Assembly (NCBI GenBank): GCA_963930775.1
Contig: OZ005692.1
Span: 7,798,135-7,862,134, forward strand
Source of the DNA: Cliona cf. orientalis
Lineage: Eukaryota > Porifera > Demospongiae > Clionaida > Clionaidae
Reading direction: 5' to 3'
DNA: 64,000 nt
Position numbers and translations under genes: made by a program
The notes under the pieces: model-generated
What the model was told of the DNA's origin: nothing
Database searches by the model: none
Seen by the model: only the letters and a program-made list of their open reading frames with translations
Part shown: in pieces, positions 1 through 64,000 of the stretch
Layout: each line of letters begins with the position of its first letter
Numbering within the stretch: the stretch's first letter is position 1

Positions 1-632
1 CCAGTGAAGTGTGTTGATTGATGAGTACTTGCAAACCAGTTCCAGCTCCACAAAAAGGGCTGGTATATCATAATTATAAGGGCTACCAAAGACAATTGAA
101 TACCTCCCATAATAATATTAAACATACTGCACACACATGTATATACACCTTGTATATAGGGTATCCAACGAAAAAATCAAACTTTCCAAAAACCGCTCAT
201 TTTTTGGTATTTAGCTAGCCTACTGGGACAGTCCCTAAATCTCGAATGATACTGTGCAAAATTACTCTTACATGGAGATACAAAAATTTGGCGTTTTTTG
301 GCAAAATTGTCGCGCCAGATGATTAATATGCTCCAACCTGTGATTTATTGTGGCTGCCTTACTAAATTGATCATCCTCATCCAGTGACTGCATGAGGAAG
401 CATTTACCATACTGTATAACGATGGTGCCCCACATTTTGGCGAATTTTGCCAAAATTTGGTGAATAATTAAAGTCTCGATATCTCGGAAAATGAACATGG
501 GGGCGTGACCTAGAGTGAGAATCAGTGTTAGTCCAAGAACATCTTCGTCCTACCAGAGTTTTGAAAAGTTTTGAAAAACTTCATTTTTTTGTGTGGAAAC
601 CCTATTGTATATATCTATACTATTACATCTAC
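1..632. other. Gene-poor left edge
   Basis: No gene is recognisable here. A minus-strand open stretch at 268-498 would give a 76-residue peptide with a tract HRLEHINHLARQFCQ, but it has no splice context or family match that I can name. The rest is AT-rich with short A/T runs. Confidence 0.4.
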
Positions 633-945
633 CTGGTAGTAGTATCCCAGCACCCAGCAGAGGCCGCAGGTGTACTGCTCCACCAGGCTGCAGATAAACT
701 CATCGTCATCGCTGGGTACGCCGAACTTGTTAAGTTTTATACTGTTGGTCATGTAGAAATCATGAACTAACTCACCACTCTGTCTTCTCCATGGAGACTG
801 CTGATCATGACCAGACCACTGCTCATCATACCCACCACTGTAGTTCTAGTGTGCATGGTCTGAGTTCCATGAACTTTGACCTCCTCCCGGACTTGCAGCA
901 TGCCCACTGGCACTAGGAGCGAGAGTAGCTGCAGCCCCGCGGCTG
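633..945 (-). pseudogene. XRN2: XRN2-derived chimeric fragment (copy A)
   Basis: On the minus strand, 740-633 encodes a stretch ending EGL/CGLCWVLGYYYQ-like (here CGLCWVLGYYYQ) followed by a GT donor, which matches the conserved GLCWVLxYYYxG core of the 5'-3' exoribonuclease XRN2/Rat1. Immediately upstream on that strand (about 945-776) lies a Gly/Ser/Tyr-rich piece with NYSGGYDEQWSG, nearly the same as the C-terminal exon at 15,976-16,400. In a normal XRN2 gene the catalytic exon comes first, so the order is inverted relative to the gene. The C-terminal piece also carries an in-frame TAG. It is a shuffled, non-functional copy of a host gene. The XRN2 identification is firm for the catalytic motif and inferred for the low-complexity tail. 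Confidence 0.6.
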
Positions 946-2393
946 GCGAATTTTTTTTTTTGGGCCCACTTTCGACTTAGACTTTCGCAGATTCCAGGGT
1001 TAAAGGTCACGGTGGGTGAGTTTAACCCTTTGCTGAAGCAAGTGCGCCTGCAGCATAAACTTCGACTGACTACATAAATTTAATTTGGTACCTCTGATTG
1101 AGCAGCAGGAAAGAAAGGAAGGGTTTAATTATCTTGTGATAATCAATCGGGTCACGTAAGCTTATGCATAATTGCAGGTACAAACGGCCTCGCCAAATAT
1201 ATACAGATCTATCCCAGTGATCTCATGAGTTTGCCTTGTACCATAGTCTATGCTTGTACCTACACTGTGTGTAGACCTTCCTATGCCAGTGCACACTTGC
1301 GAGAAGTTTATAGCACCAACACTCGTAGAGCCTGAATTGTTATGTTGATTCAATGTAGCAGGGCAGGCACCCAGACCGTATATAGGCTAACATAACAATA
1401 CTAGCCACTTCAACTATATCAATCATGATGATTAATTTTTTCCAGAATCTGTGGATAATTTGGCAGATCATGAAAAAATCATTGAAAAGCAGCTACTATA
1501 CACTATCTCACCTTCAACATATTACATTTATACTTTATTGCCAACCATTACTTTATATATTAGGGTGGAGATACATTCATTCATTGCAATATGGATCTGT
1601 TTATGGTTTACCAGACTGCCAATTTTAATACACTTTCAACTAGGGGCATCATAGTAAAGCAATGATAGCAAGTTGTATTGACAGAAGCAGCAAAAAGACA
1701 GCAAATACAACATGAGAGTGTACATGAGAATTGCAAGGCAATCCTCAGTGTGTGCATGCGTGCATCTAGTGACCAAGTCTCAGAGGGCCAGCCCACAGGT
1801 GTGAAGAGCCACTGGGTACTAGACTGTCGATGGTCATCACTTCTGAAGAGACATTTTAATGGTGTGGTGTCAAGTTTTCCTTGCATAAAAATCTTCATGA
1901 ATAATGAATTATTCAATCCGTGAGGCTTTTGCCCCTGCAATTTGCATAAAGGTTATGTAAACTTGGCTATCAACTGATATCATCTCTATAAATAATGCAC
2001 CCATCAATGTATTGCCCCACCTACTACCCCACTAGCAAAAGGTGGGGATTTGATTGTGTTTGACCAATAAACATGCCCCAGATCAAGGGGATTTGATCAA
2101 TATTTACGGAAATATAGTCCTAATGGGGGCATTTGCTCCAGAGGAGAGGCAATTGACTTCACATAGGTCAAATCCCCCACCATTGCCCGTGGGGTAGCTA
2201 CCTGGGGCAATACCTTGAAGCCCAATCACCCCCCTCAAACCAGTTAGGACCAAAGCTTTAATTATTTGAGGTGAATTTCAAACAATACTCACTTAAGTCA
2301 GTCCCATACAGCGTGAAAAAGCAGCCATTTCATGTCTTTGAGCTGATAACTCGAGTCGAGGTGAAAGTTCATACAGTTCTGCCCGTGTTGCAC

Positions 2394-3070
2394 TAGCACT
2401 AGTCTCGTGCCCAGACCCCACCCCCAAAAAGAGGGAAAGGGTCTCTTGTATTTGCTGACTCGACAGTTCAGGATCCTGGACTACCAATCAGATTACAGGC
2501 ATGTGATTTTATCATGTGACTTGTAGACTAACGTACGTACACGTATATAATAATAATTATTAATAATAATAATAATTTTAATGACAAATAACATGATAGG
2601 CGTGTGCACGAAGATACTAGTAACTAGAGCACTTGCGTGTAGCGCGGCTAGCGGAGATGAACCAGGTGCAGGACGTCGCGACTGTATTTGTTCCTCGTTG
2701 TCGTTTGAAGCTTACTGTGACCCTTGTTTCAGTTCAGCAAGCTATTACCCAGAGCGTTAAAGAACTTGGATACCATCAACCGACTGATGATCAAGCAGAG
2801 GTTCTTCAGAAGTTTGTAAGTGGTCGCGATGTATTCATATCTCTGCCCACCGGGAGTGGCAAAAGTCAGACTCTGTGTTTTACCTGCGTTTCTTTAGTAT
2901 TCGACAATTTCCCACCTGTTTAGCGGCTTTTTTTAATTGGAATTCTGCTTTGCGCACGTGATCGACATTCCAAAATCACCTGATCTGCAGAGTCAGCAAA
3001 TACAAGAAATGGCTCGAAGTGCGCCAGACCCTTTCCCTCCTTTTGGGGGTGGGGTCTGGGAACGAGACTA
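2394..3070. mobile_element. TAGTCTCG-ended TIR element carrying a RecQ 5' exon
   Basis: Left end near 2400 (TAGTCTCGTGCCCAGACCCC, then GAGGGAAAGGGTCT) is repeated inverted at about 3014-3070 with few differences. The 8-mer GTGTTGCA lies just outside both ends (2386-2393 and 3071-3078), consistent with an 8-bp target duplication as in hAT transposons. The body holds the RecQ-like exon at 2657-2923. The ends resemble those at 43,447-43,892, 14,681-15,038 and 61,498, so this looks like an internally deleted member of a dispersed family. Confidence 0.6.
2657..2923 (+). pseudogene. RecQ-like DNA helicase, N-terminal fragment
   Basis: The frame from the ATG at 2657 encodes a helicase lead-in (KELGYHQPTDDQAEVLQKF) and a perfect motif I/Walker A (LPTGSGKS), then runs into a stop 15 residues later. 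Motifs Ia to VI, expected over the next 300 residues, are missing. The same lead-in and Walker A (KDEQECAVRYLY..LPTGFGKS) occur in the long copy at 61,699. This is a truncated gene fragment held between terminal inverted repeats, so it is more likely transposon cargo than a degraded host locus. Confidence 0.7.
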
Positions 3071-3449
3071 GTGTTGCACTGAAGTCAGCAAAGGGTTAAA
3101 CGCACCGATTTAACCTTTGACCCTGAAGTCCGCGAAAAGTCTAAGTCGAAAGTGGGCCCAAAAAATTCGCGCTCAGAGTCAGAGAGAGAAAGAAATGATC
3201 GCCAACAGCACACAGGTCCGATCCGAGTGAATTGAAATGGGAGGGGCTTGTTGTGCAGACCACGCCCACTAATAACCAAAAGTGCTGCGCTGGCAGCTTT
3301 GTGGTGGGGCGCGGGGCCGGGGGTGGACCGTCATGACCGTACAGTTCGACTGAACAGTGTGGACGCTACCAATGAAAGTTTACGTTCGGTGACGATCTAA
3401 TCGACTGCGTAGATCACTTCAGTGGCTAATTGGTTATGATTGAGAGGAA

Positions 3450-6400
3450 ATGGATGGTACTAATCAGCCTAAAGTTTTAAGTGAGTTTGCAGTGAACTCT
3501 ACCATAGATTATATATTCCTATTACTACTAGAAGGGCCTAATCAGGAGACATTTTATAATTATGGTGGATATTAGTTATTAAGACTGAATGGTACACTAG
3601 CAAGCTTAAGGGGGGGGGGATCACTCCCATAGGTGAGCTGTGACCATTGTCAAGATGCAGTCAAAGGGTCATGGCACTTCTTGGGGATTGGTCAAGTGCA
3701 TAGCGTAAAGTGCCAATTATCGACATATGGTTTTCTCCCGCGTGTGCTGTTGCTTAGGAACATCGCCTGAACTTCGAACTTGGACCAAAAGGTAGGGGGT
3801 CACCAGGGCTACAAGTACCTAAAGTCTCAGGGGGCTGCCTATCAAAATACGTCTGCAATGGCAATTTTAGCTTATAATTGCGAATGCCAGTTATCAACAG
3901 TCGGTACGTATTATCGGCACACCGTATACTTTCAATACAATCAATTATCGTCACTTGGAGCTTTGTCATCACAGTGCATGCAATCCAAGAGTAAGAAAAT
4001 TATATAAAAAAATACTAGCAGGTGCATAATCATGAGCTCTAACTACTGAGACAACTTCATGTTCATAGATGAGCTTGTTCGATCTTTATCGTTTTTTCAA
4101 TCTTGGCAGAAGCGCCTCGGGAACGGCACCATCGCGTCTTTGCCCCTGTATTGAGAAAGTAAGACACTGTGAGGGTCATCTTATCACAAATGAAGCAAAA
4201 CTTACCTTCAAAAGTCCAGCCTGAAGCACAGAAGCGAGTCGCGATCGACCACGCGAAGTTATTATCAAACGCGCCACGCCCACTGCCTATACTAAGGCCC
4301 TATGTCGATAATCGATACCCGTATTTCCGATAGTTGATACCTGTCGGTAATTGGCACATTACGCTAGCTAGGCGTCCAAGAGGCGTGGCCAAGATTTTGC
4401 GCATGTACAGTTAGTCGATTGTCAACGGGTCAGGGGCAAAAATTCGCTGTGGTCAAGCGATCAAGGCCATTTTGGACAGTCAAAATCTTGACCACAGTCA
4501 CAGCCCTGGAAACAGCACCTATGGGAGTGATCCCCCCTTGACTAGCTATTGTGTGATTGGGCCACACCTCCACAAGCTAAAAGCCCAGCTAGCAGGTTGC
4601 CAAACGGCCCAGAATGTACATACATGTACACATGATGCCAGTGACCCTTTACCACATGTGTATATTATATGCACATACATGTTTGACAACCATTACCTGA
4701 TGTATGAAGGAGTAGCTTTATGCTGGCTTATTGTTCAGGCAAGGACACGAGTAGCGCAATGTCATAGTTTGACCTTTATCCCCAAATCTACACTTGCAGC
4801 TGCTGAGGATGATTTTCATGAGGTATACCATGAGCTAGAGAATATCAAAGCTCGCTACTACCACCTTGGAATAGCGCTGGGTCTACCTCCTGGAGAGCTA
4901 GAAGCTATTCGAAAAGCACACTCACAAGATATGGAAGTGGCACTCACCCAAGTGCTACTACTATGGCTAAGGCAACAGTATAATGTTGAGAAATTTGGTC
5001 GTCCAACATGGCAGAAATTGAGGAAGACAGTTGATGGGGAAAATCATACACTCGCTGAGAAGATTGCCGAGAAACATTGTATGTGTCATCATTCAAATCT
5101 CTCCTCTCCTCTCTCTCTCTCTCACTCTCTCTCTCCTCCTTCCCTGTCTCCCTCTTATTCTCAGATAGTACCATAATGATGCATAATTATGTGTACCGGT
5201 GGTGTTCACTATTGTTATAGGTAATAATGGTTCAGCCAGCCATCATCCTGTTGGCCACTCGTTTCATCCAATATCACAGCCGGGAGTCACACAGCCGGGG
5301 GTCACACATCCGGGAGTCACGCAGCCGGGGGTCACACATCCGGGAGTCACACAGCCGGGGGTCACACAGCCGGGGGTCACACAGCCGGGAGTCACACAGC
5401 TGGGGGTTGTGCAACTGGGAGTGGCGCAGTGGCATAGTAAGTTTTACACCATTCTGTAGTAACATTCAATTGCTTTATTATTCTATGATATTATAATATG
5501 TAGGATTTCCTGGTGCTTCTGGATATAATACAGCCCGTCCCCCTGGTCCTCCTCCACCTAACCATCCTGTTGGCCACTCATTTCATCCACTGTCACAGCC
5601 AGCAGGAGTCAGTGTGCAGCCTCACCAATGCATGGCACCAGGCTCCCAGATGTTCGGTAAGTTTAATTTACATCATTTGTCGTTACAACTTTCATGTTTG
5701 ATGTATTGATTTGTATGCAGGTTCTCCAGGTGCTGCTGGCTATACCCCTGGTCCTTCTCCACCTCACTTTGTACACAGTCGACAGCCTTTCAGGCATTCT
5801 AGTGTACAATTTCCAATGATGGGTATAATAATACCGTAAATCGCGAATATTTCGTTGTTAAAATATTTTCGGACAGCCTGGCTTGTGCGAAAATTAAACG
5901 CACGAAAATACATACGCAATATTAATGATAATGCGGTACAGGGTCGTTTGTCCGAAAATTATTTAACATGAAAATTTATCGCATGAAATATTTTAGACAT
6001 GAAATATTCACGATTTACGGTAATAATAATTGCAATATGTATGACATGTAAAGTATGCACATGTAGAATGTGCATACACATAGTTATGTTCCTAACAGAA
6101 AATTAACCTCGCTCCATACCACTCCCACATTTCCATGCAATGTAATTGCCTGCTATTATCCTACACATTGCAGGTGGAGGGAGCCCATTTCAACCATCAT
6201 ACCAGTATCATCCATATTACCAGCCTGGATACCCACCAGCGTATAATCGGCCACAAGGTATTAATGATAATAGCAGCTTCTTTTGAGAATACTTAATTAC
6301 CTGTAATTGTGTACTACAGGTGCGACCTTTAGCTCTAATTTTCCACCAGGCTACGGTCAGCCAGCCATGCATCTCCCCAGTACTGAAGGTGATGAAGGTA

Positions 6401-9400
6401 AGGGTTGTCCAACTAAGGTTGAATTTTCATTTCACGGTGATAATTATATTAGGGCCACCATCTAAGCACACTTCCTCAGCTCAGCCTCCCATTGGTAAAA
6501 TTCAGCTCTCCACTGACATGGTAGGGCAACTTGATCACTGGCGGCAAAAGGTTGCAGCCTCATACCTCGCTGAAGAGTCCAAGTCAGATGTATGGCCACC
6601 TCTGAAAATTGTTAATTTTGTCCAGCTAGCACTAGTCCAGCAGGAAAAACGTGCCCAACATTTACATCTACTCACAGTTAAGGAGGATATTGATCAAGTT
6701 TATGGACACAAAGTTAACATAAACTATGATGATTTATTTTGTAACTTAGGCCATAGCTCACTGATTTTAATCGAGGGCAGACCGGGAAGCGGAAAGACGA
6801 CACTACTAGTCAGAATCTCGTGTGACTGGGCAAAGGGAAATATTGCAAGATCTAAACTTATCATATTCGTGCGACTACGGTACCTTGATAAGACTAGAGA
6901 AATCTATCTCCATGATCTTTTGCGTTCAGCTTCCCGTGCTTTAACCCCTAATGATATCCATGGCTTATCTTTGTACATCGAGGGAACATTTGGTGAAGGT
7001 GTGATATTTATGCTAGACGGGTTTGATGAATATGGTGTTCAGGAAGATGCAAAATCTGATGATTCTGATGATTTTATTTGTAACCTTATCGAAAGGAAGG
7101 TATTTTCAAGATCAACTGTGATATTGTCATCTCGTCCAGCTGCTACTCAAGCCTTCCGTCAAATTGCTACACAGTGGATTGAAGTTGTCGGATTTATGAA
7201 GGAACAGGTGATAAAGTACATACAAACTTACTACGAACATGATAAAGAAAAAAGTCTCCAGCTTGAATATCATTTGAATAACCATACCAATGTACTGAAC
7301 CTATGCTATCTACCTCTTCACTGTACTATGCTGGTGCACCTCTACGAACAAGAATCACTACTGCCTGAGACAGAAACTGAATTCTATCGATACTTCACTC
7401 TCTCTTCCATTTTCCGTACTATTAGCAAAAGTACTCAATATATTGATGAGTTGACATCCTTTAACCAGTTACCACCAAAAGTAAAAAACATTTTTGATAA
7501 GATATGTCATTTAGCATTAAGGGCAACAGTCGAATCTCGGCAAGTTTTCAAAAAATCTGAAATTTCAGATATTTGTGGTGATATTAGTTCGATTAATGAG
7601 AAAGAGAACCCTGGATTACTCGTTATTGATCGTTGCTTAACAACATATGGATATGATAACAAGTATTCATTTCTTCATTTGACCCTGCAGGAGTATCTCT
7701 CAGCCGTCTATATCGCTGGACGTGATAACAGTGAACAAGTATCTATTGTTAAATCTTTCTCCAATAAGAATCATCTTTATGTTATGTGGCGCTTTTTATT
7801 TGGTATCTTGGACTATTCTAAAGAGAGCACAGTGAACCTATTCAAACTACTACTGGATGCTACTCGTGATAACCATTTACTTCATATCCGGTGTGCCTAT
7901 GAATCACAACACAGTGCTGCATCCACTGAAGTCTTACAGATTCATGGAAACAACCTTGTATTTAAAGAAATTGGACATTTCGATCTAGCATGTATTAGTT
8001 ATGTTTTGAAAACTGCCGAGTATACTACAATTAGGTTAAAATTTTATCAGTGCAACTTTAGTTTCGATGATGCAGTGGCTCTCTTGAAGGGAATTGGTGA
8101 CCATCAACTTTCACTGACAGTTCTGTATGTTACGATGTATTATTGCGTGCATGTATTATGTCACATCATTGCTCTAATTATTCCACCACAGTGAGGGTGA
8201 AGCTGTACAGTCAGTGGTGGAAGCTCTTAGTCTTGTCTCAGTGCCTGGTCTGATTGAATTAGAGTAAGTTCATTCTTCACATGGTAGCTATAGTGCATGC
8301 ATGTACATGTATGTGTCTTAGTCACTCCTGTATTGAGTCTCAGAAGCTGATTGTGGTTTGTCCTAATTAATGATGATAGTATAAACACAATGTCATGATC
8401 TTGTATGCATGTGATTATTGTATTGATTTGCTAACTATCCTATTCACTGCAGTCTATGGGCAGTTGCTGGTGGTGGTGTAAGTGTGAAAAGCAATCTAAA
8501 ACTCAGTAATAATCTTCATAAACTATTGTAAGTCAACTTAACCTGTGCAGCATAATGTACAATGAGTGTTAGTACAATAATTTTCTTGCCCGTTGCTATG
8601 TGTTTGCTAAGGTACTGTATATAATCATGATACTGTCCCTCCTTGTAGGGTTTATGTCCATAATATATTAACTATTATACAGTTCCTGAGGGCCAGGGCA
8701 AACATTCATCAGTTCTTGAGGCATGTTTATTGTATCCATGGAAACAATGGGCTAGAAAATAGATATTGACCAATCCCTCACTGCAATAATAAAGAAGCAC
8801 TCATCCCTCAGGCTTTGCCTTCGGGATTTGTGTTTCTATACTGCATAAAAACCTCGGGAGTTGGTCAATAACTATTATAAATAGTATGTCCATAGCTGAC
8901 CAGGAGTGTGTACTATACCACTTCTAGGATACTATATAGGTGGAAAGTTTACTATTACATTTTGATTTAGACTTGGTTGTGTGGACGTCACTAATTCTGG
9001 ACTTGAGGAAGGATTGAAACACTGTCCCAACTTAAAGGAGCTACGGTAAGCATCACTATAATATGCAGTGAACTGTTTGTCAAAGCACGGTTAGTACTGG
9101 GGCCAGGTGGGAAGGAGTGGCCTACATAATATATACATAATAAGAATAATATTGATTTTACTTCCTATTTCCATATTATGTTGCTTGTACTTGTTGTGTG
9201 CATTAGCATTGCTTATACTGATTGTCCACTGGCTGTACTGGAAGTAATCAAGCACTGCACTAACCTGGTGAAGCTAACGTGAGTATACAAGTAATTGAGT
9301 CAACTGGCAACTTGCTCTATCATTGTAATACCCGGGCTAAATTAAACATCTTAGTGTATTGGTATATATGTGGTAGGGGTGGGTGGAGTTTGTGACCTCA

Positions 9401-12400
9401 TCAAACTAAATTAGTAGTATAGGCATACAAATTTTGTAGCCTCATCCCCAGGCCCTCCTGGCCTTTCAGTATTACATGCAAAAAAAACAGGAGCCCCTGG
9501 CAGATAATGTCACATGCATGCATGACGTTTCAGGTCGGCGTATAATTATCATGCATGAGTACTGACAACCGCAACTGTGGCACTCATGGACTTTGGTTGG
9601 GGTGAGCCTAACTGATCCAATGCTTGTAACACTTGCCATCTCAGTAGCTTATTACTATAAAGCCTACCACTCCAGACTGAAACCATCAATAATAACAATA
9701 TTATATGGATGGTAGAATGGTCGTAGCCTGCCGATTGCGGCAGCGACAAATCATGACCACTAAGCTCGAAGTTCTCAATCACTTAATCTGTAGTAATCGT
9801 TCAAAGAAACCCTTATTTATGACACTATGGTAGACTGGTGTGTCAGTTGATAGCGTTCTAGCTGTTTATCTCGCCCACATTTGTTACTAATATGATGCAG
9901 CTATGACATTTCTCGTGTGATTTTATCTCCCATGACCTCCCTCTTTCTGTGTGTAGCATTGAATAGCTAGGAGGTCCTGGATGCGCATAGCATTGTGCAA
10001 GGTTTATTCCGTTCTTAAAATTAATAAGATTTGGTTATTTCAAAGCAAGTAATGTGAAATTAATGCGTATACAAATAGAATGAATATCGGCTTCTCTTTA
10101 CTACAGACAAAGTTACAGTCAGCCATGGGCACACATACACGTAACCACAGTAATGGAAGCAAAAACACCATCTATTTATTATTATCACACTAGAAGAGCT
10201 AGATTGTGAATGTTGCCCAAGAGCACAATTGTTTGTTTTTGCCTAGTAGGCATTGATTCATAGACACCAACACATCTCAGATCAAAAAAATTATGTCTGT
10301 TCTCTCCCACAGACTTCAGAACGACCACCTCACAGATGAGAGCATACCACACTTAACAAAGCTGATTGAATCAGCCAGGAATCTTGAAACCCTTTATCTT
10401 CAGTAAGTAACTAATTATGCTATTACTTTACACACCTCATAATAATCATTAATTCACTGAATCCGGTACACTGTAAAAATAAGTGTGTTACCTTGACACG
10501 CATGTACCGTGTAGCATGTGTGCTAAAGGGTGTGATATGTGTTAAATTAGCACACTAGCACCTATAAGTGTGTTACTATTGCACGCAAAACACTATTTAA
10601 CATGCATGCAGATGTGTCACTGTGTTATAATAACCCACTAAGCATGTACCAGTGTGTTGCTAGTACCCATTCAGTGTGTCAAACTTACCCACAAAGCAAT
10701 AGCCTTGCTGGGAAGGGCCTGGGGACAAGGCTATAGCGAAGCAAAAAATTTTAATCCACCTCAGCAACTGTTAATGTCTAATTGAGTCAAGTTCAACTCA
10801 TAATTTCAAGTGTTCACTGGGCCCACCAGCCTCAGACTGTGTGGAGGCTTGTATTCCATGTATTCCAACATTCCGACAGTCTAGCTAGTAAAATTGAGGC
10901 ATTTTAGTAGTATTAGTAGCAGCAGTCATGCTAAATATACTTCAGTAAATCGACAAATTTGAACAACAGACTGGGGAGAAGCCTGCATGCCTAGCACCAA
11001 GCACGCTCGATTCTAATTAAAGCACATCATTTTCTAATGAGCATGCTCAGTACAGTGTCAAAATTTGAATTGAACACGGCAGCTGCCAAGTCAAAAAAAG
11101 CGGTTGAAGTTGACTTTTGGTTGTAAAACATGGTGCTAGCAGTTAAAGACGTTGCCTTCGTGACTTGGAGGAGAGCGGTATCAGTGCTAAGGCAACTTAG
11201 CTATCTAAATTGATGTCCTCTTTCAAGCAACAGTCAAGTTGAAGGTGAGAAAGTGGCGTGCGTGACACTAACGATAATTTGTTGTTACTGATCCTGATAC
11301 CTTTTTGCTTTATAGAGAGAGAGAGTTTCGGTAGTGCAAGTTGATAAATGAACAAAAAGGTAAGCTATGCATCAAAAAGCTTAGTATATAAACAAATTAT
11401 GACAATTTGCTATTTTCATGTGCTCCAGGTCCAGTAGCTACTATCAGAAGTGGTCAAAAAGTTATGTGCTCACTACTTAGCAGAGGTGAGTATAAGTTGG
11501 CTATGTGTTGTCATAGATATTATTATAGACTACGTAAACGGGATTAGCAATAGAATGTACGTATACACACTCCTTGTTATGGTTTGCATTCTTGGATAGA
11601 CCCGTTGCTATAACAATTTGAGCAAAAAATGGCCAAAAATGGCGACCGCAGTGCACTTATCGACTAATAGCAGCGAAATAATAGTACTTTCGAACTTGAA
11701 CAAGGCTTATTCTAGTGAAGGAGTCCCTACTCTAAACGTGGCCAGCGAAGTTGGATTTCCGAAGTCTCTCTGGTCTATGCTACAGTCCCACAAAGTCCAA
11801 GAAGCAAAAATGGCTGATCAAGAACTGTTGAAAATCAGTGTATCGGTGCAGTGGCTTTGCCCTTGCCACCATTTTGGGATGCGCTGTCTTACTTGTGACA
11901 GTTTTGACACTTGACGCGCTGTCTTCTGTAAGTGAGCAGGCTGTGAAAAGGCCCAAAAATCGGGACACGTTTAGAGTAGGGACTCCTTCACTGGAATAAG
12001 CCTTATTCAAGTTTGAAAGTACTGTTATTTCGCTGCTATTAGTCAATAAGTGCACTGCAGTCGCCATTTTCGGCCATTTATTGCTCAAACTGTCATAGCA
12101 ACGGGTCTATCCAAGAATGCAAACCATAACACGGAGTGCGTGTACACGTTCTATTGCTCACGTGAGCAGTTTCCAATCCCGTTTATATAGTTTATAATAT
12201 CTATGGTGTTGTACAATTAGCTATGAGTGCTAGCATGGCATTATTATCCAGTCTTATTAATAAAGGCCCCCCTTTCTTTCCATTTTATAGGTGTCAACAT
12301 AGATCATCAGACTCTGACTGAGATGAATCATCATGTGCAAGCTCATGAGTATTGGTGATTCTTTGAAGCCACAGTAGATGTAGCTACCTTCTGTCAAGCT

Positions 12401-12965
12401 GTTGCATGGTGGACCAGTGCAGAGTGAGAACAATCAAAATGCCTTTGACACTATTATGTTTGTATTCCACTGTGCAGTGTACACACTTGATTTTTTTTGC
12501 TGTTTGTGTTCATTTGTATTTCAGGTCTTGTATACGTGTCATCATGTGTAATAATAACTTATGTGTTAAATTAACCTTTTTACATTATGTCAATTTAACA
12601 TACGAGAGTATGAGCATGCGTGCTGGTTTAACATACAAGGGGATAGCATGCATGCTTTATCAACACACTTGAATTTGACACACGTGTATAGTGTGCTATT
12701 TGAGGGGACAATCAAATGACACGCGAACGCGTGTTAAAATAACATGTTTATTTTTACAGTGATACACACAACTACATTGATACTATCAATAATTATTGTC
12801 ATTATGACTGTGATTATCATGATTGTACATGTATGCAGCAACTATGGAGTGAAATCACTGAACCACTTCACTCGAGAAGGATTGGAACAAATAAAGAAGG
12901 CAGTGAGAGAAAGAAACTCAGCAGAAGATATGACTGAACTGAAATTGATCACACCATTAGTCTAA
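3450..12965 (+). CDS. NLR immune receptor: Death - Pro/Gly-rich linker - NACHT - LRR
   Basis: I reconstruct 14 exons: 3450-3480, 4800-5078, 5221-5436, 5504-5656, 5721-5822, 6174-6257, 6320-6397, 6453-8124, 8192-8263, 8453-8527, 8971-9045, 9207-9278, 10313-10402, 12839-12965. Every junction has GT/AG ends and the phases agree throughout (phase 1 up to the NACHT exon, phase 2 after it), giving a 1,041-residue protein. Residues about 11-102 form a Death domain (LGIALGLPPGELEAIR, then LLLWLRQQY). Five small exons then encode a disordered Pro/Gly/Tyr-rich linker. The NACHT domain has Walker A (EGRPGSGKTTLL, about residue 424) and Walker B (MLDGFDEY, about 500). Five 24- to 30-residue LRR exons and a short C-terminal exon follow. 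By family it is a cytosolic sensor that oligomerises through NACHT and signals through Death. No signal peptide or membrane segment is seen. The start was chosen because exon 1 (MDGTNQPKVL) matches the phase and the usual lead of sponge Death domains. Confidence 0.85.
3605..4540. mobile_element. Long-palindrome TIR element in NLR intron 1
   Basis: Left arm near 3605 (AAGGGGGGGGGATCACTCCC then ATAGGTG) recurs inverted at about 4510-4540. A second inner pair (ATTATCGACATA at about 3716 and TATGTCGATAAT at about 4302) shows that the palindrome continues inward. There is no coding capacity of note. It accounts for most of the 1.3-kb first intron. Confidence 0.65.
5277..5430 (+). repeat. 15-bp coding tandem repeat in NLR exon 3
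   Basis: About ten head-to-tail copies of a 15-bp unit (CAGCCGGGAGTCACA type) encode QPGVT/HPGVT pentapeptides in the linker between the Death and NACHT domains. Units alternate between GGA and GGG glycine codons and CAG/CAT first codons. The array keeps frame and lies inside an exon with good splice sites. Its last units drift (QLGVVQLGVAQ). Such an array could vary in length between individuals. Confidence 0.85.
5832..6022. mobile_element. 191-bp MITE in NLR intron 5
   Basis: The ends TACCGTAAATCGCGAATATT and its imperfect inverse (AATATTCACGATTTACGGTA) bound a non-coding body. It sits wholly between a donor at 5823 and the acceptor at 6173. The TACCGT start is shared with the larger elements at 19,781, 25,183, 44,205 and 32,783. 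Confidence 0.8.
10469..12761. mobile_element. 2.3-kb CACTGTAAAAA-ended element in the last NLR intron
   Basis: The ends are CACTGTAAAAATAAGTGTG and, inverted, CACTGTAAAAATAAACATG. About 200 bp inside each end is packed with GTGTGTTA/TAACACAC-type motifs, the usual look of subterminal transposase-binding repeats. The core holds a separate 695-bp palindrome. No transposase is found, so it is non-autonomous. CACTG termini recall CACTA/EnSpm elements, but I could not confirm a target duplication and leave the family open. Confidence 0.75.
11512..12206. repeat. Palindrome with about 235-bp arms
   Basis: 11512-11742 and 11966-12206 are inverted copies differing at scattered positions, with a spacer of about 220 bp. 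They share, for example, CCCGTTGCTATAACA / TGTCATAGCAACGGG and GGAGTCCCTACTCTAAACG. Both arms give similar open frames on opposite strands, which the symmetry explains without any gene. This is probably a fold-back element nested in the CACTG element. Confidence 0.8.
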
Positions 12966-13654
12966 CCACTGCCACTATCATGCCGCTAAACTAGTCCCCA
13001 GAGCCGACTACACGTGACATTGTAAGTGTTGTATCAGTTACATATTATAGCACAAAGTCATGCATTATAATTATCTGTGCAATAACCGTTCACAAGCAAG
13101 CCCACAAGGTTATACCAATTATTTTTGTATATTATGAAAGCTTGACCGCATGCCCAGTAGCTGCATAAGCTTAATGGTTCACATGGTAAAAGGTCAGTAT
13201 ATAGTGCGTACACAGTCACATATAGATGTCGGCACCTCGATCGCAGAGATGGCGTCTGAGACCGACTCTCGACCTCGACACTGACAATTTTCAATCACAG
13301 GAGACGAACTCGACAGCGCCATACAGCTCTGAACATCGAGTTGGTCGTGGCATAGCACACTATGTATGCATGCTATATATAGAGCAAGGCTAGCTTTATT
13401 TATCCACAGGATTACGTCAGCCAAGAGAATGCGTGAAGTTCGGCCGGCGGTACTTGTCAGACAAAGTAGCACTCAGCTTGTAATGTATTCGCTGGATACA
13501 TACGTCAGATACTCTACACATATACCGATTTTCAAGTCTCAGAAAGGCTCCATGAAGGCCCTGAATTTTCTGGCAATTACCTCATAGATTACACCATAGG
13601 TTTCATCATACATTACACTATAATTACCTCATAACCACTGAAAAGTAAATTGTT
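12966..13654. other. Intergenic stretch after the NLR gene
   Basis: No gene is recognisable. Short open frames on both strands lack family resemblance and splice context. A 3' UTR for the NLR gene would start here, but I see no single convincing poly(A) signal. Confidence 0.35.
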
Positions 13655-14460
13655 ACTGGGCATGTAATGAACAACTTAGACTACATCCTGAGTCCCTCAT
13701 GAGAATTATTACACCGCGCTACTGTACGCCGCCATAATTCGAACTAGGACTCATCGACAAACTGCGCATGCTCCGTATACGCGTATATTGGGGCGCGCGG
13801 CTTGAGCCGGTTGACATGACCCGGATCCGGACGTGACCTCCACCTGCGCTGCCATGTGCTTAACTGAATAGGGAAATCCCCCCGAGTGCGAACTCACCAA
13901 AGAAAGCGAACTGAGAAAATTGCCATATATAATGTATATCAATCGATAGTCCACGATCTCTTCTACGCTAGGTTCGAATTCTGGGCCCCAATAACCTTTC
14001 ATGTGCGCTAAACATTTTGAAACAGTTTCATATCAATTACATCATAGGTTTCATCATCATTTCATCATAATTTCATCATAGCGAGGGCCGAATTCTTTTT
14101 TTCTAATTGATGTAATGAAAAACTTAGACTACATCCAGAGTCCCTCTTGAAAGTATTACATCGCGCTACCGTAGGACACATTGACAAACTGCACATGCTC
14201 CGTATACGCGTATAATGGGGCGCGCAGCTTGAGCCGGTTGTCCCGGACGTGACCTCCACCTGCCATGTGCTCGACTGAATAGGGAAATTCCCCCAGAGAA
14301 TGAACTCGCTAAAGAAAGGGAACTGAGAGAATCGCCATATATCGATAGTCCACGATCTCCTCTACACTAGGTTCGAATTCTGGGTCCCAATACCCTGACA
14401 TGCGAGTTAAACATTTTGAAGCAGTCTTCACCCCAATTTCATCATCATTTCATCGTAATT
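13655..14460. repeat. Tandem duplication of an about 400-bp unit
   Basis: 13,676-14,064 and 14,124-14,450 share long stretches in direct orientation: a TAGACTACATCC start, CATGCTCCGTATACGCGTAT, CGGACGTGACCTCCACCTG, and AGGTTCGAATTCTGGG near the end. The copies differ by small gaps. GGTTCGAATTC resembles a tRNA B box, so a SINE-like origin is possible, but I see no matching A box at the right distance. Confidence 0.7.
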
Positions 14461-14680
14461 ACCTCATCAATCGGCCAAATTGGTTTGTTAATTGGGACTC
14501 TGGACGTAATTATAGCAACATTAGTGTGCAGTACTCATTTACATTGTGCAACAATAATAGATCTACCATAGATACATGTATGTGTGTAACATTTACATGA
14601 GTGTCAGTTGTAGAGGTAGCTGTCTCTCTTTGATCTCTACAGATGGCAACAAAACTAACTAATCATTATTATTAACTCTC

Positions 14681-15038
14681 TAGCCTAATCCCCAGGACAG
14701 AGGCCATCCCGGCTTTCAACATTACACAAGAAAAGCGGGATGGCCTGGAATCAGAAGTCATGTGACTGTGATTTTATCCTTACGAAGAGTATATCCTTAA
14801 AGGGTGAAAAAGTAAAGTTCAGGACATTGCCATTGAAAACGTGTAAGGCTTTGAAACTATCGAGTGATTATTTTTAAATAAAGAGCAAAAAAACCTTTGG
14901 GAATTTGAAAAAGGCTGGCTCTTCAAAGCGACCTTTGTACCTGTGTCATTGTGACACAAAGTCATGTGATTTCTGATACCAGGCCCTCCCGCTTTTGATT
15001 TACATTGAAAGCTGGGAGTGAGCGGGGAGATGAGGCTA
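14681..15038. mobile_element. TAGCCT-ended non-autonomous element
   Basis: TAGCCTAATCCCCAGG at the left is answered by the inverse of TAGCCTCATCTCCCC at the right. It belongs with the elements at 43,447 and 2394 by its ends. The flanking octamers do not match, so the target duplication has decayed or the ends are slightly misplaced. No coding content. Confidence 0.6.
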
Positions 15039-15070
15039 CTGTAATAATGTATGAGATGCATAACTCTTAC

Positions 15071-16957
15071 CTGATCATATTGGTAAGGTGCTGGGTTGCT
15101 CCTGGCCTGGGAGTGAGAGGGAGGAGGAGGGAGAAACGACTGACAATCATCACTAGAGACTCCACCGTGGGAAGGGGGTGTGGCATAGTGAGGGGAGTGG
15201 GAGGGGCCAGAGGGAGAAGGAAGGGCACTCCATCGAGATGGAGAGGGACCTGTATAATTGGGGCGAGCCCCACATAAACGGTACAGCTGTGCGCAAATTA
15301 TATATTATATATTATATATTATGGTACGTCGGTCACGCGAAATTATATCCCCAGCATGGCTCTATAGATATAAACGCGAAATATTCTACTACACATTGTC
15401 ATGCCTGGGCTATACAGGCCGTATATAAGTCGTTCTAATTTAGCAAATTGCAAATTTACACTCGTGCCTGCATGTATTGCAAGCTAGCTACCATTGGTAT
15501 CAAGCTATACCATCACGGCGCCGGGCTCCGAAGGAGGAGAGAGCGAGACAGAGCTCGTCGTCAGCTCAACAGCGCAAGGATCAGCTAAGAACGCGATAAA
15601 GATAGACGTATTACTAACTGACTCTGACACATGATAGAGGCAGCTAATTAAATCAAGTTTTCTCTTGACTGTTGGCAGACACTATGTGGAGGGAACTATC
15701 ATGCAGCTGTATAGGCCTGCACGGCACTATGAGACTGTCTGTCATTGTCTGCTTGGATATGTGTCAGTGGTCTTCATGATCTATTGTGCTATAGCTTTGT
15801 TAAAGTTTTCAAGTCTCAGCTACTGACAGAGACTTTTAGAGGCTCAGCTCAGGCTCGCCCCAAACAGGCCCTGCATGACACTAGTTATAGTATGGACACA
15901 ATCATTAATGATGAAGCACGCCAGCCAGTACTATTAAGTTCTATAGTGTTGGTCATGTAGAAATAATTAACTCACCACTCTGTCTTCTCCATGGAGACTG
16001 CTGACCAGACCACTGCTCATCATACCCACCACTGTAGCTCCATGAACTTTGACCTCTTCTCGGACTTGCAGCATACCCACTGGCACCACCTGACGACCGT
16101 GACTTTCTCTGCCCCTGCTCATAAGGACTTGACGAGTTGCATTCCATCTCCCCTCCCCCTTCTCCTTCTCCTTGCCTATAGTATACATTCTGTGGCTGGT
16201 CCCTGGCCCAGCTGTTGTAGCTGTTGCCACTGTGACTTGGTGAGTTATAGTAGCCTCCTCCTCCATAGGCTGAGCTCGGTGAGGGAGCCAGTCCACGGAC
16301 GCCATGGCTCTCTCCTTGAGAGCTGTAGCACTCACCACCTCTCTCTCTTCCTCCTCCACTGCTCTGATGAGGGGAACCAGCATCACTGCCTCCTAAGGAA
16401 TGCCTGTACATGTGTGTGGAAAATGCTTGAAATCGACAAAATCTGTATTTCTACTGTTCTCACTCTCCTTTCAGTGTCTATTTCATAATTTCACTCAAGA
16501 GCTAGGGGCATATGCATAGTGCTAATTCCAGGGAGAGGGATAAATGCAAATTGGGGGGGGGGGGGGGGGGGGGGGGTCAAAACCTATTCTTCCTATTTTG
16601 GTATTTTTGGGGATGGGGATTCAAAGGAAAAGCCTGGTTCAAAATCACATGCTAGCTAAAGCTAAGAAGCTTATCTTGACAAATCCATGAACAATGCAGC
16701 AGTTCCTACAATACACTCAGCCCACAATTAAAACCAGCCAGTCCCCTTTCTCAGGCCTCACCTGATCATTCCGCTGGCCGGCTGCATGTGGTGTGCTGTA
16801 GCTCCTGTGGGGACCCTCTCGCTGACTAAAGCCTACATGTATCTGAGGCTGATAGGGACCCAGCACTCCTTGTGTCCGTGGTGGCATGGTGACGCTGGGG
16901 AGGAGCTTGGCTTCAAAGATGTAGTCATCAGGATAGTGAGGGTCTCTGAAGCAAGCA
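15071..16957 (-). pseudogene. XRN2: XRN2-like C-terminal exons without the rest of the gene
   Basis: Three minus-strand exon-like blocks keep GT/AG borders. 16,957-16,762 encodes ACFRDPHYPDDYIFEAKLLP, which fits the FRDPxxxxDYIFKAxxLPG segment of XRN2. About 16,391-15,976 is Gly/Ser/Tyr-rich (SGGYDEQWSGQQSPWRR). 15,249-15,071 is Pro/Ser-rich and ends YQYDQ before a donor. The last two join in phase 1; the first ends in phase 0 and does not join the second cleanly unless an internal acceptor is used. XRN2 is a nuclear 5'-3' exoribonuclease of about 950 residues acting in transcription termination. Its catalytic N-terminal half is absent here and no terminal exon is seen below 15,071. I read this as a partial duplicate rather than the working gene. 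Confidence 0.55.
16553..16576 (+). repeat. Poly(G) run of 24
   Basis: An uninterrupted G run. Similar runs occur near 22,730, 28,050, and as C near 51,590 and 58,480. They could form G-quadruplexes and are also places where the assembly length may be wrong. Confidence 0.9.
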
Positions 16958-17702
16958 CTGCAATGAGAGAGATATTATTTTAGCCAAGACTCCTCAATTT
17001 GGTAGCAGTATACATGTAATTATGTAATACAATGTATAATTTCAATTTTGAAAAAAATTAATGTGCTTTTCCTGGTAAATTAAGTATGTTTAATGTCACA
17101 ATCATGGGATAATGTGGCTAGCATGCTCACAAAGCATAGAGACGTAGTTCATGCACAAACAGTATCCTGCCTGGGCAAGATAGTACCGTGCGCATGCGCA
17201 GATTGGAGCGGTTGCGGAGGCCACACCCCTCATAGCAAGCAACTACTCTGGCTCCTTCAATGGCGACGTTCTCGCTTATTAATATTAGATATAGTCATAT
17301 ATAATATAATAATAATATTATTGTCAGTCAATACTGAGGATAAAATATACAAAATATACTGGTCATATACAAATTTTAATTATATTATACAGTATATTAT
17401 ATGTATATAATTTTAGTATAATATTAAATGCAAAATTCTCATAGGTGTAATCATAAGAAAGTATAACTAATATAAAGGTACGATACTGCACAGCTCTCAA
17501 AGCAAGGAGCTCCAACTAAGTGTGCAATGGCAACGTTCTCGCTGTGCTGGAACGTTGGTACCAGACTACTGACAGGTATGAACAGTGTGTATGAACATAA
17601 GGCTACCAAAGACTCAATGGACCATAATAATGCAGTAATTAATATACATCCCCATACACATAGTCCATCTACACATGCATGTATGTGTACATGTACAAGT
17701 AC
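16958..17702. other. Gap between XRN2 fragments
   Basis: No coding block is recognisable. The XRN2 segment that should join the catalytic exon (17,703) to the FRDP exon (16,957), including the conserved WYYPYHYAPFASD region, is not found here. The middle is very AT-rich (17,290-17,430). Confidence 0.4.
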
Positions 17703-17850
17703 CTGGTAGTAGTATCCTAGCACCCAGCAGAGGCCGCGGGTATACTGCTCCGCCAGGCTGCAGATAAACTTGTCATCGCTGGGTACATCATCACCTCTCT
17801 CTCTTTCTCCTCCACTGCTCTGATGAGGGAACCAACATCACTGCCTCCTA
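17703..17850 (-). pseudogene. XRN2: XRN2-derived chimeric fragment (copy B)
   Basis: 17,790-17,703 encodes DDKFICSLAEQYTRGLCWVL plus GYYYQ before a GT, a second copy of the XRN2 catalytic exon. Directly upstream on the minus strand (about 17,850-17,785) is a copy of the start of the C-terminal exon seen at 16,330-16,403 (CTCCTCCACTGCTCTGATGA on the plus strand). As in copy A at 633-945, C-terminal sequence is fused in front of the catalytic exon. Two independent loci with the same wrong order point to tandem duplication with internal loss. Confidence 0.6.
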
Positions 17851-17940
17851 AGGAACGCCTATCAGTGCAGGGTGGAGAATCAGCTTGAAATCAACACCAA
17901 CTCTACATTTTTTTTCAGTGTTTAAATCACAGTTAACGCT

Positions 17941-18410
17941 TATTACGACGCAAATGTGATCTATCAACACTTAGAAAAATTCGACAGGGAAAAAAAGAGA
18001 AAAAGTCAAAGTGTACGGCAAGATTCGAACCCGCTGTAATACGTCCCATACGTAAGAGCCCAAGCACTCGGCCACCACTGCTGTTGCTGCTGGCAGCTGT
18101 TATTTCAACTATTTTATAGACAAACCCTACACAATCCAGCCCCTCCCACACTAACCCTGCTAACCATTCACAACCCAGCCCCAAACCTCCCAGCCCCTCC
18201 AGTCCATGCACACGCAAACCCTAGAGACTAACCCTGCTAACCATTCGCAACCCATCCCCAGACCTCCCAGCCCCTCCCACACTAACCCTGCTAATCATTC
18301 ACAATCCATCCCCTGACCTCCCAGGCCCTCCCATCCATCTCATCCAGCGATCGCGGCGGCGTACGTACCGGCGTATCGTGATCGGGTCGGGATCGCATTT
18401 GCGTCGTAAC
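17941..18410. mobile_element. 470-bp TIR element inside a TOMM70-like exon
   Basis: Ends ATTACGACGCAAATGTGATC and, inverted, TTACGACGCAAATGCGATC, flanked on both sides by AACGCT (17,935-17,940 and 18,411-18,416), a likely 6-bp target duplication. The body contains the minus-strand tRNA-like head below and three copies of a C-rich unit (CCTCCCACACTAACCCTGCT type, 18,115-18,340). Terminal-repeat fragments also occur near 24,335, 36,655 and 60,305. Confidence 0.75.
18014..18087 (-). other. tRNA-derived SINE head
   Basis: On the minus strand, a B box (GGGTTCGAATCTTG) follows an A box-like TGGCCGAGTGC at tRNA spacing. The flanks do not form an acceptor stem, so a working tRNA gene is unlikely. 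It resembles the plus-strand head at 26,191. Confidence 0.65.
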
Positions 18411-18963
18411 AACGCTTTCTCATCTTCTCTCCACAAATTGTACAATACTCCTCGGAGAAGTAGGGCATGAGGTACAAACACTGCATGGCCTAGAAAATAC
18501 TCATACCATGAAATAGATTAGCTAGCTAGATATCAGAATCTGCTTACCCCTATCAATGGCATCAGTGAGTAGCCTAAAAATGCCGCGGTAGTCATCGGCA
18601 TAAAACTTTGCTGCTGCCCAAACAAATGGCTCCTCACTGAATCCTCGTAGGAGATTAGATCTAGGTCTTGGTGTCCTCTGCTCCCAAAGCATCTTTAATC
18701 TTTCTTCAGATATGTTATCTATAGAAATAAAATTATTATTCTTAGAGATTAGTTTCCGTAGTAAATGCGGTAAATCTTGCTATATTATTATGCATTGCAT
18801 GTATGGATATTTGTTTCTACTAGGAATGTGAATCGGAAGGTGCATTATACTGATAGAGTATGTGAAAGTATATTATGCTGTGAGACCTCCCCCCTCCCCC
18901 TCCCCCCCAAAAAAACAATACAATGTATTATGATCATGAGAAACTACCGTACTTAATCTAATA

Positions 18964-19525
18964 CAGTCGAGCCTCTGATAACGGACCCTCCGAGAAGTGG
19001 ACAACCTCTCTACAGCGGACAAGTGCCGTGTTACCGATTGAATTTAGCATAGTTATAGTACATTAGCAACCTCCGAGAAGCGGACGCTTCTCGATTCCGG
19101 ACAGCGGACAAAATCCAAGCTCCCACAGTGACTTTTCAATGCAAAACTGCCTCTAAATAGCGGACACCCGGAAACCACGCCCTTAAATTAACGATGCCCT
19201 GCCCACCCTTGCCGCAATCTAGGCAGTCGCAATATTATGCCGCATGCGCGATAATAATATTAGCCTTGAATCCAGGTAACGATTTTGGAGTAGCCAGTAC
19301 TTCAGAAACAAAAAAAATTCAGCCTGTGCTATGTTGACACTGAAAACAGAACATACCAACCACTTGATTATCATCTCCACTGCTCTTATCAAGCATTTCA
19401 GTGCATTTACTAACTTGTTAAGGATAATACAATCAAAATGGATTGAACCTCCGAGATAGGGACAACCTCCGAGCAAAGGACAAGAGGCCCGTTCCCAAAG
19501 TGTCCTTTGTTCGGAGGCTCGACTG
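18964..19525. mobile_element. Tigger-like MITE
   Basis: CAGTCGAGCCTCTGATAACG at the left and the inverse of CAGTCGAGCCTCCGAACAAA at the right, with TA on each side (18,962-18,963; 19,526-19,527). CAGTCGA ends plus a TA duplication fit pogo/Tigger elements. Internal CCGAGAAGCGGAC-type repeats; no transposase. Confidence 0.8.
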
Positions 19526-19780
19526 TACTACGTATGGAAAAAAAAATGATTTCAAACGCGTGCTTTTCTGGTAAAGGTTGTCAAACGCTCATATGTACAC
19601 GTTATGTGAATTCGTAAAATGCTAATTTCTTACGTTAGATTGGATCATATGTTATATTTGATTAACTACGGTATTCAGGAAGGATATATTTAGGTAGATT
19701 GGATCATACGTTGTATTCGATTAACTACGGTATTCAGGAAGGGTATCTAGGTAGTGATGTATGTACATAGCATAATTTGT

Positions 19781-20245
19781 TACCGTATGGTGGGTAATTT
19801 TCGTGGGGTCTAATTTTCGTGGAAAATCCGAAAAGGCCCTCAAAATTAATTTTTGTGATTTTAAATTTCGTGACAGCAACCAGTACAGGGGCATGGCAGT
19901 GCTGCACAAGCAATGATGTAATCGATACAGGCGCTCGCGATCTTCTTTGTTACTAAGCCATATATACATACAGAGACTTGGACAAAATTGAAATAGCATG
20001 AGATAGAAGAATATTAGTGTCAAAGACGCTATCAGCTAGATGACAGTGGCTACTATTGCTTGCTAATACTGGAAAGTGTTGGCCGCACTGCCACGATGTT
20101 TGTGGCCACGCCCATCATCATGAACTCGCATGGTACCATATCACCGTAGGCATTTATTTTCGTGGGTGGAAAATTTCGTGACTGCCAAGTCAACAACGAA
20201 AATAACGAAAATTAGCACCCCAAGAAAATTATCCGCCATACGGTA
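19781..20245. mobile_element. 465-bp TACCGTATGG MITE (complete reference copy)
   Basis: Ends TACCGTATGGTGGGTAATTT and the inverse of TACCGTATGGCGGATAATTT. It lies in an intron of the TOMM70-like remnant. The same family is seen at 25,183 (one side only) and at 44,205-45,265 (split by an insertion). Non-coding. Confidence 0.85.
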
Positions 20246-21287
20246 CAGTTTTTCATTACACTAGCTATTACCATTCCATTCAAAATATTCAAAGTAGTTC
20301 TTGACCATGTGTGTAGTTGGAGCCAAAGGACCCAGTTTCTAGGTTTATATTAAAATAGAACATTGTGACGTATGCATTGGGGCATTAAGACAATTCTCTG
20401 ACCATAAATGCTTCCTCCGCTTTTTGCTTTCCAACCTCACTCAGTATTATTGGAAAAGCATCTCCAAAGGTACTGAACTGAGAAACTTCACTCGAAACAA
20501 GTCTATAATAATATCATGAATAACATTATCTGTTCAGCAATAACCTAGCCATACAGTAAGTAATACACACACGCATACCGGTATTATTATAGTGCAAGTC
20601 TAGTAAGAACCTATGTATACCTAATAAAGCTTCACTATTCTGATCGAGGGAATGATGTGCTTTCATCCTTCGACACAGAGCCTTAACATAGCGAGGGTTA
20701 AGTTTGATGGACTTATCACATGCTTCAATAATAGAATGGAGATGATATCTCTGCACATGTGTATGGATTAAGACCTAAGTTAGTGTACGAATTACATAAA
20801 ATGATACACACATATACCTTTTGAGTTTTGTCCCTTGTTTTCAAAGCCTTTAAAATAACACTTCCTTTATCTCCAAGCCCTTTAACTCACCATTTGGTCA
20901 TACACAGCTCCCATGTTATGATGGAAGATTGCAAGGTCTTCTTTATTTTCTGTAGGGCATACGTCTATTGCCTCTTGGTAACATTTGATAGCCGCTCCTC
21001 AAATTTGTGATCTTTAAAGAAGTCATCACCCTTCTGCTTTAACACCTGTGCTTGATCCAAAGCATCCTATAATTATGGAATATGAAATGTGGATAAAATA
21101 GCAATACTGTAACAGTGACTTTAGCTGGCATGCACGTGGTACTATTACGCAATACTGTGCAATCCGTATGGTGCATTCTTGTGGCTACTATAGCTACAAC
21201 TACACTGTTGCTTGGCTTACATGACAGCTTGCAAATTTGCAACATGCAGACTAGCTATTGCTATTGCGCCAAGGGTTTTGCACTATA

Positions 21288-21970
21288 GTGCTTCATTTGA
21301 GAATCGCATTATAGGCCAAAAATTAGCATAATTTACCTTCCCCTACTACTGATTCCTTTTTGTACTTTCGTTTTAGCTATAGCTACATACATAATATTTT
21401 ATTTCACATAAAGTGCAGCTGTTACTTGATGTAATAGTCACAAAAAAATTAATTAATGTGCTTGATCCAGAGCACATTTATATTATCGAATATCCATTAA
21501 ATTTCGTCTACATGTATTATGACCTTAACAACAGTTTTGTAGTATCTGCAGTGCCCCTGGTGTCTTCAGTGTCCGTTGCCATGTTTATGAGATTCTTTGG
21601 TGACTCTATAGTCCCTGCAGTGCCTGTCATGTTCTTTGCATTATGTTTGTGTACAAGATGCCTTGGTGACAGTATATAGTGCCACTGCTTGATATTAATT
21701 ATTTTATGCAAATTGGCCCAAACACAAAATCACTTACATTAGCTATTTATGCACTAATAATAGGACATTAGAGTATGTTTCTGTACCATTTAATTTCCTT
21801 GTAGCTATAAATCGTAAAATTTATTACTTGCTAAATGTGAGTTAAGCCAACATCGCAGAAAAATATTAATATATCCATCTCCAAAATAATTGTTAGCTAC
21901 CCTGAACTTTAGGGGTAGGTAAATTATGCTAATTTTTTGGCCTATAATGCTATTCTCGAAATTTAATGCT
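21288..21970. mobile_element. TIR element with about 52-bp ends
   Basis: ATTATAGGCCAAAAATTAGC at the left and its inverse (GCTAATTTTTTGGCCTATAA) at the right lie in arms of about 52 bp. The body includes a short CCTTGGTGTC-rich tract without a gene. It abuts the next element at 21,984. Confidence 0.7.
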
Positions 21971-21983
21971 AAAAAAATCTCTA

Positions 21984-23720
21984 CACTGTAAAAACTAGAT
22001 GGTGAACGTCACCTAAAAAAGGTAGTGAAATCCTTGCCACAATAGTCACCGAAAATTGAGAGGTGAAGGGTCACCACCTTTTAAGATCACCACTTTTTGT
22101 TAGTGATGATCACTACCATTATTAGTGATGGTCACTATTATCGATTGGTGATTATCACTAATTACACCACCATTTACTAGTGATGATCACTACATACACA
22201 GCATATTATTACTTTAGTGAAGATCACCTCAAATTTTGCTGGATATGAGTACATACGTACAGTATAATGTGTACAACTGTTACAAAACATAAAATATCGT
22301 CTCTAGCATTAACACAGTTGAAGGTAGTGTGTGGCAGTGTTCAATTACACCTTGAGTTCGGCTCTGAAAATGCTAAGTCTCCTGTGCATGAACTCTTTAC
22401 ACCTATAAAAATAAAGCCAATTATTTGTGAAGCTTTTCACACAGAAGATACCAGAATCTAAACTATTATTATGACGTACGTACAACAGTCTATACATGAA
22501 AAATTAAAAATAAGGAATTACTTAAAATTAATAAGCTAGTGCATCTCCGAACTGTTTCAGTGGTGTTAGGTTTGGGTATCCCACTTAATATCACGTGCAC
22601 ACTTATAGAACTGAAACTATTGCTAATATCATGGGCTTTAGGAGAAACGTAGAAAGAGTGACGACAATAAAGGGAGGGAGAGAAAGAGAGAGAGGGAGAG
22701 ACGGAGAGAGACAGGCCGAGCGGGAGGGAGGGGGGGGGGGGGGGGCTTACCATCTGCATTCCAGCTTGAAACTTGGTGACTTAATTTCAACCTGCAGAGA
22801 TCATGAAAATTGTGTGTGGAGGAAAAAAAGAAAAGGATAAATATTATTGTACAAAGGGTGAGAGAGATGGGGAGGGAGGGAAAAAGCCTGAGAAACTTGT
22901 CAGCTGAAATTCAACTTGAAATTTGGTAGCCTAACTTCAGATGTAGCTGCATATAAAGTTGTGTGGACCTCCAAATTTAAAAGAGACATGCTTCATGCAT
23001 GCAGTAGGTATTAAATTCTCACCTTGGTGAGACTTTATACATTGCCATATCACCGGTGTAGGTAGCTGACAGATAGAGTTCCTAAGAAGTGTCACGGTCC
23101 AAATGGCAAACTTAGAGCTATCTCAGTTGACACCTGCAATGTAATTAAGCCAAATTGTACCCCCGGTAATAGGCTACTACCTTGCTAGCCTTTAAATTTT
23201 AAAAAGCTTTATGCTTGGGATGATTTAGTTTAGAAATCTTTTCAAACAAAATAATAGCCAGCATGCATAGCTCAATATATATACCAAGGGCTTATAGTAC
23301 ATAATTATGATAGTTAGTATAGGAGCTAGCTAGCTAGCTATCTACAGCCTTCCAAAATCAATATTTTCTAGCTAATTTACCTCTAAATAAGAAAAATAGC
23401 TTACCTTTGTACTTATTTTAGTGATTTCAAAGTTTTGTCTCGTGTTTCCCACTGTAAAAGACAACTAGAAACTCTCCATTTTCAAACTTAAAATGCAGCT
23501 GCCACATACTAATTAATATGCGCATGCGTGATTATGATGTCATTGATATTAAAGTAGTGAGGTTCACCAGTAACAGGATGTCACCACCAATAATAGTAGT
23601 GAACTGCTTCAATTAGTAGTGACGTTCACTACATATTGACTTCACCACTTGGTGGTGAAACAAAAATTAGTGATGTTCACCATTTAATTTGGTGATGATC
23701 ACCAGTCCGTTTTTACAGTG
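21984..23720. mobile_element. 1.7-kb CACTGTAAAAAC-ended element
   Basis: CACTGTAAAAACTAGATGGT and, inverted, CACTGTAAAAACGGACTGGT, with TA just outside each end (21,982-21,983 and 23,721-23,722). About 200 bp at each side is filled with GTGATnnTCAC palindromic motifs, replacing the GTGTGTTA motif of the related element at 10,469. No transposase. A GA-rich microsatellite ending in G17 lies at 22,672-22,746. Confidence 0.75.
22672..22746 (+). repeat. GA-rich microsatellite and poly(G)
   Basis: Purine-only tract of GGGAGA/GAGAGA units running into an uninterrupted G run. Open frames across it are low-complexity artefacts. Confidence 0.85.
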
Positions 23721-23722
23721 TA

Positions 23723-24440
23723 ATAATGCTCAAGAAGTGCATCTAGCTACAATTCCCAATGCATTACCCATTATGCTCAAGTTGAACCGACTATAATGTT
23801 AACAAAAATTGATATGAGACATGAGGAGACCGTAACTCAGTTTAACTTACACTATCATAGATCTAGAGTGCAGCCATTTCAAATTTTACTATTATTCTCA
23901 AATTATGCCGGCATAATTTTACCTAGTCCTACTGAACTTGTAGTATTCTAGATCTGTAGTATAATAAAAGTCTCGCTATAGCCATAATATCCTTCTATCT
24001 CAAGAGAAAGATTATAGTTCTTTCTCTTGAGAAAGGTATACTATTAGCTCTTTCTCTTAATAGGGTCTGGTGAGCTAATAATTGTTCCGATAGAATGCAA
24101 AGAAGTCATATAATGGGTAACCACAAGCCATACAGAGCCCACTAGTAAAATATTACCAAGCGATAGATTCAAATCTTGAATCTGCATTGGACAACTAAAT
24201 CCTGTCGCCAACACAACTCATTTATATGCATGATCACCAGATCTCTCTTCCCTTGGTTGGGGGTGCCACATTAATTATTTACAAGGCATCACTTCTCTTC
24301 GAGTCTTAAATATTATGGCACTATAGGAACGCAAACGCAAACGCGATCCGATTGGAAGTATGAATTTGGTTTTCTTCTCCTCCTGAACTAAGGTCACTCG
24401 AAGTTACTTTCAACAATATCCTTCGTTGGATTTGGTCCCT
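23723..24440. other. Intergenic, no gene seen
   Basis: AT-rich sequence with a repeated TTTCTCTTGAGAAAG motif (about 24,000-24,060). No coding block or splice pair stands out. Confidence 0.35.
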
Positions 24441-24444
24441 CCCT

Positions 24445-24720
24445 CGAACGTGCCCGGCATAGGCGGAAAACATTGCAAACGCATGGCTTCCCTATACAAA
24501 CATATGGGAAAACTTTAAATGGCTGTAACTTTAATTCTAAGGCGTGAATCAAAATTCCCCTGGATCAAATCTCTAGTTTCGACCCATTCTGCGTGCCCAA
24601 GTAAAAATTATCCCCCCAAGTGCTCCCAACCCCCCCATTAATTAGATTATTTATTTAATTATTTAAATATGCTTTTTTTCTACTTAGTGTGTAATATCAT
24701 CCCATAATATCTATTTTATT
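24445..24720 (+). repeat. Dispersed repeat, solo copy
   Basis: GGCGGAAAACATTGCAAACG through CTACTTAGTGTGTAAT matches 31,605-31,882 in the same orientation and 30,122-30,340 inverted. Non-coding; the stretch AACTTTAATTCTAAG is shared by all three. It shows that the copies flanking the RhiA-like gene belong to a wider family. Confidence 0.75.
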
Positions 24721-25182
24721 TATACTTTAATTTATATGCTGCACCTATGGTGGTGTGTTTATCAAATCAATAATAATAATAATAATAATAATTGTGCGCT
24801 AATAATAATTATTGCACATGCTACAGTCTGACGCCTAGGTATAGTACAAAATGCGGTACCAACTAATTACCACATATCCGTGCTTCATTGATAGAATATA
24901 GCACCTTTGTACGACAAGAGACACCAAAGAAGGCCTGGGAACGCGGCTAGGGACAGCCTATTATTATATTAGGCCACACAAACTAAATTCACTGTTAAGA
25001 CTCTGGTTAAGACATTTTGACCCTTCACCTTTCATGGGGGGCACTTTCTGAAGCTGTGGAACGTTAATAGCAGCCAAGATTTATTTAATTCACAGTGCTG
25101 ACTGACCATTATCAAGTTTGCTTTTTGTGCCATAGCTACACACTGTATAGCTACATTATGTATAAGCATAATTTGTGTATAT
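24721..25182. other. Intergenic, no gene seen
   Basis: Contains an (AAT)n microsatellite at about 24,768-24,792 and otherwise unremarkable AT-rich sequence. Confidence 0.35.
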
Positions 25183-25443
25183 ACCGTATGGCGGGTAATT
25201 TTCGTGGGGTGCTAATTTTTGTTATTTTCGTGGTTGACTTAGCAGTCACGAAAATTTCCAACCACGAAAATTAATGCCTACGGTACTGGTGATATGAGTC
25301 CGTGATGATGGGCGTGGCCATAAACATCGTGGCAGCGAAGCTATTATAAACATTCCTGGTGTTTGCAAGTGACAGTAGCCACTGTCATCCAGCTAATAGC
25401 GTCTTAGACACTAATATTCTTCTATCTCATGCTATTTGTCCAA
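25183..25443. mobile_element. TACCGTATGG MITE, one half
   Basis: Begins TACCGTATGGCGGGTAATTT and follows the complete copy at 19,781 (read inverted) to its middle (CTTCTATCTCATGC...TTGTCCAAG), then stops where the DUF7869 element begins. The other half is missing. Confidence 0.7.
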
Positions 25444-25940
25444 GGGTCATTTAGATCTTTACATAAAAGTAGGAAAAATGCCATGATTCTATCATGGGAA
25501 GATTTTACGTGACTTTTCCCTTGGGTTAATCATGGGGAGATTTTACGTGACTTCTGCCATGATCTAATCATGGGAGGATTTTACGTCACATGTAAAGTAT
25601 TCCCAGTGTTTACATTTGTGACCGTCCACGAGAAAACCATGCATAATGTGCAGAAAAAAAATTTTGAGTTATTGCCACCATTACCAACTATGACCTTTGA
25701 ACTACTGCTCCTGCAAATTTGAAGTCTCTAGCCCGTGTAGTCATGGAGATATGAGCAAAAATATACCCGGATCACCCATACTAAAGTTTTGCAAAAAAAA
25801 TTGCAATAAACATTGCTACGTACGTTGAGGGAGTGCCCTCCGTATACGCTCCGTAACGCTTACCGCAATTAAAATTTTCGCTGTGGCTAGAGTGCCGGGA
25901 ACGGCACCCAAAATATAAGGCTTAAAGAGCCGGCATAACT

Positions 25941-25995
25941 CACGTGATCTCTAGATCCCAGCCCCCGAAGGGGGCTGGGATCTAAAGATCACGTA
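25941..25995. repeat. 55-bp near-perfect hairpin
   Basis: CACGTGATCTCTAGATCCCA and GCCCCC pair with GGGGGC and TGGGATCTAAAGATCACGT across a GAA loop. It could be a terminator-like stem or the remains of a tiny palindromic element. Confidence 0.8.
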
Positions 25996-26190
25996 GCTAA
26001 TAATAATAAGAACAAGCTATTACTGACCGATACACGGCGGCAAGTGAGATTAGTAGCGGGGGGGGGGATTGGGTTTAGGTAATCGGTTGTTGACGAAGGG
26101 TTTGGGTTTCGGTGATCGGTTGTTGACGAGGGTTAGTATTATGGGTTTAAGGTGTATAAATTTGGCAAAAAACGGTAGCCAGCAGCGGCG

Positions 26191-26262
26191 AGCCGGGTGG
26201 CCGAGTGGACTAGGGTCTGGGCTGGTAGAGCAGTGATCATGGGTTCGAATCCCGCTTGTGGT
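26191..26262 (+). other. tRNA-derived SINE head
   Basis: A box TGGCCGAGTGG (26,198-26,208) and B box GGTTCGAATCC (26,242-26,252) are near consensus and at tRNA spacing, as in Ser/Leu-type tRNAs. The 5' GCCGGGT and 3' CGCTTGTGG do not pair as an acceptor stem, and a T-rich tail follows, so a SINE is more likely than a tRNA gene. It lies between the left terminus and the 3' end of the DUF7869 gene. Confidence 0.65.
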
Positions 26263-26912
26263 ATGAACTTTTTTTTTCCTACTCTCGAAGTTTTTTGGCG
26301 GGCACTAGAACCGGCACTCCAACGGGAATATTTCCGGTACCGTTCCCACGTAAAATTTTACATGTGCGGTCACTTAATGGAAGTTGAGTGTAGCTGTGTA
26401 CAGGACTATCTACGTTCTACTCAAGCAAAGGGCCATGAAATCGACAGTAAGTAACATTATACAGTATTTATAATCTTGCATGACTACGAGTACGTAAAAT
26501 ATTAAGCTTTTCAAAACCCTGAGGCCTACCGTACGCCCTCCATTGTTGACGAGCAAGGTTGGAAAGTCTGTAGCTCCATGCTCGCACGCTCGAGGGTGAA
26601 CTGGAGCAAGCCCTGTGACTCGAGTGAGAGAGAGAGAAAGAACACGCGTAAGAGAATTCGAGCGAGGGGTGGGGACCATGGCAGTGTGAGAGAGAGAGAG
26701 ATCGAGAGCAACCGCGCGAGAGTTCGAGGCCCAGGGAGAGGATGAGAGACAAAGAGAGAAAGAGAGAGAGGGGTGGGGAGGGAGGGAGGGAGGGAGGGAG
26801 GGAGAGAGGGAGGGGGGGGAGAACAGGAGAGTGTATTTCAAAGTGGAACTTTTGTTAGTGTGGTGGCTTTTAGAAAAGCCGGTTAGTCGGAGAGAGGGGT
26901 GATGTGAAGATG

Positions 26913-28018
26913 TCAACTCATTTGTCTTCTCTTCTTTGTTCTTGGTGCCTCTTCATCCAGGGGTGGCGGTTCTCGTGATGATGGTGTGACTGATGCTGGT
27001 GTGTCAGGTACTGAAGCCTGAGTTGGATTTGGGCAGACCAGATCTCTTGTGTCCTCTCGGCAAAACTCTCGAATTTTCTCGAAGAGATATTGCTTGCGCT
27101 CCAAGGACAGTCCAGTTGGTTGGATTACTGGAGGAAGATCGGTGGCATCCGGGGTCCAGTGTGTATCCTTCAAAAGGATATGTTCGTCTTCAGTAGCTCC
27201 CGAATGCTTCTGCACTTTAGCTACACCACGGAAGGACATACTAAAGTGGAAATGATGGTACTGTTTGACTCCTACCAATCGACGGAATCTTGGAGACAGA
27301 AAGCTAGCCCAGTCTCTCACTGGCACAATCACTTTGCCTGCCTGGCTGCCAACAAGTTGACACTCGTTGACCACTGACGAAGATTGAACAACTTCCTAAA
27401 TGTCAGCAAGACTGCTCACATCTGTGTTACGGAAGGTTCTCTTAAGCATGCCAAAACAACCATCAGGGGCGAACTTCGTATGGCCAACTACCATAAAGGA
27501 TATGGTGATCTTGTGATGCTGTCCCGTCAATACTCGCCACATGAGGTATTGGATCATAGTGTTATTCTTATTTTGGCCAGTGCAGTTGTCAGCATACAGC
27601 GTAATGGAGGTCTCTCCTAGGCCATGATGGGTGAAGAAGTAGTCAAGCATGCTGACAACTGCATTGGCCCCCTTTCCAACATCCGCAGCCTCGTCAATGA
27701 CGAAATTGACTTGTCTGGGAATTGCTTCACAGCAGATCCCAAACAGGGCAGCCTTGCGGGGTGTCAGGAAGTAGATAGGTCCGGGTTGTAAGGGATTGCT
27801 GGGGTAATGGACCTGCTGGGCAAAATCAAATGAATAATGCATAGTAATGGCGTTGCTGGCAGGTTTGATGTTGCAGTTCACAGGGGGTGGTGCAAAGCTT
27901 CCACCTGGTGCCTTGAAAGTAGCTCTTGCTTGCCGCTTACTCTCCTCTACTGCTGTCCTGTAACTGGAACGCTCCTGGGTTACTAGCAGTAGGTGTTCCT
28001 CAGCCTTCTGCAAGAGCT

Positions 28019-28049
<31 letters not shown>

Positions 28050-29442
28050 GGGGGGGGGGGGGGGGGGGACATGTAGATGTGTATGAATGTGCATTAAATA
28101 GAACACAGGGTCATGTATATTAAGTATTGAGATAGGACAAACCTCTGATTTCTCCTCTACAGGTTTATAGTGTGCCCGCATAATCATTGCACTATTCTTC
28201 TGGCATGTCCAGCAGAGATCGGACATGGGTTTGCACACGAGGATCTGAGGAAGAAGCTGGTTCCAGAGGCTGCAGAAGGACGAGTACTCTACTGCTTTCA
28301 CATCAGGAGCATTCTCTGCAGCAGTATGGTACAGACTCCACACAGCCTTCTTCGTTGTGGAAGATGGAAGCAAGACAAGATCGTCACGCTTGTATCCAGG
28401 AATTCGCCCTGGAAGTAAGATCGCATTGTCTTCCGCGTAATTCCTGATGAAGGATACAACGTATTGAATATCAGGGAGTCGTAACGCATGCTTGGGCTTC
28501 ACGTATGGACGCTTGCGGGGACAGAGACCATTGGACTCAAAGCTAGCTTTGATTGCCTGGAATTTCACTTTCCCAATGTTATGAAGGAAGCAAAATGTTG
28601 CCATGCATACATCATGACCACCATGCTTGAAACAGGTGAATGACCTCTGGCGTTGTTTCGGTGAGTGCTTCTTGGCCTGTATCATATCATCCTTCTGCGT
28701 GAGTGCAAGCAGCTGACCCATCACCACCAAGTCGAGTTCACTCTTACTCAACTGCCTGCACTCATCCCGCACCCTCTGATAGTGGTCCACAGAGAAAGTC
28801 GTGCAACACGGTTTGCCATTAAAGTGCTTGCACTTACACCCCACCCCCCCCTTGGCAAACCGTGCAATGCTGTGTTCCTCCATCTCAGCACAGTCACTGA
28901 CATCGATAACAATGTTGTCATCATCAAAGTAGAGATCACCTAGCGCATCGTAGAGGACATCGTTGTACGACCGAAAAAGTGAAAAGTCAAGATCATCGAC
29001 AGTATCATCAGGACCTGAATAAAAGTACAAGATAGTTTGTTGTACATGCATGTAGCTGAGTTGTATTATTAATTCAAAATATCCTTACCATTGGGATCAA
29101 AGTGTTCAAGAAGGGTAGGATCATTTTCTGTTGGGGCCAGAGCATCACCATCCTGTACACCATCTTCCACTTCGTCTGTGCATACATACATACACATGCA
29201 TAGTGTATACCAAATCCTCATGTATATGCAGCACATTGAGCATTGTCTGTGTAGCTTGCCACAGGAATGGACACTATGTTTAGTTACTACTAAAAATTAT
29301 ACTATGGTAATTTACCTTGTGGGGATTCTCCCTGCTCAAGATAATTGGCAATAAAATCGGTCAGAGCTTCCTGGTCTCCGCCCATGAGGTCGCTCGGGTC
29401 AAGACCGCTCAGCATGCGAGCAATGGACTCTGAAGTCGCCAT
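26913..29442 (-). CDS. DUF7869-type protein, candidate transposase, with one in-frame TAG
   Basis: Four exons with matching phases: 29,442-29,316, 29,175-29,089, 29,014-28,143 and 28,016-26,913. They make a 729-codon frame broken only by a TAG at 27,396-27,398 (codon 569); past it the frame continues for 160 codons with family-like sequence (RRLVGVKQYHHFHF, FCREDTRDLVCP). The first exon (MATSESIARMLSGLDPSD) is acidic. A Cys-rich knot (GCKCKHFNGKPCCTTF) lies near residue 105, a CWTCQ motif near residue 345, and the DUF7869 core includes VIDEAADVGKG, YADNCTGQNKNN and GHTKFAPDGCFG. These three Asp-bearing segments resemble an RNase H-like DDE/DDD site, which is my inference. The function is unproven, but the inverted termini around it suggest a transposase. 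Intron 3 holds a (GA)n/poly(G) tract. Confidence 0.75.
28018..28068 (+). repeat. (GA)n with poly(G), in an intron
   Basis: AGAGAG repeats followed by a run of about 19 G. On the gene's strand it is a C-run and (CT)n tract leading straight into the acceptor CTAG at 28,017, so it acts as the polypyrimidine tract of that intron. Confidence 0.85.
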
Positions 29443-30610
29443 GAGAGCGGTGAAAAGACAGCAAGTTAAAACTATTGAACAGCTACTCCACGGAAAATGT
29501 GAGCTCTTGGCGCCTTTTTTTGCTTGTAGAGATACTGTAATTGACTAATTATCATTTGACCACAAGCGCTCCGTGTCATGAACGCTCTGTGTACCTACAT
29601 AGGTCAATTCTTCGAGCCATAACTCGAAAAGTATAGTGTTCTAGAAACTACAAAATAGATTTTCATGTAGAGGAAAGACTCCTCTATCGATCTATGTAAA
29701 AAAGTCGAAATTGATAAAGTTGACCCTAGGCCACTATTTTGGCTCATATCTCAGATTGGCGCTCAGCGCATTATGCATGGTTTTCTCGTGGACGGTCACA
29801 TTTGTTGCTTTATATGGGAAGATTTTACGTTAGGTCAAAGTTCTTATGTAAAATCTTCCCATGTAATACTGATTTACAAACACAATAATCAGGGGGTGAT
29901 TTATGTATGACCTCTGACCTCACGTAAAATCTCCCCAGATATATTATACAATGTTACTGTATAGGTATGTGGACTGATAATACTGTAACAACTTAATTAT
30001 TGTTACAGTAGCACCTTATCTACTTGTTCATGTTCTTATCTATCTCACTATTATCTTATTTATGAGTCCACTTTTATATTAGCAATATTGCTAACTGTGT
30101 ATCCTATGCAAAAGCATAAACTATTATAGACAAATTACACACTAATTACACACCAATTACACACTAAGTAGAAAAAAAGAAAAAAGGATTAGGGAAGAAG
30201 AAAAGTCTTAGGGGTCTATAAAGCATATTATGCCACAATTTTTATATGGGCATGCGGAATGAGTTGAAACTAAGGATTTGATCTTGGGGAATTTTGATTC
30301 TCACCTTAGAATTAAAGTTACGGCCCTTTAAAGTCGGTATATATGCAATGATGCTGCAGTAAGTGTCCTTCAAATTGAAAAAAAAAACTGAATCAGATTC
30401 TTATGTAGCAAAAATCAATGTGCAATAATATTATTATGGCACACCACCTATATATAATTAGTCTACTGAGAGGTAATAAGTATAATTATTATGCATGGTA
30501 GAGTCCAACTATTATTTTGCATATACCTACTGTATGCTACTACATATTATAGCTAATAGCCTAATACCATTTTCAGAGTTCACTACTATAGCCTGGCCAG
30601 TTCAATAATT

Positions 30611-31243
30611 TTAGTTGGGCAAAACATTGATGTGGTAATTTCCAGCAGCATCCTTACTTGCTTCAACTGTCATTTGATGGATACCATCCTTGTACTTCAA
30701 CTCCACTGGCCCGATAGCAACTCCTTCATCAACCATTTGACCAAGAATGATGTTGCGATAGCATGCAACATAGTAGGTAGGGTGCACTCGGTAGATTGTT
30801 TCCTGCGCTCCTCCGACATCCCTTTCGACACATAAAATGTTGCCACCAAGCGTGAAGCCCATGGTCAATGGCGTGACAGGTGAAGAAGTGGCATTCCTGA
30901 GTGTAATCTGGTCTGCGCTTCCTGTGCCAGTTGGTTTAGTATTGATACTAGGAATACCATCCAGTGACTCAACCTTGTATTTATTGCCCAGATATGCTGA
31001 TGCCATCTGCGATCCTGTAAAATTTTGCTGATCTTGGTCAAAATCTGCGATGCACAGGCCGTAGGACATGGTCCAATTGACTTGGGCAGAAGCTGGAGTT
31101 CCACCTTGCTCTGCAGGTGGAATACCACGAACTTGCCAGGCAACACTAGTCAATCCAGGTGAAGTAGGGCTTTTCTGATACACACCAAAGTGCCACGGCT
31201 GGTCAGTGGCATTCTTGAGAAATAATTTGTATGGTTCAGCCAT
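30611..31243 (-). CDS. RhiA-like protein, intronless
   Basis: A single uninterrupted 210-residue frame (start MAEPYKLFLKNATDQPWHF) that resembles bacterial RhiA, the rhizosphere-expressed protein of Rhizobium. The N-terminal pattern LxLKNxTxxxWxFxVYQ, a central SVAWQV, a VxWTMSYGLCIAD segment, and a C-terminal block (YRVHPTYYVACYRNIILGQ, then HQMTVEA) line up in order and length with my memory of that family. No signal peptide or membrane helix is seen. It reads as a cytosolic, beta-rich protein of unknown biochemical role. Lack of introns, in a window where host genes have many, and the bacterial resemblance suggest horizontal transfer or retrocopying. A TATA box lies 84-90 bp upstream. Its neighbour at 34,250 has a similar promoter layout. 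Confidence 0.75.
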   Translation of the reverse strand: MAEPYKLFLKNATDQPWHFGVYQKSPTSPGLTSVAWQVRGIPPAEQGGTPASAQVNWTMSYGLCIADFDQDQQNFTGSQMASAYLGNKYKVESLDGIPSINTKPTGTGSADQITLRNATSSPVTPLTMGFTLGGNILCVERDVGGAQETIYRVHPTYYVACYRNIILGQMVDEGVAIGPVELKYKDGIHQMTVEASKDAAGNYHINVLPN

Positions 31244-31325
31244 GATTGTAGAAAACTTGATTGATGAATGGAAAGCTTATAGTCCACGAAGTGAAAAACT
31301 ATAGATTCTCTCATCAGAACACTGA

Positions 31326-31333
31326 CTTTTATA
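31326..31333 (-). promoter_or_regulatory. TATA box of the RhiA-like gene
   Basis: TATAAAAG in the context GCTATAAAAGTCAG, 83-90 bp upstream of the ATG at 31,243. This implies a 5' UTR of roughly 55-60 nt. Confidence 0.7.
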
Positions 31334-31969
31334 GCAACTGTGATTACATAGATGCAAAATTAACAATTCTGAGTCAAAGGTTTCCATTAAGTAAAGAATG
31401 CAGGAAAAGGTCTTTTTCTTTTTTTTTTTCAAGGAGACCCACACTAAACAGAAAAAAATTGTCCAAAAACCACCACATAGTTGAGCTGGATGCATAGTAG
31501 AGCCATACAATGCAAGCAGGCAGCCTATACATCAATTTTGACCAAAGTGGGTAATGGTCGTCACGTTGCTGTGCGCGCGTGGCCCCGCCCCTCACGTAGT
31601 GCGTGGGCGGAAAACATTGCAAACACATGGCTTCCTATACAAACATATGGGATAACTTTCAAAGGGCCGTAACTTTAATTCTAAGGGCCGTAACTTTAAT
31701 TTCTAACGCGTGAATCAAAATTCTACGCCATCAAATTTCGTGTTTCGACCCACTCTGCGTGCCCATGTAAAAATTACATCCCCAAGTGTTCCCAGTTCCC
31801 CCACGAATTTTTTATTATTCTTTTTCTACTTAGTGAGTGTTAGTGTGTAATTTCTACTCAGTGTGCTAATTTGTCTATAATATTTCTGATGCCAATTATA
31901 GCAACAAGGTTAACATGGATAGCTAAAAAGCTAATACAAAGCATGTAACCTTCTAAACTAATGACAATT

Positions 31970-32772
31970 ATATTAGCAGCAGAGTAGCCACGGTTATTAT
32001 AGCAATTGTGATATTGTTACAGTATATTCCACTGAGTCACTCTAGGAGTCACTAAGTTTACAAAAATTAATTTTTAACATCATTGCATGCAATGCCGTAT
32101 TGTCTACTACCAATACTTATTTAATTTATCAGGTTTCACCATGCACATGAAGTGTCTTGACCTAAGAATGGGGAAATGCATTAGCAATATTCCCAAAGCT
32201 ATTAGTACCCTTTGGCGCCAGCACTCCCATTTCCTAAATCTACCCGCGAAAGCATACTGTGGAATCCTATTCCCTGTGAGTCTACAAAATTACTAATATC
32301 ATTGCAATGCAGCATGCAATTCTGAGTCAAAGGTTTGGAGCGTGAACGTGATTCTCCTATTGAATTTCAGAAAGTATACGTAGTCTAAGAGTGCCATCGT
32401 AACTATCTATAATCTTATGCAGAAAAAGGTCTTAGCAGCAGAGTAGCCACAGTTATTATAGCAAATGCAACATTGTATAATATTCCACTGAGTCACTCTA
32501 GGAATCACTAAGTCTACAAAATTTTTAACATTATTGCATGCAATGCCATATTATTATTGTCTACTACCAACACTTATCTGGTTTTACCATGCACATGAGG
32601 TGTCTTGAGAATGGGGAAATGCTTAGTATAATAATATTATTCCCAAAGCTATTACCCTTTGGTGCCAGCACTCCCTTTTCCTAAAATCTACCCGCGAAAG
32701 CATACCGTGGAATCCTATTCCCTGTAAGCCTACACAAAATTACTAATATCATTGCATGCAATGCCATATCAA
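31970..32772. repeat. Tandem duplication of an about 460-bp unit
   Basis: 31,975-32,312 and 32,436-32,760 run in parallel (AGCAGAGTAGCCAC, CACTGAGTCACTCTAGGA, CCCAAAGCTATTA, CTACCCGCGAAAGCATAC, GTGGAATCCTATTCCCTG). They differ by substitutions and small gaps. Non-coding. Confidence 0.8.
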
Positions 32773-32782
32773 ATTAATCTAT

Positions 32783-32960
32783 ACCGTAGGTTGGGTTTTA
32801 ATTGCGAGTATCTATTAATTGCGAATTGCGAGTTTTTCTATGTTTTGCAATTAATAGATTCGCAAACATAAAACGTGCACGTATACTATAGTACGGTACG
32901 GGGTCGTCCATCGCAATTATTGGATTCGCAATTTGGCCTGACTTGACTAGAACGCACAAT
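32783..32960. mobile_element. TACCGTAGG-ended MITE, left part
   Basis: TACCGTAGGTTGGGTTTTAA is followed by repeated and inverted TTAATTGCGA / TCGCAATTAAT-type motifs and ends in a CGGTACGGGGTCGTCCATCG segment that resembles the inside of the element at 5832 (CGGTACAGGGTCGTTTGTCC). The right end is not found. Confidence 0.55.
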
Positions 32961-34150
32961 GATTCTATAGCTATGGTAGTACAATAGTGCTGGATTGATT
33001 GAAAGATTTTCCTCATTCCTACTATTTCCTTCAGAGATACACCCTTGAGCATAGTGATCATGATACTGTTAAATTTCACGAGATAGCTGTTCTTTATGCA
33101 TGCCTATGTCTGGCCACCAAGGAAGAGTGACACGGTTATCCTCAGGAATTGTTCAGAAATTGTTTCAAGATGGGATGCATGCATGTACCTTCTTTTTTAG
33201 CAGTGGATCTACATGAGTAGCTACGTATTAGCTAATAATTAAGATAATAATGCATCTACCTAAAGATAATCATTTTGGCTTCTGCATCTGCATAAAATTT
33301 CAACTCATGGACAAGATTTAAAATTTAATGATATCGAACCGATACATGCATACTACTGAATAAGTTAATTAGTAACATTTAAATTGGATGGCAATCTGAA
33401 GTGCCTCACTGAATTTTGTTAGGTCTATAATACTTTGCTAAGACTAAAAATAAGTGATTCAGAATTAATTACCCCGCGCGCATGTGCAAGGGGTAAAGCA
33501 ATCAGTTTGTCTGTCTGTCGTCGTTGTCTTCGGCACGAAAATCACCAGATCTCGTGTTCTAGGCATCTGTGTGTGCTTTAAGTACAACTAATTGGTAGAT
33601 ATCGGTGAAAAGTTGGTTTGTAAACGCTTTCTACATAATCTGATATCAGGTAAACTGGTACTCATCATCCTCTATGCAATAATTAAATAATCATAATCAT
33701 GCACTTGTATATAGCAGAGAAGGAAAAGTTAACAATGTAATGCCCACTTCAACTCAGGGAATTGCCTGTGAGAAGAAATTTAAATTATTTTTCCTCCTAG
33801 CTAGCTACCCGTGATGAGTATTTTTCTAGACGGAAAGAAATCCGATACCTATGCTAGTGGGTGGGTGCGTTCTACGGTATAGTGTATGTTGTGGTTAGTA
33901 TGTACGGCCCGGGGGGGGGGCCATTCGCGGAAACACTATACCGCTATAACGCGGAAAACGGAAAGGGAATGAAAAGGATATCAAATTAATATCTAATATA
34001 TCTCTTCCCTTCCATTCACCGTTTGACTTTCCGCAATATAAGCGGTTTCCGAGAATTCCCCCACCCCTCCCCCATACCCACATACAATCAACCGAACTGG
34101 GGAACGCAACCACCCAGTAACATAGATATGATGTTGGAGATTTCACTCCA
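32961..34150. other. Intergenic upstream of the small three-exon gene
   Basis: No gene seen. Holds a short palindromic repeat at 33,471-33,497 and, at 33,905-34,080, inverted segments (GAAACACTATACCGC...GCGGTTTCC) that look like a small decayed element just before the promoter. Confidence 0.4.
33471..33497. repeat. Short repeat TACCCCGCGCGCATGTGCAA
   Basis: TACCCC...GGGGTA around a GCGCGCATG core, repeated at 45,293-45,320, in both cases followed by a similar TTGTCTGTC/TTGTCCCTC tract. Probably the end of a dispersed element. Confidence 0.6.
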
Positions 34151-34152
34151 TC

Positions 34153-34160
34153 TATAAAAG
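34153..34160 (+). promoter_or_regulatory. TATA box of the small three-exon gene
   Basis: TATAAAAG in TCTATAAAAGGCAGG, 90-97 bp before the ATG. The box and spacing closely match those of the RhiA-like gene. Confidence 0.7.
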
Positions 34161-34249
34161 GCAGGTGACATGCTCACTTAGCTATCACTGGTATCCAGTA
34201 ACTCGTTAACTATTGGCAACTTCCTCTGAAGAAGAAGAAGAAAAATACT

Positions 34250-34740
34250 ATGTCGGTCACTATTTGCGTAAGTCTTACATCTACAATGCTAGCTGCAACT
34301 TCATGGTGTCTAAAATGTTCTAACTATGATTGTATAGTTTCGTAATAACACTGGTGATGTTTTGGAAGTGTATTGTCAACCACTACAAACGGGGATTTGG
34401 ACACATGACATTAGCAATCCGATCACACTAGGGACTACTTCAGTTCAAGAAGTAACGGTATGTTTAGTATCATTTTGCTTATAAGGGTTAGAATCCTGTA
34501 AGACAACACTTTATTGTGTTACTGTAGGCAAATGAAGAACCTGTAGGAAGGTTTACTATTCAAGACGGAGGTGTTGGAAGCGCTGAATTCTCCTTTAATT
34601 TCAATACAAAATCTGTTAATCAAATCTCTAATTCAGGGCATTTTGTTGTCAGCACTCCTCTTAAAGAGCTCCTGCCAAGCACTAGCACCGGCCATCGCCA
34701 GATAATAATCACTGCTACCATTAGTCTGCCATCCAGCTAA
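34250..34740 (+). CDS. Small beta-rich protein, unknown family
   Basis: Three phase-0 exons with consensus splice sites, 34,250-34,267 (TGC|GTAAGT), 34,338-34,457 (ACG|GTATGT) and 34,528-34,740, make a 116-residue protein starting MSVTICFRNNTGDVLEVYC. Exon 1 codes for only six residues, so the gene is easily missed. Alternating hydrophobic residues (FTIQDGG, AEFSFNFN, HFVVSTPL, QIIITATISL) suggest an all-beta fold. No signal peptide, membrane segment or known motif is seen. The opening pattern (xLFxxNNTxxxxxVYxQ) faintly recalls the RhiA-like protein 3 kb upstream, and both genes have the same TATA layout, so a distant relationship is possible but unproven. I do not recognise the family. Confidence 0.75.
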
Positions 34741-35449
34741 AACTAGCTGTATAGCTACTTAATGGATATGTTGACTTTTGCCTAGTTAGTCTAGATTTTG
34801 GAACTTTACATTATTGTTGAAATGACTATTCTGTTAATGACTCTAGAGTTATTATGACTATATATATCAGCTAATGACACTCAATGTACAAAAAAATTAT
34901 GGGCGGTTGTTAGAAGTAGAGGAATAGCTAGCTAGCTATGTGCATATTGTCATATTCTGATATTTGTTCTTGAGGCATTGTGTGTATATACCCAGAGTGT
35001 AGCGTAAAATACCACCGGATCGTCACCTAAAATTCCCCCCACATACGTGACTTCCGGTTAGAATGACGTACGACAGTGGCTCTTACACCAAAAGATGGGT
35101 CGCTATGTTGCGTCTTAACTTCAAAGTTGTAGGTATTTTCCTTTGTGGAGCTGTAAGGAACAGTATAGTTATTGTCACCCCATACGTATTATTGGCACTC
35201 CATATATAGAGACTGCCTATCATCAATTATTATCGACAACCATGAGTTTTGTTGTATATCTACACTTATCACTTGATACAAATAATTTTCTCCCTTTGAT
35301 GTGTTCAGCTAGCATTAATTTTGTGTGAACCCATTCGCTTGCTGACCACTAGACCTTCGCAATTTTGTCTTGTTTGGTTCAATGGTAGTTTAGCAGAAAC
35401 AATGAAGTCTACACAAGCGTTCGTGGGTCATGTAGAAGTTAGTGTAAAA
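34741..35449. other. 3' flank, no gene seen
   Basis: AT-rich; no coding block. A stretch near 35,165-35,240 (CCATACGTATTATTGGCAC, then ATTATCGACAAC) loosely recalls the interior of the element in NLR intron 1. Confidence 0.35.
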
Positions 35450-36185
35450 AGAGCATAAGACCCTAGAGTTACTCATGGGAAGATTTTAAACCATCACAGC
35501 CTGGAGTTACTCATGGGAAGATTTTAAACCAGCACAACCTTGAGTTACTCTAGGGAGTGTTTTAAACCATGGATGTTTGTCTAAAATCCTCAGTTTTAAA
35601 AATAATTGTTCCCTTGTATCAAGAGTATATAATAGAGAGGGAGGAAGAGTATCCTACTTCACTATGGGCCTGTGTTACAACCCTTTATGGGGGTCATGAC
35701 CTTTGTAATGATATTCACATACAAAGTAGTTTCACAGATTGTCCTACAACATCACATACCAGCTGCATTAACCTGCATTAGTGCTCTATAGTACATGAGG
35801 TTTAGCTACATGCCCACAAACGGCTAGAACTGGGGCCTCAAGCCTGTGAATATCATTATAAAGGTCATGACCCCCGTAAAGTGTTGTAATACAGGCCCAT
35901 AGTGAAGTAGGATACTCTCCCTCCCTCTCTATTATATACTCTTGCTTGTATAAGGGAGGATTTTACACCACTTCAAAATTGTAGGGTCTCACTCGTGTAA
36001 TTTTCTACCCCATAGTATAATATATTTCATATATATATGGCACGATTTTAAACCACTTGCAGCAACCCAACATGATCTGGTTTAAAACAGTCCCACATAA
36101 TATGAAGCTCCTAACTCACTGAAGAATCATTTTACATCTGAACCCTGACCTCACTTAAAATCCTCCCTTATAATATAATATAAGA
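35450..36185. mobile_element. Inverted-repeat element with GGGAAGATTTTAAACCA motifs
   Basis: 35,610-35,730 and 35,848-35,956 are inverted copies (GAGTATCCTACTTCACTATG; GGGGGTCATGACCTTTGTAA), and both outer sides carry repeated ATGGGAAGATTTTAAACCA-like units. The motif ties it to the DUF7869 element at 25,450-29,945, of which it may be a non-autonomous relative. Confidence 0.65.
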
Positions 36186-37764
36186 GATCACAACTACACT
36201 CAGGCATAGTTTTACCTTATACTATATATTGATGTTCACCAAGAAGGGAGACAATTTAAGGTTGACGTACAAATTTTTTGGTGAGTCATGGAGTCCAGAA
36301 CGACCATAGACTTTTTAATATGGCTGCCATCTTTCTTCGTGAAAGTAGCTCACTTTGTTTAAAATCCTTGGAGCTGGCGATGGAGCTGGACTCACTGTAG
36401 CAAGCAAAAATGAATTTTTCGAAGCTCACAAAGAAGCCGTACAAATGTCGATCGAGCCCGGGTAGAAACCTCGCTTCGCTTGGAATTATTTAGTTTGCCT
36501 TGCCTTATGTCGAGGTACTCCTTGACATGTTCCTGGAGCATGTAGTGCTATGCCCCTTCATCTCCTAGTGGCCATTGGTACTCAAACAACTTAATGGCTG
36601 GGAAGTAAGCTTAGTCAGTAAATATTTAATATAGCTACCGCAGAGCCTGTTACAACGCAAATGCGATCTAACGCAAACGCGATCTGATGCGCGCGCCGCT
36701 ATGCGCCCGCCGCTATCTCACAATTACGCGGCATTTTCAAACAAAATTCTACCACTATCGCATCCGTACAATCAGAGCTCGAGCTTTTGCCAATCCTAGA
36801 TGCATATTTCCATGCCACTGTGGCTAGTCAGTTAGCTGACCTTTGTATGCAGGATGTAGCTACTTATAGCTATAATTGTGCGCGTGTTTAACGCCCTATC
36901 CATATATCTATCGATCCACGACTCCGCCCATCGCATTGTTACCGCTAGTGCTTCGCTGATCTCCCGCCATTTCCCCAACTATATGCTCCATACATACAAT
37001 TTTATAGAGCGCTAAAAGTCGCTGAAGTACCGGTTAGTTAATATTTGATCCTTAGTACAATATTTAATATATGCATGACTTTTCTTGTTAGTACAATATC
37101 TTTGTCTTTAGTGCAGTATTATGAATTTGCTATTAGTATTTAATTATTGTTATTGCTTTACAGCAGGAAAGCTGAAGGATTGCTACGAATTATAGCAGCC
37201 TAATACTAGAAATTAATGCTTAATATTATTATTATAGCTACTGAATAACGATTATGATACAAGAAATGAAATAATTTAAGTTATAATAATTATTATGGAC
37301 TATAATATGATCTTATTAAACTATAGTGGTAATCCTCGATTTGGAAACAACTGTGATAATATTATTATTATTATTATTATTATGGACATTAAAAAATTAT
37401 TATAGTAGGTACAGTGGTTTTCTGGGTTGAATCTATGTGAATAAGTCTCAGAAGATTTCTATCACCTTTATTCTGATGCAGCTGAACTATCATAGTATTA
37501 TGTATATACACACTGAGATCAATTGGGGGCAGGGAGTTCCATAGGTGAGGCAGTCTGTTTAAATAGAATTATTTGTCCCTGTTGCTCTTTACAAGCTAGG
37601 GGTGGGATAAGCTTTCTGTAGCTAATAGCTATTATTATGAGCACTGATATAATATCATAATGGCTCATTGTATCTCCTCCCCTATAGTATAAGTCAATAG
37701 TAAAATAGCTAAATTGAATATATTAACATCCATTGATCACAATTATATATATTCTCTCTATCGA
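36186..37764. other. Intergenic, no gene seen
   Basis: Contains the ACAACGCAAATGCGATC terminal-repeat fragment (about 36,654) related to the element at 17,941, an (ATT)n run near 37,360, and otherwise AT-rich sequence. Confidence 0.35.
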
Positions 37765-37882
37765 TTAACTTGGATAACCACTGATTCCAAACGTCTCGCA
37801 ATCGCGTCAACCAACGCGTTTACAAGAGACGCACCAAGGAGCAACCGAGCGGGAGAACTGGACTCCCCTCGTCGTTCACGCA
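37765..37882 (+). repeat. Single 145-bp-family unit left of the LINE
   Basis: One unit of the tandem repeat found at 49,603-50,835 (CCAAACGTCTCGCAATCGCG, CAACCAACGCGTTTACAAGA, ending GTCGTTCACGCA). It ends where the LINE 3' tail begins, and the array resumes on the far side of the LINE. Confidence 0.85.
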
Positions 37883-39352
37883 CTATTATTATTATTATTA
37901 TTATTGATTTGATAAACACACCACCATAGGTGCAGCATAAATTAAGTATATAAAGGTAATAAGCATAGAAAGAAAATGGAAATTATGTTAAGCTGTACAG
38001 ACATAGATTATATCTTCACTTAAATGAGAGTTCTCATCTGGTGCAAGTCTGACGTCTCGAATAAACGGTTTGCACAAAGAACATCTTGATCTGAGTAAAT
38101 CTTCTTATGACGGGAGCCATAAATTAAATTATATCCTAGGTTTGAACTCTGAGCAAAGACATCACGTACCAGCGAAGATTGAGATTTTAGGGCCGCAGAT
38201 AGAAGCTTGGATGATCTCCGAACAACAATATTATATATGCTGTTGAGATGAGCAGTACAATGAAGTATGCCAGTATGATACATACGAGGGAGAGACCAAA
38301 TCCTATGGAGGATATTGTTGAAAGATACCTCAAGTGACCTTAGTTCAGGAGAGGAAGAAAACCAAAGAGCTGAACCATAGAGGGATAGGCAAAAACTGTC
38401 AAATAACTTAGTCTTAACAAGTGGATTGCAGGGAGAGAATGAGTGGAGCATGCAGTTGGCTTTGCGAATAAGATCATTCTTCACTCTAACAATATCATCA
38501 GTATCAGAGAGGTTAAAGGAAAGTAAATGACCTAAGTGCTTGTCTGAGTGACCCAAATTGAGCTCCAAACCATTGAAGAAAAAACTAGCAGGAGAACAAT
38601 GTGAAGAACAAGTGCATGAGAAACGAACAAGACTTAGTTGGGTCTTACTTGCATTAAATAATAGGCTACTACAGGATGCAAAGGAAGAATAGGTATCAAG
38701 CATCAAGCGAAGAGCAGCAGAAGATGGCGCAAGGAGAGCAATATCATCAGCGTAGCATAGGGCACCCACAAAGTGATTGTTCCAGTAACAGCTGACACCT
38801 TTATTCTCAAGCTCAGTCAGTAAATCATCAACGTACACAGTGAACAAGATAGGAGAAAGTACTCCACCCTGACGCACCCCATTTGAAACAGAAGAATTTG
38901 TTAGAAAATTGACCATTCCAGGATACACATTCGGTCAAAAGCTTTACTAGCATCAAGAAAACAGCCATAAACACTAGAATCATTGATATTATAACGAGCA
39001 ATGACATTCTTGATGAGACCTGTACAAAGCTGAGTTGATGAGCCCTGCTTGAAGCCAAACTGTAAGGAAGAGGTAGAAAATGCCGATCTGTGGTCAATTA
39101 ACTTAAAGATGGTCCGTTCGAAGATCTTAGCTACTTAGGGTGGGTGCGAGAGCAATTGGCCGATAACTGTCTGAGTCAGAAGGGTCTTTTCCAGGTTTCA
39201 AAATGGGCTGCAATACACAATCTCTGACAGACTTAGGGACCGTGGCATAACCATGACCGTCACGGAGCATAGCTGTGAAAAGTTTGGAGAGCAGATGGAC
39301 TAAGGAAGTGGATGCAAAGATAAAGTGATTAGACATTAGTGATATCTATGTA
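37883..39352 (-). mobile_element. LINE, 3' part (reverse transcriptase)
   Basis: Minus strand. 39,336-39,130 encodes the RT lead-in (VPKSVRDCVLQPILKPGKDP, SYRPIALAPTLS), about 39,100-38,935 encodes QFGFKQGSSTQLCTG and DASKAFDRM, and 38,928-38,020 encodes SNGVRQGGVLSPILFTVYVD and the catalytic YADDIALL followed by the thumb. There are frame changes near 39,127 and after DASKAFDRM, where about 30 expected residues are also missing. The 3' end is an (AAT)n tail on its own strand. It is a non-LTR element of the CR1/Jockey-like group; the clade is not resolved. Confidence 0.8.
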
Positions 39353-39545
39353 GAGTAAGCGACCAATCATCGGACACCGTCGAAATTCGGACGCCTCTCC
39401 TGGGGAAACGGAAGATGCTATCGACGTCGATCTTGCGCCAGTATATGCATCCTCCCACACGCTACTTTGATCCCGCATCTGAGCTTCCAGCTTTGCGGGG
39501 TGTGGTTTTTACGTCCAATTAAAGGATGCGTCCGATATACATCAT
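39353..39545. repeat. Left terminal inverted repeat of the 9.9-kb element
   Basis: Pairs with about 49,040-49,235. Contains ATCGGACACCG, ATTCGGACGCC and GCGTCCGAT, a set of TCGGAC motifs that could be transposase sites. Confidence 0.85.
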
Positions 39546-39863
39546 AAATCGTCCAGTTTGGTCGATATTCGGACGCAGCTCGTAAAATTGTTTCTGAAGA
39601 GTTTTACTTCACTGAATTTGGAAATTAGTAACCTCTATATATCCACTATTAGGCCTCCAAATCAGACCCCCCAGTGCCCTTGTTTGTGCTAACCGCGAAA
39701 ACCACAAAATCGTTACTAGCGTGATCAATTTCCGGACAGTGGCTTAACCTGCCATGAACGATGATATCAAACATTTCACACATATAGAGCATGCATAAGA
39801 TATTATAAAGTTATATTATTAGATTTAGACCAGTCTACATCATGTTGCAATTGGTATCAGTCA

Positions 39864-42800
39864 TTAAGTGCTACATAGGGAACATTGCCAGTGATCTGGA
39901 ACTTTCTGGGGGGCAATTTTCACACATGAACAGTGATACCATTGCTTACAGCCTTCACACTCAATCATGAAGGAATCATACTCCTCTGGTAGCTTGCACG
40001 TACAGTAAACTTTGATATTCAGTGATCTATCAGTTGGGCGAGGTAAAAATTCTCGTGCTCGTGACACCTTAGGAAATGGTGACATCACTCCATCCGATAA
40101 GCACGTGTACAGATGAGATCTCATTTGTTTTTGATTGAATGAAACATCAGCAGGTGAGTTACCTGCACACACTTCAACTGCATATGCCACAGCAAATAAT
40201 CCACAATCTAGAGTTCCATTTTGCTGCTGGACAGGTAGCTTCCTTAGCTTCAAGGTAGTATGGTTTTGGGGAACGGAATAAATCTTGCATATCTGCAAAA
40301 CTGTGGCTAAGTTGAGCATCATGAATGAGCCCAAACTATCCATCACTTGAATCACTCCATTACCACAGCATGATACACACAACCAATGCTCGGAGCTCCC
40401 TACAGATCCGTGACAAAATTTATCTTTATACAATGCTACCTCTGGCATTATAGTAGTGTACAAACCTGTGTGTAGTACTTGTACAGACGGAACGTCTCGT
40501 GATATTGGCTTGAAGTCAAGATGATGGCCAAGACATGTACTTTGAAACCCTTTCAGTCTAGGATACTGCTCACTCAGCAGTGTCTGTGCTGCATTGATAA
40601 TATTATCTGTGAGTTCTTTCCCTGTTTGCAAGACTTCACGATCCCTCTGATTGAGAAAGAGGTCTTGTATCCACCAGTTAATGTCTGGATCAGGGTCATT
40701 GTCAGAAATCAGTATAGGCTCAGAAGTCACCAACACTACAAGTATATATTATTATCATGACAGGGTCACAGGGGGTGGTGGTGAGGGGGGGGGATTCTTA
40801 TTAATTTTTGTTACACCATCCTATTAAGCACCTTGTTTTCTCTTCCTCCTAGCCACACCACAACGTGGGTTCCAATGGTCATCCTTTGCAGTTGTCAATG
40901 ATGTTTGCGGGCCTGGGCTATCTGCTTGATGATGTCGAGCTGGATACTTTGAGTCCTCTGAATATTTTTGACATTATCTTGTCATAATAATAATAATTTA
41001 TCATTAATTAGATTCAAATTACCTCTTCCCCTAGTTGATCTCTGAAAACAATTATTTTCTTTCAAATTGTCGACTTGCAAAATTTTAGAATCATCTCCTG
41101 TATTTAATTATTATGCTGCGTGGCATATATAGGTAGCTAGAACTATGCTGGCCCATCAGATAATGCTATTATTGTCAGCCAATACACTATTAACTAAAAA
41201 ATTGAGAATTTTGCTCTCCTATAATTGCTGCCCCCCAGTCATGTCATAATGCCATTTATTACCTATTTTCACTCTGCTTCTGGTCAACAGACGAGGACGG
41301 TCTTCCTTGTTTGGTGATAATCCTGCAGGATCTCTTGGTGTAAATCCTGCATTAAATTTTTATAATAATAATGCGAGTCTGCTCATGAATTTGCATATCA
41401 TAATAATATTATTTAGAAAAATGGTATGTGCATAAATAACCTGTGCAGTGTGGATTTTAACGGTCGGTCATCGGTTAAAATCCGACCAACATGGCTCCAT
41501 GGCCGCCCAAATCGCTCCTGGTCGGACATATGGCTGCCTTACCATCGCTTGCCAGTATAGTTTGCAATGCACGTGCGTTCTAATACTGCTGGCTGACAGT
41601 GGTCACTAGCTGGGGGATGTTAGTAGTAGTAGTTTACCATACTTAGCACCCACTTAGCTTACAACTTTTACTACTCTGTGCTGTGGTTTGTGGTAACTGT
41701 ACCTTTGCAGCTGAACATACATGTAGCTATAGCTGTATAGCTGTGCTTGTGCATGCAAGCCATTGCTGCTACCTTCCCTTGCAAAGACACTAGTCTTATA
41801 TCTGGCTATACTACGCATGGAAATGTACAATGCATATGATGTCCGATCAACAGTTAGTGATGTCTGATCAAACTGGAATATGGTCTGACATTTGTCAGAT
41901 CATCAACAAAAAATTATAATCCACACTGCTGTGGGGGGAATCCTTTTCCTCTTGGATGACCTAGAAGTTGTTTTTTTTTTACTGCTCTGACTGTTTGATG
42001 GCAATCCTAATCCCAGATCAACTGAAAGCTTTGTGACTCCTGGATATTAAGTGAATAGCTCAATAATTGTGGAGTGGGAAATTATCAAGGGAACCTGATT
42101 CTTTCAACCATAGAAATATTATGATCAAAGGTACTGCCACATTTGTACCACAAGTGATGAATTTGTATGTTATTGTTGTTAGTACAACTACCTTGTTTTC
42201 CTAAAGGCAGGTCTTTCTGGTGTGACTTATTTTCTTGCAACAACATACCACAAGGTGACTGCACTGCTTCTATAATAATAAACACAATAATATTATTATT
42301 AATTAAGATTATAAGATTTATGTACCCTCTTTTTTTCTATGCTTCATAATCACCAACTGAGTACCATCATCATGTGAAAGCTTTGAAGTTTCTGCATGCA
42401 TGTATAAAGTGGATCTGCATGTTAAGCATGATGTAAAAATTAATATGACATTGTAGTACCTGGTTGTGACTGTCGGCTTCTTCTCATTGATCTGCAAGGA
42501 GGCTCTTTTCCGTATTGACTGCCGTTCACTGTACCTGGTTGTTCTCTTCTCCTGGTTGATCTGCGAGGAGGCTCTTTTTTGTACGGACTGCCGTTCACTG
42601 TACCTGGTTGTTCTCTTCTCCTGGGTGATCTGCGAGGAGGCTCTTTTTTGTACGGACTGCCGTTCACTGTACCTGGTTGTTCTCTTCTCCTGGTTGATCT
42701 GCGAGGAGGCTCTTTTTTGTACGGACTGCCGTTCACTGTACCTGGTTGTTCTCTTCTCCTGGTTGATCTGCGAGGAGGCTCTTTTTTGTACGGACTGCCG

Positions 42801-43290
42801 TTCACTGTACCTGGTTGTCTGCTAATTCTTCCAGTTGATCTTTGAGGAGGCTTTTTTCTGCACTGACTACCTGCTGCTGTGAGTAAAATTAATGGCACAG
42901 TAACATGGGGAAAATGTCTGAAGTAAACGTAAGGGAGGAAAGAGGGAGTATAGGAATACACATGCAAACAATGTGACAAAATTAATACTATAATTACATT
43001 CTTTTCTTTTTAAGTTAGTCAACACATCAGACGATTCTGTTGAATCTGCATTAATTTGAAATCAAGCAACGATACAAGCTTGTACTTAGCATAGGTACCA
43101 TAGAGAAAGGGTGTGTCAACCAGATAGTCATCATTGTCATGAGCAGAATCTGACCAGTGAACAGTCTTCTTGGTAGAGCCTACAAAAATATATTTGATCA
43201 AGAATCATCTTTTTACAGATGCCACAATTATAAGGGAGCCTGCAGTAAACTGCTCACCAGCTATATTTGTGGCTTCTGCCCACCTTGGTT
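39864..43290 (-). CDS. Ulp1-like cysteine protease with C-terminal PHD finger
   Basis: Eight minus-strand exons, all phase 1 to phase 1 up to the last: 43,290-43,258, 43,179-43,099, 42,876-42,460, 42,269-42,192, 42,039-41,929, 41,322-41,263, 40,957-40,832 and 40,735-39,864. The middle exons encode a basic, repetitive linker (PPRRSTRRREQPGTVNG). The last exon holds a C48/Ulp1-like protease with His (SSEHWLCV), Asp (IQVMDSLG), Gln and Cys (QQQNGTLDCGLFA) in order, then a PHD zinc finger (YCTCKLPEEYDSFMIECEGC, WYHCSC, CSLC). By family such proteases cut SUMO or related tags, and PHD fingers bind histone tails; a role in chromatin or transposition is inference. The first exon is not found; a phase-compatible exon lies at 44,693-44,610. 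The donor of the 42,039-41,929 exon has been displaced by an insertion. Confidence 0.7.
41446..41928. mobile_element. 483-bp CAGTGTGG-ended element at a splice donor
   Basis: Ends CAGTGTGGATTTTAA and the inverse of CAGTGTGGATTATAA; CTGTG flanks both sides (41,441-41,445 and 41,929-41,933), a probable 5-bp target duplication. On the gene strand the duplicated CACAG is the last five bases of an exon, and the native GTTATT donor now lies beyond the element. Confidence 0.8.
42491..42822 (-). repeat. 69-bp coding tandem repeat
   Basis: Four near-identical units plus diverged ends encode the 23-residue cassette REQPGTVNGSPYKKEPPRRS(T/P)RR within one exon. High identity between units indicates recent expansion or conversion. 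Confidence 0.85.
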
Positions 43291-43446
43291 CTGTGAGCAA
43301 TATATAATAATTATATAAAAATAATATCGCCAAGCATAATTATTAAATATTGTAGCATTCGTAGTTGCTTACAAGTACAGATTCATCCATAGATATTATC
43401 ACCTTCGGGCAGATCAATTATCGGTCACTCAAAAATACAAAATCCC

Positions 43447-43892
43447 TAGCCTCGTCCCCAGGCCCTTTGAGGAGGAGGAGGAGAAAGGGCCTAGTACACA
43501 CTATTTTCGCATGCTCCGTTACCCTAAGAATCTTAGGGGATCAGATACTATAGTATACTTCCTAGTATACTTGCCCTTTGACCTTTATTCCTCGCGCTTT
43601 CGCGAGGAGAGAATGGCAGACTCAGACGGATCGATTTTCGAGCGAGATTTCGAGACAGCTGTTGCCATGCCGATTGGTGGTGGGACTTGGACTTGGAACA
43701 GCAATGGCTCGCATTTAGCATGCGCGTTATCGCAAAGGTCAGGAGGTCATTCCGTATTCTTTACATGTGTTGGACCGTTTCACTATTATACACGTGGTAA
43801 GGATTCGTGTATGGAAAATTTGACACATGCACAAACAGTGTGTACCAGGTCCTTTCCCCTCCTCCTCCTCAAAGGGCCTGGGGACGAGGCTA
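43447..43892. mobile_element. 446-bp hAT-like element with 8-bp duplication
   Basis: TAGCCTCGTCCCCAGGCCC ends in about 70-bp arms, flanked by AAAATCCC on both sides (43,439-43,446 and 43,893-43,900). The body has an open frame from the ATG at 43,613 (MADSDGSIFERDFETAV...) that looks like a captured 5' exon but has no family I know. It shares ends with the elements at 2394, 14,681 and 61,498. Confidence 0.85.
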
Positions 43893-44204
43893 AAAATCCC
43901 CATGCTTGGGGCGTGAGCCAAGTTGATCCAGACTTGACCTCAACTTGCCATGTGGTCACGCTGCCCAGTACTGACGGACGGATATAGAACCGATTGCTCA
44001 CAATGCATACGGGACAATAAGCGATGCATAGTGTACCAGTGAGAACTGATTTTGAGTTAAGGGCACTATTAGCAACTGAATTATTCTTTTCCAAATTTGA
44101 AGTACCTAGCACCCATATTATTATAAGCCAGAGGATTATTGTGCCAAGTCTGCTACACATGCACACTACAGAATGTAATTACACTTCTGCTTAGTGGGTT
44201 TGTA

Positions 44205-45265
44205 TACCGTATGGTGGGTAACTTTCGTGGGGTGCTAATTTTCGTTATTTTCGTGGTTGACTTGGCAGTCACGAAATTTTCCCACCCACGAAAATTAATG
44301 CCTATGGTGATATGGTACTATGCGAGTCCATGATGATGGAAGTGGCCACAAACTTCGTGGCAGCGTGGCCAATACTTTCCAGTGTTAGCAAGTAACAGTA
44401 GCCGCTGTCATCCAGCTGACAGATCGTCGACACTAATATTCTTCTATCTCATGCCTTTTGTCCAAGTCTCATATCAAAACATTTTGTCAAATTTGCCCAT
44501 ACAACTGATAATTACAAGTACAAACCGCTACTACAGTATGGCTTGTATTAGCGTCTATGGCAATAGAGCTTCATTTTTCGACATATCTTGCACATAAATT
44601 TTATTTTACCCGGAAATCTCTTTAGTATGGTCAGAATCACATTCTCTGATCCTTCCTCTTTCTTCTGATACCTCACATGAAGGGCTCCATAGCCTGCAAC
44701 ACAGTGTTAATTCGCCGCAAAGTGCATGCGATCTGGACTTTTCTCCTATACTTTTGTATTAGCCTGTGGTAGGACACTTCTAAATATCAATATTACTTTT
44801 TTGGGCAAGGGGATACCCCACCAGTACGCATGCCAATGACATCATAGGAAGTTCAGCTTTCATTTGATGCCCGCCATAAGTGTTTTGAATCGGAAGTTAC
44901 GGGTGTTTTTTTGGAAAACGCTTATCTGCCATATGTTTGTACAGTCTTCTATGAAAAATTTTGCGGGCAGATGACGCCACAGCCAATTACAGCCAATTAT
45001 CATCCGTAGATTTTTATAAGATAAGGCTAAGGTAAGATTTGACAACTGCCATAGGCATGTTTTGATATGCTGTAGGTATGGCTTAGTATTACAAAGAAGA
45101 TCGCGAGTGCGTGTATTGATTACATCATCACTTGTGCAACAGTGCCACGCCACTAGTCTAAGACTGGTCGCTGTCACGAATTTAAAACCATGATAATTAT
45201 TTTTGAGGGCCTTTTCGGACTTTCCACGAAAATTAGACCCCACGAAAATTACCCGCCATACGGTA
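44205..45265. mobile_element. TACCGTATGG MITE split by an about 600-bp insert
   Basis: The left half (44,205 to about 44,470) and right half (about 45,075-45,265) together match the complete copy at 19,781-20,245. The break falls in its centre (after TTGTCCAAGTCTC, before GTATGGCTTAG). The 600-bp insert holds the exon-like block below. Confidence 0.75.
44610..44693 (-). other. Exon-like block inside the split MITE
   Basis: TTGCAG precedes and GGTAAAAT follows an 84-nt open block encoding (G)YGALHVRYQKKEEGSENV and ILTILKRFP. It is phase 1 at both ends, so it would splice in frame onto the 43,290 exon of the PHD-Ulp1 gene on the same strand. It may be an upstream exon of that gene or a captured fragment. 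Confidence 0.45.
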
Positions 45266-45752
45266 TAACTTAAGCTTATCTCATGTGTCATAATTACCCC
45301 GCGCGCATGTACAAGGGGTAAAACCATTGGTTTGTCCCTCTGTTGTGGGCTACTCTAGCGAGCTAAACCCCCTTTTGCTTACCGCTCAGTGGGCGTGGTT
45401 TTTCAAGCTCATAAATCGCTAAAATTTAAATGGCTTACTAGTGCTACAAATCGTGCATTCTTTATTCAGCATACCTGAGGTTTATCAATCACACCCACTC
45501 TACTGGAAGCAACTGTGCATACTCAAACTCAGTGTAGGAAAGTGTTGTCAAGTCATAATAACAGCTCTGCAGTAGAGTATTGCAATACTATGCTACAGAG
45601 AATTCGGGGTATGTGCTATAATAATAATATATAGAGAGAGCTCTAGTTATTGTGAAGGCTTAATGCCAGCCTACTTCCCTAGCCTAAAGTAAGATGTACC
45701 ACCCATGAGCTATCTTTTGTTATGCTACAGCAAAAGATTAAGGTCCCGGTAC

Positions 45753-47462
45753 CTACACGAAAATAGTAACGTTTCCCCGAAATTTACCTTTTTTCTTAAT
45801 CTTGCTTGCAATTTTTTGCTCCTGCTTCAACCTGGCTCTTTCCTCTCGTTTTCTCTTCCTTTCTTCTTTCTTTTGGGCCTCCTCTTGTTTTTTCTTTTGC
45901 TGTTCTTCAATTAGCTGTAGATTTTCCATACTTGTGAGAACTTTTCCGGCAGACTTGGTATGCTTTGTTGGTAGTTCATTTGGTGGTATATTTGGAACCA
46001 AAAAGTTACTGATACTTGTAGCATGTCGAAGGGATACCCTGGCAGGTGCTGTAGTTTCTTTTTCTGAGTTCGACAAAGAAGACAGAGCTGGGCTCAAGGA
46101 TTGTGGAGTGGATGAAATACTGGATAGTTCGCTGAGCGGGCGTGTACACCGGCTGGGACTATACAAAGGTATGTAAGCTAGCCCAGTCCTCTCAGCAAGA
46201 TTCTCAGGATGGAATGATGAAAATTTGTCATCCTTTGAGTTAATTGCTGATCTATTAAAAGGATAAATTCCAGTAGCTTTGAAACTTGCAATGATATTGG
46301 GTGGGGATACTGCTTTGTGCCAAGATTTGGAAAATATCTCACAAAATTCAACTCGGGTAACTACCCGCCCAGGATTTTTAGTAGAGAAATTGTGACATTC
46401 TTCTCTCCAAGCAACCTTCAATGGAGAAAAGCAACCCTTATCTAGCGGTTGAGTGATATGTGTTGTATGGGGAGGTAATGCAAAGACAATGACTTTGCTT
46501 TCAGCAGCTAATTTAATAGTTTCAGGACAGTAATGAGATGAGTGCCCATCTAGTAGTAGTAATACCGGACGAGCAGGAGGAATGTACTCCAAAAAATGAC
46601 ACTGAAACCAGTAGTAAAACAAATCACTAGTCATCCAACCATTACTTGATAGTCCATAAAGTGTTCCTGGAACTTCACCCTCTGTCCATTTCTGATTCAA
46701 AGATTTTCTGTCAAAGACAACAAAGGGAGGAAGGGCTTGTCCGCACGCACTTGCACATGCAAGAACTGTCACTTGTGACTTATCTCCACCAGTAAGGTAG
46801 CTGGGATTTTTTGAGCCAACTACATCTACTACCTTTAGGCACTTGGGATTCAATGGGAGCCCAGTCTCATCGCAATTGTAGATTCTTTGTGGCACATCAT
46901 AGATTTTGTTAGATCGAAGGCATTCTTCAAGCATGTCATAGTAGCGAAGCAGCACATCATTATCAGAAGCCATTGCTCTTGCGTATGAGAGTGATACCGC
47001 TGACCGCAAGGTAAGATTAGGATGCCTTTGGCAAAATCTTTCCCACCAACCATTGGTAATAGTTGTTTGAATTCCTTTATCATCTAGTATTTGCTGAACT
47101 AATGAAAATACTTGTTTCCTTGTGTGGGGGTACCCAATCCTGGCAGTTTGCACCAAGAAACTCGTAAGCTCTTCTTCTTCTTCTACAGTTAAATATGGAT
47201 CACGCCCTGACTTCGCCCCCACCAAAATTTTTCCAGATACATGATCGTGCAAAGTTGACTTGGGAACTCCATACATAGCAGCAGCCCTCCGAACACTTTC
47301 CCCCTTCTCGTAGGCATACATAGCATTGCTCATACATTCATCATTCCAATTATATCTGTAAGGACCACGAATCGGTATACTTTTCGTAGTAGGGATACTT
47401 AACGGCTTAGATTTAGCCCGTACAATACGTTCTGCCAATGGTTTGTGGGGATACATCTTCAC
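45753..47462 (-). CDS. pogo/Tigger-like DDD transposase, intact
   Basis: One uninterrupted 569-residue frame. The N-terminus has a Psq-type helix-turn-helix (about 40-78: ESVRRAAAMYGVPKSTLHDH), then a CENP-B-like second DNA-binding domain (about 90-165, with YPHTRKQVFSLV and GWWERFCQRHP). The catalytic core has all three acidic residues: D198 (YNCDETG), D305 (LLLDGHSSH) and D341 (ITQPLDKGCFSPLK), a DD35D spacing. The C-terminus is a highly charged Lys/Glu/Arg/Gln coiled coil (about 510-555). By family it cuts at terminal inverted repeats and inserts at TA, acting in the nucleus. Its placement inside a 9.9-kb TIR element with TA flanks argues for a transposase rather than a domesticated jerky/CENP-B gene, although the intact frame alone cannot decide. 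The ATG at 47,462 was chosen as the first in frame; a 5' UTR acceptor (TTGTATAG) lies just upstream. Confidence 0.85.
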   Translation of the reverse strand: MKMYPHKPLAERIVRAKSKPLSIPTTKSIPIRGPYRYNWNDECMSNAMYAYEKGESVRRAAAMYGVPKSTLHDHVSGKILVGAKSGRDPYLTVEEEEELTSFLVQTARIGYPHTRKQVFSLVQQILDDKGIQTTITNGWWERFCQRHPNLTLRSAVSLSYARAMASDNDVLLRYYDMLEECLRSNKIYDVPQRIYNCDETGLPLNPKCLKVVDVVGSKNPSYLTGGDKSQVTVLACASACGQALPPFVVFDRKSLNQKWTEGEVPGTLYGLSSNGWMTSDLFYYWFQCHFLEYIPPARPVLLLLDGHSSHYCPETIKLAAESKVIVFALPPHTTHITQPLDKGCFSPLKVAWREECHNFSTKNPGRVVTRVEFCEIFSKSWHKAVSPPNIIASFKATGIYPFNRSAINSKDDKFSSFHPENLAERTGLAYIPLYSPSRCTRPLSELSSISSTPQSLSPALSSLSNSEKETTAPARVSLRHATSISNFLVPNIPPNELPTKHTKSAGKVLTSMENLQLIEEQQKKKQEEAQKKEERKRKREERARLKQEQKIASKIKKKGKFRGNVTIFV

Positions 47463-47613
47463 ATTTGATTAACCTATACAACAAACAGATATTAGAATCT
47501 ATTCTAGAGTACATACAAATTTAATATTAATAAGCCTTGGAAATCAGCAGACAATGGTTCAATGTGTTCTTAGCTATAAGTTAACTCCCATCATAACAAC
47601 TATATATAGTGTA

Positions 47614-48081
47614 CAGTGGAACCCCGCTTAACGGATACCCCTCAACGGCCGATACCTGTGATATAACAGACAATTCTAAATGTCCGTATTGTATTTCCAT
47701 AGACTTCAATATATTCAAATCCCCTCAACAGCGGACACCCCCCGTATAACGGACACTTATTTTGGTCCCGTTCGAGCCTGCGCAATATTGAACAACCTCA
47801 CATAATGGACAGTTAGGCCACACCCACCATTAGAATCGGTCGGTTTTAGCAACCAGTAACTACTAAATATGTCTCAGATTCTTGCTTAGGAGCTGTCAGT
47901 TGATAGATCTCTCATCGATATCAATACGGTCTTTTTCGTCGTCCACAGAAGTGCTTTATCATGGCTGGCCACGATTGTAGGAGGGGCGTGGTCAACCACT
48001 AACCCCTGAGCTAAGAGATACCTCGCTACAGTGGACAAAATCTTTGGTCCCAATGGTGTCCGCTTTAGAGGGGTTCCACTG
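47614..48081. mobile_element. Tigger-like MITE, CAGTGGAACCCC ends
   Basis: CAGTGGAACCCCGCTTAACG at the left and the inverse of CAGTGGAACCCCTCTAAAGC at the right, flanked by TA. These are classic Tigger-type ends, unlike those of the 9.9-kb host element, so the resident transposase probably did not mobilise it. Non-coding. Confidence 0.85.
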
Positions 48082-49039
48082 TACCATAACACAGAGGTTT
48101 GCACCATTATAATCATAATATTATACCCTTTCATGACTGGGAGGTCTGGGACTGCAGGGTTGCAAATGTTAACAGGATTAGTATCATTCAGGGTGTGTCT
48201 ATAAAATATAGTTAAAATAATGGCTGCCAGCAGCAACAACAGTGTGTGGCAGAGTGCTCAGTGCATGGTCAACAGTAAGAGAGCGTCCTGTTAACAATGG
48301 TCATAAAATTAATTGCACATGCATGCTTCGAGCATTACAAAAGTTAGCTGATGAAGACTTACCCAACTTGATATCATCTTTTTATTATATTAAATGTATA
48401 AGCAATATCCATAGTATAAATATGTATCCAGAGTACATGCAACACTTGAATCAATATCCATACATGAGTCCCCTCCCACCTTCTCCTCCCATTTATGATT
48501 CCTAACATTTTTGGTTTCTTGGAGTTCGAGGATCGGACAGGGATTGTCTAGTGACAAGTGCATCCCCCCAACCACGCATATATACACACATGCACACCAA
48601 AAAAGCTCTTATAACATAGCGTCACCATTGATACTAAGGTCCAAGCCAAGACAATATTGAATTTCTTTGACCGGTCTCATGATTCTAGCAACCCTCATCT
48701 AGATCTTAAAGAAGTTGCCTAATATCATTAATAGCCTAGTACGTACCTTGAAAAGTACTCAGGGACACTAACACCACGTACCGTCTGATACAGCCCGCCA
48801 AAGACGATTCTGAGGCTTTACAAACCGCAATAGGCACTACTGCGCATGCGTCCGAAAAACGATCTCGTACTTGAGGTCGGCAGAATAGTTGCGGTTGGCT
48901 CAGCCTAGAGCCCCCTGGTTTCTAGTTTGGAGCCTGAATAGAGGGTAGGTAGGTGTACGTGCATACCGACTTTGACCACCCTGCGTCGCTCGTAACGGCG
49001 TAAATAGTTCGTGTCCGAAAAATGATATTATCGTACGAA
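48082..49039. other. Inner right arm of the 9.9-kb element
   Basis: No further gene is recognised. The right part carries GCGTCCGAAAAACG and GTGTCCGAAAAATG motifs that extend the subterminal set of the terminal repeat. Confidence 0.4.
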
Positions 49040-49235
49040 TTGTGATGCATATCGGACGCATCCTTTAATTGATCATTAAAACCACACCCCGCAAAGCTGC
49101 AAGCTCAGCTGCGGGATCAAAGTAGCGTGCGGGAGGGTGCATATACTGGCGCAAGATCGACATCGATAGCATCTTCCGTTTCCCCAGGAGAGGCGTCCGA
49201 ATTTCGACGGTGTCCGATGATTGGTCGCTTACTCT
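49040..49235. repeat. Right terminal inverted repeat of the 9.9-kb element
   Basis: Inverse of 39,353-39,545 with about a dozen differences, none in the outermost 50 bp. Confidence 0.85.
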
Positions 49236-49602
49236 ACCATCTGACTTGTTCGATTTAAGATGTGACAGAGCCTCGGAAACAGTATGAGGGGACACCGAAA
49301 TTGAAGCTAAGTCAGAGGAGGAGAGAGAGCTTTCAATATTAGTGAGAAGAGATTGAGAAGAGTCATCCGAGTTCAAGAGACTGTGAAGCTTGTCACCAAA
49401 GGCATTAGCAACATGGTGCAGTAGTAGATCGATGCACCCTTATTGGATTTACCAGCATTACGAACAATTCTCCAAAAATCATCGCCTGATGTGCTCCTGC
49501 TGTCTTTTTAATCTGCGGACCTCATACTTGATAGAGTGCTTCTTAATTTGAAAAAGTACGCCCGAAGAGGGACAACCAGAATCACATCATAACTTATGCC
49601 AG
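49236..49602 (-). mobile_element. LINE, 5' part (linker before the RT)
   Basis: Minus strand, 49,380-49,236 encodes SSSDLASISVSPHTVSEALS then HLKSNKSDG, the usual segment before the RT lead-in found at 39,336. Upstream, KKHSIKYEVRRLKRQQEH-like sequence fits the region after the endonuclease. The LINE is 5'-truncated here, abutting the tandem array. Confidence 0.75.
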
Positions 49603-50835
49603 TAGAATTATTCGTGGAGTCAGTGGGCGATTGAATGATCACTTATTCCAAACGTCTCGCGATCGCGTCAACCAACGCGTTTGCAAGAGGCTCACCAAGG
49701 AGCAACCGAGCGGGGGAACTGGACTCCCCACGTCGTTCACGCATTAATAGAATTATTCGTGGAGTCAGTGGGCGATTGAATGACCACTTATTCCAAACGT
49801 CTCGCGATCGCGTCAACCAACGCGTTTATAAGAGGCACACCAAGGAGCAACCGAGTGGGGGAACTGGACCCCCTCGTCGTTCACGCGTTAATAAAATTGT
49901 TTGTGACCATTCGTGGAGTCACTGGGCGCTTGAATAACCACTTATTCCAAACGTCTCGCGATCGCGTCAACCAACGCATTTGCAAGAGGCGCACCAAGGA
50001 GCAACCGAACGGGGAAACTGGACTCCCTTCGTCGTTCACTCATTAATATAATTATTCGTGGAGTTAGTGGGCGATTGAATGACCACTTATTCCAAACGTC
50101 TCGCGATCGCGTCAACCAACGCGTTTACAAGAGGCACACCAAGGAGCAACCGAGTGGGGGAACTGGACCCCCCTCGTCGTTCACGCGTTAATAAAATTAT
50201 TCGTGGAGTCAGTGGGTGCTTGAATGACCACTTATTCCAAACATCTCGCGATCGCGTCAACCAACGCGTTTGCAAGAGACGCACCAAGGAGTAAGCGAGC
50301 GGGGGAACTCGTCGTTCACGCATTAATAGAACTATTCGTGGAGTCAGTGGGTGATTGAATGACCACTTATTCCAAACGTCTCGCGATCGCGTCAACCAAC
50401 GCGTTTGCAAGAGACGCACCAAGGAGCAAGCGAGCGGGGGAACTGGACTCCCCTCGTCGTTCGCGCATTAATAGAATTATTCGTGGAGTCAGTGGGCGAT
50501 TGAATGACCACTTATTCCAAACGTCTCGCGATCGCGTCAACCGCAAGAGACGCACCAAGAAGCAAGCGAGCGGGGGAACTGGACTCCCCTCGTTGTTCAC
50601 GCATTAATAGAATTATTCGTGGAGTCAGTGGGTGCTTGAATGACCACTTATTCTAAACGTCTCGCGATCGCGTCAACCAACGCGTTTGCAAGAGGCACAC
50701 CAACGAGCAGCCGAAACTGCACTCTCCTAGCATTATTGAAATTGAAATTAATAGTGGAGTAGGCGGGCATTCGAATAACCATTCTTTCCAAACGTCTCGC
50801 GATTGGGTCAATCAACGCATTTACAAAGGCACATT
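49603..50835 (+). repeat. 145-bp tandem array, nine units
   Basis: Unit marker GTGGAGTCAGTGGGCG starts at 49,614, 49,759, 49,913, 50,058, 50,203, 50,338, 50,484, 50,619 and 50,754, so the period is 145 bp with 135- and 154-bp variants. Each unit has ACGTCTCGCGATCGCGTCAA and CAACCAACGCGTTTGCAAGA. Units at the right edge are most diverged. Open frames on both strands across the array are artefacts of the repeat. Confidence 0.9.
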
Positions 50836-50999
50836 AAATAGGCCAGGTGGAGGATCAGTTAGCTAATGATTAATAGCACACTGCCACCACATGTGTGGTA
50901 ATTGTCTGATAATTGCAGTCCACATCCTGTGGGCGTGGTATAATCTTAAACGTGAGTCTGATTCTGTTTAATATGTTGAGTGAGACTTGAGACAGTTGT

Positions 51000-53900
51000 G
51001 AGGAACTGGATGATGTACATATGGAGCTAGGGGATTTATCTTCTTCAGCTGCTCATGAGCGTCCTAGTGAAATGAAATAGGGGATTTCGGAACCATCTCA
51101 GTCTGCTAGCTCCAGATCACTTGATGGGCTGTTGGTGTGGAGAACTTTGGTGGAGGTAGATCAAGAGGAGTTGGCATTACACTTATTGAATCTGAGTGAT
51201 TATCCAAGGAAGGTAAAGCAAGAGATGGAGATTGCAGTCTACCAAATGGTCCGGAGCGTGATGGGTCAACAGCATTCCAACACTTTCTCCTGTGCAGCAA
51301 CCACTACTACTCTGCCTATAGCCACCTACAGGATCTGTATGAGAGGAGTGTGTCATGTTTAATGCCTGATCACAAAAAGCAGGTGTATGATTTACTTTGT
51401 GAGTATTCTGATCTCTTCTCACAGGGTGTCCATATGATCTGGATAGAACTGACCTCATTAAAATACCAAATTGATACTGGAGATGCTCCACCTATGCGCC
51501 AGCAGCCACACGGACTACCCTTAATTGGCCAGGAGAGGGGAAGCTATGAACAGAGGGGTAGGAGCAGGGGGGGCAGGGGGGCAATCGCCCCCCCCCCCCC
51601 CCCCCCCCCCCCCACTTTTCTAGGAGGGGGGGCATAGCCCCTCCACTTTTTGAGTTTGAGTCTGATACTAATTAGCTAATTTAGGAATTCATAATGGCTT
51701 GTGTAATTAAAAGTGCAAGTTCAAAAGTTTTCATCATCAAATATATACCAATTTTTCCTTGTGCATTTTATAGCTATCATGCATTGTTGAGGTAAATTTT
51801 CTTCCTGCCTGAACGAGCCTAATTTCACAGTTCAAAGTTTAGTCCCCAAAATGCCTCAGAAAGTATCTGGTAATACCTAAAATCTCAAAATTTTCTGGGG
51901 GAGCATGCCCCCAGACCCCCCTAGAAGAGCTGCAAGCAGGGGCCTTTGGCCCCAACCTATTCTGCGTCGCCCCTCCACTTGTTTATTGCTTCCTACCCCT
52001 CTGATGAAAGCCATAGAGGAGATGCAGCAACAAGAAGTTATTGAGCCATCTGCTAGTCCATGGCTGTCCCCTGTTGTACTGGTTAAGAAAAAGGATGGTA
52101 TATACAATCAGACTTTATGTGGACTACCGTAGACTCAATGAGGTCACTAGGAAGGATTCATACCCGGCCCACTGCCTCATTCTGATGACACCATCCAAGC
52201 TCTTGCTGGATCTGAATGGTTTTCGACTTTAGATCTAAAGAGCAGTTATTGGCAGGTGGAGATGGATGATGGAGATAAGGAAAAGACGGTGTTCTCAATT
52301 GGAAGTGGATTATGCACAATTCACTGTCATGCCATTCGGACTATGCAATGCCCCTGCTACGTTTGAGTATCTCATGGAGCGAGTTCTCTCAGGTCTGCCA
52401 CTCTCTATTGCTTTGGTTTGATATCCTAGTTCCAGCAAGGACTTTGCTGATCAAATTTCTAATCTCCAACAAGTTTTTTGGTGGTTCAGGCAGGTGCATC
52501 TAAAGCTTTCGCCCAAAAAGTGCTCCCTATTTCAGAAGGAAGTGAAATACCTTGGGCATATCATGAGCAGTAGGGGAATTGCCACCGATCCTGAAAAAGT
52601 TGAAGCAGTTCAATCATGGCCAACTCCAAGAGACTCTAAAGAGGTTCATAGATTTGTTGGTCTTTGTTCCTATTATCGGAAGTTCATTTCTGATTTTGCT
52701 AATATTGTACATCCTCTCCATCAGTGTGCAGAAAAGTTCAATTGAACTGCTGAAGCTGAAGCGGCATTCATTCAACTGAAGTAAGCTCTTACTCAATCCC
52801 CAGTGCTATATAGGTTATCCCTCTCCAGATGGTCAATTTATTCTGGATATATACAGATACCAGTAATTTTGCTAGCTGTGGGAGCTGTTTTGTCACAGAT
52901 GCAGGATGGGGTGGAGAGAGTATACTTGCCTAATACAGCTGCAGCCTTGATCAAGCTGAGAAAAACTATTGTATTACCAGGAAGGAGCTTCTGGCAGCTG
53001 TAAAAGCTATCAGACATTTTCATCCTTATCTGCTGGGAAGGCCGTTCATTCTTCGTACTGATCATTACAATGGCTTATCAATTTCCATTCTCCAGAAGGT
53101 CAGAGAGCCAAATCGCTTCAGCAATTACAACAGTATGATTATCAAGTCGAACACAAACAAGGAAATAAACACAACGATGCTGATACACTCTCAAGAAGGC
53201 CTTGTGCCCGAGACATATTATGCAGACATTGTGATCGGTTGGATCAAAAGGAAGAGCATTTAAGAAGAGAAGAAGCTGGTCTTCATGTGTGCTATGCTAT
53301 GTGCATTGATACTTGTAATCTCGATGACTCTGAGTGTTCAGGGAGATCGATGGAGCAAGCAGGAATTGAGGGAGTCTCAGGAGCAGGACAAAGATGTGCA
53401 GCAGATTCTGCATTCGAGGGAGAAAAGTGACATCCAACCATCCTGGGAGATCATTGCACCTTTTAGTGACACAGTGGGACAGCCTCTGCGTGTGCGAAGG
53501 AGTTCTTTATCGCCCGTGGAAGAACTCGGCAGGCAACTACATCACAAAGCAGCTAGTATTACCAAAATCTCTTTGTGCTACCAGTTTACATCAGCTTCAC
53601 TATTGCCAACAGCACAATAAGACCACGGGAAAAGTTAAAGAAAGATTCTACAGGGTGAACTATCACAGTGACGTGACGAAGTGATGTAAGACGAATGATG
53701 TTTGTGCATCTAGATCTGGTCCTAAGAAGAAGCTGAGAGCACCACTTGGGCAGTATAATGTTGGTAACCCGATGGAACGGATTGCGATTGATGTCCTGGG
53801 GCCCTTGCCAATTACTGATGGAGATAATAAGTATCTGCTTATAGCCGCCTACTATTAAATTTTCACAAAGTGGATAGAGGCTTATCCTCTACCAAACCAG

Positions 53901-54860
53901 GAGGCTGTAACAGTGGCGGGATTCCTAGTGAAAGAATTTGTGTGCCATTTTGGTAGATGACAGATGATTCATTCTGATCAAGGACGGAACTTCGAATCTG
54001 CTGTCTTTACTGCGATGTGGCAACTCTTGGAAATTGCAAAACCAGGACTACACCACTGGACCCCGAGTCAGACGGGATGGTTGAAAGATTCAACTGTACC
54101 ACTGAGTCTCAGCTGTCGAAATTTGTGGGTGCAAACCAACGTGACTGGGATATTCATGTTTCGCTCTCACTGATGGCATACAGGTCATGCATCGGTTCAT
54201 GATACGTATACGACTGGCTGCATGTACACTGGCACAATTAATGCTGGGATGAGATCTACGATTACAAATTGACTTGCACTTGGGCAGGCCTGAAGATGAA
54301 GTTTCACAACATGTGTCTGTATAATTATTATTATGCTGATGATTTGCGAGCCAAGATGGAAAGAGTGCACGATCGTGAGTTTGCTCAACTGCATCTCCAG
54401 CTGAGAAGTGATCAGATGAAAGACCATTACAATTCCAGCGTTGGAGATGGTAAATCACTTCAGAAAGGTGATCGATCTGGTATGGCTGTATTGGCCTCAG
54501 TGGAGGAAGGACTTTCACCTAAATTGATGAGATTGTGGAGGGACCATATATAGTGACTAAGAAGATTAATTTATTGAATCCAATTGGGTCTCCATACTAA
54601 GCCAAAGGTAGTCCACTGCAATAGACTGTGGCTGTACATGTACTGTAACAGTGGTTCTTCACCACCAACATGGATGAAAGACTCTGACAAACAATCAATC
54701 CACTCCCGACCCCCCAGACAGATGTCAGTTTCAACTCCGGATAATTGTTTGCAGACGGGCCCAGAGGAGATCACAAAGACATTGCCGTCCACCTCTGATA
54801 GGTTTGCTTATCTTTGTAGCTCCCCATAGCGAACATTTTCAAGCGGGGGAATAGTGGTAT
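51000..54860 (+). mobile_element. Ty3/gypsy-type LTR retrotransposon relic
   Basis: Fossil. Parts recognisable in order: the segment before the reverse transcriptase (about 51,350), reverse transcriptase (about 52,010-52,480), the RT/RNase H linker (about 52,490-52,740), RNase H (about 52,780-53,200) and integrase (about 53,640-54,200). A gag region is not identified with confidence and no pair of LTRs was found. The element is broken many times and is old. A DNA element lies inside it at 51,551-52,005. Confidence 0.8.
51551..52005. mobile_element. DNA element inserted in the LTR relic
   Basis: CAGAGGGGTAGGA at the left and its inverse TCCTACCCCTCTG at the right bound about 455 bp that includes a C-run of 28 and a CCCCCAGACCCCCCTAG segment. 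A related fragment lies at 58,390-58,545. Confidence 0.65.
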
Positions 54861-55570
54861 TGGCCACTGAGCCATAGCGATTTGTGGACAATTGTTTGTT
54901 TTGTGAAACTGAGCTGCACTTCTATTTGTGTTATGACTATTACTGTCTATTACTGATTTCTGCATGCTTCTTGATAGCATCTCACATGAACTCCTGTTGT
55001 CTAAATTCGCTTGTATCCAACTTAATCATCACATTATTAGGTGGATATGGTGCTATTAATTTTAACCAACAGATCCCAAACAGTGGTTGTAGGTGGAGAA
55101 CAGTCCTCAATTTTAGGTTGATGGCTGGTAGCTAGGTGCAGTCTGGCTCATGATCACTATCACTCTTACAAAAACAAATTCGAATAGGTAAAGAGGATGA
55201 GGATATGGTACCCAATTCAAGAGTGAGATGTTGCTGATTTTACTGAGGTATGTCATACCATGCACTGTAGTAGTTTCTCTTATTGAGATATATGTACACT
55301 TCAGCAAATGGACTTGGGATGCATCTGTCCTCCAAAGATATTATTGGCTCCTTGCTCACGTTATAGTATTGCCAGAGAAGAGTATGTTTATTAATTCGTT
55401 TTCTTCTATAATACTGATATTGATACAGTCCAAGTGTTTGGATAAAGCATTTATTGTCCGATAAGCAAGTGCCAGCGTTGGTATTGTCTGTCACATGGTC
55501 AGAATACTAGATATTCAGAATGTCAGCAAGTGCGACACCACCATAATTTATAGTTGCACAGTTTGTAAAA
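54861..55570. other. 3' flank of the LTR relic
   Basis: May include a decayed 3' LTR, but without a second copy to compare I cannot mark it. No gene recognised. Confidence 0.35.
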
Positions 55571-55574
55571 ATAT

Positions 55575-56240
55575 ACTGCTGGTAATATTAATAAATGACG
55601 AATCAGATGTGTCTATGACACCACCACTATCACCTGCACTGTTGGTAGTAAAACCTACTGCTGGTGATATTAATAAATTAATCAGTGATGAATCAGATGT
55701 GTCCATGATACCACCATTGTCACCTGAACTGTTGTTAGTAAAATTACTGCTGGGGATAATAATGACGAATCATATATGCTAATGACACCACCAAAAGCTG
55801 CATTGTTGTTAGTAAAAGCACTGCTGGTAATATTATAATAAATTGCGCACATGACACCACCGCTATCACCTGCACTGTTATTGGTAAATATTGAATGACG
55901 ACTTAACCGTGGTCATGACACCACCATTAATTATAAACTGCACTGTAACAGTTATTACTAAAAGTACTGCTGGTAATATTCAGTGATGAATCAAAATTAA
56001 TGTGTACGTACATGACACCACTTTGATAAGCTGCACTGTTGTACTGCTGATAATATTATTAATGACGAATCAGATGTGTCCAAGATACCACCATGATTAG
56101 CTGCGCTATTGTTAGTAAAAATACTGCAGGTAACATTCACTGATGAATCCCATGTGTACATGACACCACCATTGTGAGCTGCACTGTTGTTAGTAAAGGT
56201 ATAAAATCATTATTATGTTTCTATGACTCCTCCATTAGTT
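55575..56240 (+). repeat. Decayed tandem repeat of about 95-115 bp
   Basis: Six to seven units with TGACACCACCA, CTGCACTGTTGTTAGTAAA and TACTGCTGGTAATATTA. The first two units keep an open frame (ESDVSMTPPLSPALLVVK twice); later ones do not. They may descend from a coding minisatellite. Confidence 0.75.
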
Positions 56241-57789
56241 CCAGCACTATCTGCAGAAAAAGTAGCATTGCTGATACTGAGCGAGTTCAAAAGTGCTAGC
56301 ATGACATTGTACATTAGAATGGAATGAACAGTTTTCAATGCTAGCATCAACTACTTCATTTAGCACTTAGTCTAGTGCTGTGCCTCTGCCTTCCACATCC
56401 TCAAAGATGGTATCTTCTGAATCAATTATAAGCATAAAGAAGTGCAGAACCTTTATCATAGCAAATGTAGTCTCGCTAATATTAATATTGAACCTTCCCT
56501 TCCTGACTGACTGCCACATTCTACAAACACAGTTCCATTGCTTCCTATGACTTTTTTCATAGTCTAAGAGAAGTTGTCTATAATATTTATGAGACGGAGA
56601 GAGATCTCCATTAAGACTGTGATTTCCTGGTAGAAAGGAGAGGGATATGTTTGTTTCAGTGCTGAGGTAGCTGGTGGAAGTAGCAGCAAATTGTGCTAGA
56701 GAAAGGCAGGGATCTTCAGGACAGTGAACATGCAGTCAGTGAGAATGTGATGTAATAGCATACCTGGCTGTTTGCAGATCGAGTCAGCATACACGAAGAA
56801 GAACATGCAGTAGCAGATTGCAAATGGAAGAATAACACATCTTTCCTGAAGATTTGGAAGCTAGTAGCTATAATTATAGCTGATCTTGATTGAATGAGAG
56901 CACTGTTTCCTTGCCACTATTCACAATAATAATTATGATGCCGGTACTGGATGAAACTAAAATCTGATGTCCCGCGATACACTAAAGAGAAGCTATTATG
57001 TAATGAATATAATATAGATGTGACTACACCTTTCTTAACTATGATTATTTCTTAATTGGGATATCAAGAATCTTTCTAATTATTTGCTGCACCTATCATT
57101 TTGTAATAGTATACCCTCATAACCTTGAAATCTGATGATCTTCAGCTTCCACAAAAATCAGTTTTTTTACATGGACTATACCACAGAAAATAAATTGCAA
57201 TAGCTATTATTATTGACAACGAGGATCCGGAGAACATGGTTTAAATTAACACAACAAAAGTTCTCACAACACAACTGTTACTGTATATGTTGCATTACTA
57301 AATTCTCAATCTTTTACATATTTCACGACAGATTCACAAGGAATTTTTCCTGTAATATTGTTACAGCCATGCAATGCTACATCAAAGAATTCACTTCCAT
57401 CTATATATAGAGTGACTTTATGGGACTAAATGCACTGGCTGGCTTGTGCATCCATGCATGGATACACCATGCACTCCATTAAGCCATCTGTCATGAATAT
57501 CATAGTAGGTATACCACTTATAATAAATTATATTATTCAATTTAGTATAATAAAATTAATAAGTACACTCAACACACACTAAACTCAGTCAGCCATCAAC
57601 TGGGGACATATCCAGCAGGATACTAGCTGCAATAAATAACAATGATTGGAAAACAGTGAGGTTAATCATAGTAAGATAATTGTAGCCAATAATATTCTTA
57701 AGATTCTTTGCACATACCCATAGCTAGTCGTGTTGCCAGGGGTTGCACGTGGATTCATTCTACTATGGGTAGCCACCCCATCAGCCACC
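56241..57789. other. Intergenic, no gene seen
   Basis: AT-rich; no exon-like block, terminal repeat or recognisable element was found. Confidence 0.35.
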
Positions 57790-58115
57790 TTCCATGCAAA
57801 ATTTCTGGATCAGCGCCTGAGATAGCTATAGGTCTGAAGTTAGATGGAGACGGATTTGCATTGGTTCCCTTGGATTTGGGAATGTGAAGTTTTCCAAGTT
57901 GAAGGCACCTCAGCTGCAGCAATAGACATGTTGAATATTTAGTGAGGACAGGTACTTCTGGGCCACTGTAGACAGGAGCTATACTGACATTTTAGCATCT
58001 TTGCAGAAATGTTGTCACGGCCGCTGGATTTAGACGTATCTATAGTTCCTGCAACAGATCCAGAACTTCCTCTTCAGTGCACAACAGCTCTTCTGAGTTG
58101 AAAGTGGAATCTGTG
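57790..58115 (-). mobile_element. LINE fragment (segment before the RT core)
   Basis: Minus strand encodes STFNSEELLCTEEEVLDLLQ, TSKSSGRDNISAKML, then, after frame changes, IPKSKGTNANPSPSNFRPIA, the standard lead into a non-LTR reverse transcriptase. Only this piece survives. It is distinct from the LINE at 37,883-49,602. Confidence 0.7.
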
Positions 58116-58389
58116 ACAGTATAGCCACCAACCATACATACATGTACAGTGTACAATACATGTAATATGTAAAAACTTTAAAATTAATGGTGAAAGTGTC
58201 CAACACAGTAGTTTTGCTCATATTTATCCTATAAACTATCTGAAGCTTCGCGCTAGTATTATAGTATATATGCACATTAGGAAACATATGCCCTATCTCC
58301 AACATTAATTTTGACTATTAAAAAGGAGGGATATCACTGACAGGCTTCTCCCCAACTGGGTCTCAGAAGCCACCAGAAACAGTCTCAGA

Positions 58390-58545
58390 GGTTGTAGAGT
58401 TTAAAAATTTCCTGGGGAGCATACCCCCAGATCCCCCTAATGTATTATTCTAATATTCTTTATGGATAAAAAAACACTGTAGTCCTCCCCCCCCCCCTTT
58501 AACTCCGCAATTGTTGCGTTTGCCCCCCCCCCCCTTGATGAAAAT
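58390..58545. repeat. Poly(C)-rich repeat fragment
   Basis: TCCTGGGGAGCATACCCCCA and two C-runs; related to the end of the element at 51,551-52,005. Confidence 0.6.
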
Positions 58546-58559
58546 CCTAAATGAAAGCC

Positions 58560-60060
58560 TGTATAGTCATCCAAAAGTATACATCTACAACCCCTGTTCA
58601 ACCTTGAGTGAGAGAAACATCAGTAGAACAGAGAAATGATAGCCGTACATCCATGCACACTACAAAATGGCTGTGGGTCCTTAGTCATACATAAGAATGC
58701 GCCTGTCCAATCTTGAGTGAGAGAAACATTGATAGCATTCGGTAGAATAGAGAAATGACAGCCGTACATGCATGCCCACTACAAAATGTGTGTGGATCAT
58801 ACTTACCACTCCCTGGCTGTGGATCCTTAGTCATACCAAAGTTTAAGTGTACACCTAGCTCCTATCCAACCTTGAGTGAGAGAAACAATCGGGAGAAGTA
58901 GAGAAGATGACAGCCACAGGTCCTGGAGTGTTCTTGCTGACATTAAAAACCAGGCTCAAGCTGCGGTTCCTTAGTCATCCAAAAGTATGCGTCTATAACC
59001 CCTGTTCAACCTCGAGTGAGAGAAACATTGATAGCATTCAGTAGAATAGAGATATGACAGCATGCCTACTACAAAATATGTGTGGACCATACTTACCACT
59101 CCCTGGGCTGTGGGTCCTTAGTCATCCCAAAGTTTGAGTGTACACTCCCTATCCAACCCCTGTTCAACAATGAGTGAAAGAAACAATCAGGAGAAGTAGA
59201 AAAGATGACAGCCATAGATATATGTCTACAGGAGTGTTCTACAAATTGCGAGCGGATATTAAGAACCAGGCTCAAGCTGCGGGTCCTTAATCATCCGAAA
59301 TATGCGTCTACAATCCCTGTCCAACCTTGAGTGAGAGACATACTTCCTGCAAACAAATAGTGAACGAGTGTAGCAAGTATCACAGGTTTATGTATCTTCT
59401 AACTATAGACGACTTAAGGCGTGAACATTTAGCCGATTAGATGACCACCAGGAGGTGTGACCAGGCGCGACTCGCACCTTTGCTGCTGCCTCAAATGTAT
59501 TAGTCGTATATGGGAGTAGAAATATTTTCAGTTGCTACGACACGATAAAAATCGAGCAGCACCCTAGAGCCTGAGTGCAGTAAGATCGGCCACTAAAGTA
59601 TCCATAATTGTGGCGATAGATGAATGGCAAGAGTCCTTGCTATTTTATAAGTGTTTTAGAGCACTTTCCCCCATACCCATAGTGTATTTTTGACCACCAG
59701 TGGGCGTATGCATACGTGTGATATAGTGCGATTCACACATTTTAATGAGACAAACGTTCACGCCTTAAGTCGTCTATATATGTAAGAGAATACTCACTCG
59801 CCTTTCTGTTGCGGGTCCGTAGTCCAAACAAGGAAGCTCGTGGTAGAAGAATTGTCAACGGTCACAGAAACCAAGATTTTCTGGCCTAACAATCTAGTGG
59901 AGGAGAAGCAATACATGTACACTCATCGTTCTCTATATGGGTCTCATGTCCTCACTATGAGCCTAGGGCGGCCCGGTGGGGACTATGACAATGGCATGTA
60001 GCTACACTTGTTTTGCCATCACGGGTCCTTACTTGAAACACACGAAGGGTATTCTTGACA
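58560..60060 (-). repeat. Ladder of mini-exon-like units with an MTKDPQ motif
   Basis: At about 58,563, 58,675, 58,820, 58,970, 59,110, 59,280, 59,810 and 60,024 a unit of about 65 bp recurs. On the minus strand it reads CTCACTCAAGGTTGGACAG (acceptor-like) then a short block encoding, for example, GSVHSNFGMTKDPQPRE or DAYFWMTKEPQLEP, and some units end in GTAAGTATGG or GGTTTTTA. Spacing is about 110-170 bp. Several units have stops in the best frame. It looks like a tandemly duplicated small exon of an unknown gene, now partly decayed; a non-coding minisatellite is the alternative. Confidence 0.5.
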
Positions 60061-60562
60061 ATGGCCACAGAAACTGGAAATATCCAGGCTAATAATCAAA
60101 TGGAAGAGAGCCACGCTGTCATCTCCCTCCTCCCTCTACGGTTCCACGAGTACTTGGTAGCGCAGACTTAATGATTTTAACCCGCTATATCCTTGTTTTG
60201 GAAATGGCGGGGAATGGCGTAACTTTACCCGGTTGCCTCTGATTTACGCCCATTTTCTTGAGGCCGTACGGCTTAATGATATTCATATGTATATAGATCG
60301 GTAACGGGTCGCGATCGCGTTTGCGTTGTTACAGAGCCTGACTCGGGCACGATCTCAGACTTGCTCTCACAAAACGAGAACGATTTCGAGTTTGCTAAAG
60401 AATAGAGCATAATTATATTAAGTTTGTGAGTTTCCATACATAAATATGTTTATCTTGCCTTCAGATTCTATGGTCTCGGTCGAGACTTGTGAAACATCGA
60501 CCATTACCATGACATCGTGAGGTTTTTGGCGGGAAGCAGCGGCAAAGGGGTGTCTTTATTCA

Positions 60563-60622
60563 GCGGAATGGAACGATGGAATGGAATGGTGGAATGGAAC
60601 GGTGGAATGGAATAGTGGAATG
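60563..60622 (+). repeat. GGAATGGAAC-type minisatellite
   Basis: Five to six copies of ATGGAATGG(A/T)(A/G)-like 10- to 13-bp units. Confidence 0.8.
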
Positions 60623-60854
60623 ACCACGCCCACCGAGTGTGTTTTGTGACGACCTATACCAATTACATTCAGTGCCCAAGACACGCAGGTCTTCTCTTCT
60701 CGATCGAATTATGGCTAGCCAGTGGCAGTAGTTCAAAGAAGGACGAGCACAAACTGATGCAGGAGAAAAATAGATTATTATGGGCACAAAGTGGGTCTTT
60801 CAGCTTCCAACATCGAATGTTTAGCAAGGGGGTGACACTACATAGGCATCTGTA

Positions 60855-61098
60855 CTTCCACCCGCGACCGGGGTCAAGATCTTGACCCATCAAATTTTTG
60901 AGCTTGACCCCTTGACCGCTCCAAAAATCTAGCCTTGACCCTTGACTATCCAGCATTAACCACGCCCACCGAGCACCTGGAGTGGCTTTGACCGTTTCTA
61001 AACTACCCTCGATTCCTTGCTTGACCGTTTGACCACCTTCAAAATTTCGCCTTGACTCCTTGACCTCACTTTGACCCCGGTCGCGGGTAGGAGTATAG
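60855..61098. mobile_element. Palindromic element rich in TTGACC
   Basis: CACCCGCGACCGGGGTCAA at the left and TTGACCCCGGTCGCGGGTAG at the right, with many TTGACC/TTGACT steps between. Non-coding. Confidence 0.7.
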
Positions 61099-61497
61099 TC
61101 ACCTATGCAGTGTCCCCCCTTGTTTAGTGACCTCGTGCTGTATGTAAGCTTACTTCGATACTTTGTGCAAGAATTCTTTGGTGTGTTAGCTAGCTACCTT
61201 TTCCGTGGGCCAGATTGTACCTCTTTGGGCTTCATATGTAGGCTAGCCTTTACCGGTATACTATTAAATAGGAGAGATATTGGCACCTGCCATTCTAGCC
61301 ATACCACTGAGACTATCCCCCTTCCCAAATGGCTCCTGAAATAGGTACTAGACCTGACACCCATTTCGCTGGCTACCCTAGGGGTGGGTCTCTTCAGTAC
61401 TGAGGGATTGCTGCTAGCTATTGCACTAAAAATTATTTCATCCCTGTATCACATGAATGGGGACACCACTCTATAGCCAGCAACAGGGGGGTCCCTA

Positions 61498-61570
61498 GCC
61501 TCGAACCCAGGCTCACTTTCGGGGGGGAGGGGAAAGAGAGCCTGGTACACACTGTCTGCGCATGCGCCAA
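61498..61570. repeat. TAGCCTCG terminal repeat, left end of a RecQ-bearing unit
   Basis: TAGCCTCGAACCCAGGCTC, then GGGAGGGGAAAGAGAGCCTG and GTACACACTGTCTGCGCATG, the same order as the about 70-bp end of the hAT-like element at 43,447. The partner end is not in the window. Confidence 0.6.
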
Positions 61571-61698
61571 AATTCCCAGAAATCCTGGGAATTGGTATAC
61601 CGCCGTAAAAGATGTTGTATACTAGTCCGTTTTCGGACCGTTGTTCTTCCGTGTCACGATACTTGATCGCGGTACCGTGGAGATATTGAGAGGGACGA

Positions 61699-63523
61699 AT
61701 GGTGACTGTAGAATTCGAGAGCGCTTTGGCCTACGCCCTGAACGCCATCAGAAGGAAAGATCTGAAGCTGAAGGACGAACAGGAATGTGCCGTTAGATAT
61801 TTGTATGATGGGGAGGACGTTTTTCTGTGGTTGCCCACGGGGTTTGGGAAGAGCCTTTGTTATGAGTGCTTACCTTTTCTCTTTGACTATAGACTGGGTC
61901 GTACAGGGGCTCCAGCTAGTCGTAGCACAGTTCTTGTTGTATCTCCGCTGGTTAGTTTAATGACAGATCAGGTGTCTTCTCTTATGGAGAGGGGGGTTTC
62001 AGCAGCTATCCTTAGCAGCCATGAACTCCGTGATAAAAGCTTTTTAGCTACAGACAAGGCTCTTCAAACACCAGGGATGTTTAGCTTACTTTTTGCTTCA
62101 CCAGAGGCAGTAATTGGGGCTACTAAGTGGAGAGAGAAGCTGTTAGATTTTCCTCTTACCGAGAGGATTGTTGCTGTTGCTGTTGACGAAGTGCTCTGTG
62201 TCTCAAAATGGTATGTGTCAGTTAAATTATGTATACTATAGGTACTGAATGCAAGTGCATGAAGTAGTATTACTAGTGGACACACAGCAGTGCCCGAATT
62301 ACCTCACTCAGTGCTATTTTACACATGCACATTGTGCTGGCGGTAGTCACATGAGGAGAGCGTGACAACCCCTGGGGCTATTAGTCTCATTCCCAAATCC
62401 CACCCTTGAGGTATATACCAATTGGATGGAGTCACTAGGGTAACGTCTATAGGGATGTAAATTTAATAATGTTTGGTTTAGAGTTTGTGTACCTTGCCTT
62501 TTCTACATGCAGGCTAGCTATTATACTAGAATGTGCGTGAGTGATCCCCATACAAATCTGTGCTGCTGGCTCTCTGAGTGTTATTCTTTGAGTGCCAGTA
62601 TCAGCTTTCTAGCCATAACCTATAATACATTGGTTCCCGATATTATATCATTAGGAGTGGTTCCTTCCGACCCGAGTATTCTCGTGTGGGCGAGATCAGG
62701 GCATTACTCCCAGCAGGAACGCCCATGTTGGCAGCAACAGCAACTGTGACGAAGGCTATCAGGCAGGACATATGCTGTAAGCTAGAGATGGTGACCTGTA
62801 AACTAGTGTGTGCATCACCAGATCGGTCCAACATATATTATGAGGTAGTTAGATGTACCGATATGGAGCAAGACATGTACCCCCTTGTGGAAGAATTACG
62901 TAAAAACAAATAGCAAATGCAGAGAGTGATTGTTTACTGTAGATCTTTGAATATGTGTTCTTCGATGTATTTCTACTTTTTAACTAGTCTCGAGGCAGAG
63001 AGCTACTACCCACCAGGAGCCGCTGAAATTAGTGATAATCGTTTATTTGGCATGTTTCACGCACAAACTCCAGAACATAATAAATTAAGATGTGATTCTT
63101 ACGAGTATGCAAAGTGCAGACGGGTTAGTAAGGGTGGTGTTTGCCACGGTTGCCTTAGGTATGGGAGTTAACCTGGTCGGAGTAAATAGAGTGATACACT
63201 ATGGCGCACCCTCTTCAATTGAAAATTATTTTCAGGAGAGTGGAAGGGCAGGTAGAGCAGGAGAGCAGGCCAAATCAACCATACATTGGAAGCCTTCTGA
63301 TGCTCCCATTAGAAAGAATATGGGCGATCCTCGGAATGTTGAGATAGCAGCTGTCCGTGCATACTTAGAAAATGTTACGGAATGCCGCAGATACCAGTTA
63401 TTACGACATTTTGATGTAGATGTGACAGTTACACGAGACAACATTTTATGTTGTGATGTATGTGCATCATTAGCATTAGATACTTATACAACAATTAATG
63501 ATAAAAAAATAACAGCTAATTAG
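61699..63523 (+). pseudogene. RecQ-like DNA helicase gene, near-complete with two faults
   Basis: Exon 1 (61,699-62,210) has motif I LPTGFGKS, motif Ia LVVSPLVSLMTDQ and motif II as DEVL rather than DEAH (VDEVLCVSKW). Exon 2 starts at 62,655 (TTAG|G, phase 2): SFRPEYSRVGEIRALLPAGT, motif III MLAATAT, motif IV VIVYCRS, motif V VVFATVALGMGVN and motif VI YFQESGRAGRAGE, then a Cys motif (CCDVC) like the RecQ zinc-binding part. By family it is a 3'-5' DNA-unwinding ATPase. Faults: an in-frame TAG at 62,911-62,913 and a frame change near 63,085-63,092, so the copy is probably dead unless these are sequence errors. The start ATG lies about 125 bp inside the terminal repeat at 61,498. It ends tail-to-tail with the next frame. 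Confidence 0.75.
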
Positions 63524-64000
63524 AATCAATTTCAGTTTCATGTCCATCATTATCATCTGAAGCGTCCGAATCTGACAGATCACCTTCACCCATTGCATAC
63601 TTAAATTTTGTGATATCTTTTTTCTTCTTTTCTATCCACTCAAACATTTTCTTCCTGTCTAGTCCATGCAGTGGGTCGTCTTCAATATTGGAGAACATAG
63701 CATGTTTACGCCCCTTGATGATTTGTAAATTTTTATTTTTTAGTAATACAGTCACTACTTTTTCGACATCGTCCTTATCACTCTTAGTGGTGTGAGTACT
63801 TGATGTAAATGGGATGTATGTCTGGTCGTCAAAAACTCTAGTAAACTCGTGCAGTGTTGATACTGATCGCGCAGCGCGTTGTGCAGCTCTCTCTGTTAAG
63901 TTTGATCCCATATTCTGTATTATTTCTTTAAAAAGCTTGTTTAAGTGTTCGTTATAAAAATCACAGGGGATATTGTTCCCCTCTCCTCCCCTAACATTGA
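63516..64000 (-). CDS. DUF6589-like protein, C-terminal part (runs off the window)
   Basis: Open on the minus strand from the window edge to the TAG at 63,518-63,516, at least 160 residues. Near the edge it reads GEGNNIPCDFYNEHLNKLFK, NMGSNLTERAAQRAARSVST and later KGRKHAMFSNIEDDPLHGLD, a pattern I associate with the end of DUF6589 proteins of invertebrate mobile elements. The tail is acidic (GDLSDSDASDDNDGHETE). Function unknown. Tail-to-tail overlap with the RecQ-like gene and their shared terminal repeat suggest both belong to one element. The N-terminal part lies beyond the window. Confidence 0.6.
   Translation of the reverse strand, partial: NVRGGEGNNIPCDFYNEHLNKLFKEIIQNMGSNLTERAAQRAARSVSTLHEFTRVFDDQTYIPFTSSTHTTKSDKDDVEKVVTVLLKNKNLQIIKGRKHAMFSNIEDDPLHGLDRKKMFEWIEKKKKDITKFKYAMGEGDLSDSDASDDNDGHETEIDSN

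Follow-up and report, generated by a model that had tools for sequence, protein, structure and literature searches.

A TA-flanked pogo-type transposon with long ends whose Ulp1-like/PHD region is perhaps the far end of its transposase gene

Within the window, the 64-kb stretch of DNA analysed as a whole, a decayed LINE is interrupted by a 9,882-bp unit that encodes a transposase and, further downstream, an Ulp1-like domain and a PHD finger. The locus raises the question whether these two domains form a passenger gene or belong to the transposase. The unit is a real transposon inserted in the LINE, with one copy known, and the Ulp1-PHD region is perhaps the far end of the transposase's own spliced gene and not a separate passenger. 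We put at slightly above one half the probability that one gene occupies almost all of the element, the transposase being continued by a spliced C-terminus of linker, Ulp1 and PHD (Table 1).

Table 1 Features of the element and its flanks (window coordinates)
Feature	Position	Strand or sites	Basis
Whole element, 9,882 bp	39353..49234	- (coding strand)	end repeats, TA and LINE join
TA flank, left	39351..39352		sequence at join
TA flank, right	49235..49236		sequence at join
Left terminal inverted repeat, ~203 bp	39353..39555	+	inverted-repeat search, blastn, base-by-base comparison
Right terminal inverted repeat, ~203 bp	49032..49234	-	inverted-repeat search, blastn, base-by-base comparison
Left TCGGACRC array	39370..39576	+39370, +39387, -39535, +39569	motif count
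Right TCGGACRC array	48848..49217	-49217, -49200, +49052, -49018, -48855	motif count
Exon 1: transposase, HTH_psq + HTH_Tnp_Tc5 + DDE_1, DD35D	45788..47456	-	ORF, Pfam, residue alignment
Predicted exon 2, phase 1 to 1	43258..43290	-	by eye; length-maximising chain has 43367-43284 instead
Predicted exon 3, phase 1 to 1	43099..43179	-	exon chaining
Predicted exon 4: basic linker, five 23-residue units (69-bp minisatellite)	42460..42876	-	exon chaining, repeat search
Candidate exon 5, donor side broken by nested repeat; frame kept if omitted	41929..42039	-	sequence reading
Predicted exon 6, phase 1 to 1	41263..41346	-	exon chaining
Predicted exon 7, phase 1 to 1	40832..40957	-	exon chaining
Last exon: Ulp1/C48-like domain and C-terminal PHD finger	39864..40735	-	profiles, PDB search, residues
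Nested repeat, CAGTGTGGATT ends, CTGTG on each side	41446..41928		right end placed by eye
Nested repeat, 67-bp inverted ends; diverged relative 61492-61578	43447..43892		repeat search
Nested repeat, 1,065 bp; relatives 19781-20245 and 25180-25450	44203..45267		repeat search
Nested repeat, GTACAGTGGAACCCC ends, upstream of transposase	47611..48084		repeat search

The segments 39350-39574 and 49013-49237 form inverted arms of 225 nt, ungapped and 90% complementary, and blastn of the element ends gave 94.1% over 203 bp. Counted inward from the TA, the two ends agree at 189 of 203 bases and without exception over the first 72; a preliminary description of this DNA had placed the inverted ends at about 190 bp. 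The TA flanks and the restored LINE register that it reported were both recovered, the latter in a stricter form: the joined LINE flanks keep their frame with a single TA, at the cost of one in-frame stop at the junction, and lose it with zero or two TA. The motif TCGGACRC, picked after inspection of the ends, has nine of its ten matches in the 64 kb within these ends, and the two arrays mirror each other, including motif order and offset. The size of 9.9 kb agrees with the measured length, but about 2.5 kb of it consists of four nested repeats that were inserted later, and the element without them comes to about 7.4 kb. A 21-mer of one nested repeat had no match in the viral-contig collection.

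The transposase ORF is open, as had been claimed; unspliced, it ends at a stop at 45753-45755 and encodes 567 aa from the ATG. Profile searches returned DDE_1 (7.4e-28), HTH_psq (1.7e-6) and HTH_Tnp_Tc5 (1.1e-4), together with an IS630 family model (1.9e-7) that stayed under its own cut-off, and residues D196, D303 and D339 supply the catalytic DD35D set. CENP-B_N was not listed for this protein at E up to 10, HTH_psq being found instead, and a PDB sequence search gave three matches, none of them a transposase. In the sections of the pogo survey drawn on here (PMC7386202), the superfamily is defined by DDE_1 with DD29-59, a range that includes DD35D, and Tigger by DD29-36D with either CENP-B_N plus HTH_Tnp_Tc5 or HTH_Tnp_Tc5 alone. 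The HTH_Tnp_Tc5 domain and the DD35D spacing fit Tigger, whereas the presence of HTH_psq, not CENP-B_N, makes the published Fot/Fot-like pattern the apparently better fit for the DNA-binding part. Further pogo features are the D-D-D triad in DDE_1, the N-terminal HTH_psq and HTH_Tnp_Tc5, where other members of the superfamily may have CENP-B_N, and the TA flanks (one copy), pogo target duplications being TA, TAA or TAAA. TA flanks are also given for 50 Fot-like elements of the survey. The same sections report elements of 1.2-5.2 kb, transposases of 300-977 aa and TIR classes of up to 40, 40-60, about 100 and 392-856 bp (PMC7386202). The element is larger than usual for pogo, as had been proposed, with or without its nested repeats, the published length being a survey range and no catalytic feature, and its TIRs of about 203 bp fall between the classes. 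The unit is best explained as a pogo-superfamily cut-and-paste transposon of autonomous type that has long ends.

The last exon lies downstream of the transposase on the same strand. Its PHD finger matches two profiles (PHD_5 4.2e-8, PHD 8.8e-7), with the PHD of PHF2 as best PDB match (5.1e-11); a Y, an M and a W are aligned, which would be PHF2-like cage residues for H3K4me3. The Ulp1 identity of the preceding domain is weak by profile: Peptidase_C48 matched at 0.026 with 14.8 bits, below the Pfam gathering score of 20.7, and the Ulp1 part, compared by sequence with the PDB, matched antibodies and a capsid only, no protease. C48-type residues nevertheless appear to be present. Putative catalytic residues assigned by eye follow in the order H920, D936 and C981 of the predicted protein, and the string VQQQNGTLDCG places a Q upstream of DCG, a combination that is presumably the catalytic signature of C48 (Ulp1) proteases. 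AlphaFold models built without relatives were unusable (mean pLDDT 36.9 and 41.5). The multi-exon Ulp1-like/PHD gene described earlier thus stands as regards the PHD finger and the strand, but its C48 match lies under the Pfam cut-off and one candidate exon is broken.

Six predicted GT-AG introns would give a single open frame up to the PHD stop, starting from a donor near the end of the transposase ORF (AAAAAAG/GTAAAT, 5.7 bits); the predicted joined protein has 1,093 aa in the order transposase, linker, Ulp1 and PHD. Several splice scores are weak (exon 3 donor -0.2, exon 4 donor 1.0, exon 6 acceptor 0.0). Exon 5 has no GT donor: at 111 nt it keeps the frame, yet no GT follows in this copy, and at 112 nt the frame is lost. 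The chain search also offered 43045-42998, 42269-42192 and 41097-41023 as alternative exons, a scan at strict thresholds recovered one of the six proposed inner exons, and the exon list given here is provisional.

Shuffle support for the chain is mixed. The thresholds were loosened to just admit the proposed exons after these had been seen, which favours them; with three nested repeats omitted, the best chain then comprised 1,203 coding nt, whereas none of 200 shuffles came above 807, their mean being 362. All 11 exons of this chain begin and end in phase 1, which had not been required of the inner phases, and they contain exons 3, 4, 6 and 7 exactly and exon 5 in a longer version, exon 2 being absent. 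With nothing omitted, the best chain of 1,254 nt was reached by 2 of 200 shuffles, and by none of 100 in a second test. Again with nothing omitted, the best full chain had mixed-phase exons at all three threshold pairs and, at the strictest, other exons and phases. Masking exon 4, again with nothing omitted, let 6, 0 (loosest pair) and 11 of 100 shuffles reach the chain at the three pairs, which makes it unexceptional at two of them, and this less favourable control lowers our confidence in one gene. A control in which exon 4 was excised is void because the excision created new exons: its chain of 1,041 nt is longer than what 1,203 less 417 would leave. Start phases 0, 1 and 2 yielded 1,240, 1,203 and 1,151 nt, so that the phase of the transposase is not favoured; since the chain is indifferent to start phase, the link between transposase and Ulp1 rests on the quality of the donor and a one-in-three phase match.

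The same indifference leaves room for a two-gene arrangement within the transposon, in which the transposase gene finishes at 45753 and Ulp1-PHD is encoded downstream on that strand by a gene of its own; we consider this possible, if somewhat doubtful. The transposase has its own stop, with an AATAAA at 45466, about 290 bp beyond it, and a possible start exon in the right phase lies at 45472-45439. The donor of this exon, however, is weak at 1.8 bits (that of the transposase has 5.7), and no start exon found for the Ulp1 part outside the nested repeats scores higher; the first in-frame Met of that part is residue 169 of 537. The AATAAA near the stop is unsurprising given nine AATAAA/ATTAAA on the coding strand in 10 kb, and between the PHD stop and the end of the element neither signal was found. 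An Ulp1/PHD coding region between long ends, as the term cargo in the preliminary description implied, is indeed present, but a separate cargo is doubtful in view of the phase-1 chain that reaches the transposase donor and of the layout of Ginger1.

A composite, in which an ordinary pogo element captured an unrelated Ulp1-PHD gene from the host or another transposon in this copy only, is improbable. A single copy has been seen, its length exceeds the published pogo range (PMC7386202), Ulp1 and PHD modules occur on other transposons among the published accounts used here, and two weak AT-rich inverted pairs (71-72%, 28-32 nt) flank the last exons; against this, all inverted pairs of the element of at least 20 nt and over 80% are its ends, nested repeats or a local palindrome. 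A search for a small pogo nested in the larger unit (TA-flanked 18-bp pairs, at most five mismatches) found three pairs bracketing the transposase, not beyond the six controls (0, 7, 2, 4, 6 and 3), and this candidate was rejected. That there is no transposon unit, but opposite copies of a long repeat around unrelated DNA or an assembly artefact, is very improbable: one copy and no empty allele are known, but the LINE continues in frame over the join, the ends are mirrored in detail and a transposase lies between them.

Under the single-gene reading, exon 1 would be spliced to the downstream exons, whose common phase is itself predicted, and the long form would combine the transposase with a basic repeat-rich linker, an Ulp1-like (C48) domain and a PHD finger. 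Retention of intron 1 would yield a short, transposase-only protein of 567 aa. The transposase may bind the TCGGACRC sites and cut at TA. Through its PHD finger, whose nearest PDB matches are PHDs of the PHF2/PHF8 type, the long form may be anchored to active chromatin marked by H3K4me3, and its Ulp1 domain may strip SUMO from the transposase itself or from silencing or repair factors that depend on SUMO. We tentatively suggest that a pogo lineage acquired, independently of Ginger1, a splice-fused desumoylating protease and histone-mark reader, and that intron retention decides whether the minimal transposase or its chromatin-equipped version is made. If so, SUMO removal and chromatin reading would have been added repeatedly to animal transposases that are unrelated, and the two predicted forms of this transposase, long and short, offer a concrete object for tests.

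Searches for relatives say little, because the collections hold little animal DNA. The transposase gave 29 pattern matches in the genome-contig collection and the Ulp1-PHD exon two in the viral-contig collection, none confirmed in these sets poor in animal DNA; the viral contigs held neither an exact 27-mer of the element end nor the pogo motif pattern, and tblastn against phages found no match for either the transposase or the Ulp1-PHD exon. The motif pattern had one match among the genome contigs, a contig of 3.3 kb catalogued under a Cyanobium MAG (L001), one ORF of which carries DDE_1 (1.1e-10); two of its 24 listed ORFs were scanned and had no Ulp1 or PHD match. Among the open-access literature matches listed, a scope outside which lie Repbase reports, subscription papers and supplements, none paired a pogo-type transposase with either Ulp1 or PHD, and neither domain is mentioned in the main text of the two pogo surveys examined. 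This is weak evidence that no earlier report exists.

The following comparisons draw on passages of the cited papers. With Fot-like elements (PMC7386202) the element has in common HTH_psq and HTH_Tnp_Tc5, DD35D and TA flanks; it differs in its greater length, its TIRs of about 203 bp, a predicted protein of 1,093 aa and the added Ulp1-like and PHD domains. RAG1-RAG2 type transposons (PMC4411706) likewise are a transposon-derived system in which one partner has a PHD finger, but there the PHD lies in a separate Kelch-type protein beside a Transib transposase, and Ulp1 is unmentioned in those passages. Ulp1 on Mutator-type elements (cited in PMC2836005) and C48 on oomycete Cryptons (PMC3212892) are similar additions to DNA transposons of a different transposase or recombinase class. 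The closest layout is that of Ginger1 (PMC2836005), whose DDE transposase gene, often with introns, ends in a C-terminal OTU or Ulp1 domain; in one family, Ginger1-9_HM of Hydra, the transposase is followed by Ulp1 plus PHD, the same C-terminal arrangement as in the protein predicted here. Ginger1 elements measure 2.6-7.1 kb with TIRs of 44-270 bp and have a Gypsy-integrase-like core and CCGG/CCGT duplications, in contrast to the pogo-type DDE_1 and TA of our element. For Ginger1 an active part in transposition, e.g. in activating repair, was proposed without a test (PMC2836005). Ulp1-type proteases recur on Mutators, Ginger1 (PMC2836005), Cryptons (PMC3212892) and now apparently a pogo-type element, and the gain of the same pair by unrelated transposases would hint at a common need, either to counter SUMO-dependent silencing or to steer repair or target choice.

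Positions 39353-49234 do form a real unit, as the preliminary description had it; inverted ends, flanking TA dinucleotides and the interruption of a LINE bear this out. The ends are inverted copies, 90% complementary over 225 nt without gaps; blastn aligned 203 bp of them at 94.1%, and counted inward from the TA 189 of 203 bases match, with the first 72 identical. The TA flanks reported earlier are present immediately outside both ends. The element splits a decayed LINE that reads on the minus strand. Joining the LINE flanks through a single TA lets the frame continue (KSNKSDG-T-stop-ISLMSNHFIFAS), and with zero or two TA it is broken. The claim that the LINE register is restored without the unit thus holds for a single TA, but since the join contains one stop and further lesions lie elsewhere in the LINE, the restoration is support rather than proof.

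The element was seen as a single copy within the 64-kb window; no relative was found in viral, prokaryote and phage sequence collections, where absence carries little weight. The motif TCGGACRC, picked only after the ends had been read, has 10 matches on both strands of the 64 kb, nine of them within the element's ends, and these arrays are putative transposase binding sites. Of the four left sites, three fall within the 203-bp repeat and one sits where the 225-nt arm has its inner edge; the arrays of the left and right ends therefore cannot be counted as independent. The additional right site lies outside both repeat and arm. Without its four later insertions the element would measure about 7.4 kb.

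Features of the element and of the surrounding window
Feature	Position	Remarks
Flanking TA	39351-39352; 49235-49236	
Left TCGGACRC sites	+39370, +39387, -39535, +39569	
Right TCGGACRC sites	-49217, -49200, +49052, -49018; additional -48855	first four mirror the left
Nested repeat 1	41446-41928	
Nested repeat 2	43447-43892	relative elsewhere in window
Nested repeat 3	44203-45267	interspersed, TATACCGTATGG ends; three places in window (relatives at 19781-20245 and 25180-25450)
Nested repeat 4	47611-48084	upstream of transposase start; GTACAGTGGAACCCC ends; resembles a short nonautonomous pogo/Tigger-type element
Predicted exons	43290-43258, 43179-43099, 42876-42460, 41346-41263, 40957-40832, 40735-39864	all entered in phase 1
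Minisatellite within predicted exon 4	42460-42876	69-bp; five 23-codon units, frame-preserving, each including donor-like CCAGGTACAG in the same phase
NACHT-domain ORF	6287-8191	3.2e-22; weak NLRC4_HD2 match; NLR-type gene
DUF7869 ORF	27399-28016	2.7e-12; possibly a piece of a further multi-part element
355-aa ORF	28017-29084	adjoins DUF7869 ORF; no Pfam match
221-aa ORF	30611-31276	no Pfam or NCBIfam match
Direct repeats	49603-50000	spacing 145-154 bp; adjoin LINE fragment
ORF	50087-50467	by eye, seems to continue the direct repeats
DEAD-box ORF	61690-62238	RecQ-like

We favor a single gene in which the transposase is spliced to the Ulp1-PHD exon, with a probability of about 0.52 (0.58 before the control with exon 4 masked). 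The transposase ORF holds a splice donor (AAAAAAG/GTAAAT, 45788/45787, 5.7 bits) 11 codons ahead of its stop, and removal of six predicted GT-AG introns leaves a continuous reading frame of 1,093 aa. A nested repeat disrupts the donor side of another candidate exon (42039-41929), and this copy may therefore be impaired; omission of the exon preserves the frame. With three nested repeats removed, compatible exons in the interior added up to a chain of 1,203 nt (shuffles: mean 362, maximum 807, n=200) at thresholds fixed after the exons had been seen. Its 11 exons all run from phase 1 to 1 and match four of the six proposed inner exons exactly, exon 5 being longer and exon 2 absent. With nothing left out, a chain of 1,254 nt that includes mixed-phase exons was reached by 2 of 200 shuffles and by 0 of 100 in a second run. 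When exon 4 was masked and all repeats were again kept, the length of the real chain was reached by 6, 0 and 11 of 100 shuffles under three pairs of thresholds; much of the chain signal is hence the long exon 4. The end phase discriminates (1,203 vs 869 and 871 nt), whereas the start phase does not (1,240, 1,203 and 1,151 nt), and the test therefore speaks more for a gene of several exons with Ulp1-PHD at its end than for the link of that gene to the transposase.

That the element holds a transposase gene and a separate Ulp1-PHD gene is possible, though less probable: AATAAA occurs at 45466, and neither AATAAA nor ATTAAA is found downstream of the PHD stop. Against two genes stand the good donor with its phase match to the transposase ORF, the late first in-frame Met of the Ulp1 part (residue 169 of 537) and start exons that score at most 1.8 bits outside the nested repeats. 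Of the cargo gene described earlier, the multi-exon structure has mixed support from the chain tests, and its separate status is doubtful.

In the last exon a PHD finger (PHD_5, 4.2e-8, Pfam profile scan) lies downstream of the Ulp1-like region. Its best solved relative in the PDB is the PHF2 PHD (5.1e-11), and the alignment retains Y, M and W where PHF2/PHF8 have their methyl-lysine cage. Phf2 binds H3K4me3 nucleosomes (PMC11790891), and the element's PHD may bind H3K4me3 as well. The Ulp1 assignment is weak by profile (C48, 0.026, under the gathering score), and a PDB sequence search with this part gave no Ulp1 match; its basis is the ordered occurrence of H920, D936 and C981 together with the motif VQQQNGTLDCG. 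In the single-gene reading, the transposase would bind the TCGGACRC arrays, with excision and insertion at TA, and intron retention would yield a short form and splicing a long form. The PHD could dock on active chromatin, the Ulp1 region might desumoylate the transposase or host factors, and the basic 23-residue repeats of exon 4 may help the protein to bind DNA nonspecifically or to enter the nucleus.

According to a pogo survey, the combination found here, HTH_psq plus HTH_Tnp_Tc5 with DD35D, characterizes Fot and Fot-like families, and Tigger has HTH_Tnp_Tc5 either alone or together with CENP-B_N (PMC7386202); a profile scan listed no CENP-B_N match in the transposase at E up to 10. Of the earlier pogo/Tigger-like label, pogo is retained by domains and TA, and the DNA-binding domains fit the Fot-like pattern better than that of Tigger. 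The same survey gives ranges of 1.2-5.2 kb for elements and 300-977 aa for transposases, and its TIR classes leave a gap into which 203 bp falls (PMC7386202). Judged by domains and TA the element is pogo-type, but its size and ends place it at the margin of the group. A DDE_1 transposase with a pogo-type motif (1.1e-10; 499-1953, minus strand) is also encoded on L001, a 3.3-kb contig filed under a Cyanobium MAG and perhaps eukaryotic contamination of it.

Both modules are known from transposons: C48 in oomycete Cryptons (PMC3212892), the PHD finger in Rehavkus transposases (PMC6446971) and in RAG2 (PMC4411706). According to the Ginger1 authors, who also list Mutators as Ulp1 carriers, Ginger1 transposases, one exception aside, have C-terminal OTU or Ulp1 domains, for which a role in transposition or repair was proposed without a test, and TIRs of 44-270 bp (PMC2836005). 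Neither Ulp1 nor PHD is mentioned in the main text of either of two surveys of pogo elements. Ginger1-9_HM combines Ulp1 and PHD at its C-terminus (PMC2836005), as the element's last exon, with its Ulp1-like region, seems to do, and what appears new is therefore the association of this pair with a pogo-type transposase.
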